Source of the DNA: Ilex aquifolium
Lineage: Eukaryota > Streptophyta > Magnoliopsida > Aquifoliales > Aquifoliaceae
Direction of reading: 5' to 3'
Assembly: GCA_951799425.1 (NCBI GenBank)
Contig: OX637393.1
Coordinates: forward strand, 10,288,744-10,352,743
Length of the DNA: 64,000 nt
Part shown: one piece after another, positions 1 through 64,000 of the stretch
Layout: every line of letters begins with the position of its first letter
Position numbering within the stretch: position 1 is the stretch's first letter
Program-made: the position numbers and the translations under genes
The notes under the pieces: model-generated
Told to the model about the DNA's origin: nothing
The model's input: the letters and a program-made list of their open reading frames with translations, nothing else
Database searches by the model: none

Positions 1-497
1 TGTTCCAACTCATTGACATGGTTTGTTATGTTTATTTGCATGTACACAAACCATGCCATTAGTTGTTGGACCTCTTCCTTGGTCATCTCTTCAATGGATG
101 CTTCCCACCAACCTTTCTTTCCATTGCCTTCACTGATCTGGTCCAATGTTCTTCTTCGTTCCTTTACAATATTTGAATGGTCATTCAACTCATGAAGTTT
201 TTGATTGGGTTCATAAGATTTGGGGCGACGAAAATCCGCGATGGCGAGAACGTTGTCATTCTCTTCATTTTGGAATCTCTTAGTGAATGACTCAATACTA
301 GGATGAATAAATGAAAAAGGTTTACCTGCAGGAGAAAAAATAATTATAGCAATGTCAATATCACACAAAATACACATCTCAGCCGCTTTTTTGAAAATCC
401 CTGACCGACGCTTTGAAAATGTAGCATAAAGATCTTTTTGACTCTTTATTTTTTTCATGTCAACTCTTTGACGACCTTTGGTCTGCTTGTTCTCCAT
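1..497 (-). CDS. Type I (M-type, AGL62/AGL61-like) MADS-box transcription factor, partial
   Basis: The minus strand reads open from an ATG at 497 to the left window edge, 165 codons without a stop, so the C-terminus is missing. Residues about 7-66 form a MADS DNA-binding and dimerisation domain: KGRQRVDMKKI, then FSKRRSGIFKKAAEMC, then IAIIIFSPAGKPFSF. The KKI start, the SFxHPS tail after the domain and the absence of an intron through the reading fit the type I M-alpha group (AGL62/AGL61/AGL29 type) rather than MIKC genes. Members of that group are nuclear regulators often active in female gametophyte and endosperm. The downstream part holds a charged stretch and GKKGWWEASIEEMTKEEVQQL, typical of the group's variable C-terminal half. 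Expression and exact orthology cannot be read here. Confidence 0.88.
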   Translation of the reverse strand, partial: MENKQTKGRQRVDMKKIKSQKDLYATFSKRRSGIFKKAAEMCILCDIDIAIIIFSPAGKPFSFIHPSIESFTKRFQNEENDNVLAIADFRRPKSYEPNQKLHELNDHSNIVKERRRTLDQISEGNGKKGWWEASIEEMTKEEVQQLMAWFVYMQINITNHVNELE

Positions 498-593
498 AAC
501 CAAAGTTTTGTATGAAAATTTAAAAAAGAGGTGATGATTTTTCTTACAAATATTTTTAGCACAAAGAGGTGATGCTTTGCTTGTTTTAGTTGG

Positions 594-601
594 TATATAT
601 A
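594..601 (-). promoter_or_regulatory. TATA box for the MADS-box gene
   Basis: A CC-TATATATA-CC motif lies on the minus strand 97 bp upstream of the MADS ATG at 497. This is a normal plant distance if the 5' leader is about 60-70 bases. No other TATA motif of this quality lies closer. Confidence 0.5.
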
Positions 602-606
602 GGCTA

Positions 607-1943
607 AAAAACATATAGAATTGTAGGAATCTCCACAATGGAATTACCTTCTTGGGAGGTATCCTTCCATGTATGTATTTGCTTCCAAATATAATTTAAA
701 ATAAAAAACATTTATGTTAGGTATGTATTGTTTGGTAATATTTAAAGTAATTTAACTTAATTGGAATAATAATTTTGTCAAAAAAAGTAAACACATGTCA
801 CACAAGAGGATTATAAACATAATTCAGATATATGTGTATGTGTAACTCCGTACATGTGATTAAATTTGTAGAAAAGGAACAAATCTGGACAAGAAAAATA
901 AAAAATAAACAAGAAATGTTACTTGATAAAATAGTTACAAACTTAAATAAAATAAATGTATTTAAAAAACATTATCATATAGTACCTTTAATCTCTAGGT
1001 TAGTCTTTTGACTTTCCAGTCATACTTGTTTAGCTCTAATCCATTTTCTACGATTAAAAATGTTAGTTTAATTAATTCATTATAGTGTATAATAGTATAT
1101 ATCACTATTGTAATTGTTAATATCAATTTCATTCTACTCACCTAAAGTCTATCAAAATTTCATAATTTTTATTAAAAAAAAATTCCCGGAAAGTTATTGC
1201 AACGTTTTTTAATCCTTGGATAAAAGTGCAAGTTTTTTTTTCTTTTTTCAAATTATAGTTTCACCATAATAGCTCACTTTAAGGTGTCTGTAGTATGATA
1301 TATTGTCTCATAGTTACATATGGTTTAAAGTTTGGTAAGTGTTTGCATTGTTAAGAACTTATATGGTGTAATTAATCATTAATTTGACTAGTCAAATTAA
1401 AATATGTGTCCCCTTTATCATTTTGGGATGCCCATAAATAATTGCCAAGTTTAAATAGATTTCCAAACTTGTACTTTCCAATTGATTGTGAAAAGATTTG
1501 AATAAGTTCTTGTCGACTTGAATATTTATATTTTAAAGGATATTAATGGAATAATACATCTTTTCATTTGTTGTAACACATTGATTACAAGTGCTGCTAT
1601 TTTGACCAAAATTAATTCAATAATTTTCTTGACCAAATCAATTGTTACGATGGCATTCTTATGAAAGATAAGTTTCCTTTTAATTCAATGGTAGTGGTGA
1701 ATTTGGCCAATAATTTTCATGAGTTAGTTTAGTACAAGTAGCATTAATGATTCATTTTGTGTCTCCTTAAAAAGTTGGACTCCCAAGAATGTCTATAATT
1801 TTGAAGAAAAAGGAGAAAAATCATATTATGACAATTAACTATTCTCAGGCTTCTACAAAGTACCTATTTGCCAAATATTTGTTGTCATTACACATCATTG
1901 ATTGCCTATATCTATAAGCTTGAGAAAGATTAAGAAAGCTTAG
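607..1943. other. AT-rich spacer, no gene seen
   Basis: This is AT-rich sequence with short homopolymers and no reading frame of note on either strand. It is presumably the upstream region of the MADS-box gene on the minus strand. I see no recognisable transposon end in it. Confidence 0.5.
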
Positions 1944-2102
1944 TAAAATTTAGCGTAAAAATTATAGTTAGTCTCTGAACTTTGTCTTTGGCACAATTGA
2001 AAGTCTCTGAACTTTGTCTTTGGCACAATTGAAAGTTAAGGACCAAATTGAATCAGAAAGCAAATTTCAAGGGTCAACTATGATTTTTACTCTAAAATTT
2101 AA
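1944..2102. mobile_element. Short MITE-like element with ~30-bp terminal inverted repeats
   Basis: The left end (aaatttagcgtaaaaattat) is mirrored by the reverse complement of the right end (aaattttagagtaaaaatca), giving imperfect inverted repeats of about 30 bp around a 159-bp unit. Inside, a 32-bp stretch beginning agtctctgaactttg is directly duplicated (about 1970-2001 and 2002-2033). No coding capacity. The target duplication is unclear. Confidence 0.5.
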
Positions 2103-2589
2103 TGTTTGTAATATTTTTCATTTCAACAATTAATTGTGGGTGGGAATTGCCAAAGCTTCCCAAATGAGACTCTAGACACCCCTCTTTAGAGTCTACAAAT
2201 AGCCCATGTACTAAACCCAGTAATTCGTAGCCCAACTGATCATTAACTGGGCCACCACATGGAGACCCATGGATATTTGTAGAGTCTACCAATAGGGGTC
2301 CAACAAACGGCCAGTAGCCTATGTACTAAACCCAGTAATTCGTAGCCTAATAGGCCTACCGTTATAGCCATAGGTTAGTCCAGTAGGTCAGATGAACTGG
2401 CTCGATTAATGTCATGAAGACAATACATTGGATAAAAGGTTTTTTTGAGTGTGGGTACAATTTTTTAGACTTATTTGAGGAAAAGTGTATGGATAAGTTA
2501 TTTACTCTATTAAGTTCAAATTTTAATAAAACATATTAGGTTTAGGTACAAAATTCAAATGAAATCAAAACTGTTTTTTTCCTAAATAC
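2103..2589. other. Spacer with a 27-bp direct repeat
   Basis: A 27-bp sequence beginning atgtactaaacccag occurs at 2206-2232 and again at 2321-2347, in the same orientation. The rest is AT-rich. Sequence from about 2440 on is weakly mirrored near 6240-6360 and may be the outer part of the foldback repeat. No gene seen. Confidence 0.4.
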
Positions 2590-2926
2590 CCTCCCTTAAA
2601 TTATACATTCTTGATTGGTAGTTATATATCTAATCAAATATGTAAAGATTTCATTAGATTCTCTCACTATCTCTCCCCAATTTTCTCATCATCTCTCTCT
2701 TTTTCCCCATTATTTTCTCCATCTCTCCCCTATTTTCTCTCTCTCTCTCTCTCTCTCTCTCCTCCCTATTTATATAAACATTACAACAATACAATTACAC
2801 TAATCAGTTACACCAATCAGTTACAATTGTCTTATAATACACCAAACAGTTACTCATGCATTCTAATAAACCAAACAGTTACACCAAACAATTACACAAA
2901 TTTATAACACCAACCCAATTTGTCAT
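2590..2926. repeat. Left arm of a foldback (inverted-repeat) element
   Basis: This pyrimidine-rich arm contains (TC)n at about 2735-2762. It is followed by several 'accaaacagttac' and 'aatcagttacac' repeats. Its reverse complement recurs at about 5870-6130, with matching GA-rich sequence and matching 'gtaactgtttagt' repeats. The two arms probably formed one hairpin-prone non-autonomous element before the 2927-5675 insertion split it. Open frames here are only by-products of the (TC)n tract. Confidence 0.55.
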
Positions 2927-5675
2927 TGTAACACCCCAAATACCCCCTGGACGACATTACATTCTAAAACCATTTATACCATGAGAGAAACTAATAAAAA
3001 TTCATAAATAACCGGGGGTCCTTAATTTAACGAAATTCGGGCAGAGTTTCCTTTTTTCGGGGAGCTTTACCCAAAACACAACCTGTGCAATTATGCTACA
3101 TTGACCACACCGGGTCCATTGATTCATAAAAATACTTACAAAATTATCCAAAAGAATATGCCAAACAATGGCTTCTACATCCCAAAAGAATTAAATTACA
3201 CTTGGCAGCGGAAACATAAAAATAATGTTAGACTTTACATTGCCTCAAAAGGAACTTCCTAGTTTATCACAAAAGAAAATAGAACACTAAGCGTCTCCCT
3301 CGGGATCTACGTTCCCTTCTATGGGAGCTTCCCAATGTCCCGGCTCGTCAGTTCCGAGCTCCTCCTCTAGACAAAGACCTGAAATATGTTGTTTGTAGGG
3401 GGTGAGCACTAAGCTCTGTAGCAACATTCCTCCCAAACTCGAACAAGGTTTATAAAAACATATAAAAAGGTCGGTCTCATTTCACAAATAGCATATATAA
3501 TCTTTGAAGTAAAACAAGGACATTTTACAATGGATCTCAAGTTTAAGTAGCAATAGTACTAGAAATGAACAATAACAACCAATTCTAATAAACATCCATT
3601 TTCAAAATATAAACCATTTCCCACACATGATATAATATTGTCCTCCATGGCATGAGCATCCTTCCAAAGAACCTCTCACCCTCAAAGTTTGGTTTATTGA
3701 GCATCCTTACAAGGAACAAAAGCATATAAAACGGTCGGTCTCATTTTTAACATAACATAGATACATAATTTGAATTAAAGCAGTGATATTTAAAAAGGAT
3801 CTCCAGTTTATGTAAAAATATTACTTATATGAATAAACGAGCACCACATACAAATAATAACCATTAATTGCCATAACCAATTCTCAACAATTCTTTCGGT
3901 AGGTGGCATACTTTGTGGTAACCTCCACCCCCCTTTAGGTCATCTTTGATTCTCAAGTATCCTTACCGGGAACCTCTTGAGAATGGATGAGCATCCTTAC
4001 ATGGAACCTCTCACCAATTACTACATTGTTTCCCAAGCATCCTTACCGGGAACCTCTTGGGAAGGGGTGAGTATCCTTACATGGAACCTCTCACCAATCA
4101 CTACATTGTTTCCCAAGCATCCTTACCGGGAACCTCTTGGGAAGGGGTGAGCATCCTTACAAGGAACCTCTCACTTATGTTCCTCCAAACAACCATACAA
4201 GAAATACGATATCCACAATTTCCTCAATTAACAAACAATTCCATAAACCCCCAATTTTCTCAAGTAGTTGTACAAAGAGCAATATAAGAAAATGTACAAG
4301 AGATCATCATAAATACCATTTTGTTGTTCAATATGAAACACTAAAGTTTAGAAATCAAGAACATGAGAGAAATCAAAAGAAAAACCCATTTATCTTGAAA
4401 CCTAGGGTTTGAAGATGAGAACAAAGGATTTAATGGTTATTCCACCATAGATTTGTTTAAAACATGATAATCTTTGCAAGAATGTCAAGAATCAAGTATT
4501 TCATACCATATATATATAAGAATGAGAGTGAAAACATACATATATCTATGCCCTAACCTCAATGGACAAGAATGGAAGAAAACTCCTACCTTGAAATCAA
4601 GAATTCCAAACCAAAGCCCAAGCTTTAGAGACTCTCTTTCTCCCTTTTCTTCTTCCCTTTATCTTCTCCTAGGGCTCTAAGAGGTTTGTGGTGAGAGTGG
4701 AATGGAAGAATGGGACAAATGGGGCTTAAAATGGTGTTTTAAAACACAAAAATCCCGATTTTTTTTACTGTTTCGGCAAACACTTTTTCTGCTCCAGACC
4801 AATCTTCGTAGAATGGGCATAACTCTCTCATCCGAGCTCCTATTGAGATGATTCAAGATGCTATAGAATGCTAAGAAAGAGCTCTACAACTTTCATGTTT
4901 TGAGTTTTAAGAGATATTGACTGCATCAAGGTCGAAATCGCGCTTGAAGTTGCAGCCAGTGCACTGTTCATTTTTTGAAGGGTCCAACTACAGACTTTTC
5001 CATACACCTTTTTTTTCTTCTAACAATGAAAATAAGTCGGGTAAAATTATATTTTTATTATTTTTACAATCAGAAATTACAAATAAATCAAAACAAAATT
5101 TATTTTACGGAAAATTATTTTTCGGTCTCATTTCCTTATCTGCCCTTTAACTGTGGTATCACTATCGCAAGAACCTCATTTTCGGTGAATGCAGCAAAAG
5201 GATAGAGACATGACACACTATTCCACAAAACATGATCTCTCCCTTCCAAACCCTCCATAAAAGAACTTTTTGTAAATGTGAAGAAGCTATCAGACTCAGT
5301 AGTGACAGTATTTCACTTGAACCGAGTCTAATAATTGAGATGGTTGATGAGAGCCAAGGCATTACTAGTCAGTCTAGCCACACTCATCATTTTTTCCATT
5401 TCCAATCCATTCCTAAACCAACCAAATCCATCACAAACATCTCCAACACATATTTCTACACCAAACATATTTAATACAAGGTCTAGGACCTAAAATTTCC
5501 TATTTTCAATTATTAAAAAACCAAATTTCAACTATTATTTCCACTAACATTTTAAATCTTTACTTTTTCCAATCTACCAAATTTAAACACACTTCACTAC
5601 ACATATCCACATTTTTACATCAATTATTTACTATATATCTATATACATATCTAAAATAAAATGCGGGGTGTTACA
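2927..5675. mobile_element. 2.75-kb TG...CA insertion with 5-bp target duplication (solo LTR or non-autonomous LTR element)
   Basis: The insertion starts TGTAACACCCC and ends GGGGTGTTACA, an 11-bp perfect inverted terminus. It is flanked by GTCAT at 2922-2926 and GTCAT at 5676-5680, so the boundaries are firm. TG...CA ends with a 5-bp duplication are the signature of LTR retrotransposon integration. No gag-pol, primer site or pair of LTRs is visible inside, so the simplest reading is one long solo LTR or a coding-less derivative. Some Ty3/gypsy families have LTRs with this TGTAACACCC type of start, but I cannot name the family. Confidence 0.7.
3988..4165. repeat. 80-bp tandem repeat inside the TG...CA insertion
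   Basis: A unit with 'gagcatccttacatgg', 'aacctctcaccaat' and 'caagcatccttaccggg' repeats with an 80-bp period from about 3988, for two full copies and part of a third. Weaker related copies begin near 3645. Small open frames over this stretch follow the repeat and are not convincing genes. Confidence 0.7.
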
Positions 5676-5680
5676 GTCAT

Positions 5681-6170
5681 TCAGTTGTTTACATAAACTA
5701 AATAGTTGTACTATTTAATATCGCGAAATCGTTACACCAATCGTATATATCAAATTTAGTATAATGGTAAAGTCTTTTGTGTAATGATAAACCCAATTTG
5801 GTGTATATAATTGGTGTAATCATGTCGTGATACTAAATGATGTAAGTCTTTGATTTACGTAAATAACAAAATGATAAATTGGGTTGGTATTGTAATTTCG
5901 TATAATTGTTTAGTATAACTGTTTGGTTTAATAGAACACATGCGTAACTGTTTAGTGTATTATAGAGTAATTGTAACTAATTGGTACAACTGATTAGTGT
6001 AATTGTGTTATGCAACGTTGATATAAGGAGAGAGAAAAATGGAGAGAATAAAAAAATAAGGGGAGAGAGAGTGAGAGAGAGAAAAAAATAGGGGGAGAGA
6101 GATGAAAAAATTAAATCAAATCTTTACATATTTAAAAAAAATTATCAATATGAGATAAAGAGAGAGAGAA
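5681..6170. repeat. Right arm of the split foldback element
   Basis: The reverse complement of 2620-2926 is found here, with 'aaattgggttggtat', then repeated 'gtaactgtttagt', then GA-rich sequence with many gagaga runs. The span 5681-5870 is the former central loop. The weakly similar 'aaataagtttaaatt' region up to about 6360 may be the outer part. Confidence 0.5.
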
Positions 6171-6360
6171 AAATAGATAGAGAGAAAATATGGAAGATAG
6201 TGAAAGAGTAATAGAGAGAGAGTAATGGAGTAATAAATACCCTTTTAGTCTTTTTTAAAAAAAATGCACTTGGACCCAAATAAGTTTCCTTAATATAATT
6301 TAGCTCAAATAAGTTTAAATTTTTATACCGACTTTCAAATTACCCATGGATAAAACTCAA

Positions 6361-6654
6361 AGCCTGGCAAACTGGCCTAGTAAAATGGAAAACAATGAAT
6401 TATAGGTCAAATTTGAAAGTAATCAACACAATTTGATAACGTTTTTCTGAAGTTTTTTTTTTTTTTTTGGGCAAAAATGTAAAAAGTAGTTTTTCTATTT
6501 ATATCAAAAAAAAAAAAAAATTAACTTTTAAAAAACAAAATAAAAAAAATATTTTTTTTTTAAAAAGCAAAAAAAAATTAAATTTTTTTAAGTAAATAAC
6601 AAATTTTACACAATACACACAATTTCTTTTAAGCAAATAACAAATTTTACACAA
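6361..6654. other. AT-rich, homopolymer-rich spacer
   Basis: Long A and T runs (6450-6600) and the beginning of CA-rich sequence. No gene or element end identified. Confidence 0.4.
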
Positions 6655-6819
6655 CACACACACACACTCTAATTTATCAAAACACAAATACACACAATAA
6701 TACACCAAATAAATCATGTACACACACTCACACTAGTACACCAAAAAATATACACTAATAAACCATAACACATACACTAATATACCAAACACACACACAC
6801 AAATACTTCAAAAAATATA
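6655..6819. repeat. CA-rich minisatellite, block 1
   Basis: Degenerate tandem repeats of the type cacactaatacaccaaaa mixed with (AC)n. The same array resumes at 8160-8360, 8881-9088, 21276-21454 and 24131-24218, each time across the boundary of an insertion. These blocks are therefore fragments of one original array. Confidence 0.75.
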
Positions 6820-8159
6820 GGATTAATTACAAAATACCCCCTCCAAGTTTTTGTCATGTTTCAATCAACTACTCGTGGTTTTAATTTCAATAATTTTCCC
6901 CTTCAAGTTTTGAAGTTACTAAATCAACTCATTTCCGTTATCTTTGATAGTCTAAATTGACAAAAGTCATCATTAACACAATTAAAAGATATATATACCC
7001 TTCAATGTAAAAAAATGAAACAACCCAACCCTCTGCAAGCAAAACCCATCAAACAAGCAAAATCTTATGAAAGTCGACGAGCTCCTCCAGTGAAAACCAA
7101 CACCCTCCTCCTCTAGTGAAACCTGCCCCACTCCCAAGCAACTAAAATCCCTCATCTTCTCTGATTAAAAACTAAACTTTCCCTCAACTGGTAAATACCC
7201 AACCCCCCTCCCCTCTCTGGTGAAACCCAAACCCACACGTACCTAGTGAAAACCAAAATCGAAACCCACCTCCACTCCCTACAGTAGCCCCCAAACAGCC
7301 CAACCACAATATAAATATATCCCCTACAAGGAAAAACCCATATGAAGGGAGAGAGAGAGAGAGAGAGAGAGAGGCAGAGAGAATTTGTCCAACCCCCCAT
7401 CCCAACAAGTGGCCACAAAACCCCTTCTCTGATGAAACCCCAGCAACTGATCCTTCCTCATCTATCAAAACTTATCCCTACCCTTGAAAATTAAACTCCC
7501 TTCATCCACCAGCGAAACTCACCCACTCCCCCCAATAACAAACCCCAAATGAAAAACCCTCTCCCTTGTGAAATTATTCTAGATGTAGTAGTTGTGTCGT
7601 GGTTCAGTGGTCGGAGAAGAAAATAAGGGGAAATAGGGAGAAGTTCCAAGTGGTGGTAATCGACGGAGACTGGTTTTGTTTGTTCACAAGATGGATTTTG
7701 TTCAATTATTGGAGGTGGAATAGGGTTTAAGGGGACGACCTATGCTGGGTATCAAGGTGGGGGGCTGCCGCAGGTAGTTTGAGGGGTTCAAGGTACTATC
7801 TGTATTGTGTATGGGGTGGTGAGGGTCCGTTAGTGTTGGGGAAGAAGGTAGGAAAAGTGTCGGAGTTTGAGAATAGGGTGGGAGACCGCGGGAGTTGGGG
7901 TTGGGTTTGGTTTGTTGGGGCTAATGTTTGATGTGGGCTAGTTTGGTTTTTCTAATGTCTTGGACTGTTGGGTATGAAGAGGAGAGGGAGAATAACATTA
8001 AAGGTCTGGGGTATTCTAGAAATTTTATATTTTTAATCAACTTTCTATGTCAATTTAGTAACTTCAAAACTTCAAGGGGGCTAATGGTCAAAATTGTAAC
8101 AACGAGGAGCTGATTGAAACATGACCCAAAACTTGGAGGCGAAAAATTGTAATTAACCC
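6820..8159. mobile_element. Non-autonomous Mutator-like element (MULE)
   Basis: The first ~110 bp (ggattaattacaaaatac, on through a 'gtttcaatcaactactcg' stretch and 'cttcaagttttgaagttac') match the reverse complement of the last ~110 bp (gggttaattacaatttttcg, 'gtttcaatcagctcctcg', 'cttgaagttttgaagttac'). Flanks are AAAAATATA (6811-6819) and AAAAATGTA (8160-8168), a 9-bp target duplication with one mismatch. Long inverted repeats with a 9-bp duplication are diagnostic of Mutator-type elements. The interior has no transposase. It carries a (GA)n tract near 7347-7372 and sequence of unknown origin, possibly captured. Confidence 0.75.
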
Positions 8160-8360
8160 AAAAATGTACACTAATACACAAGAACACATACACTAATATA
8201 CCAAGCACACACACACACACACACACTAATACACCAAAACATGCACGATCACACGTACACTAATATACCAAAAAGTACACTCACTAAAATACTAAAAAAC
8301 ACACACATATTAATACACATAAAAGACACACACAGATACACTAATGTACCAAAAAAATAC
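8160..8360. repeat. CA-rich minisatellite, block 2
   Basis: Continuation of the cacactaatacaccaaaa-type array between the MULE and the TRIM element. AATAC at 8356-8360 is the TRIM target duplication. Confidence 0.75.
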
Positions 8361-8880
8361 TGTAACACCCCTCCCTCAAATGGCAAGATATTGTCCGCTT
8401 TGGGCCTACTGGCCCTCACGGCTTTGTTCCTCCCAGTACCCCTGGGAAAATGCGTCTTGCCAAGTAAGGCCAGAGGCTTACATATAAAGCCCAGCAACTC
8501 CCCCTCCCTAGACGATGTGGGACACTAGGACTGCGCATCCTTAACAGGAACCTCACAATCCACTCCCTTAGGGCTGCACGTCCCCGTGCAGCACAGGCAT
8601 ACTTACTAGTAACCTCCTGCCCACACGCGAGCACGGCAGGGGCCCACCCTCGGACCAGGCGAGGGTCGGCTCTAATACCATTCTGTAACACCCCTCCCTC
8701 ACATGGCAAGATATTGTCCGCTTTGGGCCCACTGGCCCTCACGGCTTTGTTCCTCCCAATACCCCTGGGAAAACGCGTCTTGCCAAGTAAGGCCAGAGGC
8801 TTACATATAAAGCCCAAGAACTCCCCCTCCCTAGCCGATGTGGGACACCAGGACTGCGCATCCTTAACAGGAACCTCACA
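8361..8880 (-). mobile_element. Complete TRIM (miniature LTR retrotransposon)
   Basis: Two direct repeats of 197 bp each (8361-8557 and 8684-8880) enclose a 126-bp interior. The flanks are AATAC at 8356-8360 and AATAC at 8881-8885. On the minus strand the interior begins TGGTATTAGAGCC beside the LTR, a one-base variant of the initiator-tRNA-Met primer site. It ends with a purine-rich AAGGGAGTGG tract beside the other LTR, so the element points to the minus strand. Each LTR starts TGTGAGG and ends GGTGTTACA in that orientation. I count about seven differences between the two LTRs. There is no coding capacity, as expected of a TRIM mobilised in trans. Confidence 0.9.
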
Positions 8881-9088
8881 AATACACACGCACTAATACC
8901 CAAAACACATGCACATATACATTAATAAACAAAAACACCTAAACATACACACACATAGACACATACACTAATGCACAAAAAACATACACTAATACACCAA
9001 AAAAAATGCACACACTAATACACCAAAACACATGCACACAAGAATACATTAAAATATACACACACACATTGTAATATACCAAAATAGA
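8881..9088. repeat. CA-rich minisatellite, block 3
   Basis: Continuation of the array between the TRIM and the Athila-type element. It ends with ATAGA (9084-9088), one copy of the Athila target duplication. Confidence 0.75.
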
Positions 9089-10599
9089 TGATTAACCCTA
9101 ATTAATGCAAAATGTAATTAAGTTAATAGGTCAATTGTGTAATTAAATAAAGTTAAACTAGTCAAAATAAATCTAATTAGGGTTAATGTGTGAATTAAGG
9201 ATAATGCATTGAATGTTGTTCTTTTCAGGGTTTTATGCGTCAAAACTACAAACTACCGGGGAGCCAATTGTGACAAAGCTACAAACTTTAGGATGACAAT
9301 TATTAAAGCTCAAAAACAAAGGGAGATTAAAGTAATCCAAATGTCATCTTTGGGGATTATGAATGTCATCTTTTGGAAGCTTGTGAATGACAACTTTTGG
9401 AAGCTTGTGAATGGCATCTTTGGGGCTTGTGAATGTCATCCCTTGGAGTTTGTAAAGGGCATATTTTGGTTGCCTATAAATACCACCCATTTGTGGCTTG
9501 TAAAGATCATCAAATTTTTGCTAGAGCTCTTGGTTCTAGAAAACCCTCCAAGTTGTTATTTCTTTGTATGCTTATTAGATCTCTCTTGGTTGTGGAATAC
9601 CCTCCAAGTTGTTATTACTTTCTTTGTATTATTGCTTTCTTTTATGGTATTATCATCTCTTGGTTGTGGAATACCCGCCAAGTAATTATTGCTTTCTTTT
9701 AATTTAAGTATTGTTTTCTTTTACTTCCATTGTTGGAGCTTCCTTCTTCCCTTAGAGGAGTGAAACTCTTCCACTTTTCTAGAGCTTTACCAAAGCCGTG
9801 AAGGGTGGAACGTGATTCACTTATTCTTTGTCGAAGATCGGCTCTTTTTGTAATATGTCAAAGTTATATTGATGCATTTCTTTTACACTTAGCTCTAATC
9901 TTTATTTCTTCATAATGTCTTTCCATTACATTGTTAGTTTTAACTTAAGCATGAGTAGCTAAGCCTTTAAGTTGACTAATCCATGGGAGACCTCCTCTTG
10001 GGTATGCCATTTCAACTCATTGTCCTTTCTCCTCTCAGAGTACGATGGTTCGGTTTGACTGGGTAGAGGATGGACGAGATTGTGAGTCTTTGATATCCCG
10101 TAGACTTGTCACGGGTTATACTTGGATCCTCACTTTCATCTCGTCCCTAGCTTCCCATGAATCAATTGTACATCTATGCTCTATTGGAGGAAGGATTCAA
10201 GTTGACTTGGTAATCCCATTGGAGTGAACCCTTTGGATTAGCCAACATTTTTTCCATTCCAATTTCGTTAAGACAAAATCACAAACCCAACTTCAAAATC
10301 AAAAGATTTTCCACTTTCTTTTTCACCAAAATCACTTTCAAAACGATTCACATCCTTCCCCGAGGAGACGACCTTGGAATACTTTTCCAAGTAAAACACG
10401 ACACTCAAAAGACTCCTTGTGCTTGGGGAGCACTTTTGTTCACACACACACATTTTGTACATTTCATATTCCACCATTCCCTTGCCCTTTCTTTTGACAT
10501 CATCCCAAGGGAGAGTGACACTTCCCTTCATCCATACACTATACATTGTTAAGGGATGGTTTTTAGAGGATAGGAAACAGTAAGGTTTTTCATCAAGCA
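9089..10599 (+). repeat. 5' LTR of the Athila element
   Basis: This 1511-bp repeat is matched by 19693-21275. The 72-bp length difference equals three units of the 24-bp minisatellite near 9370-9420. Open frames inside (for example 9209-9685 and 10268-10627) recur in the other LTR but show no protein features, and I treat them as non-coding. Confidence 0.92.
9475..9482 (+). promoter_or_regulatory. LTR TATA box
   Basis: TATAAATA lies in the context tgcctataaatacc within the 5' LTR. It is repeated in the 3' LTR at 20150-20157. It is the best candidate promoter for the genomic transcript. Confidence 0.5.
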
Positions 10600-10602
10600 T
10601 TT

Positions 10603-10622
10603 TTGACGCCGTTGCCAGGGAA
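10603..10622 (+). other. Primer-binding site (tRNA-Asp type)
   Basis: Just after the 5' LTR the sequence GACGCCGTTGCCAGGGAA resembles the GGCGCCGTTGCC...GGGGA primer site used by Athila elements, with one or two mismatches. Confidence 0.7.
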
Positions 10623-10757
10623 GGCAAGCGTTAAACCTAGAAGGTGATTTTCGGACAACGGAGGTAAGTCCCGTGATGTTCATCATGGGCTGAGGTACGT
10701 TGATCCTTGTATATACTTTTGTTTGTTTACATTTTCATTTACAGATAGTTTTGTTGC

Positions 10758-13700
10758 ATGTGGGGTAGAGACGAACAAAATCGACTAGTTAGACAACCCT
10801 TGGGCCCCAACATGAACCTTGACCTAGACCTACCCGAGGATGCAGGTGAAAATTTTGACAATATGGGAGACATTCCTAATGTTCAAAGGGGTGGGGGAGT
10901 GCCCGAACATAGGATGCCAAATGCACAAATGCAATTTCCCCCCTCCCGTGAATGAAGGGAATAACATTCCAATGGATCCTCCGGCAAGGTCTATGAGGGA
11001 TTTCCTTCAACCAAATCGTAGCACCACACCCTCATGTGTCTTCCTCCCAGTCCAAGCTCAGCTTTTCCAAGTTAAGCCGGGGATGTTGCAACTACTTCCC
11101 ACATTCCATGGGATTGAAAACGAAAACCCGTACCGGCACATAAAAGGGTTTGAGGATATAGTTGCAACATTCAATGCTAACTATGCTATGGAGGACATAG
11201 CTCGATTGAAATTGTTCCCTTTCTCCCTTAGTGATAAGGCCAAATCATGGTTTGATGGCATGCGACCTCGATCCATTACCACCTGGGCTCAAATGGTTTC
11301 AGTATTTTTAAATAATTTTTTTTCGGTTCATAGAACCACTGCTTTGAAAAAGGAAATTCAAAATTTTTCTAAGAAGCCCAATGAGCAATTTTATCACTGC
11401 TGGGATCGTTACAAAGAGTTGTTGCAATCCATACCACATCATGGCTTTGAGTCGTGGCAATTGGTAAGTTTCTTCTACGAAGGAATCACACCAACCCATA
11501 GACAATTCATTGACATGATGTGCAATGACGAGTTCTTGAACAAAGACCCTGATGAAGCCCTAGACTACTTTAGTACATTGGCTCAAAATGCACAATCTTG
11601 GGACGTTAGGGATCCTAACGATGTACCTAGGACATCTCCGGGTAGTAGTCAACCACAAAGGGGGAGGGATCTATGATTTGAGAGACCGGGAAGACTTGCT
11701 TTCACAAATTGCCAAATTATCAAGGAAAGTTGATAGTCTAGAGGTCAATAAGAGGCATGAGGTGTCACATATGTCAAAGACCGAGGGGGTTTGTTCAATT
11801 TGTGAGAGTGTCGAGCACCCCATATCGGAGTGCCCGAGCATTCCGGCACTTAAGGAAGCATACCATGAACAAGTCCATGCCTTCAATCAACCGAGGCACT
11901 CATTTTCTCCAAATGCTAACACTTATAATCCAGGGTGGAGTAATCACCCTAATTTCAGTTGGAGAAATGACAACCCCGTCGCTCATGGATCAAACACATA
12001 CACATCTCCCGTGCCACCTAAGCAAGGTCAACACCACAACCAATACCAAGGTCAAGGGCAAGCATCTAGCTCCCAAAACCCCCGGTCCAACCCTCAAGGG
12101 TATTCATCCAGTCCACCGTCCCAAAACTTCTCCCAACAAGGTCCATCAAATTCTTCCACCTACCAACCTCCCCATAAGAGGAACTTGGAGGATGTGCTCT
12201 ATAATTTCATTCAAAGCCAAACCACCTTCAATAACAACATTTCGGCCCAACTCACCAAGATTACCAATGCCATAGGGTTATCACAACAAGAGAAGGAGAA
12301 ATTCCCCGCTCAACCCCAAGAGAACCCTAAGGGGCAACATGCCATTGAGTCATCCGACCCCACCAAAGAGAGTTGCGAGCAACTCAAGGCAATCACCACC
12401 CTTCGTAGCGGCAAACAAATTGACAAAACCATTTTGCCAAGGGTCTCACCCAAAGCTTCATTGCCAATAGAACAAGAGAAGGAGAGTGAGACCAAAGAGG
12501 GTAAGGAGAGTGAGTCCAATGAGGGTGAGTTGAGTAAAGAGAAAAAGGGGGAGAGTGATGAGAAAGAAAAAGTGACCGATGATTCCTTCTTTGTGCCTCC
12601 TATGCCTGCCCCTTTCCCACATCATTTGAAGCCACCTGTGAAGGTGGCAAATTATACTGACATTTTGGAAATGTTCAAGCAGGTAAAGATCAACATCCCT
12701 CTCCTCGATGCCATCAAGCAAATACCGTCTTGTGCCAAAATTCTAAAGGATCTATGCATGGTGAAGAGGAGATTGAATGTCCGGAAGAAGGCATTCTTGA
12801 CCGAGCAAGTCAGCTCAATATTGAGGACCAATACTCCTCCCAAATTCAAAGATCCTGGCTGTCCAACAATTGCCATCACCATAGGGAATTGCCAGGTGGA
12901 ACAAGCATTGCTTGACTTGGGAGCGAGCGTCAATCTCCTTCCCTACTCCGTGTATCAACAACTCAAACTTGAGGAGTTGAAGCCCACCTCAATCACGCTT
13001 CAATTGGCGGACCGTAGTGTCCGTACACCAAGGGGAGTAGTTGAGGATGTCTTAGTTCAAATTGATAAATTTTACTTTCCCGTCGATTTTATTGTTCTTG
13101 ATACACACCCTGTTGCAAACCTTAGCTCCCAAATTCCCGTAATACTTGGAAGACCCTTCCTTGCTACATCTAATGCTGTGATAAATTGCAGGAACGGTCT
13201 AATGAAGTTGACATTTGGGAATATGACAATGGAGCTCAATGTATTCAACTTGGCAAAGCAACCAGGTGATGACGAGGAAGTAAGTGAGGTCAATAGAATC
13301 GACACCTTAGCCAAGGAGCACTTGGAGTTGGAAAGGATGTTGAAATTCAAGGAGGAAGAATTATTTGAACTGGAGGAGTTAAATGAGAAAGAGGAGGTTG
13401 AAGAGTTGAAAGGGATGGAAAGGTGGATTCCCACATTTGAGGAGTTACCCAAGCAAGAAAAGAAAATTTTCCCGTCGGATGAGCAAAAGCCAAACTTGGA
13501 GTTGAAGCTATTGCCCTCCCATTTGAAGTACGCTTATCTTGGCGAAGGAGAAACATTTCCGGTGGACATTAGCTCTATCCTGAACATGGAACAAGAAGAA
13601 AAGCTCTTAGAGGTATTGAGAAAGCACAAGGGAGCAATTGGGTGGACTATTGCGGATATCAAGGGAATAAGCCCTATCATTTGCACCCATCGTATTTACC

Positions 13701-14533
13701 TTGAGGAGGATGCCAAACCCTCCCGACAACCTCAACGGAGATTAAATCCCAATATGAAGGAGGTTGTGAAGGATGAGGTATTAAAACTACTTGATGTGGG
13801 CATCATCTTTCCGATCGCTGATAGCAAGTGGGTAAGTCCCACACAAGTAATACCAAAGAAATCTGGAGTCACGGTGGTGGAAAATGAGGAAAATGAACTC
13901 ATACCTACAAGAGTCATAACCGGATGGAGAGTTTGCATCGACTACCGGAAGCTTAATGCTTGCACAAGGAAATATCATTTCCTAATGCCATTTCTTGATC
14001 AAGTTTTGGAAAGGGTAGCAGGGCACCTATTCTATTGCTTTCTAGATGGATACTCTAGCTACAATCAAATTGAGATCGCATTGGAGGATCAAGAAAAGAC
14101 CACTTTCACCTGCCCCTATGGTACCTTTGCCTACCGCCGCATGCCGTTTGGACTATGCAATGCTCTGGGGACTTTCCAACGATGCATGATGGGGATTTTC
14201 AGTGATATGGTGGAGAAAATAGTGGAGGTCTTCATGGATGATTTTTCAGTGTTTGGTGATTCATTTGACGGATGCTTGAAAAACTTGGAGAGAGTATTGG
14301 AGAAGTGTGAAGAAAAGGATCTCGTGCTGAATTGGGAAAAGTGTCACTTTATGGTGATGGAAGGAATCGTGTTGGGCCACATAGTATCGGGAAGGGGCAT
14401 TGAAGTTGACAAATCTAAGGTGGAGGTCATCTCCAACCTCCCCACGCCGTCAGCCATCAAGGGAATCCGGTCATTTTTGGGCCATGTAGGTTTTTATCGC
14501 CGATTCATTCAGAATTTTAGTGCATTGGCCTGA
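10758..14533 (+). pseudogene. Athila gag-protease-reverse transcriptase, first part of broken polyprotein
   Basis: Three overlapping frames make the 5' part of the polyprotein. gag begins at the ATG at 10758 and changes frame at a C run near 10936. It continues at 10840-11676 with the capsid-like gag domain (LPTFHGIENENPYRHIKGFE, on to FSTLAQNAQSWDV). It changes frame again at a G run near 11660 and then stays in one frame to 14533. In the last frame (counted from 11588), residues 69-82 are a CX2CX4HX4C zinc knuckle. The protease motif DLGAS is near residue 442 and the reverse transcriptase FMDD motif near residue 881. An in-frame TGA at 14531-14533 interrupts the segment just after FIQNFSALA. 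Both frameshifts lie in homopolymers, so a sequencing error cannot be excluded. Confidence 0.9.
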
Positions 14534-16411
14534 CCCCTGACCAACCTACTGTCTAAGGAGGTTCCCTTTGAGTGGTCGGATGAGTGTGAGGCATCTTTTA
14601 AAAAACTAAAAAACATGCTTGTCACGCCTCCTATCATGCGACCACCCAATTGGGATCTTCCTTTCGAGCTCATGTGCGACGCAAGTGATTACGCGGTTGG
14701 CGTAATGCTTGGTCAGAGGGAGGACAATCGACCGTATGTTATACACTACGCTAGCAAAACACTTAATGAGGCTCAAATGAATTACACTACCACTGAAAAA
14801 GAATTGTTAGCCGTAGTGTTTGCTTTAGATAAATTCCGGTCATATATCATTGGTTCGCCTATTGTTGTCTTTACTGACCATTCTGTCTTGAAATACTTGT
14901 TATCTAAGCAGGATGCGAAACCAAGACTCATTAGGTGGATCCTCCTCCTACAAGAATTTAACTTGACAATTAAAGACAAGAAATGAGTTGAGAATGTTGT
15001 GGCGGATCACTTATCCCGGCTGGTGGTGCAGGAGACTAATGAACATATTTCTATTCCTGACTCTTTTCCTGATGAACATTTACTTTCTATTCATTCAGTA
15101 TGTCCTTGGTATGCTGACATTTGTAATTACCTTGTAATAGGACAAATACCGCCACAATGGAGCCCGAAAGATAAAAAATGATTCATGGCAGACGTGAAGT
15201 ATTTTTACTTCGACAATCCGTACTTGTTCAAATATTGCCCAGACCAGGTCATGAGGAGATGCGTACCCGAAAATCAACAGCGGAACGTCCTTGCATTCTG
15301 CCATTCCCAAGCTTGTGGCGGACATTTCTCGGCGAAGAAAACTTCGGCCAAAATTCTTCAGTCAGGTTTTTATTGGCCCTCTCTTATTAAAGACTGTGTT
15401 TCATATTGTAAGGCATGCGACAGATGCCAACGATTGGGTAGTGTGACCCGTAGAAATATGATGACCCTTTCCCCCGTGCTTGTCATCGAAATATTTGACT
15501 GTTGGGGCATCGATTTCATGGGTCCATTCCCCATGTCTTTTGGCTATCTGTACATTCTTCTGGCAGTAGACTACGTGTCTAAGTGGGTAGAGGCTATCCC
15601 AACCAAGACTAATGACCACCGGGTCGTAGTCAAGTTCCTCAAAGAAAATATTTTTTCAAGGTTTGGGATGCCTCGTGCAATGATCAGTGATGGTGGATCC
15701 CACTTCTGTAATAGGTCATTTGCATCATTAATGTTTAAATATGACGTTACACACAACGTATCCACTGCATACCACCCACAAACCAATGACCAAGCTGAAT
15801 TAGCCAATAGGGAGATTAAGAACATCTTGGAAAAAATGGTTAACCCAAACAGGAAGGATTGGTCAGTCAGACTGACCGATGCCTTATGGGCGTACCGTAC
15901 TGCCTATAAGACTGTTTTGGGCATGTCTCCCTACCGGTTGGTTTATGGAAAGACTTGCCATTTGCCGGTTGAAATGGAGCACAAGGCCTATTGGGCCATT
16001 AAGACCTTGAATTTTGACTTGAGAATGGCTGGTGAGCAGAGAAAGTTGGAACTGAATGAATTGGAAGAAATCCGCCGAGATGCGTATGAGAGTTCAAAAA
16101 TTTCAAAAGAACGGACCAAAATCTTTCATGACAAATCCATTGTGAGGAAATCATTTGAGTCCGGGCAAAAAGTGATTTTATACAATTCTCGTCTATCCAT
16201 TTTTCAAGGAAAACTTCGATCCCGTTGGGATGACCCCTATCTTGTTAAGGTGGCCTACCCCAACAGAGCTGTGGATGTCACAAACCTCGACAATGGCCAG
16301 ACATTCAAGGTCAATAGCCAAAGACTTAAGCCATTCTTTGAGGGTTTTGAAGGACAAATGGTGGAGGAGGATTTAATTGATCTGGTGTATCCGGATTTGG
16401 TGGAGGAGTAG
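14534..16411 (+). pseudogene. Athila RNase H and integrase, continuation of the same broken frame
   Basis: The frame is the same as upstream, with further TGA codons at 14984-14986 and 15179-15181. The part 14540-14983 is the RNase H domain ([38 protein letters not shown]). From 15185 the integrase runs 408 residues: a zinc-binding H...H...CKAC motif, catalytic aspartates in [10 protein letters not shown] and ISDGGSHFC, and the glutamate in [17 protein letters not shown]-terminal chromatin-facing region follows and ends with the normal TAG at 16409-16411. All three interruptions are TGA. The first is best explained by a CGA-to-TGA change. Confidence 0.9.
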
Positions 16412-16872
16412 CTAGTGTTTATGCTTTTTAGTGTACAGTTGCTTTTATTTATTTGTTATTTTTATGTCACTTACTTTCTTTGGTTGTATAGTATTGTTTT
16501 TCTGAGTTTCAGATATTGGTGCTTTTATCGAAACTAAATTGCAAGGTGTTTTCTAACCCTACTCATTTTTTTACTGTCCTTCATTGAATATCATACCTTG
16601 TTGTTTCATTGATGAAAATACATGATTCAAGTTGGGCGGTGATGAGCACTATTTGCATCTTAAACCAATGTTTGTGGGAATATTATGCGCGAATATTCGC
16701 GCCTGCCGACACTCGCTTTTTTAAAAAAAAAGGGGCCGACCCAATGGGATGCCTTTATTAGGCCTCCCACTTTTTTTTTTCCCCCATCACCGGTGTTGGT
16801 TCCCCCCCCCCCCTTCTTCTTCTTCTTCTTCTTCATTGTTCTCTGTAAAAACAACCCACCCCCTACAAATTC
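16412..16872. other. Athila post-pol region with low-complexity tracts and a 16-bp palindrome
   Basis: No gene seen. A perfect 16-bp palindrome, GCGCGAATATTCGCGC, lies at 16687-16702. Downstream are T, C and (TTC)n tracts near 16770-16840. Any leader or promoter of the two small downstream frames would lie here. Confidence 0.5.
16687..16702. promoter_or_regulatory. GC-rich palindrome with E2F-like half sites
   Basis: GCGCGAAT followed by ATTCGCGC is a perfect palindrome. Each half contains TTCGCGC, which resembles the core recognised by E2F factors. It stands out in AT-rich surroundings 186 bp before the membrane-peptide frame. A regulatory role is inference only. Confidence 0.25.
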
Positions 16873-17010
16873 ATGGCTGTAGAACCCGAAGACCTAGTCC
16901 TTTGTTTAATAATTTGTGTTATATGTCTGTATTTGTTCATGGGTGTTCTTCTTCTGTTCGCATTTAAGATTAAGACTTTCCAGCCGAACCCAGATCTCCC
17001 TAGAAGATGA
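16873..17010 (+). CDS. Possible 45-residue single-pass membrane peptide inside the Athila 3' region
   Basis: A short open frame reads MAVEPEDLVLC, then a continuous hydrophobic stretch of roughly residues 8-31, then a basic and proline-rich tail (FKIKTFQPNPDLPRR). The shape is a short acidic N-terminus, one transmembrane helix and a positive C-terminus. Small hydrophobic proteins of similar build occur in several plant RNA viruses, and Athila elements may have membrane-anchored envelope-like products here, but I do not recognise a family. It lies 462 bp after the pol stop and about 350 bp before the cysteine-rich frame. Its shortness means chance is possible. Confidence 0.35.
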   Translation: MAVEPEDLVLCLIICVICLYLFMGVLLLFAFKIKTFQPNPDLPRR

Positions 17011-17126
17011 TTAATTGATGTGTGTTGTTTGTAGGTTTCGGCAGATGAACAGATCTGTACCTTACAACCTCATTTCCAAACTTCATACACTGGTAAATTC
17101 GAAACATTGGGGACAATGTTCAGTTT

Positions 17127-17140
17127 AGATTGGGGGGGTG
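17127..17140 (+). other. Internal polypurine-tract-like motif
   Basis: AGATTGGGGGGGTG followed by TGGATC closely matches the true 3' tract AGGTTGGGGGGTG followed by TGATTAAC at 19680. It is preceded by 'cattggggacaatgtt', which I associate with the pre-LTR region of plant gypsy elements. It may be a second plus-strand priming site, or the fossil of an earlier 3' end before the 17.2-19.6 kb segment was gained. Confidence 0.5.
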
Positions 17141-17363
17141 TGGATCTACTTTCTCTAGTTTCATATTTGTAATTCTAGTTTTAGATCTGAACAGTTCACA
17201 GTTCTTCAAAAAAAAAAAAGGGTTCTGTTTATTTTTATTCTGGATTGCGTATTTTTACAGTATTTGTGTCTATATTTCATGATCACATCGGATGCAGCTT
17301 CAATTGTCTTTGTGATTAGCAGACGTTAAAGAACCAGATAGGGTGTCTCTAATTTTAGCAAGC

Positions 17364-17768
17364 ATGGATAGTAAACATTTTTGGTTCAGTTTAGGCGTTT
17401 TACGCACATTTCCATCCGATGTGTATGCTGTGATAATGAAAAAGGCAAGAGTTGTGAGAAAAATTGAAATCCGGGAAGCACAAGCAAAACCATTGTGTGG
17501 CAGAAGCACTTGTGCTAAACGTCGTCGTGCTAGACGACTGGGTGCTTGTAAACAATGTGGCAGGTGTTTTCACATGAAAAAATACAATCAGTGTTCTGAA
17601 CCAATTTCGGGTCGTGCAACCGATCGATTAAACTGGATAGTGTATGGGCAGAGTAAGGATTTTCCTGACACGCCATCTTATTCCAGCCCGGGACTTACAC
17701 GTTATGTGTTACAAGAAGTTGGAAGGGTCACTAATACTGACATAGACACAAGCGATGACTTGGATTAG
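17364..17768 (+). CDS. Cysteine-rich basic protein resembling carlavirus nucleic-acid-binding proteins, in an Athila element
   Basis: The frame has 134 codons from the Met at 17364; an in-frame Met at 17343 would add seven residues. The N-terminal third is hydrophobic and mixed (LGVLRTFPSDVYAVIMKKA). Residues 45-58 read CGRSTCAKRRRARR, an arginine-rich basic patch. Cysteines at 45, 50, 62, 65, 68 and 77 follow (ACKQCGRC then YNQC), a possible zinc-binding cluster. The tail is acidic (SDDLD). The order of an FPxD-type helix, GRS, a block of arginines, GxCxxC and a further cysteine is that of the small nucleic-acid-binding proteins encoded last in carlavirus genomes (Pfam Carla_C4), some relatives of which suppress RNA silencing. 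I see no coat-protein remnant upstream. The frame is intact although gag-pol of the same element is broken. Alternatives are a host zinc-finger fragment or chance resemblance. The family call is from reading only. Confidence 0.6.
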   Translation: MDSKHFWFSLGVLRTFPSDVYAVIMKKARVVRKIEIREAQAKPLCGRSTCAKRRRARRLGACKQCGRCFHMKKYNQCSEPISGRATDRLNWIVYGQSKDFPDTPSYSSPGLTRYVLQEVGRVTNTDIDTSDDLD

Positions 17769-19679
17769 ATTTTGACTAATAAAGACAAAGCTGTAGAAAA
17801 ACGTATTTTGGGATGAAGGTTAAGGGTCCGAACTTTTTTGTAAATATTTTTTGTACAAAGTCTTTTTGTTGAAATAAATATGTGGGCCGAGTAAGGAATG
17901 TCCTAAAATGCCAACCTATAGCGTGGGTAGGGACTTATCCTGAGACGCCATAATTTTCCAAGTTCAATTTGTGCATTTAGTCTTCTTTCAATTTTCATAG
18001 ATAAATGTGTATATAAATAACTTTGATCTTTAACTGGAGTTTAAAAAAATAAAAATATAAAAAAAATAAAAATTGTGGAAAATATCTAATATTGAACCAT
18101 ATCCCCTTATTGAAAGTGTATGAGCCTAGTGATATTTTGATTTTCATTTTGAACTTTGAATACATGAGCATGTTATAGAAGTTTATCCTATTGCTAAGAG
18201 TATCACATACTTGTTTGCTTTTGAACTCAACCATAAGTGCACCATGAACTTGTTATTTTGGCAATTTACGGATTGAGTTCACATTTAGTGCTTGACATGA
18301 ATAGTGCAGATGAGTAAGAACCCATGTGAGCTTTAATGTCAATCCTCGTTTGGAGGGAACTTACAATTACTCAAGGAACAATTTTTCAAATTTCAAATTT
18401 GTTCAGTAATCTCATTATGCTTGTTTTGGTTAGGTGCATTTGGCTAGTTAATTAACTTTGTCTTGATATATACAATGCTCTCCTTTGCTTATCTAGATAT
18501 GATCTTAGGCCATTTTCTTTTTATTTATTTGAGCCTTAGCTTTTATTCTTGTGAAAATATTATCCTTAGTGCCGCGATTGAGCTTCAATTGAAATTCGTA
18601 TCTATGCCACACATTTGACCAAGCCAGTGAAAATGATAAATCTCTACCTTACCTTGGTTGTTCCTCAAGCTGAATATGAGTGATCACAAAAGTGAAGGAA
18701 GCATGGTGTGGAAACTCAAACAAGGGGATAATTGATGTTGAAACTCAAAGAGTTAATAGAAAAAGAATGAAAATCTAAGAAGAGGAAGAAAAAGGGGTGA
18801 GAAGAAGAAAGAATGATCGAAAGAAAAAGGAAACTGTTAAGAAAAAAAAAAAAAGAGTGTGGTGATGGGTTTGGACTGAAAAATCCCATGTAAAGGGAGA
18901 TGTTTTTAGTCTTTCACTCATAACAACCCTATTTGTTATCCTATATCCTTCATTCTTTTTGCCTAGATATCACCCCAAGGCCTCATTACAACCCTTGAAA
19001 GTCCTAAATGATCTAGAGAAGCATGGGAGATGCATACTTTTAAAGAAAAAGAGAAGTTGATTTTGCTATCTATTGCCCTAACATTCCTTTCATGAGATTA
19101 TGCCAAAGTTGTTTCACTTTTTTATGCATGTGCTTCATTTCTGGATTATAGGTGAGCATACTTCGGTTTGTGCATAAAATTCTATCTCACATATACACAT
19201 GGAGAGCATGCCAAGATATTCATAGTGTGATTCATTGTTGAGAGAAACCCTTGGTGAGTTTTGCATCAAAGCTTAATTTGGATAGCTATGTGAATGTGGA
19301 TTCTGTTGAATAAATACTTAAATTACATCTTCATTTCACACACACACGAGTTTTGAAAGTAAATGTGTAGGTGAATACTCTAGAATAGCATTTAAGGCTA
19401 TGATGTCTTTCATGTATGATTAGTTCAGGTGTATTGAACAAAGCTATTATTGACATCCCATTGCTAGTTAGAATACGGACATATGTTGCAATTGTTGGAT
19501 ATTAGAAAAAGAAGTTTGTAGGTACCTTCACTGGAAACCTTCACGAGACAAAACTCAGCCACTAGGGATCACTTAGGGGTTTAACGGCTTGTTGCATATG
19601 CTAAATGCAATCGTGTTATCTACAAAAGTGATTTTATTTTGTTCTGTTGTCATTTGTTACTAAGGGACTAGTAATGTTT
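17769..19679. other. Athila 3' non-coding region
   Basis: AT-rich sequence of about 1.9 kb between the cysteine-rich frame and the polypurine tract. No frame with protein features on either strand. Near 18770-18860 there is a purine-rich stretch (agaagagg, aaaaaaagag). Confidence 0.5.
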
Positions 19680-19692
19680 AGGTTGGGGGGTG
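19680..19692 (+). other. Polypurine tract of the Athila element
   Basis: AGGTTGGGGGGTG lies directly against the TG that opens the 3' LTR at 19693. This is the expected site of plus-strand DNA priming. Confidence 0.8.
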
Positions 19693-21275
19693 TGATTAAC
19701 CCTAATTAATGCAAAATGTAATTAAGTTAATAGGTCAATTGTATAATTAAATAAAGTTAAACTAGTCAAAATAAATCTAATTAGGGTTAATGTGTGAATT
19801 AAGGATAATGCATTGAATGTTGTTCTTTTCAGGGTTTTATGCGTCAAAACTGCAAACTACCCGGGAGCCAATTGTGACAAAGCTACAAACTTTAGGATGA
19901 CAATTATTAAAGCTCAAAACAAAGAGAGATTAAAGTAATCCAAATGGCATCTTTGGGGATTATGAATGTCATCTTTTGGAAGCTTGTGAATGACAACTTT
20001 TGGAAGCTTGTGAATGACAACTTTTAGAAGCTTGTGAATGACAACTTTTGGAAGCTTGTGAATGACAACTTTTGGAAGCTTGTGAATGGCATCTTTGGGG
20101 CTTGTGAATGTCATCCCTTGGAGTTTGTAAATGGCATCTTTTGGTTGCCTATAAATACCACCCCTTTGTGGCTTGTAAAGATCATCAAATTTTTGCTAGA
20201 GCTGTTGGTAGTAGAAAACCCACCAAGTTGTTATTTTCTTTGTATGCTTACTAGATCTCTCTTGGTTGTGGAATACCCTCCAAGTTGTTATTACTTTCTT
20301 TGTATTATTGCTTTCTTTTATGGTATTATCATCTCTTGGTTGTGGAATACCTGCCAAGTAATTATTGCTTTCTTTTAATTTAAGTATTGTTTTCTTTTAC
20401 TTCCATTGTTGGAGCTTCCTTCTTCCCTTAGAGGAGTGAAACTCTTCCACTTTTCTAGAGCTTTACCAAAGCCGTGAAGGGTGGAACGTGATTCACTCAT
20501 TCTTTGTCGAAGATCGGCTCTTTTTGTAATATGTCGAAGTTATATTGATGCATTTCTTTTACGCTTAGCTCTAATCTTTATTTCTTCATAATGTCTTTCC
20601 ATTACATTGTTAGTTTTAACTTAAGCATGAGTAGCTAAGCCTTTAAGTTAGCTAATCCATGGGAGACCTCCTCTTGGGTATGCCATTTCAACTCATTTTC
20701 CTTTCTCCTCTCAGAGTACGATGGTTCGGTTTGACTGGGTAAAGGGTGGATGGGATTGTGAGTCTTTGATATCCCGTAGACTTGTCACGGGTTATACTTG
20801 GATCCTCACTTCCATCTCGTCCCTAGCTTCCCATGAATCAATCGTACAACTATGCTCTATTGGAGGAAAGATTCAAGTTGACTTGGTAATCCCATTGGAG
20901 TGAACCCTTTGGATTAGCCAACATTTTTTCCATTCCAATTTCGTTAAGACAAAATCACAAACCCAACTTCAAACTCAAAAGATTTTCCACTTTCTTTTTC
21001 ACCGAAATCACTTTCAAAACGATTCACATCCTTCCCCGAGGAGACGACCTTGTAATACTTTTCTAAGTAAAACACGACACTCAAAAGACTCCTTGCGCTT
21101 GGGGAGCACTTTTGTTCACACACACACATTTTGTACATTTCATATTCCACCATTCCCTTGCCCTTTCTTTTGACATCATCCCAAGGGAGAGTGACACTTC
21201 CCTTCATCCATACACTATACATTGTTAAGGGATGGTTTTTAGAGGATAGGAAACAGTAAGGCTTTTCATCAAGCA
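19693..21275 (+). repeat. 3' LTR of the Athila element
   Basis: This 1583-bp repeat corresponds to 9089-10599. It carries three more 24-bp units (gaatgacaacttttggaagc type) around 19985-20085 than the 5' LTR, exactly accounting for the 72-bp length difference. It is followed by ATAGA, the second copy of the target duplication. Confidence 0.92.
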
Positions 21276-21454
21276 ATAGACACACTAATATACACACATA
21301 CACACTAACAGACAAAAAAGACTCCACATATTAATACACCAAAATGCATACACATACACTAATACACTAAAAAATATACACTCTAATACACTAAAAAATA
21401 CACAATAATACACCTAAAAACTACACATGCACTAATATACCAACAACACATACA
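21276..21454. repeat. CA-rich minisatellite, block 4
   Basis: Resumption of the array after the Athila element. It ends with CACATACA (21447-21454), the left target duplication of the hAT-like element. Confidence 0.75.
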
Positions 21455-21659
21455 CAGGGCTGACCCTAATGTAAGAACAATAAAACTCGGGCTTTAAGCT
21501 CCATTTTTTAAAGGAAAAAAGGAAGCCGTTACACAAACACAGACTTATTTGAGTACAAAGGTAACTAATGAAAACTTATTGGGCATAAGTGCATTTTTAT
21601 GGAAAAAGACCAACAAACCATTCTACAAGAGTAACTCTTGCAACAACCGATCTTTGGAA

Positions 21660-22549
21660 ACAATTACATCACCATCTCTCCCTATTTTCTCTCTCTCACA
21701 CTTTCTCTCCGTTACTCTCTCACTCTCTCTCTGTCCCTCCTCTCTCTCCATTAATTTCTCACTCATTCTCCCCTCTCTGTTACTCTCTCCACTATTTTCT
21801 CTCTCACACTCTCTCTCCCCCATTTTCTCTCACCTTTATTTTCTCTCTCCTTATTTTTTTTTATCTCTCTCTCCCATTTATAATTTTTTTCAAATATGTG
21901 AAAATTTAATTTGATTATTTTTGTTTGAAATTATAAATTTTTTAATTTTTTTGTGATACACTTTATTGGTGTATCTGTTTGATGTATCTCTCTTGGTGTA
22001 TCACTTTCTTGTATCAATTTTTTGCATTAATTAGGGGTATCATTTTAGTGTTTCTATTTTGGTGTATCTTTTTGATGTATCTCTTTCGGGAATCACTTTC
22101 ATGTATCAATTTTGTGCATCAATTAGGTGTCTCATTTTAGTGTTTCTCTTTGGATTTCACTTGTATCTCTTTGGTGCATCTATTAGGTACCGTGTATCTC
22201 TTTGGTACATCTATTAGGTGTATCTATTTTTTGTATCTCTTTGTAATCACTATGTGCAGTGAATAACCGGTGTAACTTGTACCTATTAGGTGTATCTCTT
22301 TGCAAAAAGTAACTTTTGGAATCGAATTAGAAAGCCACGTTTGGCGTCGTATCGTAATACCTTCAACTGGTTTGGAACCAAATTAAAAAATCCAAAACTG
22401 AAGAATATAGGAAATAGCAACGTTTGAAGGCAACAATTAAAGAATATACTGTAAATTGATTTAAGAATAAATGTTCAAAATTCAAACAAATGAAAAAATT
22501 AAATCAATTTTTTACATATTTGAAACAAAATTAAATTAGTAATGGGAGA

Positions 22550-22583
<34 letters not shown>

Positions 22584-22740
22584 AAATAAGGAGAGAGAAA
22601 GAGAAAATAGGGGAGAGAGAGGGAGGGGAAGGGAGGGAAAGAGAGGGAGAGAGAATAGGGAGAAAGAGTGAAAAAATTAGAATAAATGTTCAAAATTTAA
22701 ATGAATGATAAAATCAAATCAAATCTTTACATATTTGAGA
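21660..22740. repeat. TC-rich / GA-rich inverted repeat related to the 2.6-6.2 kb foldback
   Basis: Left of about 21930 the sequence is TC-rich with 'tttttcaaatatgtgaaaat'. Right of about 22480 come 'ttttttacatatttgaaaca' and GA-rich sequence, that is, inverted arms. Between them are degenerate repeats of 'ttggtgtatctcttt'. The arms resemble those at 2590-2926 and 5870-6130, so a second copy of that foldback family sits inside the hAT-like element. Open frames here follow the TC/GA tracts. Confidence 0.5.
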
Positions 22741-22775
22741 AGAAATAAATTGTCAATCAGTTATGCATTACTTAA

Positions 22776-23143
22776 CGAGATTTTCACACTTTGCACCCCG
22801 AAAGATGTCTCAATTTCCACTTTACACCGTGAAAGATTTTTTTTTCAACTTTACACCTTGAATGTCATAAATTGATTCCAATGTGGCCCTCAGATTAATA
22901 TTCGTTTCAGATTCTATTAAAAATTGATGTATATGCCACCCAAAAATATGAGTGGTGAGTTTATATTTTTATCCAAGAGCAACACACATGGGTGGTATGC
23001 GCATCAAATTTTTATGGAATTTAAAATTCGAGGGCCACATTGGAATCAATTTATGATATTCGGGGTGCAATGTGAAAAAAATAATCTTTTAGGATACAAA
23101 GTGAGAATCGAGACATCCTTCGGGGTGTAAAGTGTGAAAAGCC
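22776..23143. mobile_element. MITE with ~100-bp inverted repeats
   Basis: The left end 'ttttcacactttgcacccc' is mirrored by the right end (reverse complement 'ttttcacactttacacccc'), and similarity continues for about 100 bp. The flanks are TTACTTAA on both sides (22768-22775 and 23144-23151). At 368 bp and without coding capacity it is a miniature element, possibly Mutator-related given the long inverted repeats. Confidence 0.65.
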
Positions 23144-24130
23144 TTACTTAAGGAAGGGAAATTTTTTGTTTGCTATTGTAGGAAGAGTAATTAAGTAATA
23201 TGAAAAAAAGTTAAACTAAATTGTGTACCTAATAACAAGAAATTTATGTATAAGTGAATTTAATAGAGTAAAAATATGATCAGTGAACTTTCTCTTAAAT
23301 AAGTTATAAAAAAATGTACCCACACCCAATTTTTCCTTTTTTTTAACTAGGCCACATAATTTGTAATTGTAACCACTAGCCCAAATAAAAAATTCAATTT
23401 TATAAAAACTTAAGCCCAACAAAAAAGTTAAAGTCTAATCCAATGCAAAAAATAATAATAAATTAAATTGGATAGTTTGAACCTATTTCTTCCGCCCATG
23501 ACACCAGAAAAACCAAAAAAATAAAATTAAAAAGAAAAAAGTAATAGTAAAAAATGGAGGTAAACTCAAGAGTCCCTACTTAATATCCTTCTATCACATT
23601 TTCCCACAACTACTCGCTCCTTATCTTTTTCTCTCTCTCTTCACGGTAAAAGAATTTGAAGCACAGATTCACACTTCCAGTTAACAAACCACTTCCCAAG
23701 TTCCAACTATTCTTAACTCTCTCTTTGTCTGTCGGACCCCCTCTTTGTCTCTCTCTAGTTAACGAAGGGCGACCTGTGCCTTTGCTTGTTAGTTATTTTT
23801 AAACACCAAAAAATTAGTACAGTCTATTGGCATTATCATTAAGCGTGGGCAGTTGGTGGCTTGGCGCATTCAGGTCCTATTATTCTATGCCTTTGGATTT
23901 TTTATTTCAAACTTTCATTAAGTGGATTACCTAAAATCAACTATGTCACAAGAAATATTAAGTGGTTATATATCAATCGAAACAGATATGATAACGAAAG
24001 TGGAATATAAAATTTTAGTTAGTACTTTTGCATCTGAATGAATAAATTTTAAATAAATTATTAATATTAAAAATAAAGATCGCTTTTTTAGTTACCGCTT
24101 CAGGCCCCAAAATGTCTCGGGCCGCCCTTG

Positions 24131-24218
24131 CACATACAAACTAGTACACCAAACACACATACACACACACACTCTAATACATTAAAGCGCGCACACACAC
24201 ACATTGTGTTAACACACA
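24131..24218. repeat. CA-rich minisatellite, block 5
   Basis: Last fragment of the array, with (AC)n and 'ctaatacattaaa'. It begins with the right copy of the hAT target duplication. Confidence 0.65.
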
Positions 24219-25661
24219 TGTTAGGAAATTATTTATCGCAATTGATTAATTTCGTGAAGTCACAATGTAAATCTCAACTAGATTTATGGTCATAAAACTA
24301 CAAAGATAAAGATGAAAAAGTACAAGAATAAATAACTCGAAGCTATAAAGCTATATCATGAAGACCTCTCAATATCTTTCAATACTTAGGAAAGGTAAAG
24401 GCCTTCGAGACCTTAAGTAACCCTTCGTATTTTAATTTTGGCTCATTAGATTTTAATAAAATGGATTTAGTATCGTTCCATACATGGCTCATAGGACTTT
24501 TTATGGAAAATATTTTTGCAGCATGGAATATTCTTTTAAAAATATATATTGAGCCATAGTTTAGACTCTGATTGAACAACACCTTTTAGCGCTCAATAGG
24601 GAAATTTTTTTACTTTATTTTAGGCTTAAGAATTAGCATGGACCACCCTCTACTACATCTAAGGTGGTCTCGGAATGTTTAGAAAAATTCAGAGAATGTT
24701 AAACAGTTAGACAGTGGAGGTGGCTATTTGGCGGCTGGGCTTAAATGGTTAGACTACCACTTGAGCAATCCCTGGTCAATTGGACTGGATTTGTTCATAC
24801 TCATTAGGTTTTAATAAAATGGAATTAGTATTGTTCCATACATGGCTCATGACTTTTTATGGAAAATATTTTTTTGCAGCATGAAACGTTCTTTTGAAAA
24901 TATAGATTGAGCCATAGTTTAGATTTTGATTGAACAACACCCTTTAGTGCTAAATAGGGAAAGATTTTTTACTTTATTTTAGGCTTAAAAATTAGTATGG
25001 ACAACCCTCTACTCGTTGGTCTATAGCTAACGTGGTCTCGGAATATTTAGAAACATTCAAAGAAGATTAAATAGTTGGACAGTGGAGGTGGTTATTTGGT
25101 GGCTCGACTTAAGTGATCAGACCATCGCTTGAGAAGTCCCTGATCAATTGGACTGGATTTGTTCATATGTTCATTCCAACGACAATCACCCTATAACAAA
25201 TCGATCAGTCCCTCGTGAATTTTAGTTTTATTTGACACCAAGTTAACTTTAATTACATGGCCTATATATATGGGCAAACCTTTTCAGACTATGGTAACTC
25301 TCATTATGCCTCTAATAGCCTTATATTCGTACTAGAGGGTCAAGAAAAAATCCGAGAATCTCTAAGAATCCAAAAGGTCAAATCTACGTTGATTAATTTC
25401 AAGCTAAACTTCTAAACCATGAAGAAGAGAGAGATCTTGTAGAAACCCACCAAACCCACATCACCGTGTGAAGGAGATCGAGTAGATCTTAAGAAGAGTC
25501 CTTGAAGATCGAAAGATGAAAAATCGGATTGTGGAGCTCGATTCGTCATTTGAATATCACAGTAGAAATTAGTTTTCCACATGATATAACCATAAAAATT
25601 AGTCATGAGTCAGTAGATTCCATTGGTGATAAAGTCATGGTTCTCACTTGCTTTCCCAACA
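24219..25661. repeat. Possible solo LTR with internal ~358-bp tandem duplication
   Basis: The block starts TGTTAGGAAA and ends TTTCCCAACA, matching termini with one mismatch, in the style of copia LTRs. No 5-bp target duplication is visible (ACACA versus ATTTT), so the call is tentative. Inside, about 24441-24799 is directly repeated at 24800-25160 ('tcattagrttttaataaaat', 'gattgaacaacacc', 'gacagtggaggtgg'). A TATATATA motif lies near 25264. No coding capacity. Confidence 0.4.
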
Positions 25662-26727
25662 ATTTTCCTTTTTTTTTTTTTTCTATTTTGATTCAATTGA
25701 GTCACTAGCTTTTAATTTGCTTTTTATATTTTATTTTCCATATTGATTATGATTGTCACTTTTGTTTTGATTTCAATTTTTCATTTTTGCTTCAGTTTAG
25801 ATTTTGGTCTTCGCAACATTGCTCAAGATGGAATTTTATGAATTGATCTTGATTTTGCTATGAATGAATCCTACTCAATAGTTGAGATAGCGACACTTGG
25901 TTGAACTAGGATGAGATCCCTGAAAAAGGAATGACGTGAAAAGGGGGTCGGACGTGTAATTAGTGCTTCTCCTCCAATGGCTACGTCAGTTAGCGTTCAA
26001 GCGAGAGGATGCAAATGTTACAGTAAGCGTGTATCTGAGGCCCAACGCTTTGAGCTATTTATACCTTGAGAAATGCTGATTTAGCGTTTGGAGGGTTAAA
26101 AAAAAAGAGTTTGGAGGGTCACATCTAGCCACCAGGTCTAACACTTGTGAGATTGACATATAAGAGGCCACCCCATCCTCGAGCTGTGCATTTGCTAGGC
26201 ATAGGGAGAGCCGATGGGTGCTCAGGGTCAAAAGTCGCAATGCTTGCCTCACTCGGAGACACATTTAATGACGTCTGTCAAACATTTAATGATTGACCTC
26301 AGACATTTATGTGACGAATGCTGAATTGATGCACCCCCGAGATATCAATCAACTGATACTTGTAAGCAAGGTTCATGCCGTTACTCCCATATTCATGGGA
26401 TCCGATGTTGGCTCTAAGTCCTATGCAAATGTGAGGGTGTAGATGATCATTTCTTGCCACCTGTTTTGTCAATCATTCCCATTGACGTCAGCTGGTCCCA
26501 TAGTCAGATCACCATTGTTGTTCATCCCTGGGATGATGTCCCTGGGCATTCTGATTTCCAAGAGATCCATTGGAATCACATAACTGATTAGGCTTAGTCT
26601 AATAAGGACTAACACGGTCTGGTGCTCTCGAGAGACCAAGGATGACCGGTGGGACCCGTAACAGTTCACATGATTATTAACTCATGTCCTGTTAGATTTG
26701 GAAAAAATAAAATTTGAATTCAAATTG
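25662..26727. other. Spacer, no gene seen
   Basis: A poly-T tract near 25665-25685 is followed by mixed-composition sequence with no protein features on either strand. Part of it may belong to the decayed retrotransposon that follows. Confidence 0.35.
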
Positions 26728-27328
26728 ATGACACCCAAAAATTGGCTAAGGTTGAGCTCGGTCATTCAGCTCAGTCTTATGAACTCGAGCCACACAGCAC
26801 ATGGCGAAGAACCAGAGGTTCCCAGGTCTGGATTTCCAGCAGCAAGGCCCTCGGGGGAATGACGTGGATGATACTTGGTTCCCATCAGAAGGCTCCGCAT
26901 AAATTGTAATGGCCCGTTATTCAAGTTAGTGAGCCGCAACAACCTCAGCGTTATCCACATTGATTGCGCAAAGGGCACATCCGTTACAAGGAAATTGCAA
27001 GGATCACGCTAGGAAATTAAGCAAAGCCATTAAAGGCTATAAATAAGAGGCACCTCCCTCATAATGGGGGACAAGCAACTAATTTGAACAAATACTCTGT
27101 TTAACCTATCCCTTTATCAATAAATTCTTCCTCAGGAGCAAGAGACTTCTTTAAGAGTGGATTAGTTGAGCTCCCGAGCTGGTGAACCATTATAAACCAT
27201 CTGTATATGATTTCTAACCATCAGGTCAATCCTTGAGAGGATAGGAGCTTTGATTGGGTATTTCAGTAATACTTTGACCCCTAAAAAATCATAACTCAGC
27301 TCAATTGTACAACACCCACCATTAGTTG
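26728..27328 (+). repeat. Putative 5' LTR of the decayed Tat-lineage element
   Basis: The stretch starts TGATGACACCC and ends near ACACCCACCA just before a primer-like site. It has a CTATAAATAAG motif near 27036, as an LTR would. No partner LTR is seen because the element is truncated at about 31200, so the left boundary is a guess. Confidence 0.35.
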
Positions 27329-27330
27329 GT

Positions 27331-27352
27331 GTCGTTTGTGGGAAACGTTCGT
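27331..27352 (+). other. Mutated primer-binding site of the decayed Tat element
   Basis: GTTGGTGTCGTTTGTGGGAA corresponds to the intact TTGGCGCCGTCTGTGGGAA site of the young element at 44926-44906, with C-to-T type changes. Confidence 0.55.
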
Positions 27353-27429
27353 GTCCTATTAAAATTCTACTAATAACTTCAGTAATTGATAGTTTTTACG
27401 CGCAACATAAGTAGAAATTAGATAAATCT

Positions 27430-30400
27430 TCCACGTTTGCAAAATCAACAGGAGACTGCCGTTGGGAGACAACAGGAAATTCCTCTAAATCCCCTACCTA
27501 ACCTCGAAGTTAACTCACCAATAGCAGATACCCTCCCAAATGACGAAGTCGAGGCCCTCTATCAAGCCAACAATCACCTCCTTCAGTAGAATGAGGAATT
27601 GCTGAACCTCATTCGTGTTCAACACTCCCAGAGGGCACAACCAGCCCAAGATGATCCCCTACGAGGGGAGCATCACCACCATGATCCCTTAAAGGATATC
27701 ATAGAAGAGAATGATCACATCCATTTAGTCGGCAACATACGCCGCAAAGCTCAAGGGAATGGAGAGGATTGGGAGGTACAAAATCAAAATAGGGGAACTC
27801 ACAAGAACGAGCTCCCCCCATTCCAGTAAGAAAGAAAGGAACAATTTTGGGAGCAACACTTCAAGGAAATCCAGCAAGAACTCAGTCACATGAAGGAGGT
27901 TGTAAAAGGCAAAACCCCAATGACAATTGACGTCTTGGTCCAACAAACGGAGTCCCTGTTCACTCCTAAAGTGTTTCATTATCCTCTTCCCCAAAAATTT
28001 AGAATGCCATAGATGGAAACCTTCAATATAACAATAGATCTCATGGACAATCTCAATACCTACAAGAACCAGATGGAATTGCATGGATCCAATGCGATGT
28101 TGAGCTTTCGCTATCACCCTGAAGGGCTCAGCCTTAGCCTGCTTCAACAGGTTGACCCCGTCTTCAATCTCATCATTCAGGGAACTCTCCATTTCATTTG
28201 TGTCTCATTTCATTGGGGCTTGAACTTATCGAAAGTCGAGCTACCACTTGCTGAATGTGAAGCAAGGGCTGAATGAGACACTGTGAAGCTACATCCAAAG
28301 GTTTAACTCGGAGTCCTTAAGAATGGACATTCCTAATGAAATGTTTTCCCTCATGGCCTTCATCGCTGGACTAGGAATACAATCGAAATATTTTATATTC
28401 TCTATCTCTAAAAATCGACAAGCCAATATGGCTAAGGTTCTAGCTAAGGTAGAGAAATACATAAATGGCGAGGAGGCTCTCCTCTCAAAAGCTAGGAGCT
28501 CTACAACTCATAGAGACAAGGAGAAAAGAAAGGACCAAAGTCAAAGAAAGGACAATAGTCGAGAATGATCTCCAAAGAGGGACAAAGATGCTCCCCGAAG
28601 AGGAGTGGTGACATTAGAGATCGTCTAGGTCCTCCATCTCATGAGGTACAACTGAGGTATGCCCCACGACGGTTCACTCCCCTCAATGCTACTACGTTAT
28701 AAGTACTCTATGAAGTTCAGAACGAAAAGTTCTTGAGGTGGCCACCTCAGATGAAGGTAGACCCCGCTAAATGAGATGCCAAAAATTATTGCGAGTATCA
28801 CCGAGATCACGGTCACCTCACTTATGATTGCATCCAGTTAAAAAATGAGATCGAATTCTTGATCCAAAGAGGTCAACTGCACCGCTTTGTGGCACAAGAC
28901 AACCAGAGTTGAACTCATCCATCTCCTACACCTCGACAACAAGTCCCTCCATAGCACCAACAACCCATGGGGGAAATCAGGGTTATTTCCAAAGGATTTT
29001 TCTTCTACAAAGAAAACCAGCTTAGCCAAGAAAGCCTATATGTGAAGAGTCTGAGCCGAGGACGTTCTGGAAATATAGTCTATGTCCAAAACACCTCGGC
29101 TGAGCATCCACATCACATTTTTAGACTCAAATTTGGAAGGCTATCAGCACCCTCATGACGAACCCATAGTGCTAAAGGCCATCATTGCCAATAGAACCAT
29201 CAATCGAGTTCTTATTGACAATGGGAGCTCTGCCAACATCATCTTTGCCTCAGCCTTCGACAAAATAGATATCGGTAAAGAAAAGCTCAAAGCCGTGATA
29301 ACTCATTTGCTCGGATTCTCAAGGGAAAAGGTACTTCCCCTAGGTTCAATCTAGCTCGTTCTCACGATGGCAGACCCTTCTTTCCAGTCGATGAAAACTA
29401 CATGATTCATGATCGTAGATGTTCCTTCAACATACAATTTTATCTTGGGGAGACCTTCCCTCAATGCCATGAGAGCTATCCCCTCTGCCTATCACCTGGT
29501 GATAAAATTTCATACAAAGAACGACATTGGGACGGTCCGAGGAGACTAGCGCATAGCAAGGGAATGCTAAGTGGCATCAATGAAGAAAAAGGAGGTCGAG
29601 ATCGTACAACTGGATGAAATCGATATCAGGGACGAGCTGGAAACAAGGTCCACGCCGTCAGAGGAGCTGGAACCAATCAAACTAGATGAGGACCCCGAGA
29701 CACCTAGTGTATGTCGGGTCAAGGCTACTCAAGGAGATCAATCATCTCCTTATTCAATTTTTAAAGGAAAATATCGAGGTGTTCATCTGGAAGTAAGAAG
29801 ACATGCAAGGTGTCGTTCCATCGGTCATCGTGCATAAACTCAGCGTAAATCTGACCTTCAAGCCCATAAAGAAGAAACAAAGAAGCTTTTCCCTAGAGCG
29901 CTAGAAAGCCATGAACGAATAAGTCTCCAAACTCCTCCATGCTAAGGGCATTAGAGAGGTAGATTACCCGACCTGGCTGGCCAATGTGATCCTTGTGAAG
30001 AAGACTAACGACAAATGGCATCTCTGCATTGATTTTACTGACCTAATTTGTGCCTACCCCAAAGATAGTTTTCTGCTTCCTCGGATCGACTTGATCGTGG
30101 ATGCCACAACGGTATGAATTGTTCATCTTCATGGATGCCTTCTCAGGGTACAATCAGATCAGAATGGATCACAACGACCAAGAGAATACATCCTTCATAA
30201 CTGAGCAAGGGACATATTGCTACCAAATCATGCCATTTGGGCTAAAGAACACAGGTGCCACTTACCAGCAATTGGTGAATCGTATGTTCTAGAGGCAGAT
30301 CGGGACGTCTATGGAGGTTTACATCGATGACATGCTGGTGAAGTTGTTGAAGGCTGAGCTCCACATCCAGCACCTCAAAGAATCCTTCCAAATTCTTAAG

Positions 30401-31205
30401 AAATACCAAATGAAGCTCAACTCAGCCAAATGTGCCTTTGGGGTCTCCGTAGGAAAATTCTTGGGCTTTATAGTCAATATCTAAGGCATCGAGGCTAATC
30501 CAGAAAAAGGCCAAACTATAATTGACATGCAGCCACCCTCAAACACAAGGGAAGTTCAACATTTGACTAGGAGAATAGCAGCGTTAAGCCGGTTGGTCTC
30601 CAGATCAAGCAATAAATGCTAGTCATTCTTCAAAATGCTGAAAAAAGCTTTCCACTGAGATAAATAGTGTAGGGAGGCATTCAAATCCCTTAAGGAGTAC
30701 CTCAGCTTGCCCCCAGTCCTTGTTAGCCTTCGAGAAGGGGAAGTACGCACTCTATACCTTGCGGTCTCAAAATTTTCCAGAAGTTTAGCACTGGTAAGTG
30801 AGCTAGATAGAGCTCAACAACCAATTTATTATTGTAGCAGAGCTTTGTGGGGGCAGAAGAGAGATACCCAAAGATGGAGAAATTATTTCTAGCATTGGTT
30901 ACAGTAACAAATAGGCTTAGGCCTTATTTCCAAGCCCACACAATAGTTGTCTCCACAGATCAGCCAATGAAGTAGGTCTTGCATAAGTCAGAGTCATCAG
31001 GGAGATTGGTCATGTGGGCAATAGAGATCAGTGAAATTGACATTAGATACAAACCCAGAACTGCTATTAAAGGGCAAGTATTGACGGAATTTATTGCAAA
31101 ATTCACCATTGGCCAAGAGGCATCCCCAGAATCAACCCATTTGGTTCCTGAGCTCCCAACGTGGAAGCTTTCCATAGACAATGCTGCCAACGCTCAAGGC
31201 AACAA
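27430..31205 (+). pseudogene. Decayed Tat-lineage gag-pol, truncated in the second RNase H
   Basis: Fragments in several frames follow the polyprotein of the young minus-strand element (44865-39433) in order. The gag N-terminus lies near 27440, with DVLVQQTES at 27930. gag fragments (LNTYKNQMELHG) lie near 28050, a zinc-knuckle remnant near 28790 and a protease remnant (VLIDNGSSANIIFA) at 29205. Reverse transcriptase follows (FMDAFSGYNQIRMD at 30127, YIDDMLVK at 30318), then RNase H. The text stops at WKLSIDNAANAQG near 31200, where the archaeal-type RNase H begins, so that domain, integrase and the 3' LTR are missing. Many stops and shifts mark an old copy. It lies in the opposite orientation to the young relative. 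Confidence 0.85.
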
Positions 31206-31846
31206 ACCAAAATATAGGCAGACCAATTAATCAAATTGTAAACTAATAAATTGAATTCAAACGAGAGTTGAAAACTAGGTACACAAGGAGCAGCAAATTA
31301 GATATGTGAATCACAAACCCAGATTTGAGAAGCACCAAAAGAGAAGAAGAAATCAGAAGAAGCCAGATCCTTATAGAACAAAACCAGCAGAAGAAACGAA
31401 GAATAGAAACAAAATCCCAAAGCTGTTGTGCAACGACTAGTTCAACGAGGAAGACAGGAGCCAAGATCTCCACCCAAAACACTTCACCAAGCCTCAGATC
31501 TTTGTGCCAAACACCCACAAACCCTAAATCTCACCTTGTGGAAGGTATTCTTAACTAGAAAACTCAAAGAAATCCAACCTTTGTTCTAGATCACAGAAAT
31601 CGTAAGAAAATTCGTGAAAATCTTTGAAAAATCAAAAGTCCAACAATATGGACTCAAAATAGAAAACAAGTGGTATGATGATGTTACCCATGAAAATTTG
31701 AGTAGATAGATGTCACAAGCGACTTCTCGTTGCTAACGTTAACATTTCCACTGATGATGTCAGCCCTAAACTACCTTCAGTTTCTTCCTCCGATGAACAA
31801 TAATGCACTAATTTTTGTGTTTAGGATCTTAATTGTTCTGATACCA
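31206..31846 (-). other. Remnant next to a copia-like primer site
   Basis: This stretch lies immediately inside the LTR at 31847-32033 and is probably the 5' internal part of a copia-type element pointing to the minus strand. No recognisable gag is left. Its right end carries TGATACCA (31839-31846), that is TGGTATCA on the minus strand, an initiator-tRNA-Met primer site. Confidence 0.45.
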
Positions 31847-32033
31847 TGATAATATTGATCAAAACAAAGGGGAGATGAGGGATAAAAGGATGAAAATATT
31901 ACGACTACAATAATATGTTAGAACATAAAATAAGATATATGGAAGCCTTTTTATATAGTAGGCCAACATAAATAAAGAGAATGACTAGACTACTACTATT
32001 ACTAATATTAATAATAAGCTAAACTCTCTAACA
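31847..32033 (-). repeat. Copia-type LTR, minus orientation
   Basis: The 187-bp unit reads TGTTAGAGAG to ATATTATCA on the minus strand and is directly followed by a TGGTATCAGAAC primer site. It interrupts LINE-derived sequence at 32034. The partner LTR is not found in the window. Confidence 0.6.
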
Positions 32034-32335
32034 CTTACCATTCCCGTTAGGCAGCCATTTGATGATCTACTCCCTAGCTTGGTTTGGAACATAACTAGGC
32101 ATAGTGTTTGCAATATCCAACTACTCCTCTGATCTGATGAGTGGCCATGTCCACATGTTACTGTCAATCATTTTGTTAACCTTAGAATTCTTAGGAAGCC
32201 TTGACTGGAGGATGGTTCTTTCATTGCAAAAAAAAGAAGTCAATGGACCTCTAGAATGCCAATTGTCTGCCATAGATGGGTGTTATCACCATTCCCAATG
32301 ATGTGTCGTAAAAATGGCATGATTATGTCCCTAAG
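32034..32335 (-). pseudogene. LINE (L1-type) ORF2 remnant, downstream part
   Basis: The minus strand, read with shifts, gives LRDIIMPFLRHIIGNGDNTHLW and then pieces such as SNMWTWPLIRSEE, the linker region after reverse transcriptase in plant L1 elements. It joins exactly with 45619-46025 if the 13.3-kb retrotransposon is removed. Its left end is cut by the copia-type LTR. Confidence 0.7.
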
Positions 32336-33026
32336 TGATGGTGTAAACCTGCGCGAATGAGCTATGGGACTGGATTATGTGGTATGAACGATCTTTGTGA
32401 GGCTTGATATGGCATCTGAGCTACAAGGCTCATGTATCGAAGGACGAATGCTCTAATTAACCGACATGTAGTGCGTGTGATACAGTAGAAGTATAGTGGT
32501 TCACCGGCTAATGAGCTCGGCTAGTCCACTCTTTAATGGAGATTCTTGCTCCTTTCTCTTTATTGATCAATTGAATCTGTTACAGTAGAATTCTCTCTCT
32601 CTTAGGGTTTCCAGTTGCTCTCTTTTTATAGCCTCATACTTACCTCTAATTCGGAATTACCTCCTTTATCGAAGGGATTGCTTCCTATCTTCATCTATCA
32701 TCTCGGAGTTACCTAGACTTCCTATAGCTGGTTCCAAATGGCTTGGTTTTTGCCTTTTATCATGGGATCCTCTCCTTGATTGTAGGAGAGGATCCTTGCT
32801 GGTAATGTGTTACGCGCCTTGGATTAGCTGAATTCCCATTATTAATATATCTGCTGTCGACTTGCTGTCCTCTTAACATTTATCGCCTTATGTCTTCAGC
32901 TGGGAGTACAAGTGTTGACTGGTCGAGCTCAGATCGTGGCTGGGTGAGCTCGGTTTATTTTCCCTGTCCTCCAGAGCTGAGCTCTTTTCCTGAGCTCGTG
33001 TCTGGGGTTTATTTTAAGTATCATCA
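32336..33026 (-). repeat. 3' LTR of the young Tat element (left copy)
   Basis: A direct repeat of 44928-45618 with identical length. On the minus strand it starts TGATGATACTT and ends TTTACACCATCA. A minus-strand TATAAAAAG lies in the middle. The inner side abuts GGCTGGGGGGCAAC (33040-33027 on the minus strand), the polypurine tract. Confidence 0.93.
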
Positions 33027-33677
33027 GTTGCCCCCCAGCCCTTGCCTTAGGATCTTAGGCAGGGGCTGACCTGTATTCCAGTCAGAGTTAAATATGCAAG
33101 TGGCTAGCACGTGACTTGAAGATTTTTGACGGTTAGTAGACATCATGACTCTCCTCGATTCCCGCGCATGTCTCAGCCCACGTTCCCCAAGCTTTAAATG
33201 CCCCAAAACGGCTACCTGAACCGTTTCTGCGCACTATTCATCTTCTTCTCCACTCTTCGTCTCTATTCCCCTTGCGATTTCAGACGATCTTACCCGAACT
33301 TTCCTGATTTCTTGCTTGAAAACGAATTCCCAACCTTCGTCTTGAAGACTCGCATCGTCTCCTTCCCCCGATTTTGCTCCAAGTTCCTGTTTGCCGTTGT
33401 TCCTGAGTTAGGTACGTTCTTCGCCCCTTTCACCTCCTCCTCTGCTCTGGATCCCTCGGATTCGAGGTGGTTGCTACATTTTTGGGCCTTTCGGTTCTTT
33501 TACTTTTGGAATCGTGACCATTGCCTAGCCCCACTTCCTCATTTCGTAGATTGGAGCTCTATAGTCCACATTCTTGCCGTCGGGAGTTACTGCGCTGACC
33601 CAAGGGTCATTAGGGAGAGTTTGGTCAGTGTTCCCCCTCTTTATCGCTCTTTTAATCTTCCTTTTTCCTGCCCGATC

Positions 33678-36319
33678 ATGTCTGCCTCCTCCGGTGCTAC
33701 TTGTTCCTCTGTCTCCCTACTGGGCAATAGGTCTGGGGACACTGATTTAGGAGACGTGGGTGACGAAATTGATAACTTTCCTGGTGTGGAGGCTGTAGAA
33801 ACTGAGGTGGGTACCGAGGAGCCTCCCTCTACTTCTTCTCCCATGCCCCCCAGACCTGATAAAGGCAAAGTCAAGGTGAGTGGAGTCGGGGTTGAAGAGA
33901 AGACCTCATATTTGGGGTCGGCTTTCAGGCATGCCGAGTCTGTGGGCTACAGTAAAGAGGCCCCTGAGCTAATGAAGGCTTATAAAGTTCGGTACGGTTT
34001 TCCTCCTGGGGTCGAACCCTGGTGTCCAGACAAATCCGTCTACTATGTAGAACAAGTACGCAATAGGGTCTGCTTCTTTCTTGCCGCCTTTGATAACGGT
34101 CTTCGCTTCCCTCTTCACCTCTTCATCAAGGTTGTTCTGCAACATTTTCATGTGTGCCCTTCCCAGATTTCCCCCAACTTCTATGGCGTCATGGTTGGTT
34201 TTCTAGTCATCTTCAGGAAGCATAAACTCGGGGTTCCCAGCATTTCCTTGTTTCTAGAGTTCTTTAACGTTAAACCGACCTCTGAAGGCTTCTTGTATGC
34301 CTCTAAGCGTGCCAACGTTAGGCAGCTTATTTCTAACATTCCGACCTCACATAAGCATTGGAAGGAGCATTTCTTTTTTGTCGGGGGCACCAATTGGGAG
34401 TATAATCCTGCTGATAAGAATGATACTCTCGGTATCCCTACGGCTTGGGCTGAACCAGACAACTTGCGTGAGTCTTTACTTGAGTCGACTGAGCTCTGGT
34501 CTGGAACTTATAGGCCTATTGCCTTTCTCTTACTTGCACACTTTCTTCTTTTCAGGCGATCGTTTTGAGCTCAGCCCTGAAGATAAGAAGATGCTAGCGA
34601 AGTTGGAGAAGATCATGCCGGAGAAGTACGCCGACCTGATTGAGTCAAGAAATTTGGTGCAGCTAGGTCTGAGCCTTCCTGTGGCGACTTTAGCGATTCC
34701 ATTATCTGTTTTAGGGGCTGACGAAGGTAATTTCATTGTCATTTGTTTTCCTCTCTTCATCATCTTTCCTTCTATTCTTTTTCTCCTTACATCTCCTTAC
34801 TCCATCCAGACTTCCCAGGTCCTTCTACCATGAAGTCTACTCCGGAAGAGATTCAGGCTAAAGTTGCAGAACTAATGAGAGGTGGCCGTTCTGGAAAGCG
34901 CAAGGCTCGGGTCAGCTCTGGGAGTGGTCCAAACACTCGAGCTAAAATTCCCAGGTCGGAGGTGCCTTCAGCCCTCTCTGCTACTACAGAATTGGTTCCC
35001 ATCAAAGCACCGCCTTCCTCATCTGGCATCCCTCAAAATGTAGTCATTTCTCCTCCTCCAGTGGCCCATCCTGGGTCGGTGCCTGCTCGAAAGGGAGATC
35101 AGGCTTCCCCTTCCTCCTCTGAGGTTGAGAAAGCTTTGGGAGTGATCCCTGACCTCCAACCCAGAAAGTTCTCATACACTGCTTCTGGGAAGGCAGAGAG
35201 AAAATCTGAAGAAGATGAGGATTCCTTCTTTGACAACATGGATCTTGCTGCAGGGGCTCTTTCTTCTATTTTCTCTGAGTCTGATGTTCTGAAGGCCGCT
35301 TCTATGCCTCTTGAGGAGTCCATTTCTTCAGCTCTTCAGGGAGCTGCTGCTATAAGCGCTATCACTTCTCCTTCTTCACTTATTTTTGTTTCGTGGCCTC
35401 ATGCGTTCTTTCGCATTTTCAGGCTGTCCTTCATGTGAATGGTCTACTGCATCGGGTTCGGTCCCAAGAGAGCTCTTTTCAGGTTCTGAAGAAGTATAAG
35501 GCCAAGGTTTCTGATTTGTCTCTTGAGAACGAAGACCTCCGAGCTCAGAATGAGGACCTCAAGGCTCAGGTGGGGAACCTCAATGAGCAGTTGGCGAAGC
35601 AGGCTTCTGACCTCAAACACACATTGACCGTCAAGGTCAGAGCGGAGGAAGGGGAAAAGAAAGCTCGGGATGAGCTAAGGTTAGTTAAGGAAGATCTGCA
35701 GCATAAGGTCGAGGCGTGGTCCAAAGCTACCCAGGAGGCTTTTGATGCCAAGAAAGAGCTCATCCGGGTTAATCAAGATTATCTCGCCCTCAACGAGGCA
35801 AACGGCAAGCTCTGCGAGGAGCTTGAGGAGCAGAAAGACTTGGTCAATCAGCGGGATAATGAGATCGCCGAGCTAAGAGATGAGGCCACTACTTTGTGGG
35901 CTACTGGGTGGCTTGCCTTTAGGCGCAAGGCTATGAAGTCTTTCCCTGATCTCGACTTCAACTTCTCAATTCCTACTGAAGAAGAGACAGAGGAGTCTGG
36001 TTCTGAAAATGAGGCGGAAGCCCCTGCCCCCTCAGCCACGGCCTTGAGTTAAGACACACCTGCCTCTGGGACCTCTGGTGCTCTTGCCGTAATTCCCGAA
36101 CTTCCAACCGCAACCCCTGAGCTCCGTACTGCATCCCCTGCTGCTCCTATTATCGCACCTCTTCCAGCCGACTCAATGACTGAGGCCCATGCTCAAAATC
36201 CAGATTTAACGGAAGCAGGGACCCAAGGCATTACCGGAAGCTCTTCCCTTGTTTCTGTTGCTGCTGGCTCATCCACCGAGCTGCGAGACCCTTCAATTGC
36301 TCCCTCTCTAGATACTTAG
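33678..36319 (+). pseudogene. Antisense gene 1 of the Tat element: spliced 'gypsy-type transposon' family protein with premature stop
   Basis: The gene runs opposite to gag-pol. I start it at the Met at 33678 (MSASSGATC); the frame is open upstream to 33198 and could be leader. Exon 1 holds an acidic, Ser/Thr/Pro-rich N-terminus, then a conserved-looking domain (VCFFLAAFDNGLRFPLHLF, SQISPNFYGVMVGFLVIF, HWKEHFFFVGG) of the plant 'putative gypsy type transposon' family (Transposase_28). Intron 1 is 34468-34555 and intron 2 is 34727-34809; both are phase 1 with GT-AG borders and join frames exactly. A third intron probably ends at the AG before 35424; its donor is unclear. The last exon is a coiled coil (LENEDLRAQNEDLKAQVGNL). 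A TAA at 36050-36052 interrupts it, but the frame continues as a Pro/Ala/Thr-rich tail to a TAG at 36317-36319. Confidence 0.7.
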
Positions 36320-37251
36320 AACTTTTACTGTGCTTATGTAACTTTTGTTTTCCTTTGTACTTTGACCTTGTTGCTTTGGAATATAAATTTCGTAGGGTGT
36401 TTCCTGAATTTCGCCTTGAATCGTGATATGTACTGTGTTGTGACTTGAGACATGAGCTAGATGGTTTTGCCATTTTCCTTTCTTCTCCTGGCATGGTTTT
36501 GCCATTTTCTTTTTGCTTTATGCTTACACATATCTTCCTTCCCCCTTCGCTTTGAGGGGTGCTGTGCATTTCTTGAAGCGAAATTGCTAAATTTGAAGAA
36601 TACAGGAGCCTTGGTGTTATGCTCAATTGTTTCTCCTGAGCTTTTGAGCTAGGTAGTTGGTCTCTTAGGGATCCAGTCCCTATTCTCCTTTATTCTGAGC
36701 CGCTCAGATTGATATTCTGAACTGGTGTGCCCCTTCTGAGCTACATAGCTCGAGTTTGCGAGCCTATGAGCTCTTGCTGAGCTATGCAGTTCGTCTATTT
36801 GAACCTAAAAGCTCTTACTGAGCTTTTTGGCTCTTTTGTCTGAACTTAAAGGTTGTTTCTGAGCTTCCTGGCTCTCTTGCCTGAAATAGATAACCAATTC
36901 CGATGCTCCATATTTCTGAGAATAGAAGACTTTCTTCTACGTTTCACATTTCTCTTCCGGCCACCTTGCTTTGAGGAGTGCTTTAGGCCTTCTTTAAGCA
37001 AGGCTATGAACTTTTACATGCTGTTAAGTTTCTTTGATGAACCGAGGAACCCACCAGGAATCCTTCCTTTCTAACGTGAGTAGGGCTCTTAGAATTGCAG
37101 GCCTTCAAGACTTGCTATACAGGTGCTCTTGTTTCTGACTGGGCTGAGCTCAAATATGGAGGATATGTTGCTTGGTGGGGTCAGAATTCTTGTAGGTTGT
37201 TTTGAGTGCAAATAGGAGGGGTCGCTTCTTTTCCCGCTTTTTCTCCAATCG
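36320..37251. other. Spacer between the two antisense genes
   Basis: No gene seen. From 36630 to 36880 the text repeats short words such as gagctcttgctgagct and ctgagcttcctggctc, that is AGCT-centred near-palindromes. They resemble the more regular hairpin array at 38997-39351. Frames on either strand here lack protein features. Confidence 0.4.
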
Positions 37252-37330
37252 TTTTCCATAACCGCAACCACTTTCCATAACCGCATCCACTTTCCATAAC
37301 CGCAACTACTTTCCATAACCGCAACTACCT
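37252..37330 (+). repeat. 20-bp tandem repeat upstream of antisense gene 2
   Basis: 'ctttccataaccgcaacca' repeats about four times with a 20-bp period, ending 165 bp before the ATG at 37495. It could be promoter-proximal repeats of antisense gene 2. Confidence 0.65.
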
Positions 37331-37494
37331 TTATTAATTAGGAAACTAAACAGGCAACTGATTCCCCCTTTCTTGACTCTTGGTTTCCTGAAAAGCTCCC
37401 AACTTTTCCTAAGCTTCTTACCATCTGTTGAATTCCTCTTTCCCCTTCTTGCATGAAATATTCTTGACTTTCTTCTTCCTTACCAGCACTTCCA

Positions 37495-38582
37495 ATGGCT
37501 GCTTCTGCTTCTTCTCTGTTCCAGGAACGCACCTCCTTTGAAATCGAATGGAAGTGGCACTGTCGCTACCTGTCTCCTTCAATACTTGAATCTACTGATT
37601 TGGTGGATATCAAGGAACGGTTTTTTCCTGATCTTGACTTGCCTTTGCGAGTCCCTACCCCCGACGAGCCCTGCAACTACGTTCCTCGAGGGGAAGTCTG
37701 CTTCTTTGAAGTTGCTCTGGACATGGGACTTCGCCTTCCCATTCATCCGGCCGTTGGGCGAGTTCTTGCCTACTATGGCCTGTGTCATTCTCGCCTTTCT
37801 CCACGAGGATGGGCTGCTATGGTAAGCTTTTTCTTGTTCTGCCGCCTGCACGCCCTTGGCAGGTTCCCCTTCGTCTCTGAGTTTCTATACTTCTTCGAGA
37901 TTGAAGAAGATGATGCCCCCTGCTTCAGTTTCTTCCGTTGGAGGAATTTCAGTTTACGTCATTTGGTTCTAGATCTTCCCTCCAATCCTGAAGGGTGGTC
38001 TAAGCGTTTCTTCTTCGCCTCTGGAGAGTCCTGGAGGTCTCCTGAGGATTGCTGCCGTAAAGCTAGGATTCCTCGGTCATGGAATAGCTTCTCTCGCATT
38101 GGTAAGCTCAAGCCGAGCTCTTTTGAATATTTCCTTTTGACGATATACTCTTACTATGTCCCTGCTGTGCAGGTCCATCTGATCTGGATGTACCAGGGAT
38201 GGTGAACATCAACGAGTTGCTGCTTGTGGAATCTAGGACTTATTCCGAGCTGATGACGAGTGCAAACCTCTATTTGCTTGGGGCTGAGGCTACTGAGTTT
38301 GAGTTTTCCTCTGTTCCTTACTCTTCCTGGACCTCTTTCTCTGATTCTGATGAGGACGGGGATTCTGACGAGGATAGGAGCACCGACACGAGTTCAAGGA
38401 AGCGTAAGAGGGATGGCTCCCCTTCGCCTGACTCTCTGTCCACCATTTTCCTTACCTCCATGGGTCAGAAGCTTTTTGATTCACTTCACAAGGCTGAACA
38501 GGAGAGGGATGAGTTGAAGAAGGAGAATGCTAGCCTGAAGGAAGAGGTCGCTGAGCTGAAGTCTCAACTTAAAAAGGACTAG
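37495..38582 (+). CDS. Antisense gene 2 of the Tat element: two-exon 'gypsy-type transposon' family protein
   Basis: Exon 1 is 37495-38101 and exon 2 is 38173-38582. The 71-bp intron (GTAAGC...GTGCAG) is phase 1 and restores one frame of 338 residues. After a short N-terminus, the domain of antisense gene 1 recurs (VCFFEVALDMGLRLPIHPAV, SRLSPRGWAAMVSFFLFCRL, GWSKRFFFASGESW). It is followed by an acidic Ser/Asp stretch (SDSDEDGDSDEDRS), a basic SRKRKRDG motif that could be a nuclear signal, and a C-terminal heptad-like coiled coil (LHKAEQERDELKKENASL). The same domain in the same position relative to a phase-1 intron makes genes 1 and 2 diverged tandem duplicates. Function unknown; it is encoded against gag-pol, so its transcript needs its own promoter. 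No internal stop. Confidence 0.72.
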
Positions 38583-38996
38583 GATCTTTGTTTCCTTGTA
38601 TCTTTCTTTCTTTTCTTGAACGATGCCAGACTATGACTCTTTTCGCACTTTTCCGAACGTTTATATTCTTGGATACTCTGAATTATAGGTTTCTCATTCT
38701 TGAGTATGCATGCCCATATATGAACTCTTGGTGTTCAGAACACGGACGTAGATGGAGAACAGAAGATCATGTTTGCACTGACCTTAGTTCCTGTCTAGTT
38801 CCAGAGATCTGACCGCGAACATTGATGGAAAACAGAAGGTCATGTGTGTACAGACCTTAATCTTCAACTGACAACGCGGGTGATATCCGCTGTTCTGACT
38901 GTTGGTGTCTCCAAGAAGAGGTCAACTTTAAATTTGACTGTTGGTGCCTCCAAGAAGAGGTCAGCTTTGAATTTGACTGTTGGCCTAGAAGCTTGT
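38583..38996. other. 3' flank of antisense gene 2 with a ~50-bp tandem duplication
   Basis: No gene seen. From about 38897 the unit 'gactgttggtgtctccaaga' with 'agaggtcaactttaaattt' occurs twice, and a third copy begins. This is the start of the repeat-rich spacer between the converging transcription units. Confidence 0.5.
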
Positions 38997-39351
38997 ATGA
39001 GCTGAAGAGCTCATCTTTTTTTTTTTTTTTTTATAAGCTTAGAAGCTTATTGCTAGTTTATGAGCTGAAGAGCTCATCTTCTTTTTTATAAGCTTTGAAG
39101 CTTATCGAGTATTTATGAGCTGAAGAGCTCATCTTTCATTTATAAGCTTTGAAGCTTATCGAGTATTTATGAGCTGAAGAGCTCATCTTTCATTTATAAG
39201 CTTTTGAAGCTTATCGAGTATTTATGAGCTGAAGAGCTCATCTTTCATTTATAAGCTTTTGAAGCTTATCGAGTATTTATGAGCTGAAGAGCTCATCTTT
39301 CATTTATAAGCTTTTGAAGCTTATCGTGTATTTATGAGCTGAAGAGCTCAT
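38997..39351. repeat. Array of seven alternating hairpin repeats between convergent genes
   Basis: The palindrome ATGAGCT-GAAG-AGCTCAT occurs at 38997, 39060, 39115, 39169, 39224, 39279 and 39334, mostly at 54-55-bp spacing. Between the copies lies a second palindrome, ATAAGCTT-TTG-AAGCTTAT or a close variant. The array sits between the 3' end of antisense gene 2 (38582, plus) and the 3' end of gag-pol (39433, minus), where both transcripts would end. Confidence 0.85.
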
Positions 39352-39432
39352 GCCTTTACTTTGGAAGCCATTGAAGGATGAATAAAAGACTTTCTCATTC
39401 TTATTTAAAAATAGCTCTATTACAAATAACAC

Positions 39433-42400
39433 TTACTGGAAAAACTTCTTAAGGTGCTCGGCATTCCACGAGTGAGGTAGGAGCTTTTCCTCCTCTGTTT
39501 GCAATTCGTAATTCCCTGGTCGGATTACCCTTGACACGATATAGGTCCCTTCCCAGTTGGGCCCCAATTTTCCATGCATGGGATCCTTTCTTGCAAGCAG
39601 AAGCCTCCTAAGTACCAAGTCTCCAGTCTTGAAGCTTCGGTGCCTTACCTTCCTGTCGTAATACCTTGCAGTTTTCCTTTGGTAAATGCGGACACGATGC
39701 AGAGCTCTGTCCCTTTTTTCATCCAAGAGATCGAGGTTTAATAGGAGAGATTCATCATTGTGGTCGGCATCTGCAAATTCCACCCTTGGTGATTGGAGCC
39801 CTATCTCCACAGGGGCTACTGCCTCGATTCCAAAGGCCAGAGCGAAGGGGGTTTCCTGAGTTGCAGATCTGACGGTGGTCCGGTAGGCCCACAATACCTC
39901 AGGGACGTATTCCACCCACTTGCCTTTCAGGTTTTCTAGTTTGGTCTTCAAGGCTGACTTTATGGTTCTGATTGTGACCTCTGTCTGCCCATTGGATTGG
40001 GGATGTGCAGGAGCTGAGAAATAGTTCTTGATCCCAAGCTCAGCACAAAAGCTTTTGAATTTTGAATTGTCGAACTGCTTTCCGTTGTCAGACACGACCG
40101 CTCTGGGAACCCCAAACCTGCAAACTATCGATTTCCAAACGAAGTTTTGAACTTTTTGCTTAGTTATTGTTGCCAAAGGTTCGACTTCTGCCCATTTGGT
40201 GAAGTAATCCACTCATATGATGGCAAACTTGCACTGTCCCACAACGGTGGGGAGGGGTCCCAGAATGTCCAAACCCCACTGCTGAAAAGGCCATGGGCTT
40301 ACCACCGAGGTTAGGAGCTCGGGAGAACAGTGGGTCGCATTGGCATGCTCCTGGCAAGTTTTGCATTTTCTTACTAAGTCGGTGGCACTTTTGAGCATGG
40401 TGGGCCAAAAATACCCTTGCCTAAGTACTTTTCCTGCCAAGGCACGAGCCCCTATGTGATTGCCGCATATACCTTCGTGCGCCTCTCTGAGTATATAATT
40501 GGTATCCTTATCTCCCACACATTTAAGGAGAGGCGTTGAGAATCCACGCTTGTACAGACCTCCTTGCAGCAAGGAAAATCTGGCTGACCTGGCCCTTAGC
40601 TTGGATGCCTCCTTAGCATCACTTGGCAAAGTCCCATTCTGCAGGTACCCTATGATGGGGTCCATCCAGCTCGGCTGAGCTTCGACTGATAGCATGTCCT
40701 CTTCTTCGATACTTACTGAAGGCTCCGGGAGATGCTCCACTGGTATTAGTCTATCCAAGTCTTCTTGCGAGGCAGTTGCTAATCTTGCCAACGCATCTGC
40801 TCGTGAATTTTCTGCTCTGGGCACATGTCTGACCTTAACCTGCACAAATTTTTTCATTATTTCTCGTACCTTTTTGAGGTAAAGGACCATCTTTTCGCCT
40901 CTCGCTTCGTAGGCCTTTTCTATCTGTTTTACCACTAGTTGAGAGTCGCTGCAGACCTCCAGCTGCTCTGCTTCCATAGAACAAGCAAGATTAAGCCCAG
41001 CGATGACAGCTTCATATTCTGCCTCATTATTTGAAGCTTTGAACCCAAACCTGAGGGCATATTCGACGTCTATTCCTTCTGGGGAGGTTAGGATCATTCC
41101 TGCACCGCTTCCCTGAGCATTGGCAGCTCCATCTACTGAAAGCTTCCATATAGGGAGGTCTGGTATTAAATCCGTGGTTTCCATAGGCGCTGCTGCTGTG
41201 AACTCTGCGATAAAATCTGCCAAAATTTGCCCTTTGATGGCAGTTCTTGGCTTATATCTGATATCAAACTCACTGAGCTCTATGGCCCATTTAACCAACC
41301 TCCCTGAAGACTCTGGCTTATGCAATACTTGTTTCAACGGCTGATCTGTTGGGACCTCGATAGTATGAGCCTGGAAATAAGGTCTAAGTCTTCTAGCTGT
41401 TGTAACCAGGGCTAGAACAAGTTTTTCCATTTTTGGATACCTCTCCTCTGCCCCCCTCAGAGCTCTGCTACAGTAATAGACTGGTTGCTGAGCTCTGTCT
41501 CGCTCCCTAACCAGCGCTGCGTTTGTCGAAAAATCTGAAACTGCTAGGTAGAGGGTGAGGACTTCCCCTTCTAAAGGGCTTACCAAAACGGGGGGAGAGC
41601 TCATATAGCTTGTTAGGGCTCCGAACGCTTCTTCACACTTGGCATCCCACTGGAATGCCTTCTTCAAGACCTGAAAAAATGGCTGGCATTTATCGCTTGA
41701 CCTAGACACGAAACGGCTCAGGGCAGCTATCCTGCCTGTCAAGCGTTGCACCTCTTTTGTGTTGGATGGTGATTGCATTTCCACCATTGCTCTGACCTTT
41801 TCTGGGTTGGCTTCAATTCCTCGGCTGCTAACTATGAAACCCAGAAACTTCCCTGCTGATACACCGAATGCGCATTTCGCAGGGTTGAGCTTCATTTTGT
41901 ACTCCTTTAGGATTCGGAATGACTCAGCTAAGTGCTCGATGTGGAGCTCTGCTTTGAGTGACTTTACTAACATGTCGTCAATGTAAACTTCCATGGATGC
42001 CCCTATTTGCTTTTGGAACATCCTATTCACCAAGCGCTGGTAAGTAGCTCCAGCATTCTTCAACCCGAAGGGCATGACTTGATAACAGTATGTTCCTTGT
42101 TCAGTTACGAAGGAGGTCTTCTCTTGATCGCTGGGGTCCATCCTGATTTGGTTGTAGCCTGAGAAGGCATCCATGAAGCTGAGGAGCTCATGCCCGGCTG
42201 TGGCATCCACTATTAGGTCAATCCGAGGCAAGGGAAAGCTATCCTTGGGGCATGCTCGGTTGAGATCAGTGAAGTCAATGCACAGTCGCCACTTTCCATT
42301 GGTTTTCTTTACAAGAACCACATTTGTTAACCAGATGGGGTAATCAACCTCCCTGATAGCCTTGGCATGTAGGAGTTTGCTGACCTCCTCATTGATTGCC

Positions 42401-44865
42401 CTTTGCCTTTCGGGGGCAAAGCTCCTCCTCTTCTGTTTGATGGGTTTGCAAGTTGGGCTCACACTTAGCTTATGGGAAATAACCGAAGGATCAATTCCCT
42501 CCATGTCTTCTTGCTTCCAAGTAAACACTCCTATATTCTCTTTTAGGAACTGGATGAGGAGTCCTTTGAGCTCAGCGTTCAGTCTGGAACCCACATAAAC
42601 GAGGTGTTCTGGCTTTTCATCAAGCTGAACTGGTTCCAGCTCTTCCGATGGTATTGGCCTTGTCTCCATTTCATCTCTCATGTCGAGTTCGTCCAGTTGG
42701 ATGTTCTCAACCTCCTTTTTCTTTATAGAAGCCATATAGCACTCCCTCGCTATACGCTGGTCTCCTCGGACTACCCCGATTCCATTATCTGTAGGGAATT
42801 TCACGACTAAGTGATAGGCAGATGGGATTGCCTTCACAGAATTAAGGGATGGCCTTCCAAGCAAGATGTTGTATGCAGATGGTGCATCGACTACTAGGAA
42901 CTTTACGGTGGTAGTGGCTTGGCAAGGTGGGTCCCCTAGGGTGAGCACGAGCTGGATCGAGCCTAGGGGGAGTACCCTTTCTCCAGAGAATCCTAGCAAG
43001 TGAGTGCTTACTGGCTCAAGTCTTTCCCTTCCTATATCCATCTTGTCAAACGCAGGTGCGAAAAAGATATCTGTCGAGCTCCCATTATCGATTAGAACAT
43101 GATGAACAGTTCTATTAGCCACCACTGCTCGCACCACCAATGGGTCATCATGAGGGTACTGGCATCCCTCCAAATCAGCATCTGAGAAAGTGATAGCTGT
43201 ATCTATGCGTGGTGTTTTGGATACAGCGTGCACTTCGAGAGCTTCTTCGGCTCTGATCCGGCGGAGGTGTGCTTTCCTGGCCGAGCTAGATTCTCCGCCT
43301 CCTGCGAACCCTCCTGATATTACTCTGATCTCCCCTAGAGGTTGCTGGGGCGGTGCCGGTGCCTGCTGTCGGGGTGGTGCAGGTGGAAGAGGTCGGTTCT
43401 GGTTGTCATTGGCTACAAAACGACGTAACTGACCTCGTTGGATCAAAAACTCGATCTCCTTCTTTAATTGAATGCAGTCATCAGTGTGGTGACCACGGTC
43501 TCTATGGTAATCGCAGTACTTGGTGGGGTCTCTTTTGGCTGGATCTGCCTTCATCCGAGGTGGCCATCTTAAGAACTTCTCGTTTTGGACCTCATACAGA
43601 ACTTGCGATACAGCGATAGTGAGTGGGGTGAATCGCTGGGGTCCATATCTGACATTTCCTCTTCTTTTTGGCGAGCGGTCCCTATCTCTTCTGGGAGACC
43701 TCTCTCGCCCTTTTTCCTTCCTGGGACTCCTGTCCCTTCTCTTCTCCTCTTTTTCCTTCTCCTTGCGTGAGGATGTTCCTCCTACTTTAGAAAGGAGTGC
43801 CTCTTCGCCATTTATATACTTCTCTGCCTTGGCTAGCACCTCAGCCATGCTTGCCTGAGGGTTCTTTGATATAGAGAACATCAAGTCCTTTGATTGCACT
43901 CCCAACCTTGCAATGAAAGCAGTTATGGCGAATTTTTCGTCTGGGACGTCTACCTTCAATGTCTCCGAGTTAAACCTTTGGACATAAGACCTCAGGTTCT
44001 CTTGGGGACCTTGCTTCACGTTCAGCAGGTGGTAGCTTGGCTTTCTGTATATCCGGGCTCCTATAAAGTGAGATACGAAAGCTATGGAGAACTCTTTAAA
44101 GGATGAGATCGAGGCTGGTGGGAGCCTGTGAAACCAGGCTAAGACAGAGCCTTTCAATGTGATGGCAAAAGCTCTGCAGCGTACGGGATCCTGGTATCCA
44201 TGTAGCTCCATCTGGTTCTTGTAAGTGTTGAGATGATCCACGGGATCTTTTGACCCATCAAAGACCTCTATTTGAGGCATCCTGAACTTCGGTGGGAGAG
44301 GGAAGTGTAGCACCCCCGTGGTGAATGGGGACTCGGTTTGCTGAACCAAGACATCCATTGTAACCGGAGCTTTACTCCTTACAGCTCCCTTCATGTGGCT
44401 GAGCTTTTGTTGGATGTCTTTGAAGCGTTGCTCCCAGCGCTGCTCTTTCCTGTCCGGTGGATAAGGGAAAGAATCATCCCTATCGCCCCCGTCGTTCTGA
44501 CTTTGCATCTCGTCGTTATGGCCATTCCTAGGGGGTACATAAGGAGCATGCCCCCTGGTCTGGCTGCTTTCTCCTCCTTCGTCGACCTCTCTGAGGAGGT
44601 CCCAGTGTCGCCGTTCCCTGTAAGGGGGGTTATTCTGGCCTTCTTGGGCCGGTCGTGCCTCCTGTGGGCGTTGTACGAGCTTTGATAGCTCTGCATTTTC
44701 CTTTAGTAATCGTTGGTTGACGAGGCGAAGGGCCTCCAACTCGTTATTAATGGGGGAATTCGTCTCCTGGATGTTCCCTGGTTGTCTGCCGTTGGTGGCT
44801 TCCTGCTGATCTTGCATTCGTGGTAGATTTGTTTGACTTCTGCTCATATTTCGAGTTGTTACCAT
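39433..44865 (-). pseudogene. Tat-lineage gag-pol polyprotein, one in-frame TGA in integrase
   Basis: From the ATG at 44865 the frame is open for 1550 residues to a TGA at 40215-40213, then open in the same frame for 259 more to 39433. gag capsid-like domain is at about 195-350, an SR-rich linker at 360-405 and a CX2HX4HX4C knuckle at 451-464. Protease DNGS is at 594-597, reverse transcriptase at about 830-1010 with YIDD at 961-964, and RNase H at about 1105-1225. A second, archaeal-type RNase H spans about 1240-1365 (SVDGAA, NNEAEYEAV, CSDSQLV, ENSRADALARLA). Integrase has its zinc-binding motif at 1463-1504 and a first aspartate in WGLDILGPLP. After the TGA come VDYFTKWAEVEPLATI, VSDNGKQFDN and the catalytic glutamate in NGQTEVTIRTIK. 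Everything else is intact, so the TGA is the only visible lesion. Confidence 0.93.
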
Positions 44866-44905
44866 CAGTCACTGAGGAATCAGCTTACTTGTAACAGGAA
44901 CAGTC

Positions 44906-44926
44906 GTTCCCACAGACGGCGCCAAA
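44906..44926 (-). other. Primer-binding site of the young Tat element
   Basis: The minus strand reads TTTGGCGCCGTCTGTGGGAA directly after the LTR. This is the primer-site type of the Tat branch, and it is also present in the 4-kb derivative at 54056-54075. Confidence 0.85.
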
Positions 44927-44927
44927 C

Positions 44928-45618
44928 TGATGGTGTAAACCTGCGCGAATGAGCTATGAGACTGGATTATGTGGTATGAACGATCTGTGTGGGGCTTGAT
45001 ATGGCATCTGAGCTACAAGGCTCGTGTATCGAAGGACGAATGCTCTAATTAACCGACATGTAGTGCGTGTGATACAGTAGAAGTATAGTGGTTCACCGGC
45101 TAATGAGCTCGGCTAGTCCACTCTTTAATGGAGATTCTTGCTCATTTCTCTTTATTGATCAATTGAATCTGTTACAGTAGAATTCTCTCCCTCTTAGGGT
45201 TTCCAGTTGCTTTCTTTTTATAGCCTCATACTTACCTCTAATTTGGAATTACCTCCTTTATCGAAGGGATTGCTTCCTATCTTCATCTATCATCTCGGAG
45301 TTACCTAGACTTCCTATAGCTGGTTCCAAATGGCTTAGTTTTTGCCTTTTATCATGGGATCCTCTCCTTGATTGTAGGAGAGGATCCTTGCTGGTAATGT
45401 GTTACGCGCCTTGGATTAGCTGAATTCCCATTATTAATATATCTGCTGTCGACTTGCTGTCCTCTTAACATTTATCGCCTTATGTCTTCAGCTGGGAGTA
45501 CAAGTGTTGACTGGTCGAGCTCAGATCGTGGCTGGGTGAGCTCGGTTTATTTTCCCTGTCCTCCAGAGCTGAGCTCTTTTCCTGAGCTCGTGTCTGGGGT
45601 TTATTTTAAGTATCATCA
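44928..45618 (-). repeat. 5' LTR of the young Tat element (right copy)
   Basis: A 691-bp copy of 32336-33026 with about nine substitutions and no length change. A minus-strand TATAAAAAG at 45222-45214 is the likely promoter of gag-pol. CTAAG follows at 45619. Confidence 0.93.
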
Positions 45619-46025
45619 CTAAGCTTAAGTAGCTTTGACCAATTCCAAGAGCAAGAATGGGGTATATTAGCTTCCCAACCTTTTTTTGGTTAACATACCT
45701 CTCTCCATGCAACCTTAGGTCCGGTGGGTTTGAGATCAGTGTCATTCCAAAGAAATGCTCTCATAATTTTCTCAATTTTATCCAATATTTGCTAATGGAT
45801 GCTAAGGTGTAGAGCCCAATGTATCTTAATACTGCTTAATACAACCATAATTAATTGAAGTCTACCTGTATAGGATAAGAATTTATTCGTCCAGCTTCTC
45901 ACTTTTGTCTCCACTCTTTAAATCAAGGCATTGCAATGGAATGCTCTGAGTCTAGTTGAAATGAGGGGAACCACAAGATATTTCATTGGTAGAGACCCAA
46001 CAGTAAACCCAAACAAAGTTGTGAT
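45619..46025 (-). pseudogene. LINE (L1-type) ORF2 remnant, reverse transcriptase C-terminal part
   Basis: The minus strand reads VKDQITTLFGFTVGSLPMKY, then RLRAFHCNAL, then VETKVRSWTNKFLSYTGRLQ and IEKIMRAFLWN, with stops. This is the part of plant L1 ORF2 following reverse transcriptase. It continues into 32335-32034 across the retrotransposon insertion. Confidence 0.8.
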
Positions 46026-46399
46026 TTGATCCTTGACTCTGTTAGGTACACCAGAGAGAAAAATGTTGTTCTTGCTAGCGATTTTCAACATTCAGATTGG
46101 ACAAGAAAATTACAATTCAATTTGAAGTCAAAAATTAGTTGGATTAGAGTCCGAGGTTTTGAGACACAATCTAACCCGTTATGTATTCGTGAAATCAATG
46201 TTGAACCCAATTTATATAAGGCAATAAAAATTAAAATATGTATAAGAAAAAGTAGGTTAGGGCACATTTAGATTTGTTCATTTTACATTCTCACCGCGGC
46301 AGCTCTCATTTGGGGTTGCAAAGAATTGACCAATGCTTGAGAAATATGACATTATCAAGAAGTTCAACAAAGGCATAGCATAAACTTATACTTTCTTTT
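46026..46399. other. Spacer, no gene seen
   Basis: AT-rich sequence between the LINE remnant and the germin-like pseudogene. No feature recognised. Confidence 0.4.
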
Positions 46400-46695
46400 T
46401 CTCGAAGAGATAAGTGAATATCATCAATTACGCTCTTGTCGACCTGGATGGCATCATCAGCAATGGGTGGGTTTGATCCAAAAAAGCATTAACAATGGCA
46501 ACAACACCGGGATTCTGGCAGCTCAGGAAGGGAATCACAACAGTATTTTCATTGTCCACATTTTGTTGAAAGTGCCCAAACCCCATAGGGAAGACGAACG
46601 CATCTCCTTTTTGAAGGATCTTAGTGAAGAGTCTGTTTTCAGGATTGGAAGAGTCCTAGTAGTGCTTGAACAGGTTTATTAGTGACCAAATCAAA
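46400..46695 (-). pseudogene. Germin-like protein, C-terminal fragment
   Basis: On the minus strand one frame reads NPENRLFTKILQKGDAFVFP, then MGFGHFQQNV, then CQNPGVVAIVNAF, matching residues about 131-185 of the intact gene downstream. The second cupin motif (GDxxxFPxGxxHFxxN) is preserved. Upstream the frame is broken by an insertion-like change near 46650 and downstream it shifts (AIQVDKSVIDDIHL is in another frame). The N-terminal half is absent. Lying inverted 1.2 kb from the intact gene, it is probably a remnant of a local duplication. Confidence 0.8.
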
Positions 46696-47454
46696 AACGG
46701 GAAAATTGCAAGAATTCTAATATACTACGAATAGTTGTATTAAATATCTGATAAGAAATATAGAGATCAATTTGACCTGGATAGGTTTGAGTGATAATAT
46801 TTTATTCTTAAAAATATGATTGAGTAATATGTAATCAATTATCACATAACAAGTTCATTAATATAAAGATGTAATTTTTTGGTCTATGAATGTAGGTACA
46901 GTGTATCAAGATGGGTATATTATATCAAACCACCTCATATCTTTTTGTTTTGTTTTATTATTTTTCCTATCTTGAATTTCTATCTTTCAATTTATGATAT
47001 TAGTGTTATTTATCCGCCATGCAAAATCAAATATTAACGGTTACACAAAGTCAACAGTACTACGTGGTATAACCGTCCACTAATAAGTGAACAAATGTGC
47101 AAGTGAGTCTCAGGACAATGGTTCATTAGTTCAACTATTTAGTTAACTGATCGGACCAGTCCCATAATAAAAAAAATAAAAATAATTACTACTAAGAATG
47201 ATTTGTAAAAAAAGTTAGAATAATTATAAGAATAACATATTTTATGTAAAATACACGTAGTCACACTTTAGTTTGATTATAGCAAATACACGTAGTCACA
47301 CTTTAGTTAGTCACACACTTGCATTTTAACTACAGTAAAAAAATAAAAAAAAGTGCACAATAAAGTCTCATACAGATAGAAGCAGGCATCCGAATTAGTA
47401 TGGTTAAGTACGTTGAAACATTTTTTATTTTTTATTTTTTCTCTTTCACTTTCA
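46696..47454. other. AT-rich spacer with a short tandem repeat
   Basis: No gene seen. 'tacacgtagtcacactttagtt' type sequence occurs twice at about 47250-47310, 37 bp apart. The open frame on the minus strand at 47307-47801 lacks protein features and covers the germin-like promoter. Confidence 0.4.
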
Positions 47455-47616
47455 GCCAGCAGCATTTCACAATGTGCAGGTTCCATGTTAGGATCCCAAA
47501 TACATGCTACAACTGTATACTTGAAATTTGTCCAGGCATATTTCTGTTGGATTAGTGTATTTAACGTATTAGGGTAGTTCCGCCAGCAGCATTTCACAAT
47601 GTGCAGGTTCCATGTT
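47455..47616. repeat. 35-bp direct repeat upstream of the germin-like gene
   Basis: 'gccagcagcatttcacaatg' continuing to 'caggttccatgtt' occurs at 47455-47489 and 47582-47616, identical over 35 bp and 127 bp apart. The copies lie 225-350 bp before the TATA box. They may be duplicated promoter elements or scars of a small duplication. Confidence 0.7.
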
Positions 47617-47807
47617 GTGAGCAAACTTTGATACGTGACTTGAACACGAAACGACATGTACGGCCCTTTCTCGAGCAGTCGGCTTACAGTACATATGAAT
47701 ATGTTTTTGGCCTTTCCAACATATATTTTATATTTCAGACGGCAACATATCTTATTGTAGAGACCTCTTCTTCCCTCCTCTTTCCGTCCCATTTGTCTCA
47801 CCCCTCC

Positions 47808-47815
47808 TATTTATA
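47808..47815 (+). promoter_or_regulatory. TATA box of the germin-like gene
   Basis: TATTTATA in the context cctcctatttatagagag lies 94 bp before the ATG at 47902, which predicts a leader of about 60 bases. Confidence 0.55.
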
Positions 47816-47901
47816 GAGAGATTGTGATCTATTTGTTTCACAACTCCAAATCTTTACAGTATCCTTTCTCTACCTTCTTATTCATCTTCTTCATAATCAA
47901 G

Positions 47902-48653
47902 ATGACAAGCCACATTATGTTTTTAAGTTTGCTTGCTCTCTCTTGTGCTCTGACATTGGCTTTTGAGCCCAGTCCCTTGCAAGATTTATGCGTAGCAGAC
48001 ACTACAAGTCCAGGTTCAAATACAAGGCTTTTAACATGATTTTCTTCTTCATACCATTTTCTTTATTTCATAATTATTTTATTCATTCTTCTTGATTCTC
48101 TTTTTGTATGTTGACAGTCCTTGTTAATGGCCGTGCTTGCATGGACCCCAAATTTGTGCAGCCTGCACATTTTTCCTTCAGTGGGCTTCACGTAGCTGGC
48201 AATACATCCAATCGGTTTGGCTCTGTGGTTACTCCAGTTAATGTGGCTCAAATACCTGGATTGAACACCCTTGGTATCTCTCTGGCTCGGATTGACTATG
48301 CAGCATGGGGTGTTCTCCCTCCCCACATGCACCCTCGTGCCACAGAGATCTTGACAGTCCTAGAAGGGACACTCGAAGTTGGCTTTGTGACCTCCAACCC
48401 TGAGAACCGATTCATTTTAAAAGTTCTTCAGAAGGGTGATGTGTTTGTCTTTCCAGTTGGACTTGTTCACTTCCAAAGAAACGTGGGATATGGAAGTGCT
48501 GTTTCAATCTCTGGTTTGAGCAGTCAGAATCCTGGTGTCATTACCTTGGCTAACACCGTTTTTGGGTCAAACCCGCCCTTGCCAGCTGATATGCTTGCCA
48601 AAGCATTCCAGGTGGACAAGAATGTGGTCAATAACCTTCAAATCATTTTCTAA
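47902..48653 (+). CDS. Germin-like protein (cupin), secreted, two exons
   Basis: Exon 1 is 47902-48013 and exon 2 is 48118-48653. The 104-bp phase-1 intron (GTTCAA...TTGACAG) yields 215 residues, the usual germin-like length. Residues 1-20 are a signal peptide ([13 protein letters not shown]). Cys30 and Cys45 are the conserved disulphide pair. The cupin motifs are complete: [20 protein letters not shown] with metal ligands His107, His109 and Glu114, and [16 protein letters not shown] with His155. Asn66 (NTS) is a potential glycosylation site. The protein should be an apoplastic manganese-binding homo-oligomer; relatives have superoxide dismutase or, rarely, oxalate oxidase activity, which the sequence alone cannot settle. 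[10 protein letters not shown] and the KGD in the second motif fit germin-like subfamily 1. A TATA box and an inverted pseudogene copy lie upstream. Confidence 0.95.
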
Positions 48654-50737
48654 GCAAGCCTATACAGCGTTCAAAGAGATTTGAGGACTTTGTAATTTAC
48701 ATAAGATTGCACAAGGGTGTTGTTTGTCTTGCTTTCTTGGTTTGTTGTCTCATAATTCTATAAATTTAATTGCATTTGTTTTGTTTAGTCTCGTTCTTGA
48801 ATCAAATTTGATGTCTCTTTATTTCTTTCTACCGTGAAAGAAGTGAAAATTATATTTCTTATGAGCACTATAAATTTATTGGAATGAATGCGAGATAGCA
48901 ATTTCTTTCTCTTATTTTTTGGAGGAATTCAGAAATTATTATCTGGATAAATTGAGCTTGACAAGGACACAAGTAAATGAAGCAATGTTCAGAAACAAAG
49001 GATGTGCAATTTGAACTCAGGTGTTAAACTAGTGAGCTGGGATCAATATATATTAAAATTTTGTTTTCTTCTTCTAGGGGAAAATACATGCGTATATCAC
49101 ATTGGAAAAAATGGTTATGAACAAGCTAGTTTTGAGTAACTTTGGACTTAAATAAAATTAGGACTTACACCTCAAAATTGGTGGGACCAACTTTAAATGA
49201 TTTTTTTTCCGCGAGAAGATTAACGTGATATATTTATTTGTTCAATACTATTAAATATTGAATGTGAAATTATGTCTTAAAGTGATCCACTTGAATTAAT
49301 GGAAAAAGCTAAGTTTAATGAAGCGTAATATATCAGGCTTGACCTACATTGGAAGAGAGTCAAAAACTTGGTGAGTTAATATATATACTCCTATTTCACT
49401 TGTTCTACATTGGAAGAAAGTCAAAAACTTGGTGAGTTAATATATATACTCATATTTTGCTTCATGGGTTAGGCTCCACACTTTTGTGAGCAAAACGAGC
49501 ACCTGCACAACCTTGGCTATACACACATGCGTGTCGCCTGCCCACCTCACCACGACTTGGCTAGGCTTAGGTCTTGGGTCAAAAAAATATTATTTTTTTG
49601 AAGAAAATTTATTTGATATGGTGCGGGTTAGGGGTCAAACTAAATGGATCTGAACACGGACCAAACTTTTCCTTCCAATTGAATTTGAATTTGGTGCTAA
49701 CCGAAATTGTAAATTTTATATCAGTTAATATTTGAATTTGAAGCTAATTTTGCTAAGTGTTTGTTCACACTCTAGAGATGTCTTTCCCTTTTTTTATTGT
49801 TCAGATTAACAGTGTGTCTATTCAATCTGATGAGGTTCAACGAACAGTGGCATCCCATGTCTCTCTTCAGGCAATTCGAACAAGCACTAATGATCTATAA
49901 ATAAACTGCCTTCAAGCCATTTCAAGATATGAAAAACATATCGTAGTCCTTACATACCGTTGCATCATTTTTCTCTCTCTGCATTGTATTTTTGTACGGT
50001 TCAAGTATAAAACACAAAGTTATGTTCATTAGAGTCTTAAAGATTGAAGTGTTGTATTTTCAAAAACGAAATCCATTCTATCTTAGGAGACAATTACTTA
50101 TTAACCTTAAGTACCGAAAGAGAGTAAATCCGTCTTAACAAAACTGTGATTACATAAGGCTCGGATTATTTCTAGATTTTTGAATTCTTATTTCTATTGT
50201 TGTTCTGCATCACAGTAAAGGAATTTATGTTTTATTTGAACATTCTGTTTTATTTATTAGTTTGCATATTACAGTATACTTAGTGATTATAAATTTGCTA
50301 CCGTAGTCTTTAATTTTGATTATATATTTTGTATAACAAATCAAAATTTGAGTAGGAGGTGCACTTTGGGAAGGCCTACTCAAACCCACCCCTAGATTTT
50401 TGCTATTTGAGCATAGATTTTAAATTTTTGGATTGAAATTGGAAAAAAATATCTAAACCTAATTTAACTTGGGTTGGGTCTCGGGTTTTTGGCACCTAGG
50501 TCGAACTCGCACCAATTTAATTCATGGACTTTGGTAGAGCCCGATCAATTAAGACAAAAAAAAAAAATCAAAACCATGTAAGAAAGTAGGGTTAGCACAT
50601 TAAGCCCTTTTCATTTCCGACTTGAGTAACGACGTGTATACAAAATCTCTTATATTATTTTTCTTACCAAATGAACATGAGTGGTCTTATGAGATTGTCC
50701 TACGGGAAGAAAAAAAACTAAGAGGACTTATTGATAT
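48654..50737. other. Downstream spacer with a 61-bp tandem repeat
   Basis: No gene seen. 'ctacattggaagagagtcaa' to 'gagttaatatatatact' is repeated with a 61-bp period at 49344 and 49405. The rest is AT-rich. GATAT at 50733-50737 is the left target duplication of the next element. Confidence 0.5.
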
Positions 50738-51426
50738 TGATGATGCACAAATTGGCTTTGCACACCACCTGTCAAGTATGAGTAATAAATGCAGTAATTA
50801 AGGTAGAGAGAAGACAAGAATTATAGTGGTTCGGTCAATGTGACCTACGTCCACTTCTGAATGGCTTGGGTTGCCAGGTCTTTTATTAACTCAAGTGTGA
50901 AAGGAGCAGAAAGTTACAAGCTGAGAAGGAGAGGATAGAGGTATGCTCTGTTGAGTGTCATCTGATCTGCCCCTCAAGGGTTAGTGGGGCTTACAATTTA
51001 TAGTCGTCCCCTAACAGATTGGAGCGACTTAATAGCAACTATATAACTATTATGGTGGAGCTTGCGACTTCTTCTTAACGGACGAGACAGTTGAGGTGCT
51101 CTCCATGAGACTCGGTCAAAGGATGAGGTGAGGGGTTGACTCTTTCCAAGGCGGCTTGGATGAGACTCTTGGGATGACCCTTACTCCAGGGTGGCGAGGA
51201 GGAGGGCTGGGCGCCTGAGGAGGAGACCTGGGCGCCTGAGATGGTCTGGGCGCCCAGTTTGGGCGCCAGGGGGTCCTTGGATGACCTTGTGTTCTCCTTG
51301 CTAATGTAGCTCCTTGAGCTTGATGAGCTTGACCGGGTTGACCACATTGGGCTTAGCTAGCTGGACCTCTTGAAGTTGGGCCCTTGGGCTTGTAACATGA
51401 CTTGGGCCCTTGGGTTTGGCCCATCA
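50738..51426 (-). repeat. 3' LTR of the deleted Tat derivative
   Basis: A 689-bp copy. It has an extra 21-bp 'gggcgcctgaggaggagacc' unit near 51205-51240 compared with the right LTR. Confidence 0.9.
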
Positions 51427-52895
51427 TTTGCCCCCCCAATGCCCTGTGTCCAATGGAACTTGGAGATGAGGGCATTCTGTTGAATTTGAATTTTCGTCTG
51501 ACCGGCATAACTGTAAAAACTTTGGGAGGCCAAAACCTGTGCTTTTAGGCATTTTTTGAGCTTTTAACAACATCAATCACAACCAAAGGCTGTGAGTCTT
51601 GTAGTGCTCGCCTAGAGCTTCGATTTGATATATTATAAGCCTCATTTCAAGTGACGGAGCAAAAGTTACAGTCAAAACTTCGAGCAGAGAGCTGGGTGCA
51701 CGGATTTGGGCGACCAGGCAGCTTTTGGGCGAGCATACTGTGTCTTGGGCGAGCAGACAGAGTCCTGGGCGAGTAGGAATTTTTTTTTTTTTTTTTGAAA
51801 AAACTTCGGGGGGCCAAAACAGCTGTTTCTGAGCCTTTTTTGGACTTTTTACAGCATCAGTCACAGCCAAAGCCTATAAGTCTTGTAGAGCTTGTCGAGA
51901 GCTTTGATTTGATATATTATAAGCCCTGTTTGGAGAACCTTGGGAGAGCCCGGGGCTGCCTTGGGCGAGCCTGGGGGGTCTGGGCGAGCCTGGGGGGTCT
52001 GCTCCTCTCCAAGCGCTAGGCTGAGGAGCTTGGGCGAGTAGGAGGCCTTGGGCGTTAGGCTGGGCTGCCTGGGCGCCAGGCTGGGAGCCAGATGATGTCT
52101 GGGCGCCAGAGGTAGATGTCTGGGTGCCAGAGGGAGGTAGCTGGGCGCCAGTCTGGGCGCCTGAGGGGGTCTGGCCGCCTGAGGATGTTGCCTGGGCGCC
52201 AATCTGGGCGCCTAAGGGTGTCTGGGCGCCTGAGGATGTTGCTTCGTCGCCAGTCTGGGCGCCTAAGGGGTCTGGGCACTTTGCTTGGGCGCCCGAGGAT
52301 GTCTAGGCGCAAGGTCTGGGTGCCTGGTCTAGGCGTCTGGGTGTTCTGAGAGATGCTGGGAGCCCGTGTTGGAGATGTCAAAAATAATGTTATTTCAAAC
52401 ATTAAATTATCTTACATAATTACCTGGAGAGAGAGGTAGGCTGCTTGTGCGAGAGCAAATACAGAGTTTGAGGATTGCTCGTGAGAGAGCTACACCTTTT
52501 GAGACAGAGTTTTTGGCGACCCATGAGAGAGTCCTTAAGCTTGAGGTATAGGCTGCCTGTTTGAGAACAGTGCAGAGGTAGGTGGGCTGCCTACTTGAGA
52601 GTAGTGCAGAGGTAGACTGTCTGCTTAAGAGCAGAGCAGAGATATGCCAGGCTTTTTTGGCGACCCACGAGAGAGCCGCGAAGCTGGAGATAGGCTACCT
52701 GTTTGAGAACAGTGCAGAGGCCAAGCTTTTTTTGGCGACCCGCTAAGCTGGAGATAGGCTACTTGTTTGAGAACAGTGCAGAGGCCAAGCTTTTTTGGCG
52801 ACCCGCGAGAGAGCCGCTAAGCTGGAGATAGGCTGCCTGTTTGAGAACAGTGCAGAGGCAGGTAAAGCTTTTGGCGATCTACGAGATGATTCACC
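51427..52895. repeat. Repeat-rich interior of the deleted Tat derivative
   Basis: Three repeat systems fill the space where pol should be. First, a ~120-bp block ('cagtcacagccaaagcctat', 'gatttgatatattataagcc') at about 51550-51650 and again at 51830-51930. Second, a GC-rich minisatellite of 'tctgggcgcctgagg' units at about 51950-52340. Third, ~70-80-bp units with 'tttttggcgacccgcgagag' and 'gagataggctgcctgtttga' at about 52500-52880. Long frames on both strands across the GC-rich part are products of the repeat period and are not called as genes. Confidence 0.75.
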
Positions 52896-54013
52896 TCACC
52901 TAGACCTGTTGATTTTCTCAGCATTCATATATTTTTGAGCTTTTGCCAATAGTTCTGGCATGCTCTTTGGTGGACGTTTCATCACGGAGAAAAGGAAGCT
53001 CGGTGATCGGAGGCCTCCCAGGAAGGCGGTCATGCTGACTTTTTCATCGGGCTCTTCGGCCTGAAGGACCCCCTCGTTAAAACGAGTGAGGTAGCTTCTA
53101 AGGCTCTCATCTTGGTCCTGCTTTATGCTGAGCAGATGGGTGACAGGCTTCTGCTGATGGCGTCCACCAATGAACTGTGTCACAAAGGATCTGCTTAGTT
53201 CGGCGAAGGAGCCTATGGAGGCTGGGGTGAATTTGGCGAACCATTGTCACGCTGATCCCTTCAAGGTGGTTGGGAACGCCCTACACATGATCTCATCGGG
53301 GACATTGTGCAGCTGCATTAGAGTTTTGTAAGTTTCCAGGTGGTCTAGTGGATCCTTCGTTCCGTCAAAGGTCTCCACGGATGGCATTTTAAACTTTTGA
53401 GGAAGGGGGTAGTTCACCACGTCTGGCTTGAAAGGTGTGTTGTTCGCCTTACGAGGTAGTCCACTGTCTCGGGTCCCTGCGCCTTCATGGATTTGAAGAC
53501 GTCACCCAGTTGATTTTGTACCTCCTTAATTTTCTCATCCCAATGGTTGGGAGCTCCTCTAGAATGATCATGGAAATGGCTCCCATGCTCCATGCTTTGG
53601 TTTTCACCCTCATCCTCTTGGAGACAAGGGTCTTCACCATGTGGTGCAGGAGCTGGAGGAGGAGGAGGTGGAGGTCCCTCATGGGGAGCTCTCCCATGTC
53701 GGGCGCCCAAGGGGGCTCCCATGGGTGGGGCGCCCAAATGGGCTCCAAAGGTGGCGCCCAGAGGGGGAGCACCCATGTGGGGAGCTCCTTGACGCGCAAG
53801 GTGTGGAGCTCTTCTCACTCGAGGTCTAGCTTGTACTCCTCCTTGCGCAACAAGCATTAGTTGAAGCATCTGCTGGTTCTGGGCCACAAGCTCCTACATG
53901 TTCTCCAGCATCTGCTGCGTACTTGGGATAGGATTGGTTAGGGGAGGAGCAACCTCCTCTTCTCTTGGTTGGTTATCCTCATGTTGATTCATCGATCTAG
54001 TGGTGATCGCCAT
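52896..54013 (-). pseudogene. Truncated gag of the deleted Tat derivative
   Basis: The minus strand starts at an ATG at 54013 (MAITTRSMNQHEDNQPREEE). A TAG follows near 53895 just before LVAQNQQMLQLM. Then come a Gly/Ala/Pro-rich repeat (GAPPLGATFGAHLGAPPMGA) and a proline run, then the conserved gag region in shifting frames. Segment 53183-52896 reads FIGGRHQQKPVTHLLSIKQD to MPELLAKAQKYMNAEK, equal to residues about 270-352 of the full-length relative. No zinc knuckle is found. The sequence then passes into repeats. Confidence 0.8.
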
Positions 54014-54076
54014 AGGTTCAACAGAGGGAGTGATTAGAAGTGAGAAGTTTGTCGGTTCCCACAGACGGCGCCAAAC

Positions 54077-54744
54077 TGATGATGCACAAATTGGCTTTGC
54101 ACACCACCTGTCATGGTTGAGTAATAAATGCAGTAATTAAGGTAGAGAGAAGACAAGAATTATAGTGGTTCGGTCAATGTGACCTACGTCCACTTCTGAA
54201 TGGCTTGGGTCGCCGGGTCTTTTATTAACTCAATTGTGAAAGGAGAAGAGAGTTACAAGCTGAGAAGGAGAGGATAGAGGTATGCTATGTTGAGTGCCAT
54301 CTGATCTGCCCCCCAAGTGTTAGTGGGGCTTACAATTTATAGTCGTCCCTTAACAGATTGGAGCGACTTAATCGCAACTATATAACTATTATGGTGGAGC
54401 TTGCGACTTCTTCTCAACGGACGAGACAGTTGAGGTGCTCTCCATGAGACTCGGTCAAAGGATGAGGTGAGGGGTTGACTCTTTCCAAGGCGGCTTGGAT
54501 GAGGCTCTTGGGATGGCCCTTACTCTAGGGTGGCGAGGAGGAGGACTGGGCGCCTGAGATGGTCTGGGCGCCCAGTTTGGGCGCCAGGGGGTCCTTGGAT
54601 AACCTTGTGTGCTCCTTGCTAATGTAGCTCCTTGAGCTTGATGAGCTTGACCGAGTTGACCACATTGGGCTTGACTAGCTGGACCTCTTGAAGTTGGGCC
54701 CTTAGGCTTGTAACATGAGTTGGGCCCTTGGGCTTGGCCCATCA
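54077..54744 (-). repeat. 5' LTR of the deleted Tat derivative
   Basis: A 668-bp copy of 50738-51426, followed by GATAT. It contains the same 'gggcgcc' words as the internal minisatellite. Confidence 0.9.
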
Positions 54745-56470
54745 GATATAATAATCCACATTGATTTGTTAAGTAAACTTTTGGTAGAATTTGGTACAAA
54801 ATCTCTGGTAATAGTGAAAATGATAGTGATTTTTTTTTTTGGGATTTAAATAACACATTAAGCAATTAGGTGTTCATAATATGCACCTTTAAAATAGATA
54901 ATTTCCTTACTAGTTGACTATTATAACCTTTGGTCGTTATCGTTATTGTAGCTACCTTTGCTCAGGTGGACCTAATTGTTATCCTTTGAATTGCGGTGTC
55001 AAAATTCCACTGTCAATGATTCATTCAAGTCTCCCCTTGCACTTGATTGGTTTGTAATAACTGCTAGGGAGCTTTACAAACCGAACCGTCTGGTGGGGGC
55101 GATTTCAATTCTAGTTGGCTAACTCCATTATCTGCTTAGTTAGACCACGTTTGTTCGGTTAGACCATCTTTGGCTCGGCCGGTGGTACTCTGTCTTTATC
55201 AAATTATCCCTCCTCATTTTTATCATACGTCCGGTGTCACATGTCCTCATTAAATGATTCAACCATACACATGGATATTCTAAACCCCTTTATATGCCCC
55301 CAAAACATGTCTACCACGTGGCAATTGTTGGCTGACATTCTCTGCGAAATTCTTCACTAAATGTATTGTATCATTTCCAGCGAAAAGACATGTCATAATA
55401 TCCTTTCATCATAAAAAAATAGTCACTTCAATTTCAAAAATTACGTCATTCTAGCTTATAGTGCTTTCCTCTTTTAGAGTCCTCTCACTTTTCCTCTTTG
55501 AGCAACATTATGTGTACCAAAAATATATACAAAAATTTATATCAAATCACTTACAATCGTTGGATCAATAGATCTCGTCAGTGATTCAATGATTGCAGTT
55601 AATTTAGTGTAAATTTTGGTGCATAAATTTAGTATACATAGAATTATCCCTCCTATATTACTTCATCTCTGAAGTTCTTCAAGCCCATGTAAGTCCTCTA
55701 TTTACCCTTCATTTCTCGTTATTTCTTCCTCTACATTATTCTTCTTTCACGGCTCCTTTAACAAAGGATGATGTCCCTTCCTTTAGGGCCAATAATGGCT
55801 TTCCTAATGACCATGTCATCAGGGCTGCTGGGAAGGATGATTTCCTTAGAGGCTTTACAGATTCCATTCCTCTCCAACGATATGATCAAACTCAGCTGGT
55901 GATAATAACTACTACTTCCAAGTTAGGAAGAAGAAACTATACCTAGTTACCCACCTCCTAAATTCCAATAAGGGAAATGAAAAATGATATTTTGTTAATG
56001 TGTGGGAAATTGGAGTAAGTACAGAGAGGGAGAAGGACCAATTATAGATGCCTCTTCGAAGAGGGTTCCCTAGGTGATCTCAAAGGCCATCCTTTATATA
56101 TTTTTCCTTTTGTATACTTTTTATTTTCTCTTTGACTCTCTTATTGTTTGTGTAGGTGAAACCATCAAGGGAAAAATCCCAAAGAAGTCGGTGAACCTCA
56201 AGGTTCTCAAAAAAGTCTTGTCCTTCAATACCAGCCATTGTTTCTGAGCATCCCATATCTTGCTCGGTTATACCCCCACTTACCGTTCTTTCAATGTCTA
56301 GGACTTGTTTGAGTTCCATTCTGATTCAATTTAGATTCCACAATTTAACTTGAGGACGAGTTAACTCGAGAGGGTTGAACTGATGTAGAACAAGTGACAA
56401 CAGATTACTTGGAGTGGGAGGACCTTCTTGTATTCAAAGGAGGTTTTACCCTAACCCATTGGGTTTTTAA
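54745..56470. other. Spacer with unassigned fragments
   Basis: No certain gene. At 55757-55910 one plus frame stays open with VPSFRANNGFPNDHVIRAAG, then FLRGFTDSIPLQRYDQ, which might be an exon remnant of an unknown gene. Near 56340-56390 'cttgaggacgagttaactcg' resembles the end of retrotransposon pol regions, without enough text to call it. A minus-strand frame at 56080-56319 has no recognisable features. Confidence 0.35.
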
Positions 56471-56720
56471 AATTTATACCCAAAAGAGGGTTTTTTTCAA
56501 ATTATTTTCGAAATTCAGGTAGTTTTAAAAACGTCAGTTGGAATGACGTTTTTGGACCAAAAGATGTTATTTGGACTAACGTTTTCTATGAAAACGTCAC
56601 TTCAACAAACGTTTTAAGAGCACTTTTATTTTTTTTTAAATTCACAGAAACGTTGGTCTAACTAACATCTCTAACCCTTAAAAACGTTGTTTGAACCAAC
56701 ATTTTTTATCACTTTACCCA
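56471..56720. repeat. Cluster of short ACGTT-type repeats
   Basis: Words such as acgtcagttggaatgacgt, 'ggactaacgttttctatgaa', 'aacgttggtctaactaac' and 'aacgttgtttgaaccaac' recur about eight times in both orientations, with G/C at fixed positions. This resembles the subterminal repeat region of some DNA transposons, but no terminal repeat was identified. Confidence 0.35.
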
Positions 56721-56759
56721 GACTTCCTTTTCTCTTCTGTCTTCTTCCCTAATTTTTTT

Positions 56760-57162
56760 CCCAAATTTGAAATTAACACCCTCTCCCATTCCATACGAAC
56801 AGTTGCACAATCAGAAGCCCACAGACCCAGCACCACCATCTGAACCACCAACAACACCACCATCACTAGCACACAGCCCCATCACCACCATTAGAAACCA
56901 CCAACACCACCACCATCACTAGCCCACAGCCCCAGCACCATCACCATCCGAAACCCCCGGACCCACAACCACCACCATTCGAAACCCCCATACCCAGTCC
57001 CAGCCCCAAGAAAACCACCATTGTTGACTATTTGTAGACATCGGAGTTGCTGGGTTGAAGACCACCGGAGTTTCTAGGTTGAAGACCACTAGAGTTGCTC
57101 GGTTGAAGACCATCGGAGCTCTTGTTTTCGTTGAAGACCACCGAATTCCCCAATTAGGTGAC

Positions 57163-57166
<4 letters not shown>
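56760..57166. other. CCA-rich tract
   Basis: Sequence rich in 'caccaccat', 'cccacagccccagcacc' and later 'ttgaagaccaccggag' repeats. It may be a transcribed leader or the 5' part of a captured gene, but no frame with recognisable protein is seen. Confidence 0.35.

Positions 57167-57251
<85 letters not shown>
57167..57251. repeat. Compound microsatellite (TC)n(CA)n
   Basis: About 28 TC units followed directly by about 14 CA units, uninterrupted. Confidence 0.95.
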
Positions 57252-57254
<3 letters not shown>

Positions 57255-58675
57255 AGTACTCTATCAATGTTTGATTCATTTGCTGTTAGGTTTGATTATT
57301 GTTGTAGTTATGTATATTTTTTGTGCATAGAGTAGGGTTTTACATGCCCTACCACCTCTTCAGTGGCATTACAAAATACATGAAAGCCACGATAATCAAG
57401 ATCACAGGCAACTGCAGACATCGCCTCGTCAAAACTTATAGTAATTCTGAAGTGGCAGAGAAACAAATAGAATAACCAAAAGAGAAAAAGAACACAATGC
57501 ACACAAAAACGAATGTATCACATTTTTAAAGTGTGTCTCACTGACATCCTATTTGAAGAAAAAGAATAAAAAAATAACCTCCCCTTAGGTTCTCATCTAG
57601 TAGCACATATTTTTAAACTGGTCCCCGGGTAGCTAGCTTTTCTATGTTGGCATTTAAGTCGTCAAAATACTCTTGTAGCTTCTTTATCACATCCAATACA
57701 CTAAACAGAGAGAATCCCAAAAATTATGACTTAAATTTTCTTATTTTTTGTTTTGATGAATGATGTTTGCATTGGTCTACTGCCATCCCTAAATGTGTTT
57801 CTTACTTGTGCTTATTAGATTGGTACTGGTTCTCATTTCATGTAAAGACTCATCATTAGTCTAACACCAACAATGGAATGAGCCCTAAATTAAATCCATA
57901 TATTGTTATTCTATGTCCATAAAAATGTCTTCCAGGATCTCATCCACCCGTAATGATAAGCTTTTCTTTTGTGTTCACCGGTTGACAGCACAAAATCAAT
58001 CTATATGGGCAGGGTGGAGCCAGGATTCTCCCTTTGAAGGGAAAAAATTAATTCATTAATTGATACCAAAAATTTTAATTTCAAGTATGACAAATTGTAT
58101 TCAGAATCAAGACTAAATTACTATACGAAAACTGTAAAATGAAATTTCGTTTAAAATATGATTAACTAATAACTTTAAAATCTAAAAAATAGGCTATAAA
58201 TGATTGATTTTAAGCTAAATTTCATAGTAATTTCTTTTTAGTGTAGACAACAACAAATTCTATGATAAATTTATTTTTTCTTTTGTTGTGAAGCCTAATC
58301 GAGACCGTTCTCCATTTTATTAAGAAATTGATTCTAGAGATAATAGAGAATTCTTTCAGTTGGGGCATTTTATATTTTTCTTTTGATTATGTACTATTGA
58401 ATTGTGGGCTACGTACTTACGGAGAAAGGGTTAAGGATAACTATACAATTTTTAAAAAAAAATAAGGGGTACTGGTTCTTGGCTCGATCTGGCTACATTT
58501 TTCTTAGTATCCTAGTTGTACACTTCAAGCTCTAAGGTTTCACATGAAATCAATTCTTGAAATCAATTCCATGGTACTTTCACATTTTTCTTAGTTTCCT
58601 CAAGTATTAACCGTTTTTATCCATCACTAGGTTCATCTGAATTCAATACTTATTCTAGGACGGAAACTGTTTGAA
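57252..58675. other. Spacer before the MULE transposase
   Basis: AT-rich, no gene seen. 'cagggtggagccaggatt' at about 58011 resembles an hAT-type end, but no partner was found. The terminal inverted repeat of the following Mutator-like element was not located. Confidence 0.4.
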
Positions 58676-61373
58676 ATGGCAGGAAAATAAGTTACCATTT
58701 TGTTGTATTGGGGTGGACACATGAAATATGCATCGGAGAGTTTATCACACAATTGTCCTCCCAAAGGTGAAATTGTTATTAATAGTGACACAAAACTGCC
58801 AGAGTTGTTGAGTAAAATTTACACTGTAATGGGGTTGGACAGGGCACATAATAAGTTGACGTTGACATATATATATCCATTTACACTTGGAATAGGACCA
58901 AACATGAATACATATGTCAGTCTGAAAATTGTGAACGATGAACTTGTGATTTTTGTTGTTAATGTGGTACTTGACAACCCCAACATTGCTAGTGTTGCTT
59001 TGTACATGGAGACGGAGGACATCAATGCTGGCATAAGCGGTATTCAGACCGGAGGGTGCCTAACAACCACTACCATGTCTTACACTGAGTTGCTTAGGTG
59101 AGAGATGAGTACCTCGACATTTCCAACTTCCGGGTTGACGGGTGAATGTTCAAATCTCGTGGGGATGCAGGTAATGGATGAGTATGGGCAGTACTCGTAC
59201 ACCCACCAAAGAACTGGCTCCGCAACATACGGTGGGTACTCAACCAATAATTCATTGAGTCCGAATTTTCAAATGGGTGAGGCAGAAATTGAGTTGGGTG
59301 AACAAGATGATGTACATCAACCAATAATGCAACAAAGCCCAATCCGGGAATATGAAGAAATGTGTGCAAATGATCATACAAATGTCTCCGATGATGATAA
59401 AGAAGACGAAGAGTTTGAGGAAGTAATGATTACTGAGCCGGATGACGAAGATGAGAATAGTGAAGACATTGAGGCTGGTGCAAAAGTTTGGATGCATAAG
59501 CCTTACTCCACCTCCTTCACAAGCACTGAATTTGGTCAACATTTTGAAGCAGATAGCTTAGTACCGACTTCTGAAATGAATTTGTGGGATCTGGTGAAGA
59601 TGGAGTTCGTGAAGGGCATGATTTTTCAAGATAAAGCTTCATTGATTAGGACAATTAAATGGTATTCCATCAAGCTGAATCAGGATTATATCGTGGTCGA
59701 GACGAACACAACGGTGTGGGCTGTACAGTGCACCATATACATGCAGACTAATTGCACGTGGAGACTACGTGATTGTTTTAGGAAAAAACTCAAAATATTT
59801 CAGATCACAAAATATGATGGACCTCATATTTACTTCTACCCTCGAATGAGTCAAGACGATCGGCAGTTAGACTCTGTCTTCATATGTCATAATATACTGG
59901 GACTAGGTGGTGATACACCACAAACAAAAATGTCAACAATTCAAAAGAATTAAAGGAGAAGTTTAAGTATGATATTTCCTACAACAAAGCATGAATTGCG
60001 AAGAACAAGGTCATTGCTAAGATTTTCGATAATTGGGACTCGTCGTATGACATGTTGCCTAAGTTTTTGGGTGCCATCAAGAAGTATAACCTTGACACGA
60101 TTGTGAAGTAGCCATACAACTATGAATCTCCTAAATACAAAATTTTTTTACGAGTATTTTGGGCATTCAAAGCCAGCATTAAAGGGTTTAAATATTGTCG
60201 ACCAATTGTAAGTATTAATGGAATATTTCTGCGTAGGAAGTATAAGGGAAAGTTGTTAGTGACGACTGATTTTGATGCTAATAAGCAGTTGTTTCCCATT
60301 GCATTTGCTATTGTGGAAGAGGATAATCAATCAAGTTGGGCTTTTTTCTTATATTACCTTCGACGGATAATTCTTAGACATCAGTAAGGGATATGTTTAA
60401 TTTCTGATAGGCACGCGGGAATCCTTTCTACTGTGAACATGGAAGATTCTGGGTGACATCCACCAAATGCTTATCATCGCTTTTGTCTTCAGCATGTTCG
60501 TAGTAATTTTAATACACAATTTAAAAATGCCAATTTGTTATGTGGAGGGCTAGCAAGGCAACACATGTTTGAAAGTTCAAATAATTAATGACCCTGATAT
60601 GCAACGTCAAAGAAGAAGCAACTAATTACTTGAATGATATACCATTGGAGAAGTGGATATTAGCCCATGATGGTGGATGACGCTATGACATAATGACAAC
60701 CAACATTTCTGAGGTTTTTAATAGTGTTCTCCAAGGTGCTAGGTATTTTCTCATAACTGCTTGTGTGCAATCGATATTTTATCGGGTCACTAAGTATCAT
60801 TTTGAACATTGAGATAATATGGCCAAATAGAAAGAAAATGGGTTAGAGTTCCTTAAGCGTGCTGTGGAATGAGTACAACATGCACAACAAATGAGTCGTG
60901 TCCACAAAATGATGTCATTTCATAGGGAGCGTGGTCTTGCTAGAGTGGTGACTAGCGGTGGTCAGAAGCAAATTGTGCATCTTGAAGATTGTTCGTGCAC
61001 ATGCGGAAAATGGGCAATTTACAGAATTCTTTGCTCTCATGTATTGGTTGTATGCTCTAATTTTCAATTACATTTTCAATCGTACACAGATCCCATATAT
61101 AGCATCGACATTTTGGCAAATATTTGGGAGCCCCAAATGTATCCTCTTGAGCATGAACATTATTGGGATGATCCTCCGCGTCCCAAATTACTCCCTAATC
61201 TTAACCAACATCGAGACTTGGTTGGTCGGCCATGGACGATGCGCATACGAAATGAGATGAATTTTTCGCCAGAGGGTCGTAATCAGATACATTGTGGGCT
61301 ATGCGGCGAAGTGGGTCACAATCGTCGTAAGTGTTCATCCATAAACATGCGAACTCCAGCATCCTTTCACTAG
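58676..61373 (+). pseudogene. MuDR-type (Mutator-like) transposase, decayed
   Basis: The gene starts at the ATG at 58676 and meets a TAA at its fifth codon. Segment 58700-59101 is the MULE N-terminal region (YWGGHMKYASESLSHNCPPK, MGLDRAHNKLTLTY). Segment 59105-59953 has an acidic linker and then the MuDR DNA-binding domain (FQDKASLIRTIKWYSIKLNQ, CTWRLRDCFRKK, ITKYDGPHIYFYPRMS). A frameshift follows at about 59942. The MULE catalytic domain is next (GFKYCRPIVSINGIFLRRKY, FPIAFAIVEEDNQSSWAFF, LISDRHAGIL) with stops near 59988, 60108 and 60387. Segment 60891-61373 carries the SWIM zinc finger (CSCTCGKWAIYRILCSH) and a C-terminal CX2CX4HX4C knuckle (CGLCGEVGHNRRKC). Between 60540 and 60890 it is heavily damaged. 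All domains of an autonomous MULE are present, but not in one frame. Confidence 0.9.
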
Positions 61374-61624
61374 ATAGTCCCAAGTTATTTTGTGAGCTTG
61401 TTAAGTTATCCTATGTTTTAATCAAGTGTGTATTGGACCTTACAATGTGGTTATATTGTAATATTCTATTGGTACACGGGCTTATAAGTACATGTTTGTT
61501 GAAATGATATCATTATGATATGTTGGATGTTGGAAATGTTGCCTTTATCAATATATGATTGCAGATGTTTTCATTATAATTCATAATTGTATTTTATTTT
61601 TGCAGATTAATTTAGTTCTTCGTC
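61374..61624. other. Short spacer between MULE and plant-mobile-domain gene
   Basis: 251 bp of AT-rich sequence without features, so the two remnants are close neighbours on the same strand. Confidence 0.5.
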
Positions 61625-63990
61625 ATGGACACTAATGGCAGATAGTTAGTATATCTTGGTCCACATGACCACTATGTTCTTTCATTACAGGTAGAACATC
61701 AATCAGACTACATTTGACAGGGCATAGATCTCCCTCCTTTGCACTACACGACAGTTACATGTCACGGATGAGCACATTCTTCGTTATTTGGTTTCTGCTG
61801 GTTTTTACAGGGCGCACAAGATTGCATCCAAGTGGTTGGATTGGGGTCTCATCACAACACTAGTTGAGAGATGGCATGTTGAGACGCATACATTTTATCT
61901 TTCTGTGGGTGAGGCCATTATCACCCTTTAGGATGTTGCTGTGCATATAGACCTACCGATCGATGGTATGGCAGTGTCTAGGAGGGATAGTTGTCCGGAT
62001 GGCACGACTTGGCCAACACTATGCCAAGAGTTGCTTGGGTTTACACCTACTGCGGGGGCTATGGACGGGTTTTTCCTCAAGCTTTCTGCATTGCACAGTC
62101 ATTTGGATGGAGGTGTCCCTGTAGATGCTGACGATGCTTTCATTGCATTTTATGCCAGAGCATACATCATGCTACTAATCGGTTCATATCTATTCATAGA
62201 CAAGTCATCTGGCAAGGTGAAGTTGATGTACCTTCCATTGTTTGCCTCTCTTACCACTGCCGGCCAATACAACTGGGGCAGCGCGGCATTGGCATGGCTA
62301 TACCGCAAGATGTGCGTCGCTACTAGATGCGATGCTAAGGATATCAATGACTTGCTTGTTCTACTACAGGTACACTTGAGGCTTCTGTTTCATGTTTGTA
62401 CAATTATTTTTTTAAGTTTAATGTAATGTCAAACATACGTGTTACATTACAACTGTTTCGTATTTTTATACAGTTGTGGGCATGGGAGCGTTTAGCGCAC
62501 ATTCGTCCATAGAGATTACTCCCACTTGGCCCATTACCTCATGTTGTATGGGATGGAGTAGATGTATATGTGGAGGATGGCCCAGCAGATGGTGGAGCAC
62601 CTGCACCGGCACATGATCCTGCACCACATGATGACCTACCTACAGGCCCTCGTGGGTGTAGGTAAGACAATATTTGTGTCTTACGTTTCATTATTCATTA
62701 CTAGTACATAGTACTGCCAACTAATGTCATATGTAACTTTGTTTTTTGTTTGCTATGCATTTAGGATGTTGCATTTTTCGAGGAACACACGCCTATCTAT
62801 GTTCTGAGACATTACAGAGATCAGCTTGATCAAATGCGAGATGAACAGGTATACAAATGATCATTGTCCATACTTTTGTTAGTGATTTGAGTTGTTTGTC
62901 GATGCTATTGTTGTTGGGTTGTTGGATGTTTGTATGATTGGTGGTTGTTTATATAATTGGTGGATGGTTGTGGCATCTATTAGGGTTGTTAGTGTATGTA
63001 TGTTAGGGTTTTTAGTGTATGTATGCAATATTATATGCAACAGGTGTTTTTGAAAAAAATTTGGGGTCATACATATAGAGGAAACTCTACTGAAATTTTT
63101 AATTTTTCTCAAAATCTAACAAAAATCACCATTCTTATACTGCAGATGATATGATAGCCTTTCATTGCTGATGTGCTGGTCAGCCTACCAAATTATTGCT
63201 TGGGGTTCAGAAATTATGGACTACACGGGCACTGCTAAATTGTTTTAATGTGGTGGAGTGGCATTTCTCCAACCGTGTTCTCCGACAGTTTGGATGCAAA
63301 CAACCAATACTAGCAGCTTGTGATTCCAGTAGGGAGCTATATGCCACAAATAGGAGTGGCAAACATGGTTATGACTAGACGACCGCACATCAGCGTTACA
63401 TCAGCATGTGGGAGCAATAGCGGGATACTATTGTTCATGACGAGCATACCCTCGACATGATGGATGCCACTGATCCATACATGGAGTGGTATCGACACAT
63501 TACTCGTCTACTTACCAGACCACCCATGCCGCGACCTGACGTCGATTTTCAGCCAGTCGACAGTATCATCGAGCTGTTAGTATGTGTTGTTTACTTTGTA
63601 GATAAATTAAATGTGTTACATAAATTACGTAATTTTGTTTTAAATCAATATTTTATAGTGCTGCAGGAACAAATACTGACATGGGTATATCACATAGCAC
63701 ATGATACTGTTAATGGCGAGCTTGATTTGTGGACTTGTTTGGCGGCCATAAGCCAAATGGGGGATCTCAGCTACAGGTGTTTGTTATCTCTTTCTGAGCA
63801 CCGAAGACTTGTGCAACCACCGACAGACATTCATCAGCTAGTAGTTGCAACATCAGTGCATGCACACCAACGTGGTGTACGCATTCCACGACGTCCAGTT
63901 GCACGCGCACATGGACATACATCCCCACCAATCGTGGATACTACTTCGACATCATCACAGACATGCCCATCGGCTGCATATGTTCCCTAG
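61625..63990 (+). pseudogene. Plant mobile domain (MAIN-like) gene, decayed, with introns
   Basis: An ATG at 61625 is followed by stops and a frameshift near 61770. Then comes HILRYLVSAGFYRAHKIASK, LVERWHVETHTFYLSVGEAI, a TAG where Gln is expected (61930), DVAVHIDLPIDGMAV, ARAYIMLLIGSYLFIDKSSG and YNWGSAALAWLYRKMC, up to LLVLLQ. This is the plant mobile domain in normal order. A GT-AG intron at 62370-62473 joins it to LWAWERLAHIRP, again as expected of the family, then a stop. Further exon-like pieces lie at 62764-62850 and 63145-63580 (TTALLNCFNVVEWHFSNRVL, DPYMEWYRHITRLLTRP), and the last frame ends at 63990. Host MAIN/MAIL proteins take part in transposon silencing, but this domain also travels inside MULE and gypsy elements. 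Here decay and position argue for a transposon-borne copy. Confidence 0.8.
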
Positions 63991-64000
63991 ACCATTGGAG

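Follow-up and report, generated by a model that had tools for sequence, protein, structure and literature searches.

A gene of the Viral_NABP/Carla_C4 family between the integrase and the 3' LTR of a probable Athila-type retrotransposon of Ilex aquifolium

Anti-silencing proteins encoded by mobile elements include the VANC proteins of Arabidopsis MULE elements, which act on DNA methylation. Plant LTR elements, Athila included, are known to contain extra open reading frames (ORFs) in their 3' part, and these are heterogeneous (PMC6317226, PMC11728184, PMC2410132); a title cited by PMC2410132 refers to the splicing of plant elements of the envelope class. A 2019 survey of extra ORFs kept those of at least 250 codons only (PMC6317226), so that a frame of 134 codons, as described here, could not appear in it. 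Orchid Ty3/gypsy elements contain an ORF encoding an AlkB-type RNA demethylase, and the AlkB domain is also found in Betaflexiviridae (PMC9289625). RNA-virus sequences are known in plant genomes, and in cucumber a betaflexivirus replicase-like sequence is located near retrotransposon-like sequence (PMC3136472). Among the viral proteins of the Viral_NABP/Carla_C4 family, fingers of the CCCC or CCHC type are described (PMC11213338). Grapevine virus A p10 shows a C-X-C-X4-H-X4-C finger and the arginine motif KRRRARR, through which it binds RNA, and it is a silencing suppressor (PMC9104223). In Potato virus M, the cysteine-rich protein (CRP) counteracts both intracellular silencing and the spread of silencing (PMC10219291).

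The window analysed here, a stretch of 64,000 nucleotides of I. aquifolium (contig OX637393.1), contains a frame of this family, hereafter NABP, within a Ty3/gypsy element. The element shows the following features:

9084..9088, no strand, left target-site duplication ATAGA, identical to 21276-21280
9089..10599, plus strand, 5' LTR, TG...CA
10604..10621, plus strand, primer-binding site, resembling the 3' end of a tRNA-Asp
10661..10669, plus strand, candidate splice donor GAG/GTAAGT in the leader, intron start 10664, by a simple consensus score
10840..11676, plus strand, gag (Retrotrans_gag), in a frame that differs from those of the leader ATG and of pro-RT
11588..14533, plus strand, C-terminal part of gag with a CCHC knuckle (11792-11833), protease and reverse transcriptase, with a premature stop at 14531
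14615..14986, plus strand, RNase H, then in-frame stops at 14984 and 15179
15185..16411, plus strand, integrase (H2C2 and rve), 68% identical to the integrase of a second element, L001, over 403 aa
17103..17142, plus strand, conserved motif AACATTGGGGACAATG...TTGGGGGGGTG, polypurine tract-like, 5' of NABP
17301..17322, plus strand, candidate splice acceptor, exon start 17323, no ATG up to 17364
17364..17768, plus strand, NABP frame of the Viral_NABP/Carla_C4 family, 134 codons and a stop at 17766-17768
17517..17537, plus strand, arginine-rich motif KRRRARR, NABP residues 52-58
17547..17594, plus strand, zinc-finger-like C-x2-C-x4-H-x6-C, NABP residues 62-77 (C62, C65, H70 and C77)
19681..19692, plus strand, polypurine tract, read by eye
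19693..21275, plus strand, 3' LTR, TG...CA
21276..21280, no strand, right target-site duplication ATAGA, identical to 9084-9088

Pfam searches of the frames recognised gag, protease, reverse transcriptase, RNase H and integrase in that order, and the protease-reverse transcriptase-RNase H-integrase arrangement, the LTRs, the 5-bp target-site duplication, the primer-binding site (10604..10621), which we take to be that of tRNA-Asp, and the polypurine tract are those of a Ty3/gypsy element. The two LTRs differ at 34 mismatches in 1,510 aligned columns, with 74 gap columns (K2P 0.0229). Plant substitution rates are 0.7-1.3e-8 per site per year, which places the insertion about 0.9-1.6 million years ago. 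The gag-pro part changes frame twice, from the 10758 frame to the 10840 frame and from this to the 11588 frame, with the gag start ATG at 10758 read by eye, and pol shows internal in-frame stops at 14531, 14984 and 15179; the two frameshifts and three stops given in the preliminary description are therefore all present. Additional RNase H, the domain that marks Tat, the sister clade of Athila (PMC6317226), was absent, as in Athila, from the four gag-pol frames scanned with Pfam, between which there are gaps of about 80 and 200 nt. Athila ORF-1 (PF03078) was absent from the five frames scanned with Pfam; it is found in 16% of Athila elements and hence is not required (PMC6317226). By domain order and the lack of additional RNase H in the frames scanned, the carrier is a Ty3/gypsy element probably of the Athila clade, so that its earlier naming as an Athila retrotransposon holds for a Ty3/gypsy element with NABP 3' of the integrase and is only probable for the clade. 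Similarly, NABP had been placed where the Athila envelope-like gene belongs, which is correct for its position between integrase and 3' LTR, but no remnant of an envelope-like gene was seen in the carrier.

Other features of the window are as follows. To the left of the element, a direct 202-nt repeat is found at 8357-8881 (96% identical, starts 323 nt apart), and CA-rich microsatellite-like DNA at 8881-9088 resumes to the right of the element from 21276. A second Ty3/gypsy element is located at 39433-44865 on the minus strand, with LTR-like repeats at 32330-33026 and 44922-45618 that are 98.4% identical. Its long frame, 40213-44865, is open across 1550 codons and shows by eye an additional RNase H like that of Tat elements; it has 27-29% identity with pol of the element that carries NABP. 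On the plus strand, a 181-codon frame at 48108-48653 is germin-like (cupin) by eye and is a probable host gene, and a 282-codon frame at 59105-59953 resembles by eye the N-terminal part of a MuDR/MULE transposase. No tRNA genes and no Rfam families were found in the window. A search with 129 NABP proteins ruled out any further NABP copy, whole or decayed, in the window: 127 of them match 17325-17771, nothing was found at 16412-17300 or 17800-19692, and the 78 matches elsewhere have E values of 0.016 or worse.

The NABP frame at 17343-17768 is present in the letters of the window, with GTG 17343 as the start of the listed ORF and the first ATG at 17364 (context AGCATGG). It contains FPSDVY, CGRSTCAKRRRARR and ACKQCGRC, in agreement with the 134-codon frame first described, and its GC content at codon positions 1, 2 and 3 is 0.47, 0.48 and 0.33. 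Between the integrase stop (16411) and the 3' LTR, no other frame is as long. In 500 dinucleotide shuffles of this stretch of 3,281 nt, an ATG frame of at least 134 codons arose in four and a stop-to-stop frame of at least 150 in 14. The length of the frame is by itself mildly unusual and is weak evidence; homology carries the case.

NABP matches Pfam Viral_NABP (PF05515) over residues 9-104 with 43.2 bits (cut-off 23, E 5.9e-11) and Carla_C4 (PF01623) over residues 32-69 with 24.5 bits (cut-off 20.9). Both curated cut-offs are passed, the Carla_C4 match anticipated in the preliminary description as well as the higher-scoring Viral_NABP, and the arginine-rich stretch is accompanied by a CCHC finger. 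On these profile matches, the window protein is a member of the Viral_NABP/Carla_C4 family. It is not the product of a carlavirus or vitivirus gene proper, being flanked by the integrase and the LTR of a retroelement. A plain protein search found 10 relatives with identities of 67-90%, each of which has both Pfam domains in its precomputed annotation. A profile built from these 10 matched 31 proteins, including a protein of Carrot vitivirus 1 (E 9.9e-3) and the RNA-binding protein of Grapevine virus A (41% over 68% of the query, E 1.4e-7). Of the viral proteins that the sequence searches named, among the matches listed, Grapevine virus A p10 is the nearest. The term carlavirus-like therefore fits the protein family, but the viruses named in these searches, among the matches listed, are vitiviruses and include no carlavirus.

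Grapevine virus A p10, the product of vitivirus ORF5 (PF05515), shares with NABP the arginine motif KRRRARR with a finger directly after it, a D-R-L-x-[WF]-[IV] stretch past the finger (HKLDRLRFVKEGRV in Grapevine virus A) and an acidic TSDD tail. Unlike NABP, it has 90 aa, shows no N-terminal part and is encoded by an RNA virus, and its finger is C-X-C-X4-H-X4-C against C-X2-C-X4-H-X6-C in the window protein. The carlavirus CRP (PF01623) resembles NABP in the basic stretch and the first cysteines, over which the Carla_C4 profile matches, but this profile scores below Viral_NABP and covers residues 32-69 only.

Compared with its 10 close relatives, the window NABP shows eight residues absent from all of them. 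At six of these eight positions, the relatives that have a residue share the same one, with at most one exception. Among the private changes, C at 50 replaces F/Y and Y at 21 replaces H; each of the 10 relatives likewise has from two to 11 private residues. The STCAK cysteine (residue 50) was ruled out as a zinc ligand, since F or Y is found there in all 10 relatives, and the C of CGRC (residue 68) is not conserved among them. Of the cysteines stressed earlier, ACKQCGRC is thus present, but C50 is private to the window copy and C68 is variable. The frame had also been stressed as intact although gag-pol is broken. The damage to pol is as described, but about 4.6 substitutions are expected in the NABP frame since insertion and nonsense makes up 4.8% of single changes, so an intact frame is expected anyway; intactness is uninformative and was dropped as a sign of selection.

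The wider family was searched with a wider profile, which gave 519 proteins at E<=10, of which the best 120 were examined. The window NABP and 129 proteins were grouped as group I (16, including the window protein), group II (14), group III (98) and viral (2). Group III proteins often have 182 aa. The basic core is present in 14 of 16 proteins of group I, 13 of 14 of group II, 84 of 98 of group III and both viral proteins. The CxxCx4H...C finger is found in 13 of 16 proteins of group I and nine of 14 of group II, and group III shows a CxxCx4Cx3C finger, with C replacing H, in 92 of 98; some misses in these counts are fragments. The two vitiviral proteins fit neither exact pattern, as they have one residue fewer between the first two cysteines. 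Across 125 aligned rows, 20-90% identical to the window protein, 18 positions are at least 90% conserved, including the basic stretch, the first two cysteines, D87, I92, G95, S97 and K98; the relatives were chosen by similarity, and this conservation is thus indirect as evidence of function. The relatives are predicted proteins, so that broken copies are under-counted; three rows of group II (P0028-P0030) look by eye like frameshifted copies. For two relatives, P0009 and P0014, the longest contig given has exactly 2,941 nt and comes from the same source; if this is the same contig, there are two NABP copies on it.

Among the matches listed, clusters of 566 and 315 sequences belong to group III, as do seven plant-named clusters: one of Xanthoceras (47 sequences), two of Populus (22 and 74) and four of Orobanche (5, 109, 1 and 37). 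They are named after Populus alba, Populus x canadensis, Xanthoceras sorbifolium, Orobanche hederae and, three times, O. gracilis; P. alba is a fabid, X. sorbifolium a malvid and O. gracilis a lamiid. No relative was found in the viral contigs scanned with the family alignment A1, P0017, P0110, P0023, A4 and the window integrase, and tblastn of P0110 against plasmids gave no match. The preliminary description had reckoned with further copies that keep the frame, and these exist in the 10 relatives at 67-90%, in the wide-profile family and in a second retroelement, L001.

The AlphaFold models of NABP are poor (pLDDT 60.6 and 69.6). With the first model, a Foldseek search against BFVD gave 39 matches, with a query-normalised TM of at most 0.43; the two at E<=0.001 (2e-4 and 6.5e-4) are both prunevirus RNA silencing suppressors, although the model is poor and the search weak. 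Also for this poor model, 21 of the 39 matches are viral proteins named as nucleic-acid-binding, RNA-binding or silencing suppressor, and these presumably span several genera. With the model from a deeper alignment, none of 23 fold matches reached E<=0.001, the best being the Cherry mottle leaf virus 15-kDa protein (7e-3), and a PDB fold search gave no match. As the alignment deepened, viral matches at E<=0.001 thus went from two to none, and the structural evidence for a likeness between NABP and the viral members is weak.

The reading that we prefer, with a little better than even confidence, is that NABP is a Viral_NABP family gene of a probably Athila element, likely spliced and RNA-binding, predicted to blunt silencing, and most likely captured from a betaflexivirus-like virus. 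The leader donor GAG/GTAAGT would be joined to a site just 5' of NABP, giving a spliced NABP messenger. By the simple consensus score, this donor is the best of 360 GT sites in 10600-17400, and of the AG sites in 16401-17364 the candidate acceptor at 17323 ranks joint ninth or lower. L001 also has, by eye, a pyrimidine-rich site resembling an acceptor 3' of the integrase stop, with no ATG before the NABP start. From its homology to Grapevine virus A p10 and the Potato virus M CRP, NABP likely binds RNA through the KRRRARR stretch and the CCHC finger, and is predicted to blunt host RNA silencing of the element's transcripts; selection may have favoured its retention in the element family.

A role for NABP in the element's own RNA handling (as a chaperone, in packaging, nuclear export or cell-to-cell movement) and not in silencing would also suit its basic, finger-bearing layout, and viral CRPs have other roles, such as virion association (PMC11213338); it is nevertheless rather unlikely, since the gag region of the element already has a CCHC knuckle, the presence of which also disfavours NABP as a replacement nucleocapsid, and the relatives of Grapevine virus A and Potato virus M are described as silencing suppressors (PMC9104223, PMC10219291).

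As to origin, gene capture from a betaflexivirus-like RNA virus, perhaps repeated, is the most likely course, its direction being unproven. An earlier scan of genome contigs found no NABP relative; a scan with 21 group III rows gave L001 (DAIEQH010000041.1), a contig of 3,330 nt, and L002, which was rejected because its match is a chance one within a bacterial frame of 802 codons, a Lon-type protease by eye. L001, the only further element seen with NABP in place, contains a 496-codon frame with integrase domains, which over 403 residues has 68% identity with the integrase of the window element, and the ATG of its NABP is 193 nt 3' of the integrase stop. This NABP frame is identical to P0050 and passes the PF05515 cut-off (Viral_NABP 34.2 bits) but misses that of Carla_C4 (19.8 against 20.9), and it is 34% identical to the window NABP over 56 residues, far below the identity of the integrases (68%). 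The contig is filed under a Candidatus Nomurabacteria MAG, a probable binning contamination of a public genome. As its integrase and NABP frames match the retroelement of the window, it is most likely plant DNA in a bacterial bin.

The window element and L001 share the motif AACATTGrGGACAATG...TTGGGGGG, 75% identical over 65 nt, which is located before NABP in the window (17103-17142) and after it in L001 (2574-2613), so that NABP stands at two different places in related elements. The CATTGrGGACAATG...TTGGGGGG motif resembles a polypurine tract in an internal position, with a short inverted repeat. Either two captures, or one capture followed by relocation and fast change, would give these placements. 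A tree of 45 rows is divided by a long branch (100/100), which separates group III from groups I and II together with the two vitiviruses; the root is arbitrary, only two viruses are included, their rows are long or have short coverage, and the bootstrap values had not stabilised. The two viruses form one clade, for which reason there may have been a single transfer; the clade was dropped as a measure of the number of captures, as its members are two vitiviruses. A bolder reading, that Athila-type elements of flowering plants captured betaflexivirus-like silencing suppressors at least twice, before and after the 3' motif, in the envelope position, with a spliced messenger and for counter-defence in hundreds of copies, across rosids and asterids, is put forward as a tentative one that may well prove wrong.

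The position of the vitiviruses on the group I/II side of the long branch (100/100), away from group III, and the existence of three diverged non-viral groups (I, II and III) would suit transfer in the reverse direction, of a gene native to plant retroelements taken up by betaflexiviruses. We consider this unlikely: the tree has two viral sequences only and an arbitrary root, and 21 of the 39 fold matches bear viral nucleic-acid-binding, RNA-binding or silencing-suppressor names, from what we take to be several genera. Improbable, too, is a functionless passive cargo, a viral fragment trapped once and copied by retrotransposition, against which stand the 18 positions at least 90% conserved over 125 rows (rows chosen by similarity) and the large NABP clusters (566 and 315 among the matches listed), although the window element is broken and its NABP copy is drifting. 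With its element broken and its own sequence drifting, the window copy is, under the preferred reading of a captured and retained gene, likely the remnant of a family in which the gene was retained, and does not prove that it acts itself. It is very improbable that NABP is a common zinc-finger or ribosomal (eL43/L37Ae) protein of the host, or a pseudogene of one, and a ribosomal eL43 origin was ruled out. The 14 PDB sequence matches include many ribosomal eL43/eL37 proteins, and the relative P0009 bears an eL43/L37Ae-type ribosomal name from its source, but the best PDB match has an E value of 0.076 against 5.9e-11 for Viral_NABP, no ribosomal family is given by Pfam at E<=1, and the better match to a host zinc-finger protein that would have told against the preliminary description was not found in the profile search.

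NABP as a predicted silencing suppressor resembles VANC in being an anti-silencing factor coded by the mobile element itself, but VANC belongs to a DNA transposon, is an unrelated protein and has DNA methylation as its target. Like the Athila envelope-like and other extra 3' ORFs, NABP lies between the integrase and the 3' LTR on the same strand; unlike the Athila-type extra ORFs, the window NABP shows no Pfam match to Athila ORF-1 or Transposase_32. The orchid AlkB ORF is likewise an extra ORF, of a kind shared with Betaflexiviridae and retained by a gypsy lineage, but it encodes a different protein with a different role, the removal of m6A (PMC9289625). In the accessible text of the open-licence literature, no report of NABP genes in retrotransposons was found among the matches listed, and such a report elsewhere in print is possible; the names or accessions of PF05515 and PF01623 were found there in two papers, both on methylglyoxal detoxification.

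If retroelements carry silencing suppressors of the RNA-virus type, plant genomes would be a reservoir of such genes, the arms race over transposon silencing would have drawn on the tools of viruses, and gene flow between RNA viruses and retroelements would exceed what was earlier believed. The same protein family may be compared in viral and transposon settings, and NABP suggests what the unexplained 3' ORFs of Athila-type elements may do, at least in the lineages that carry it.
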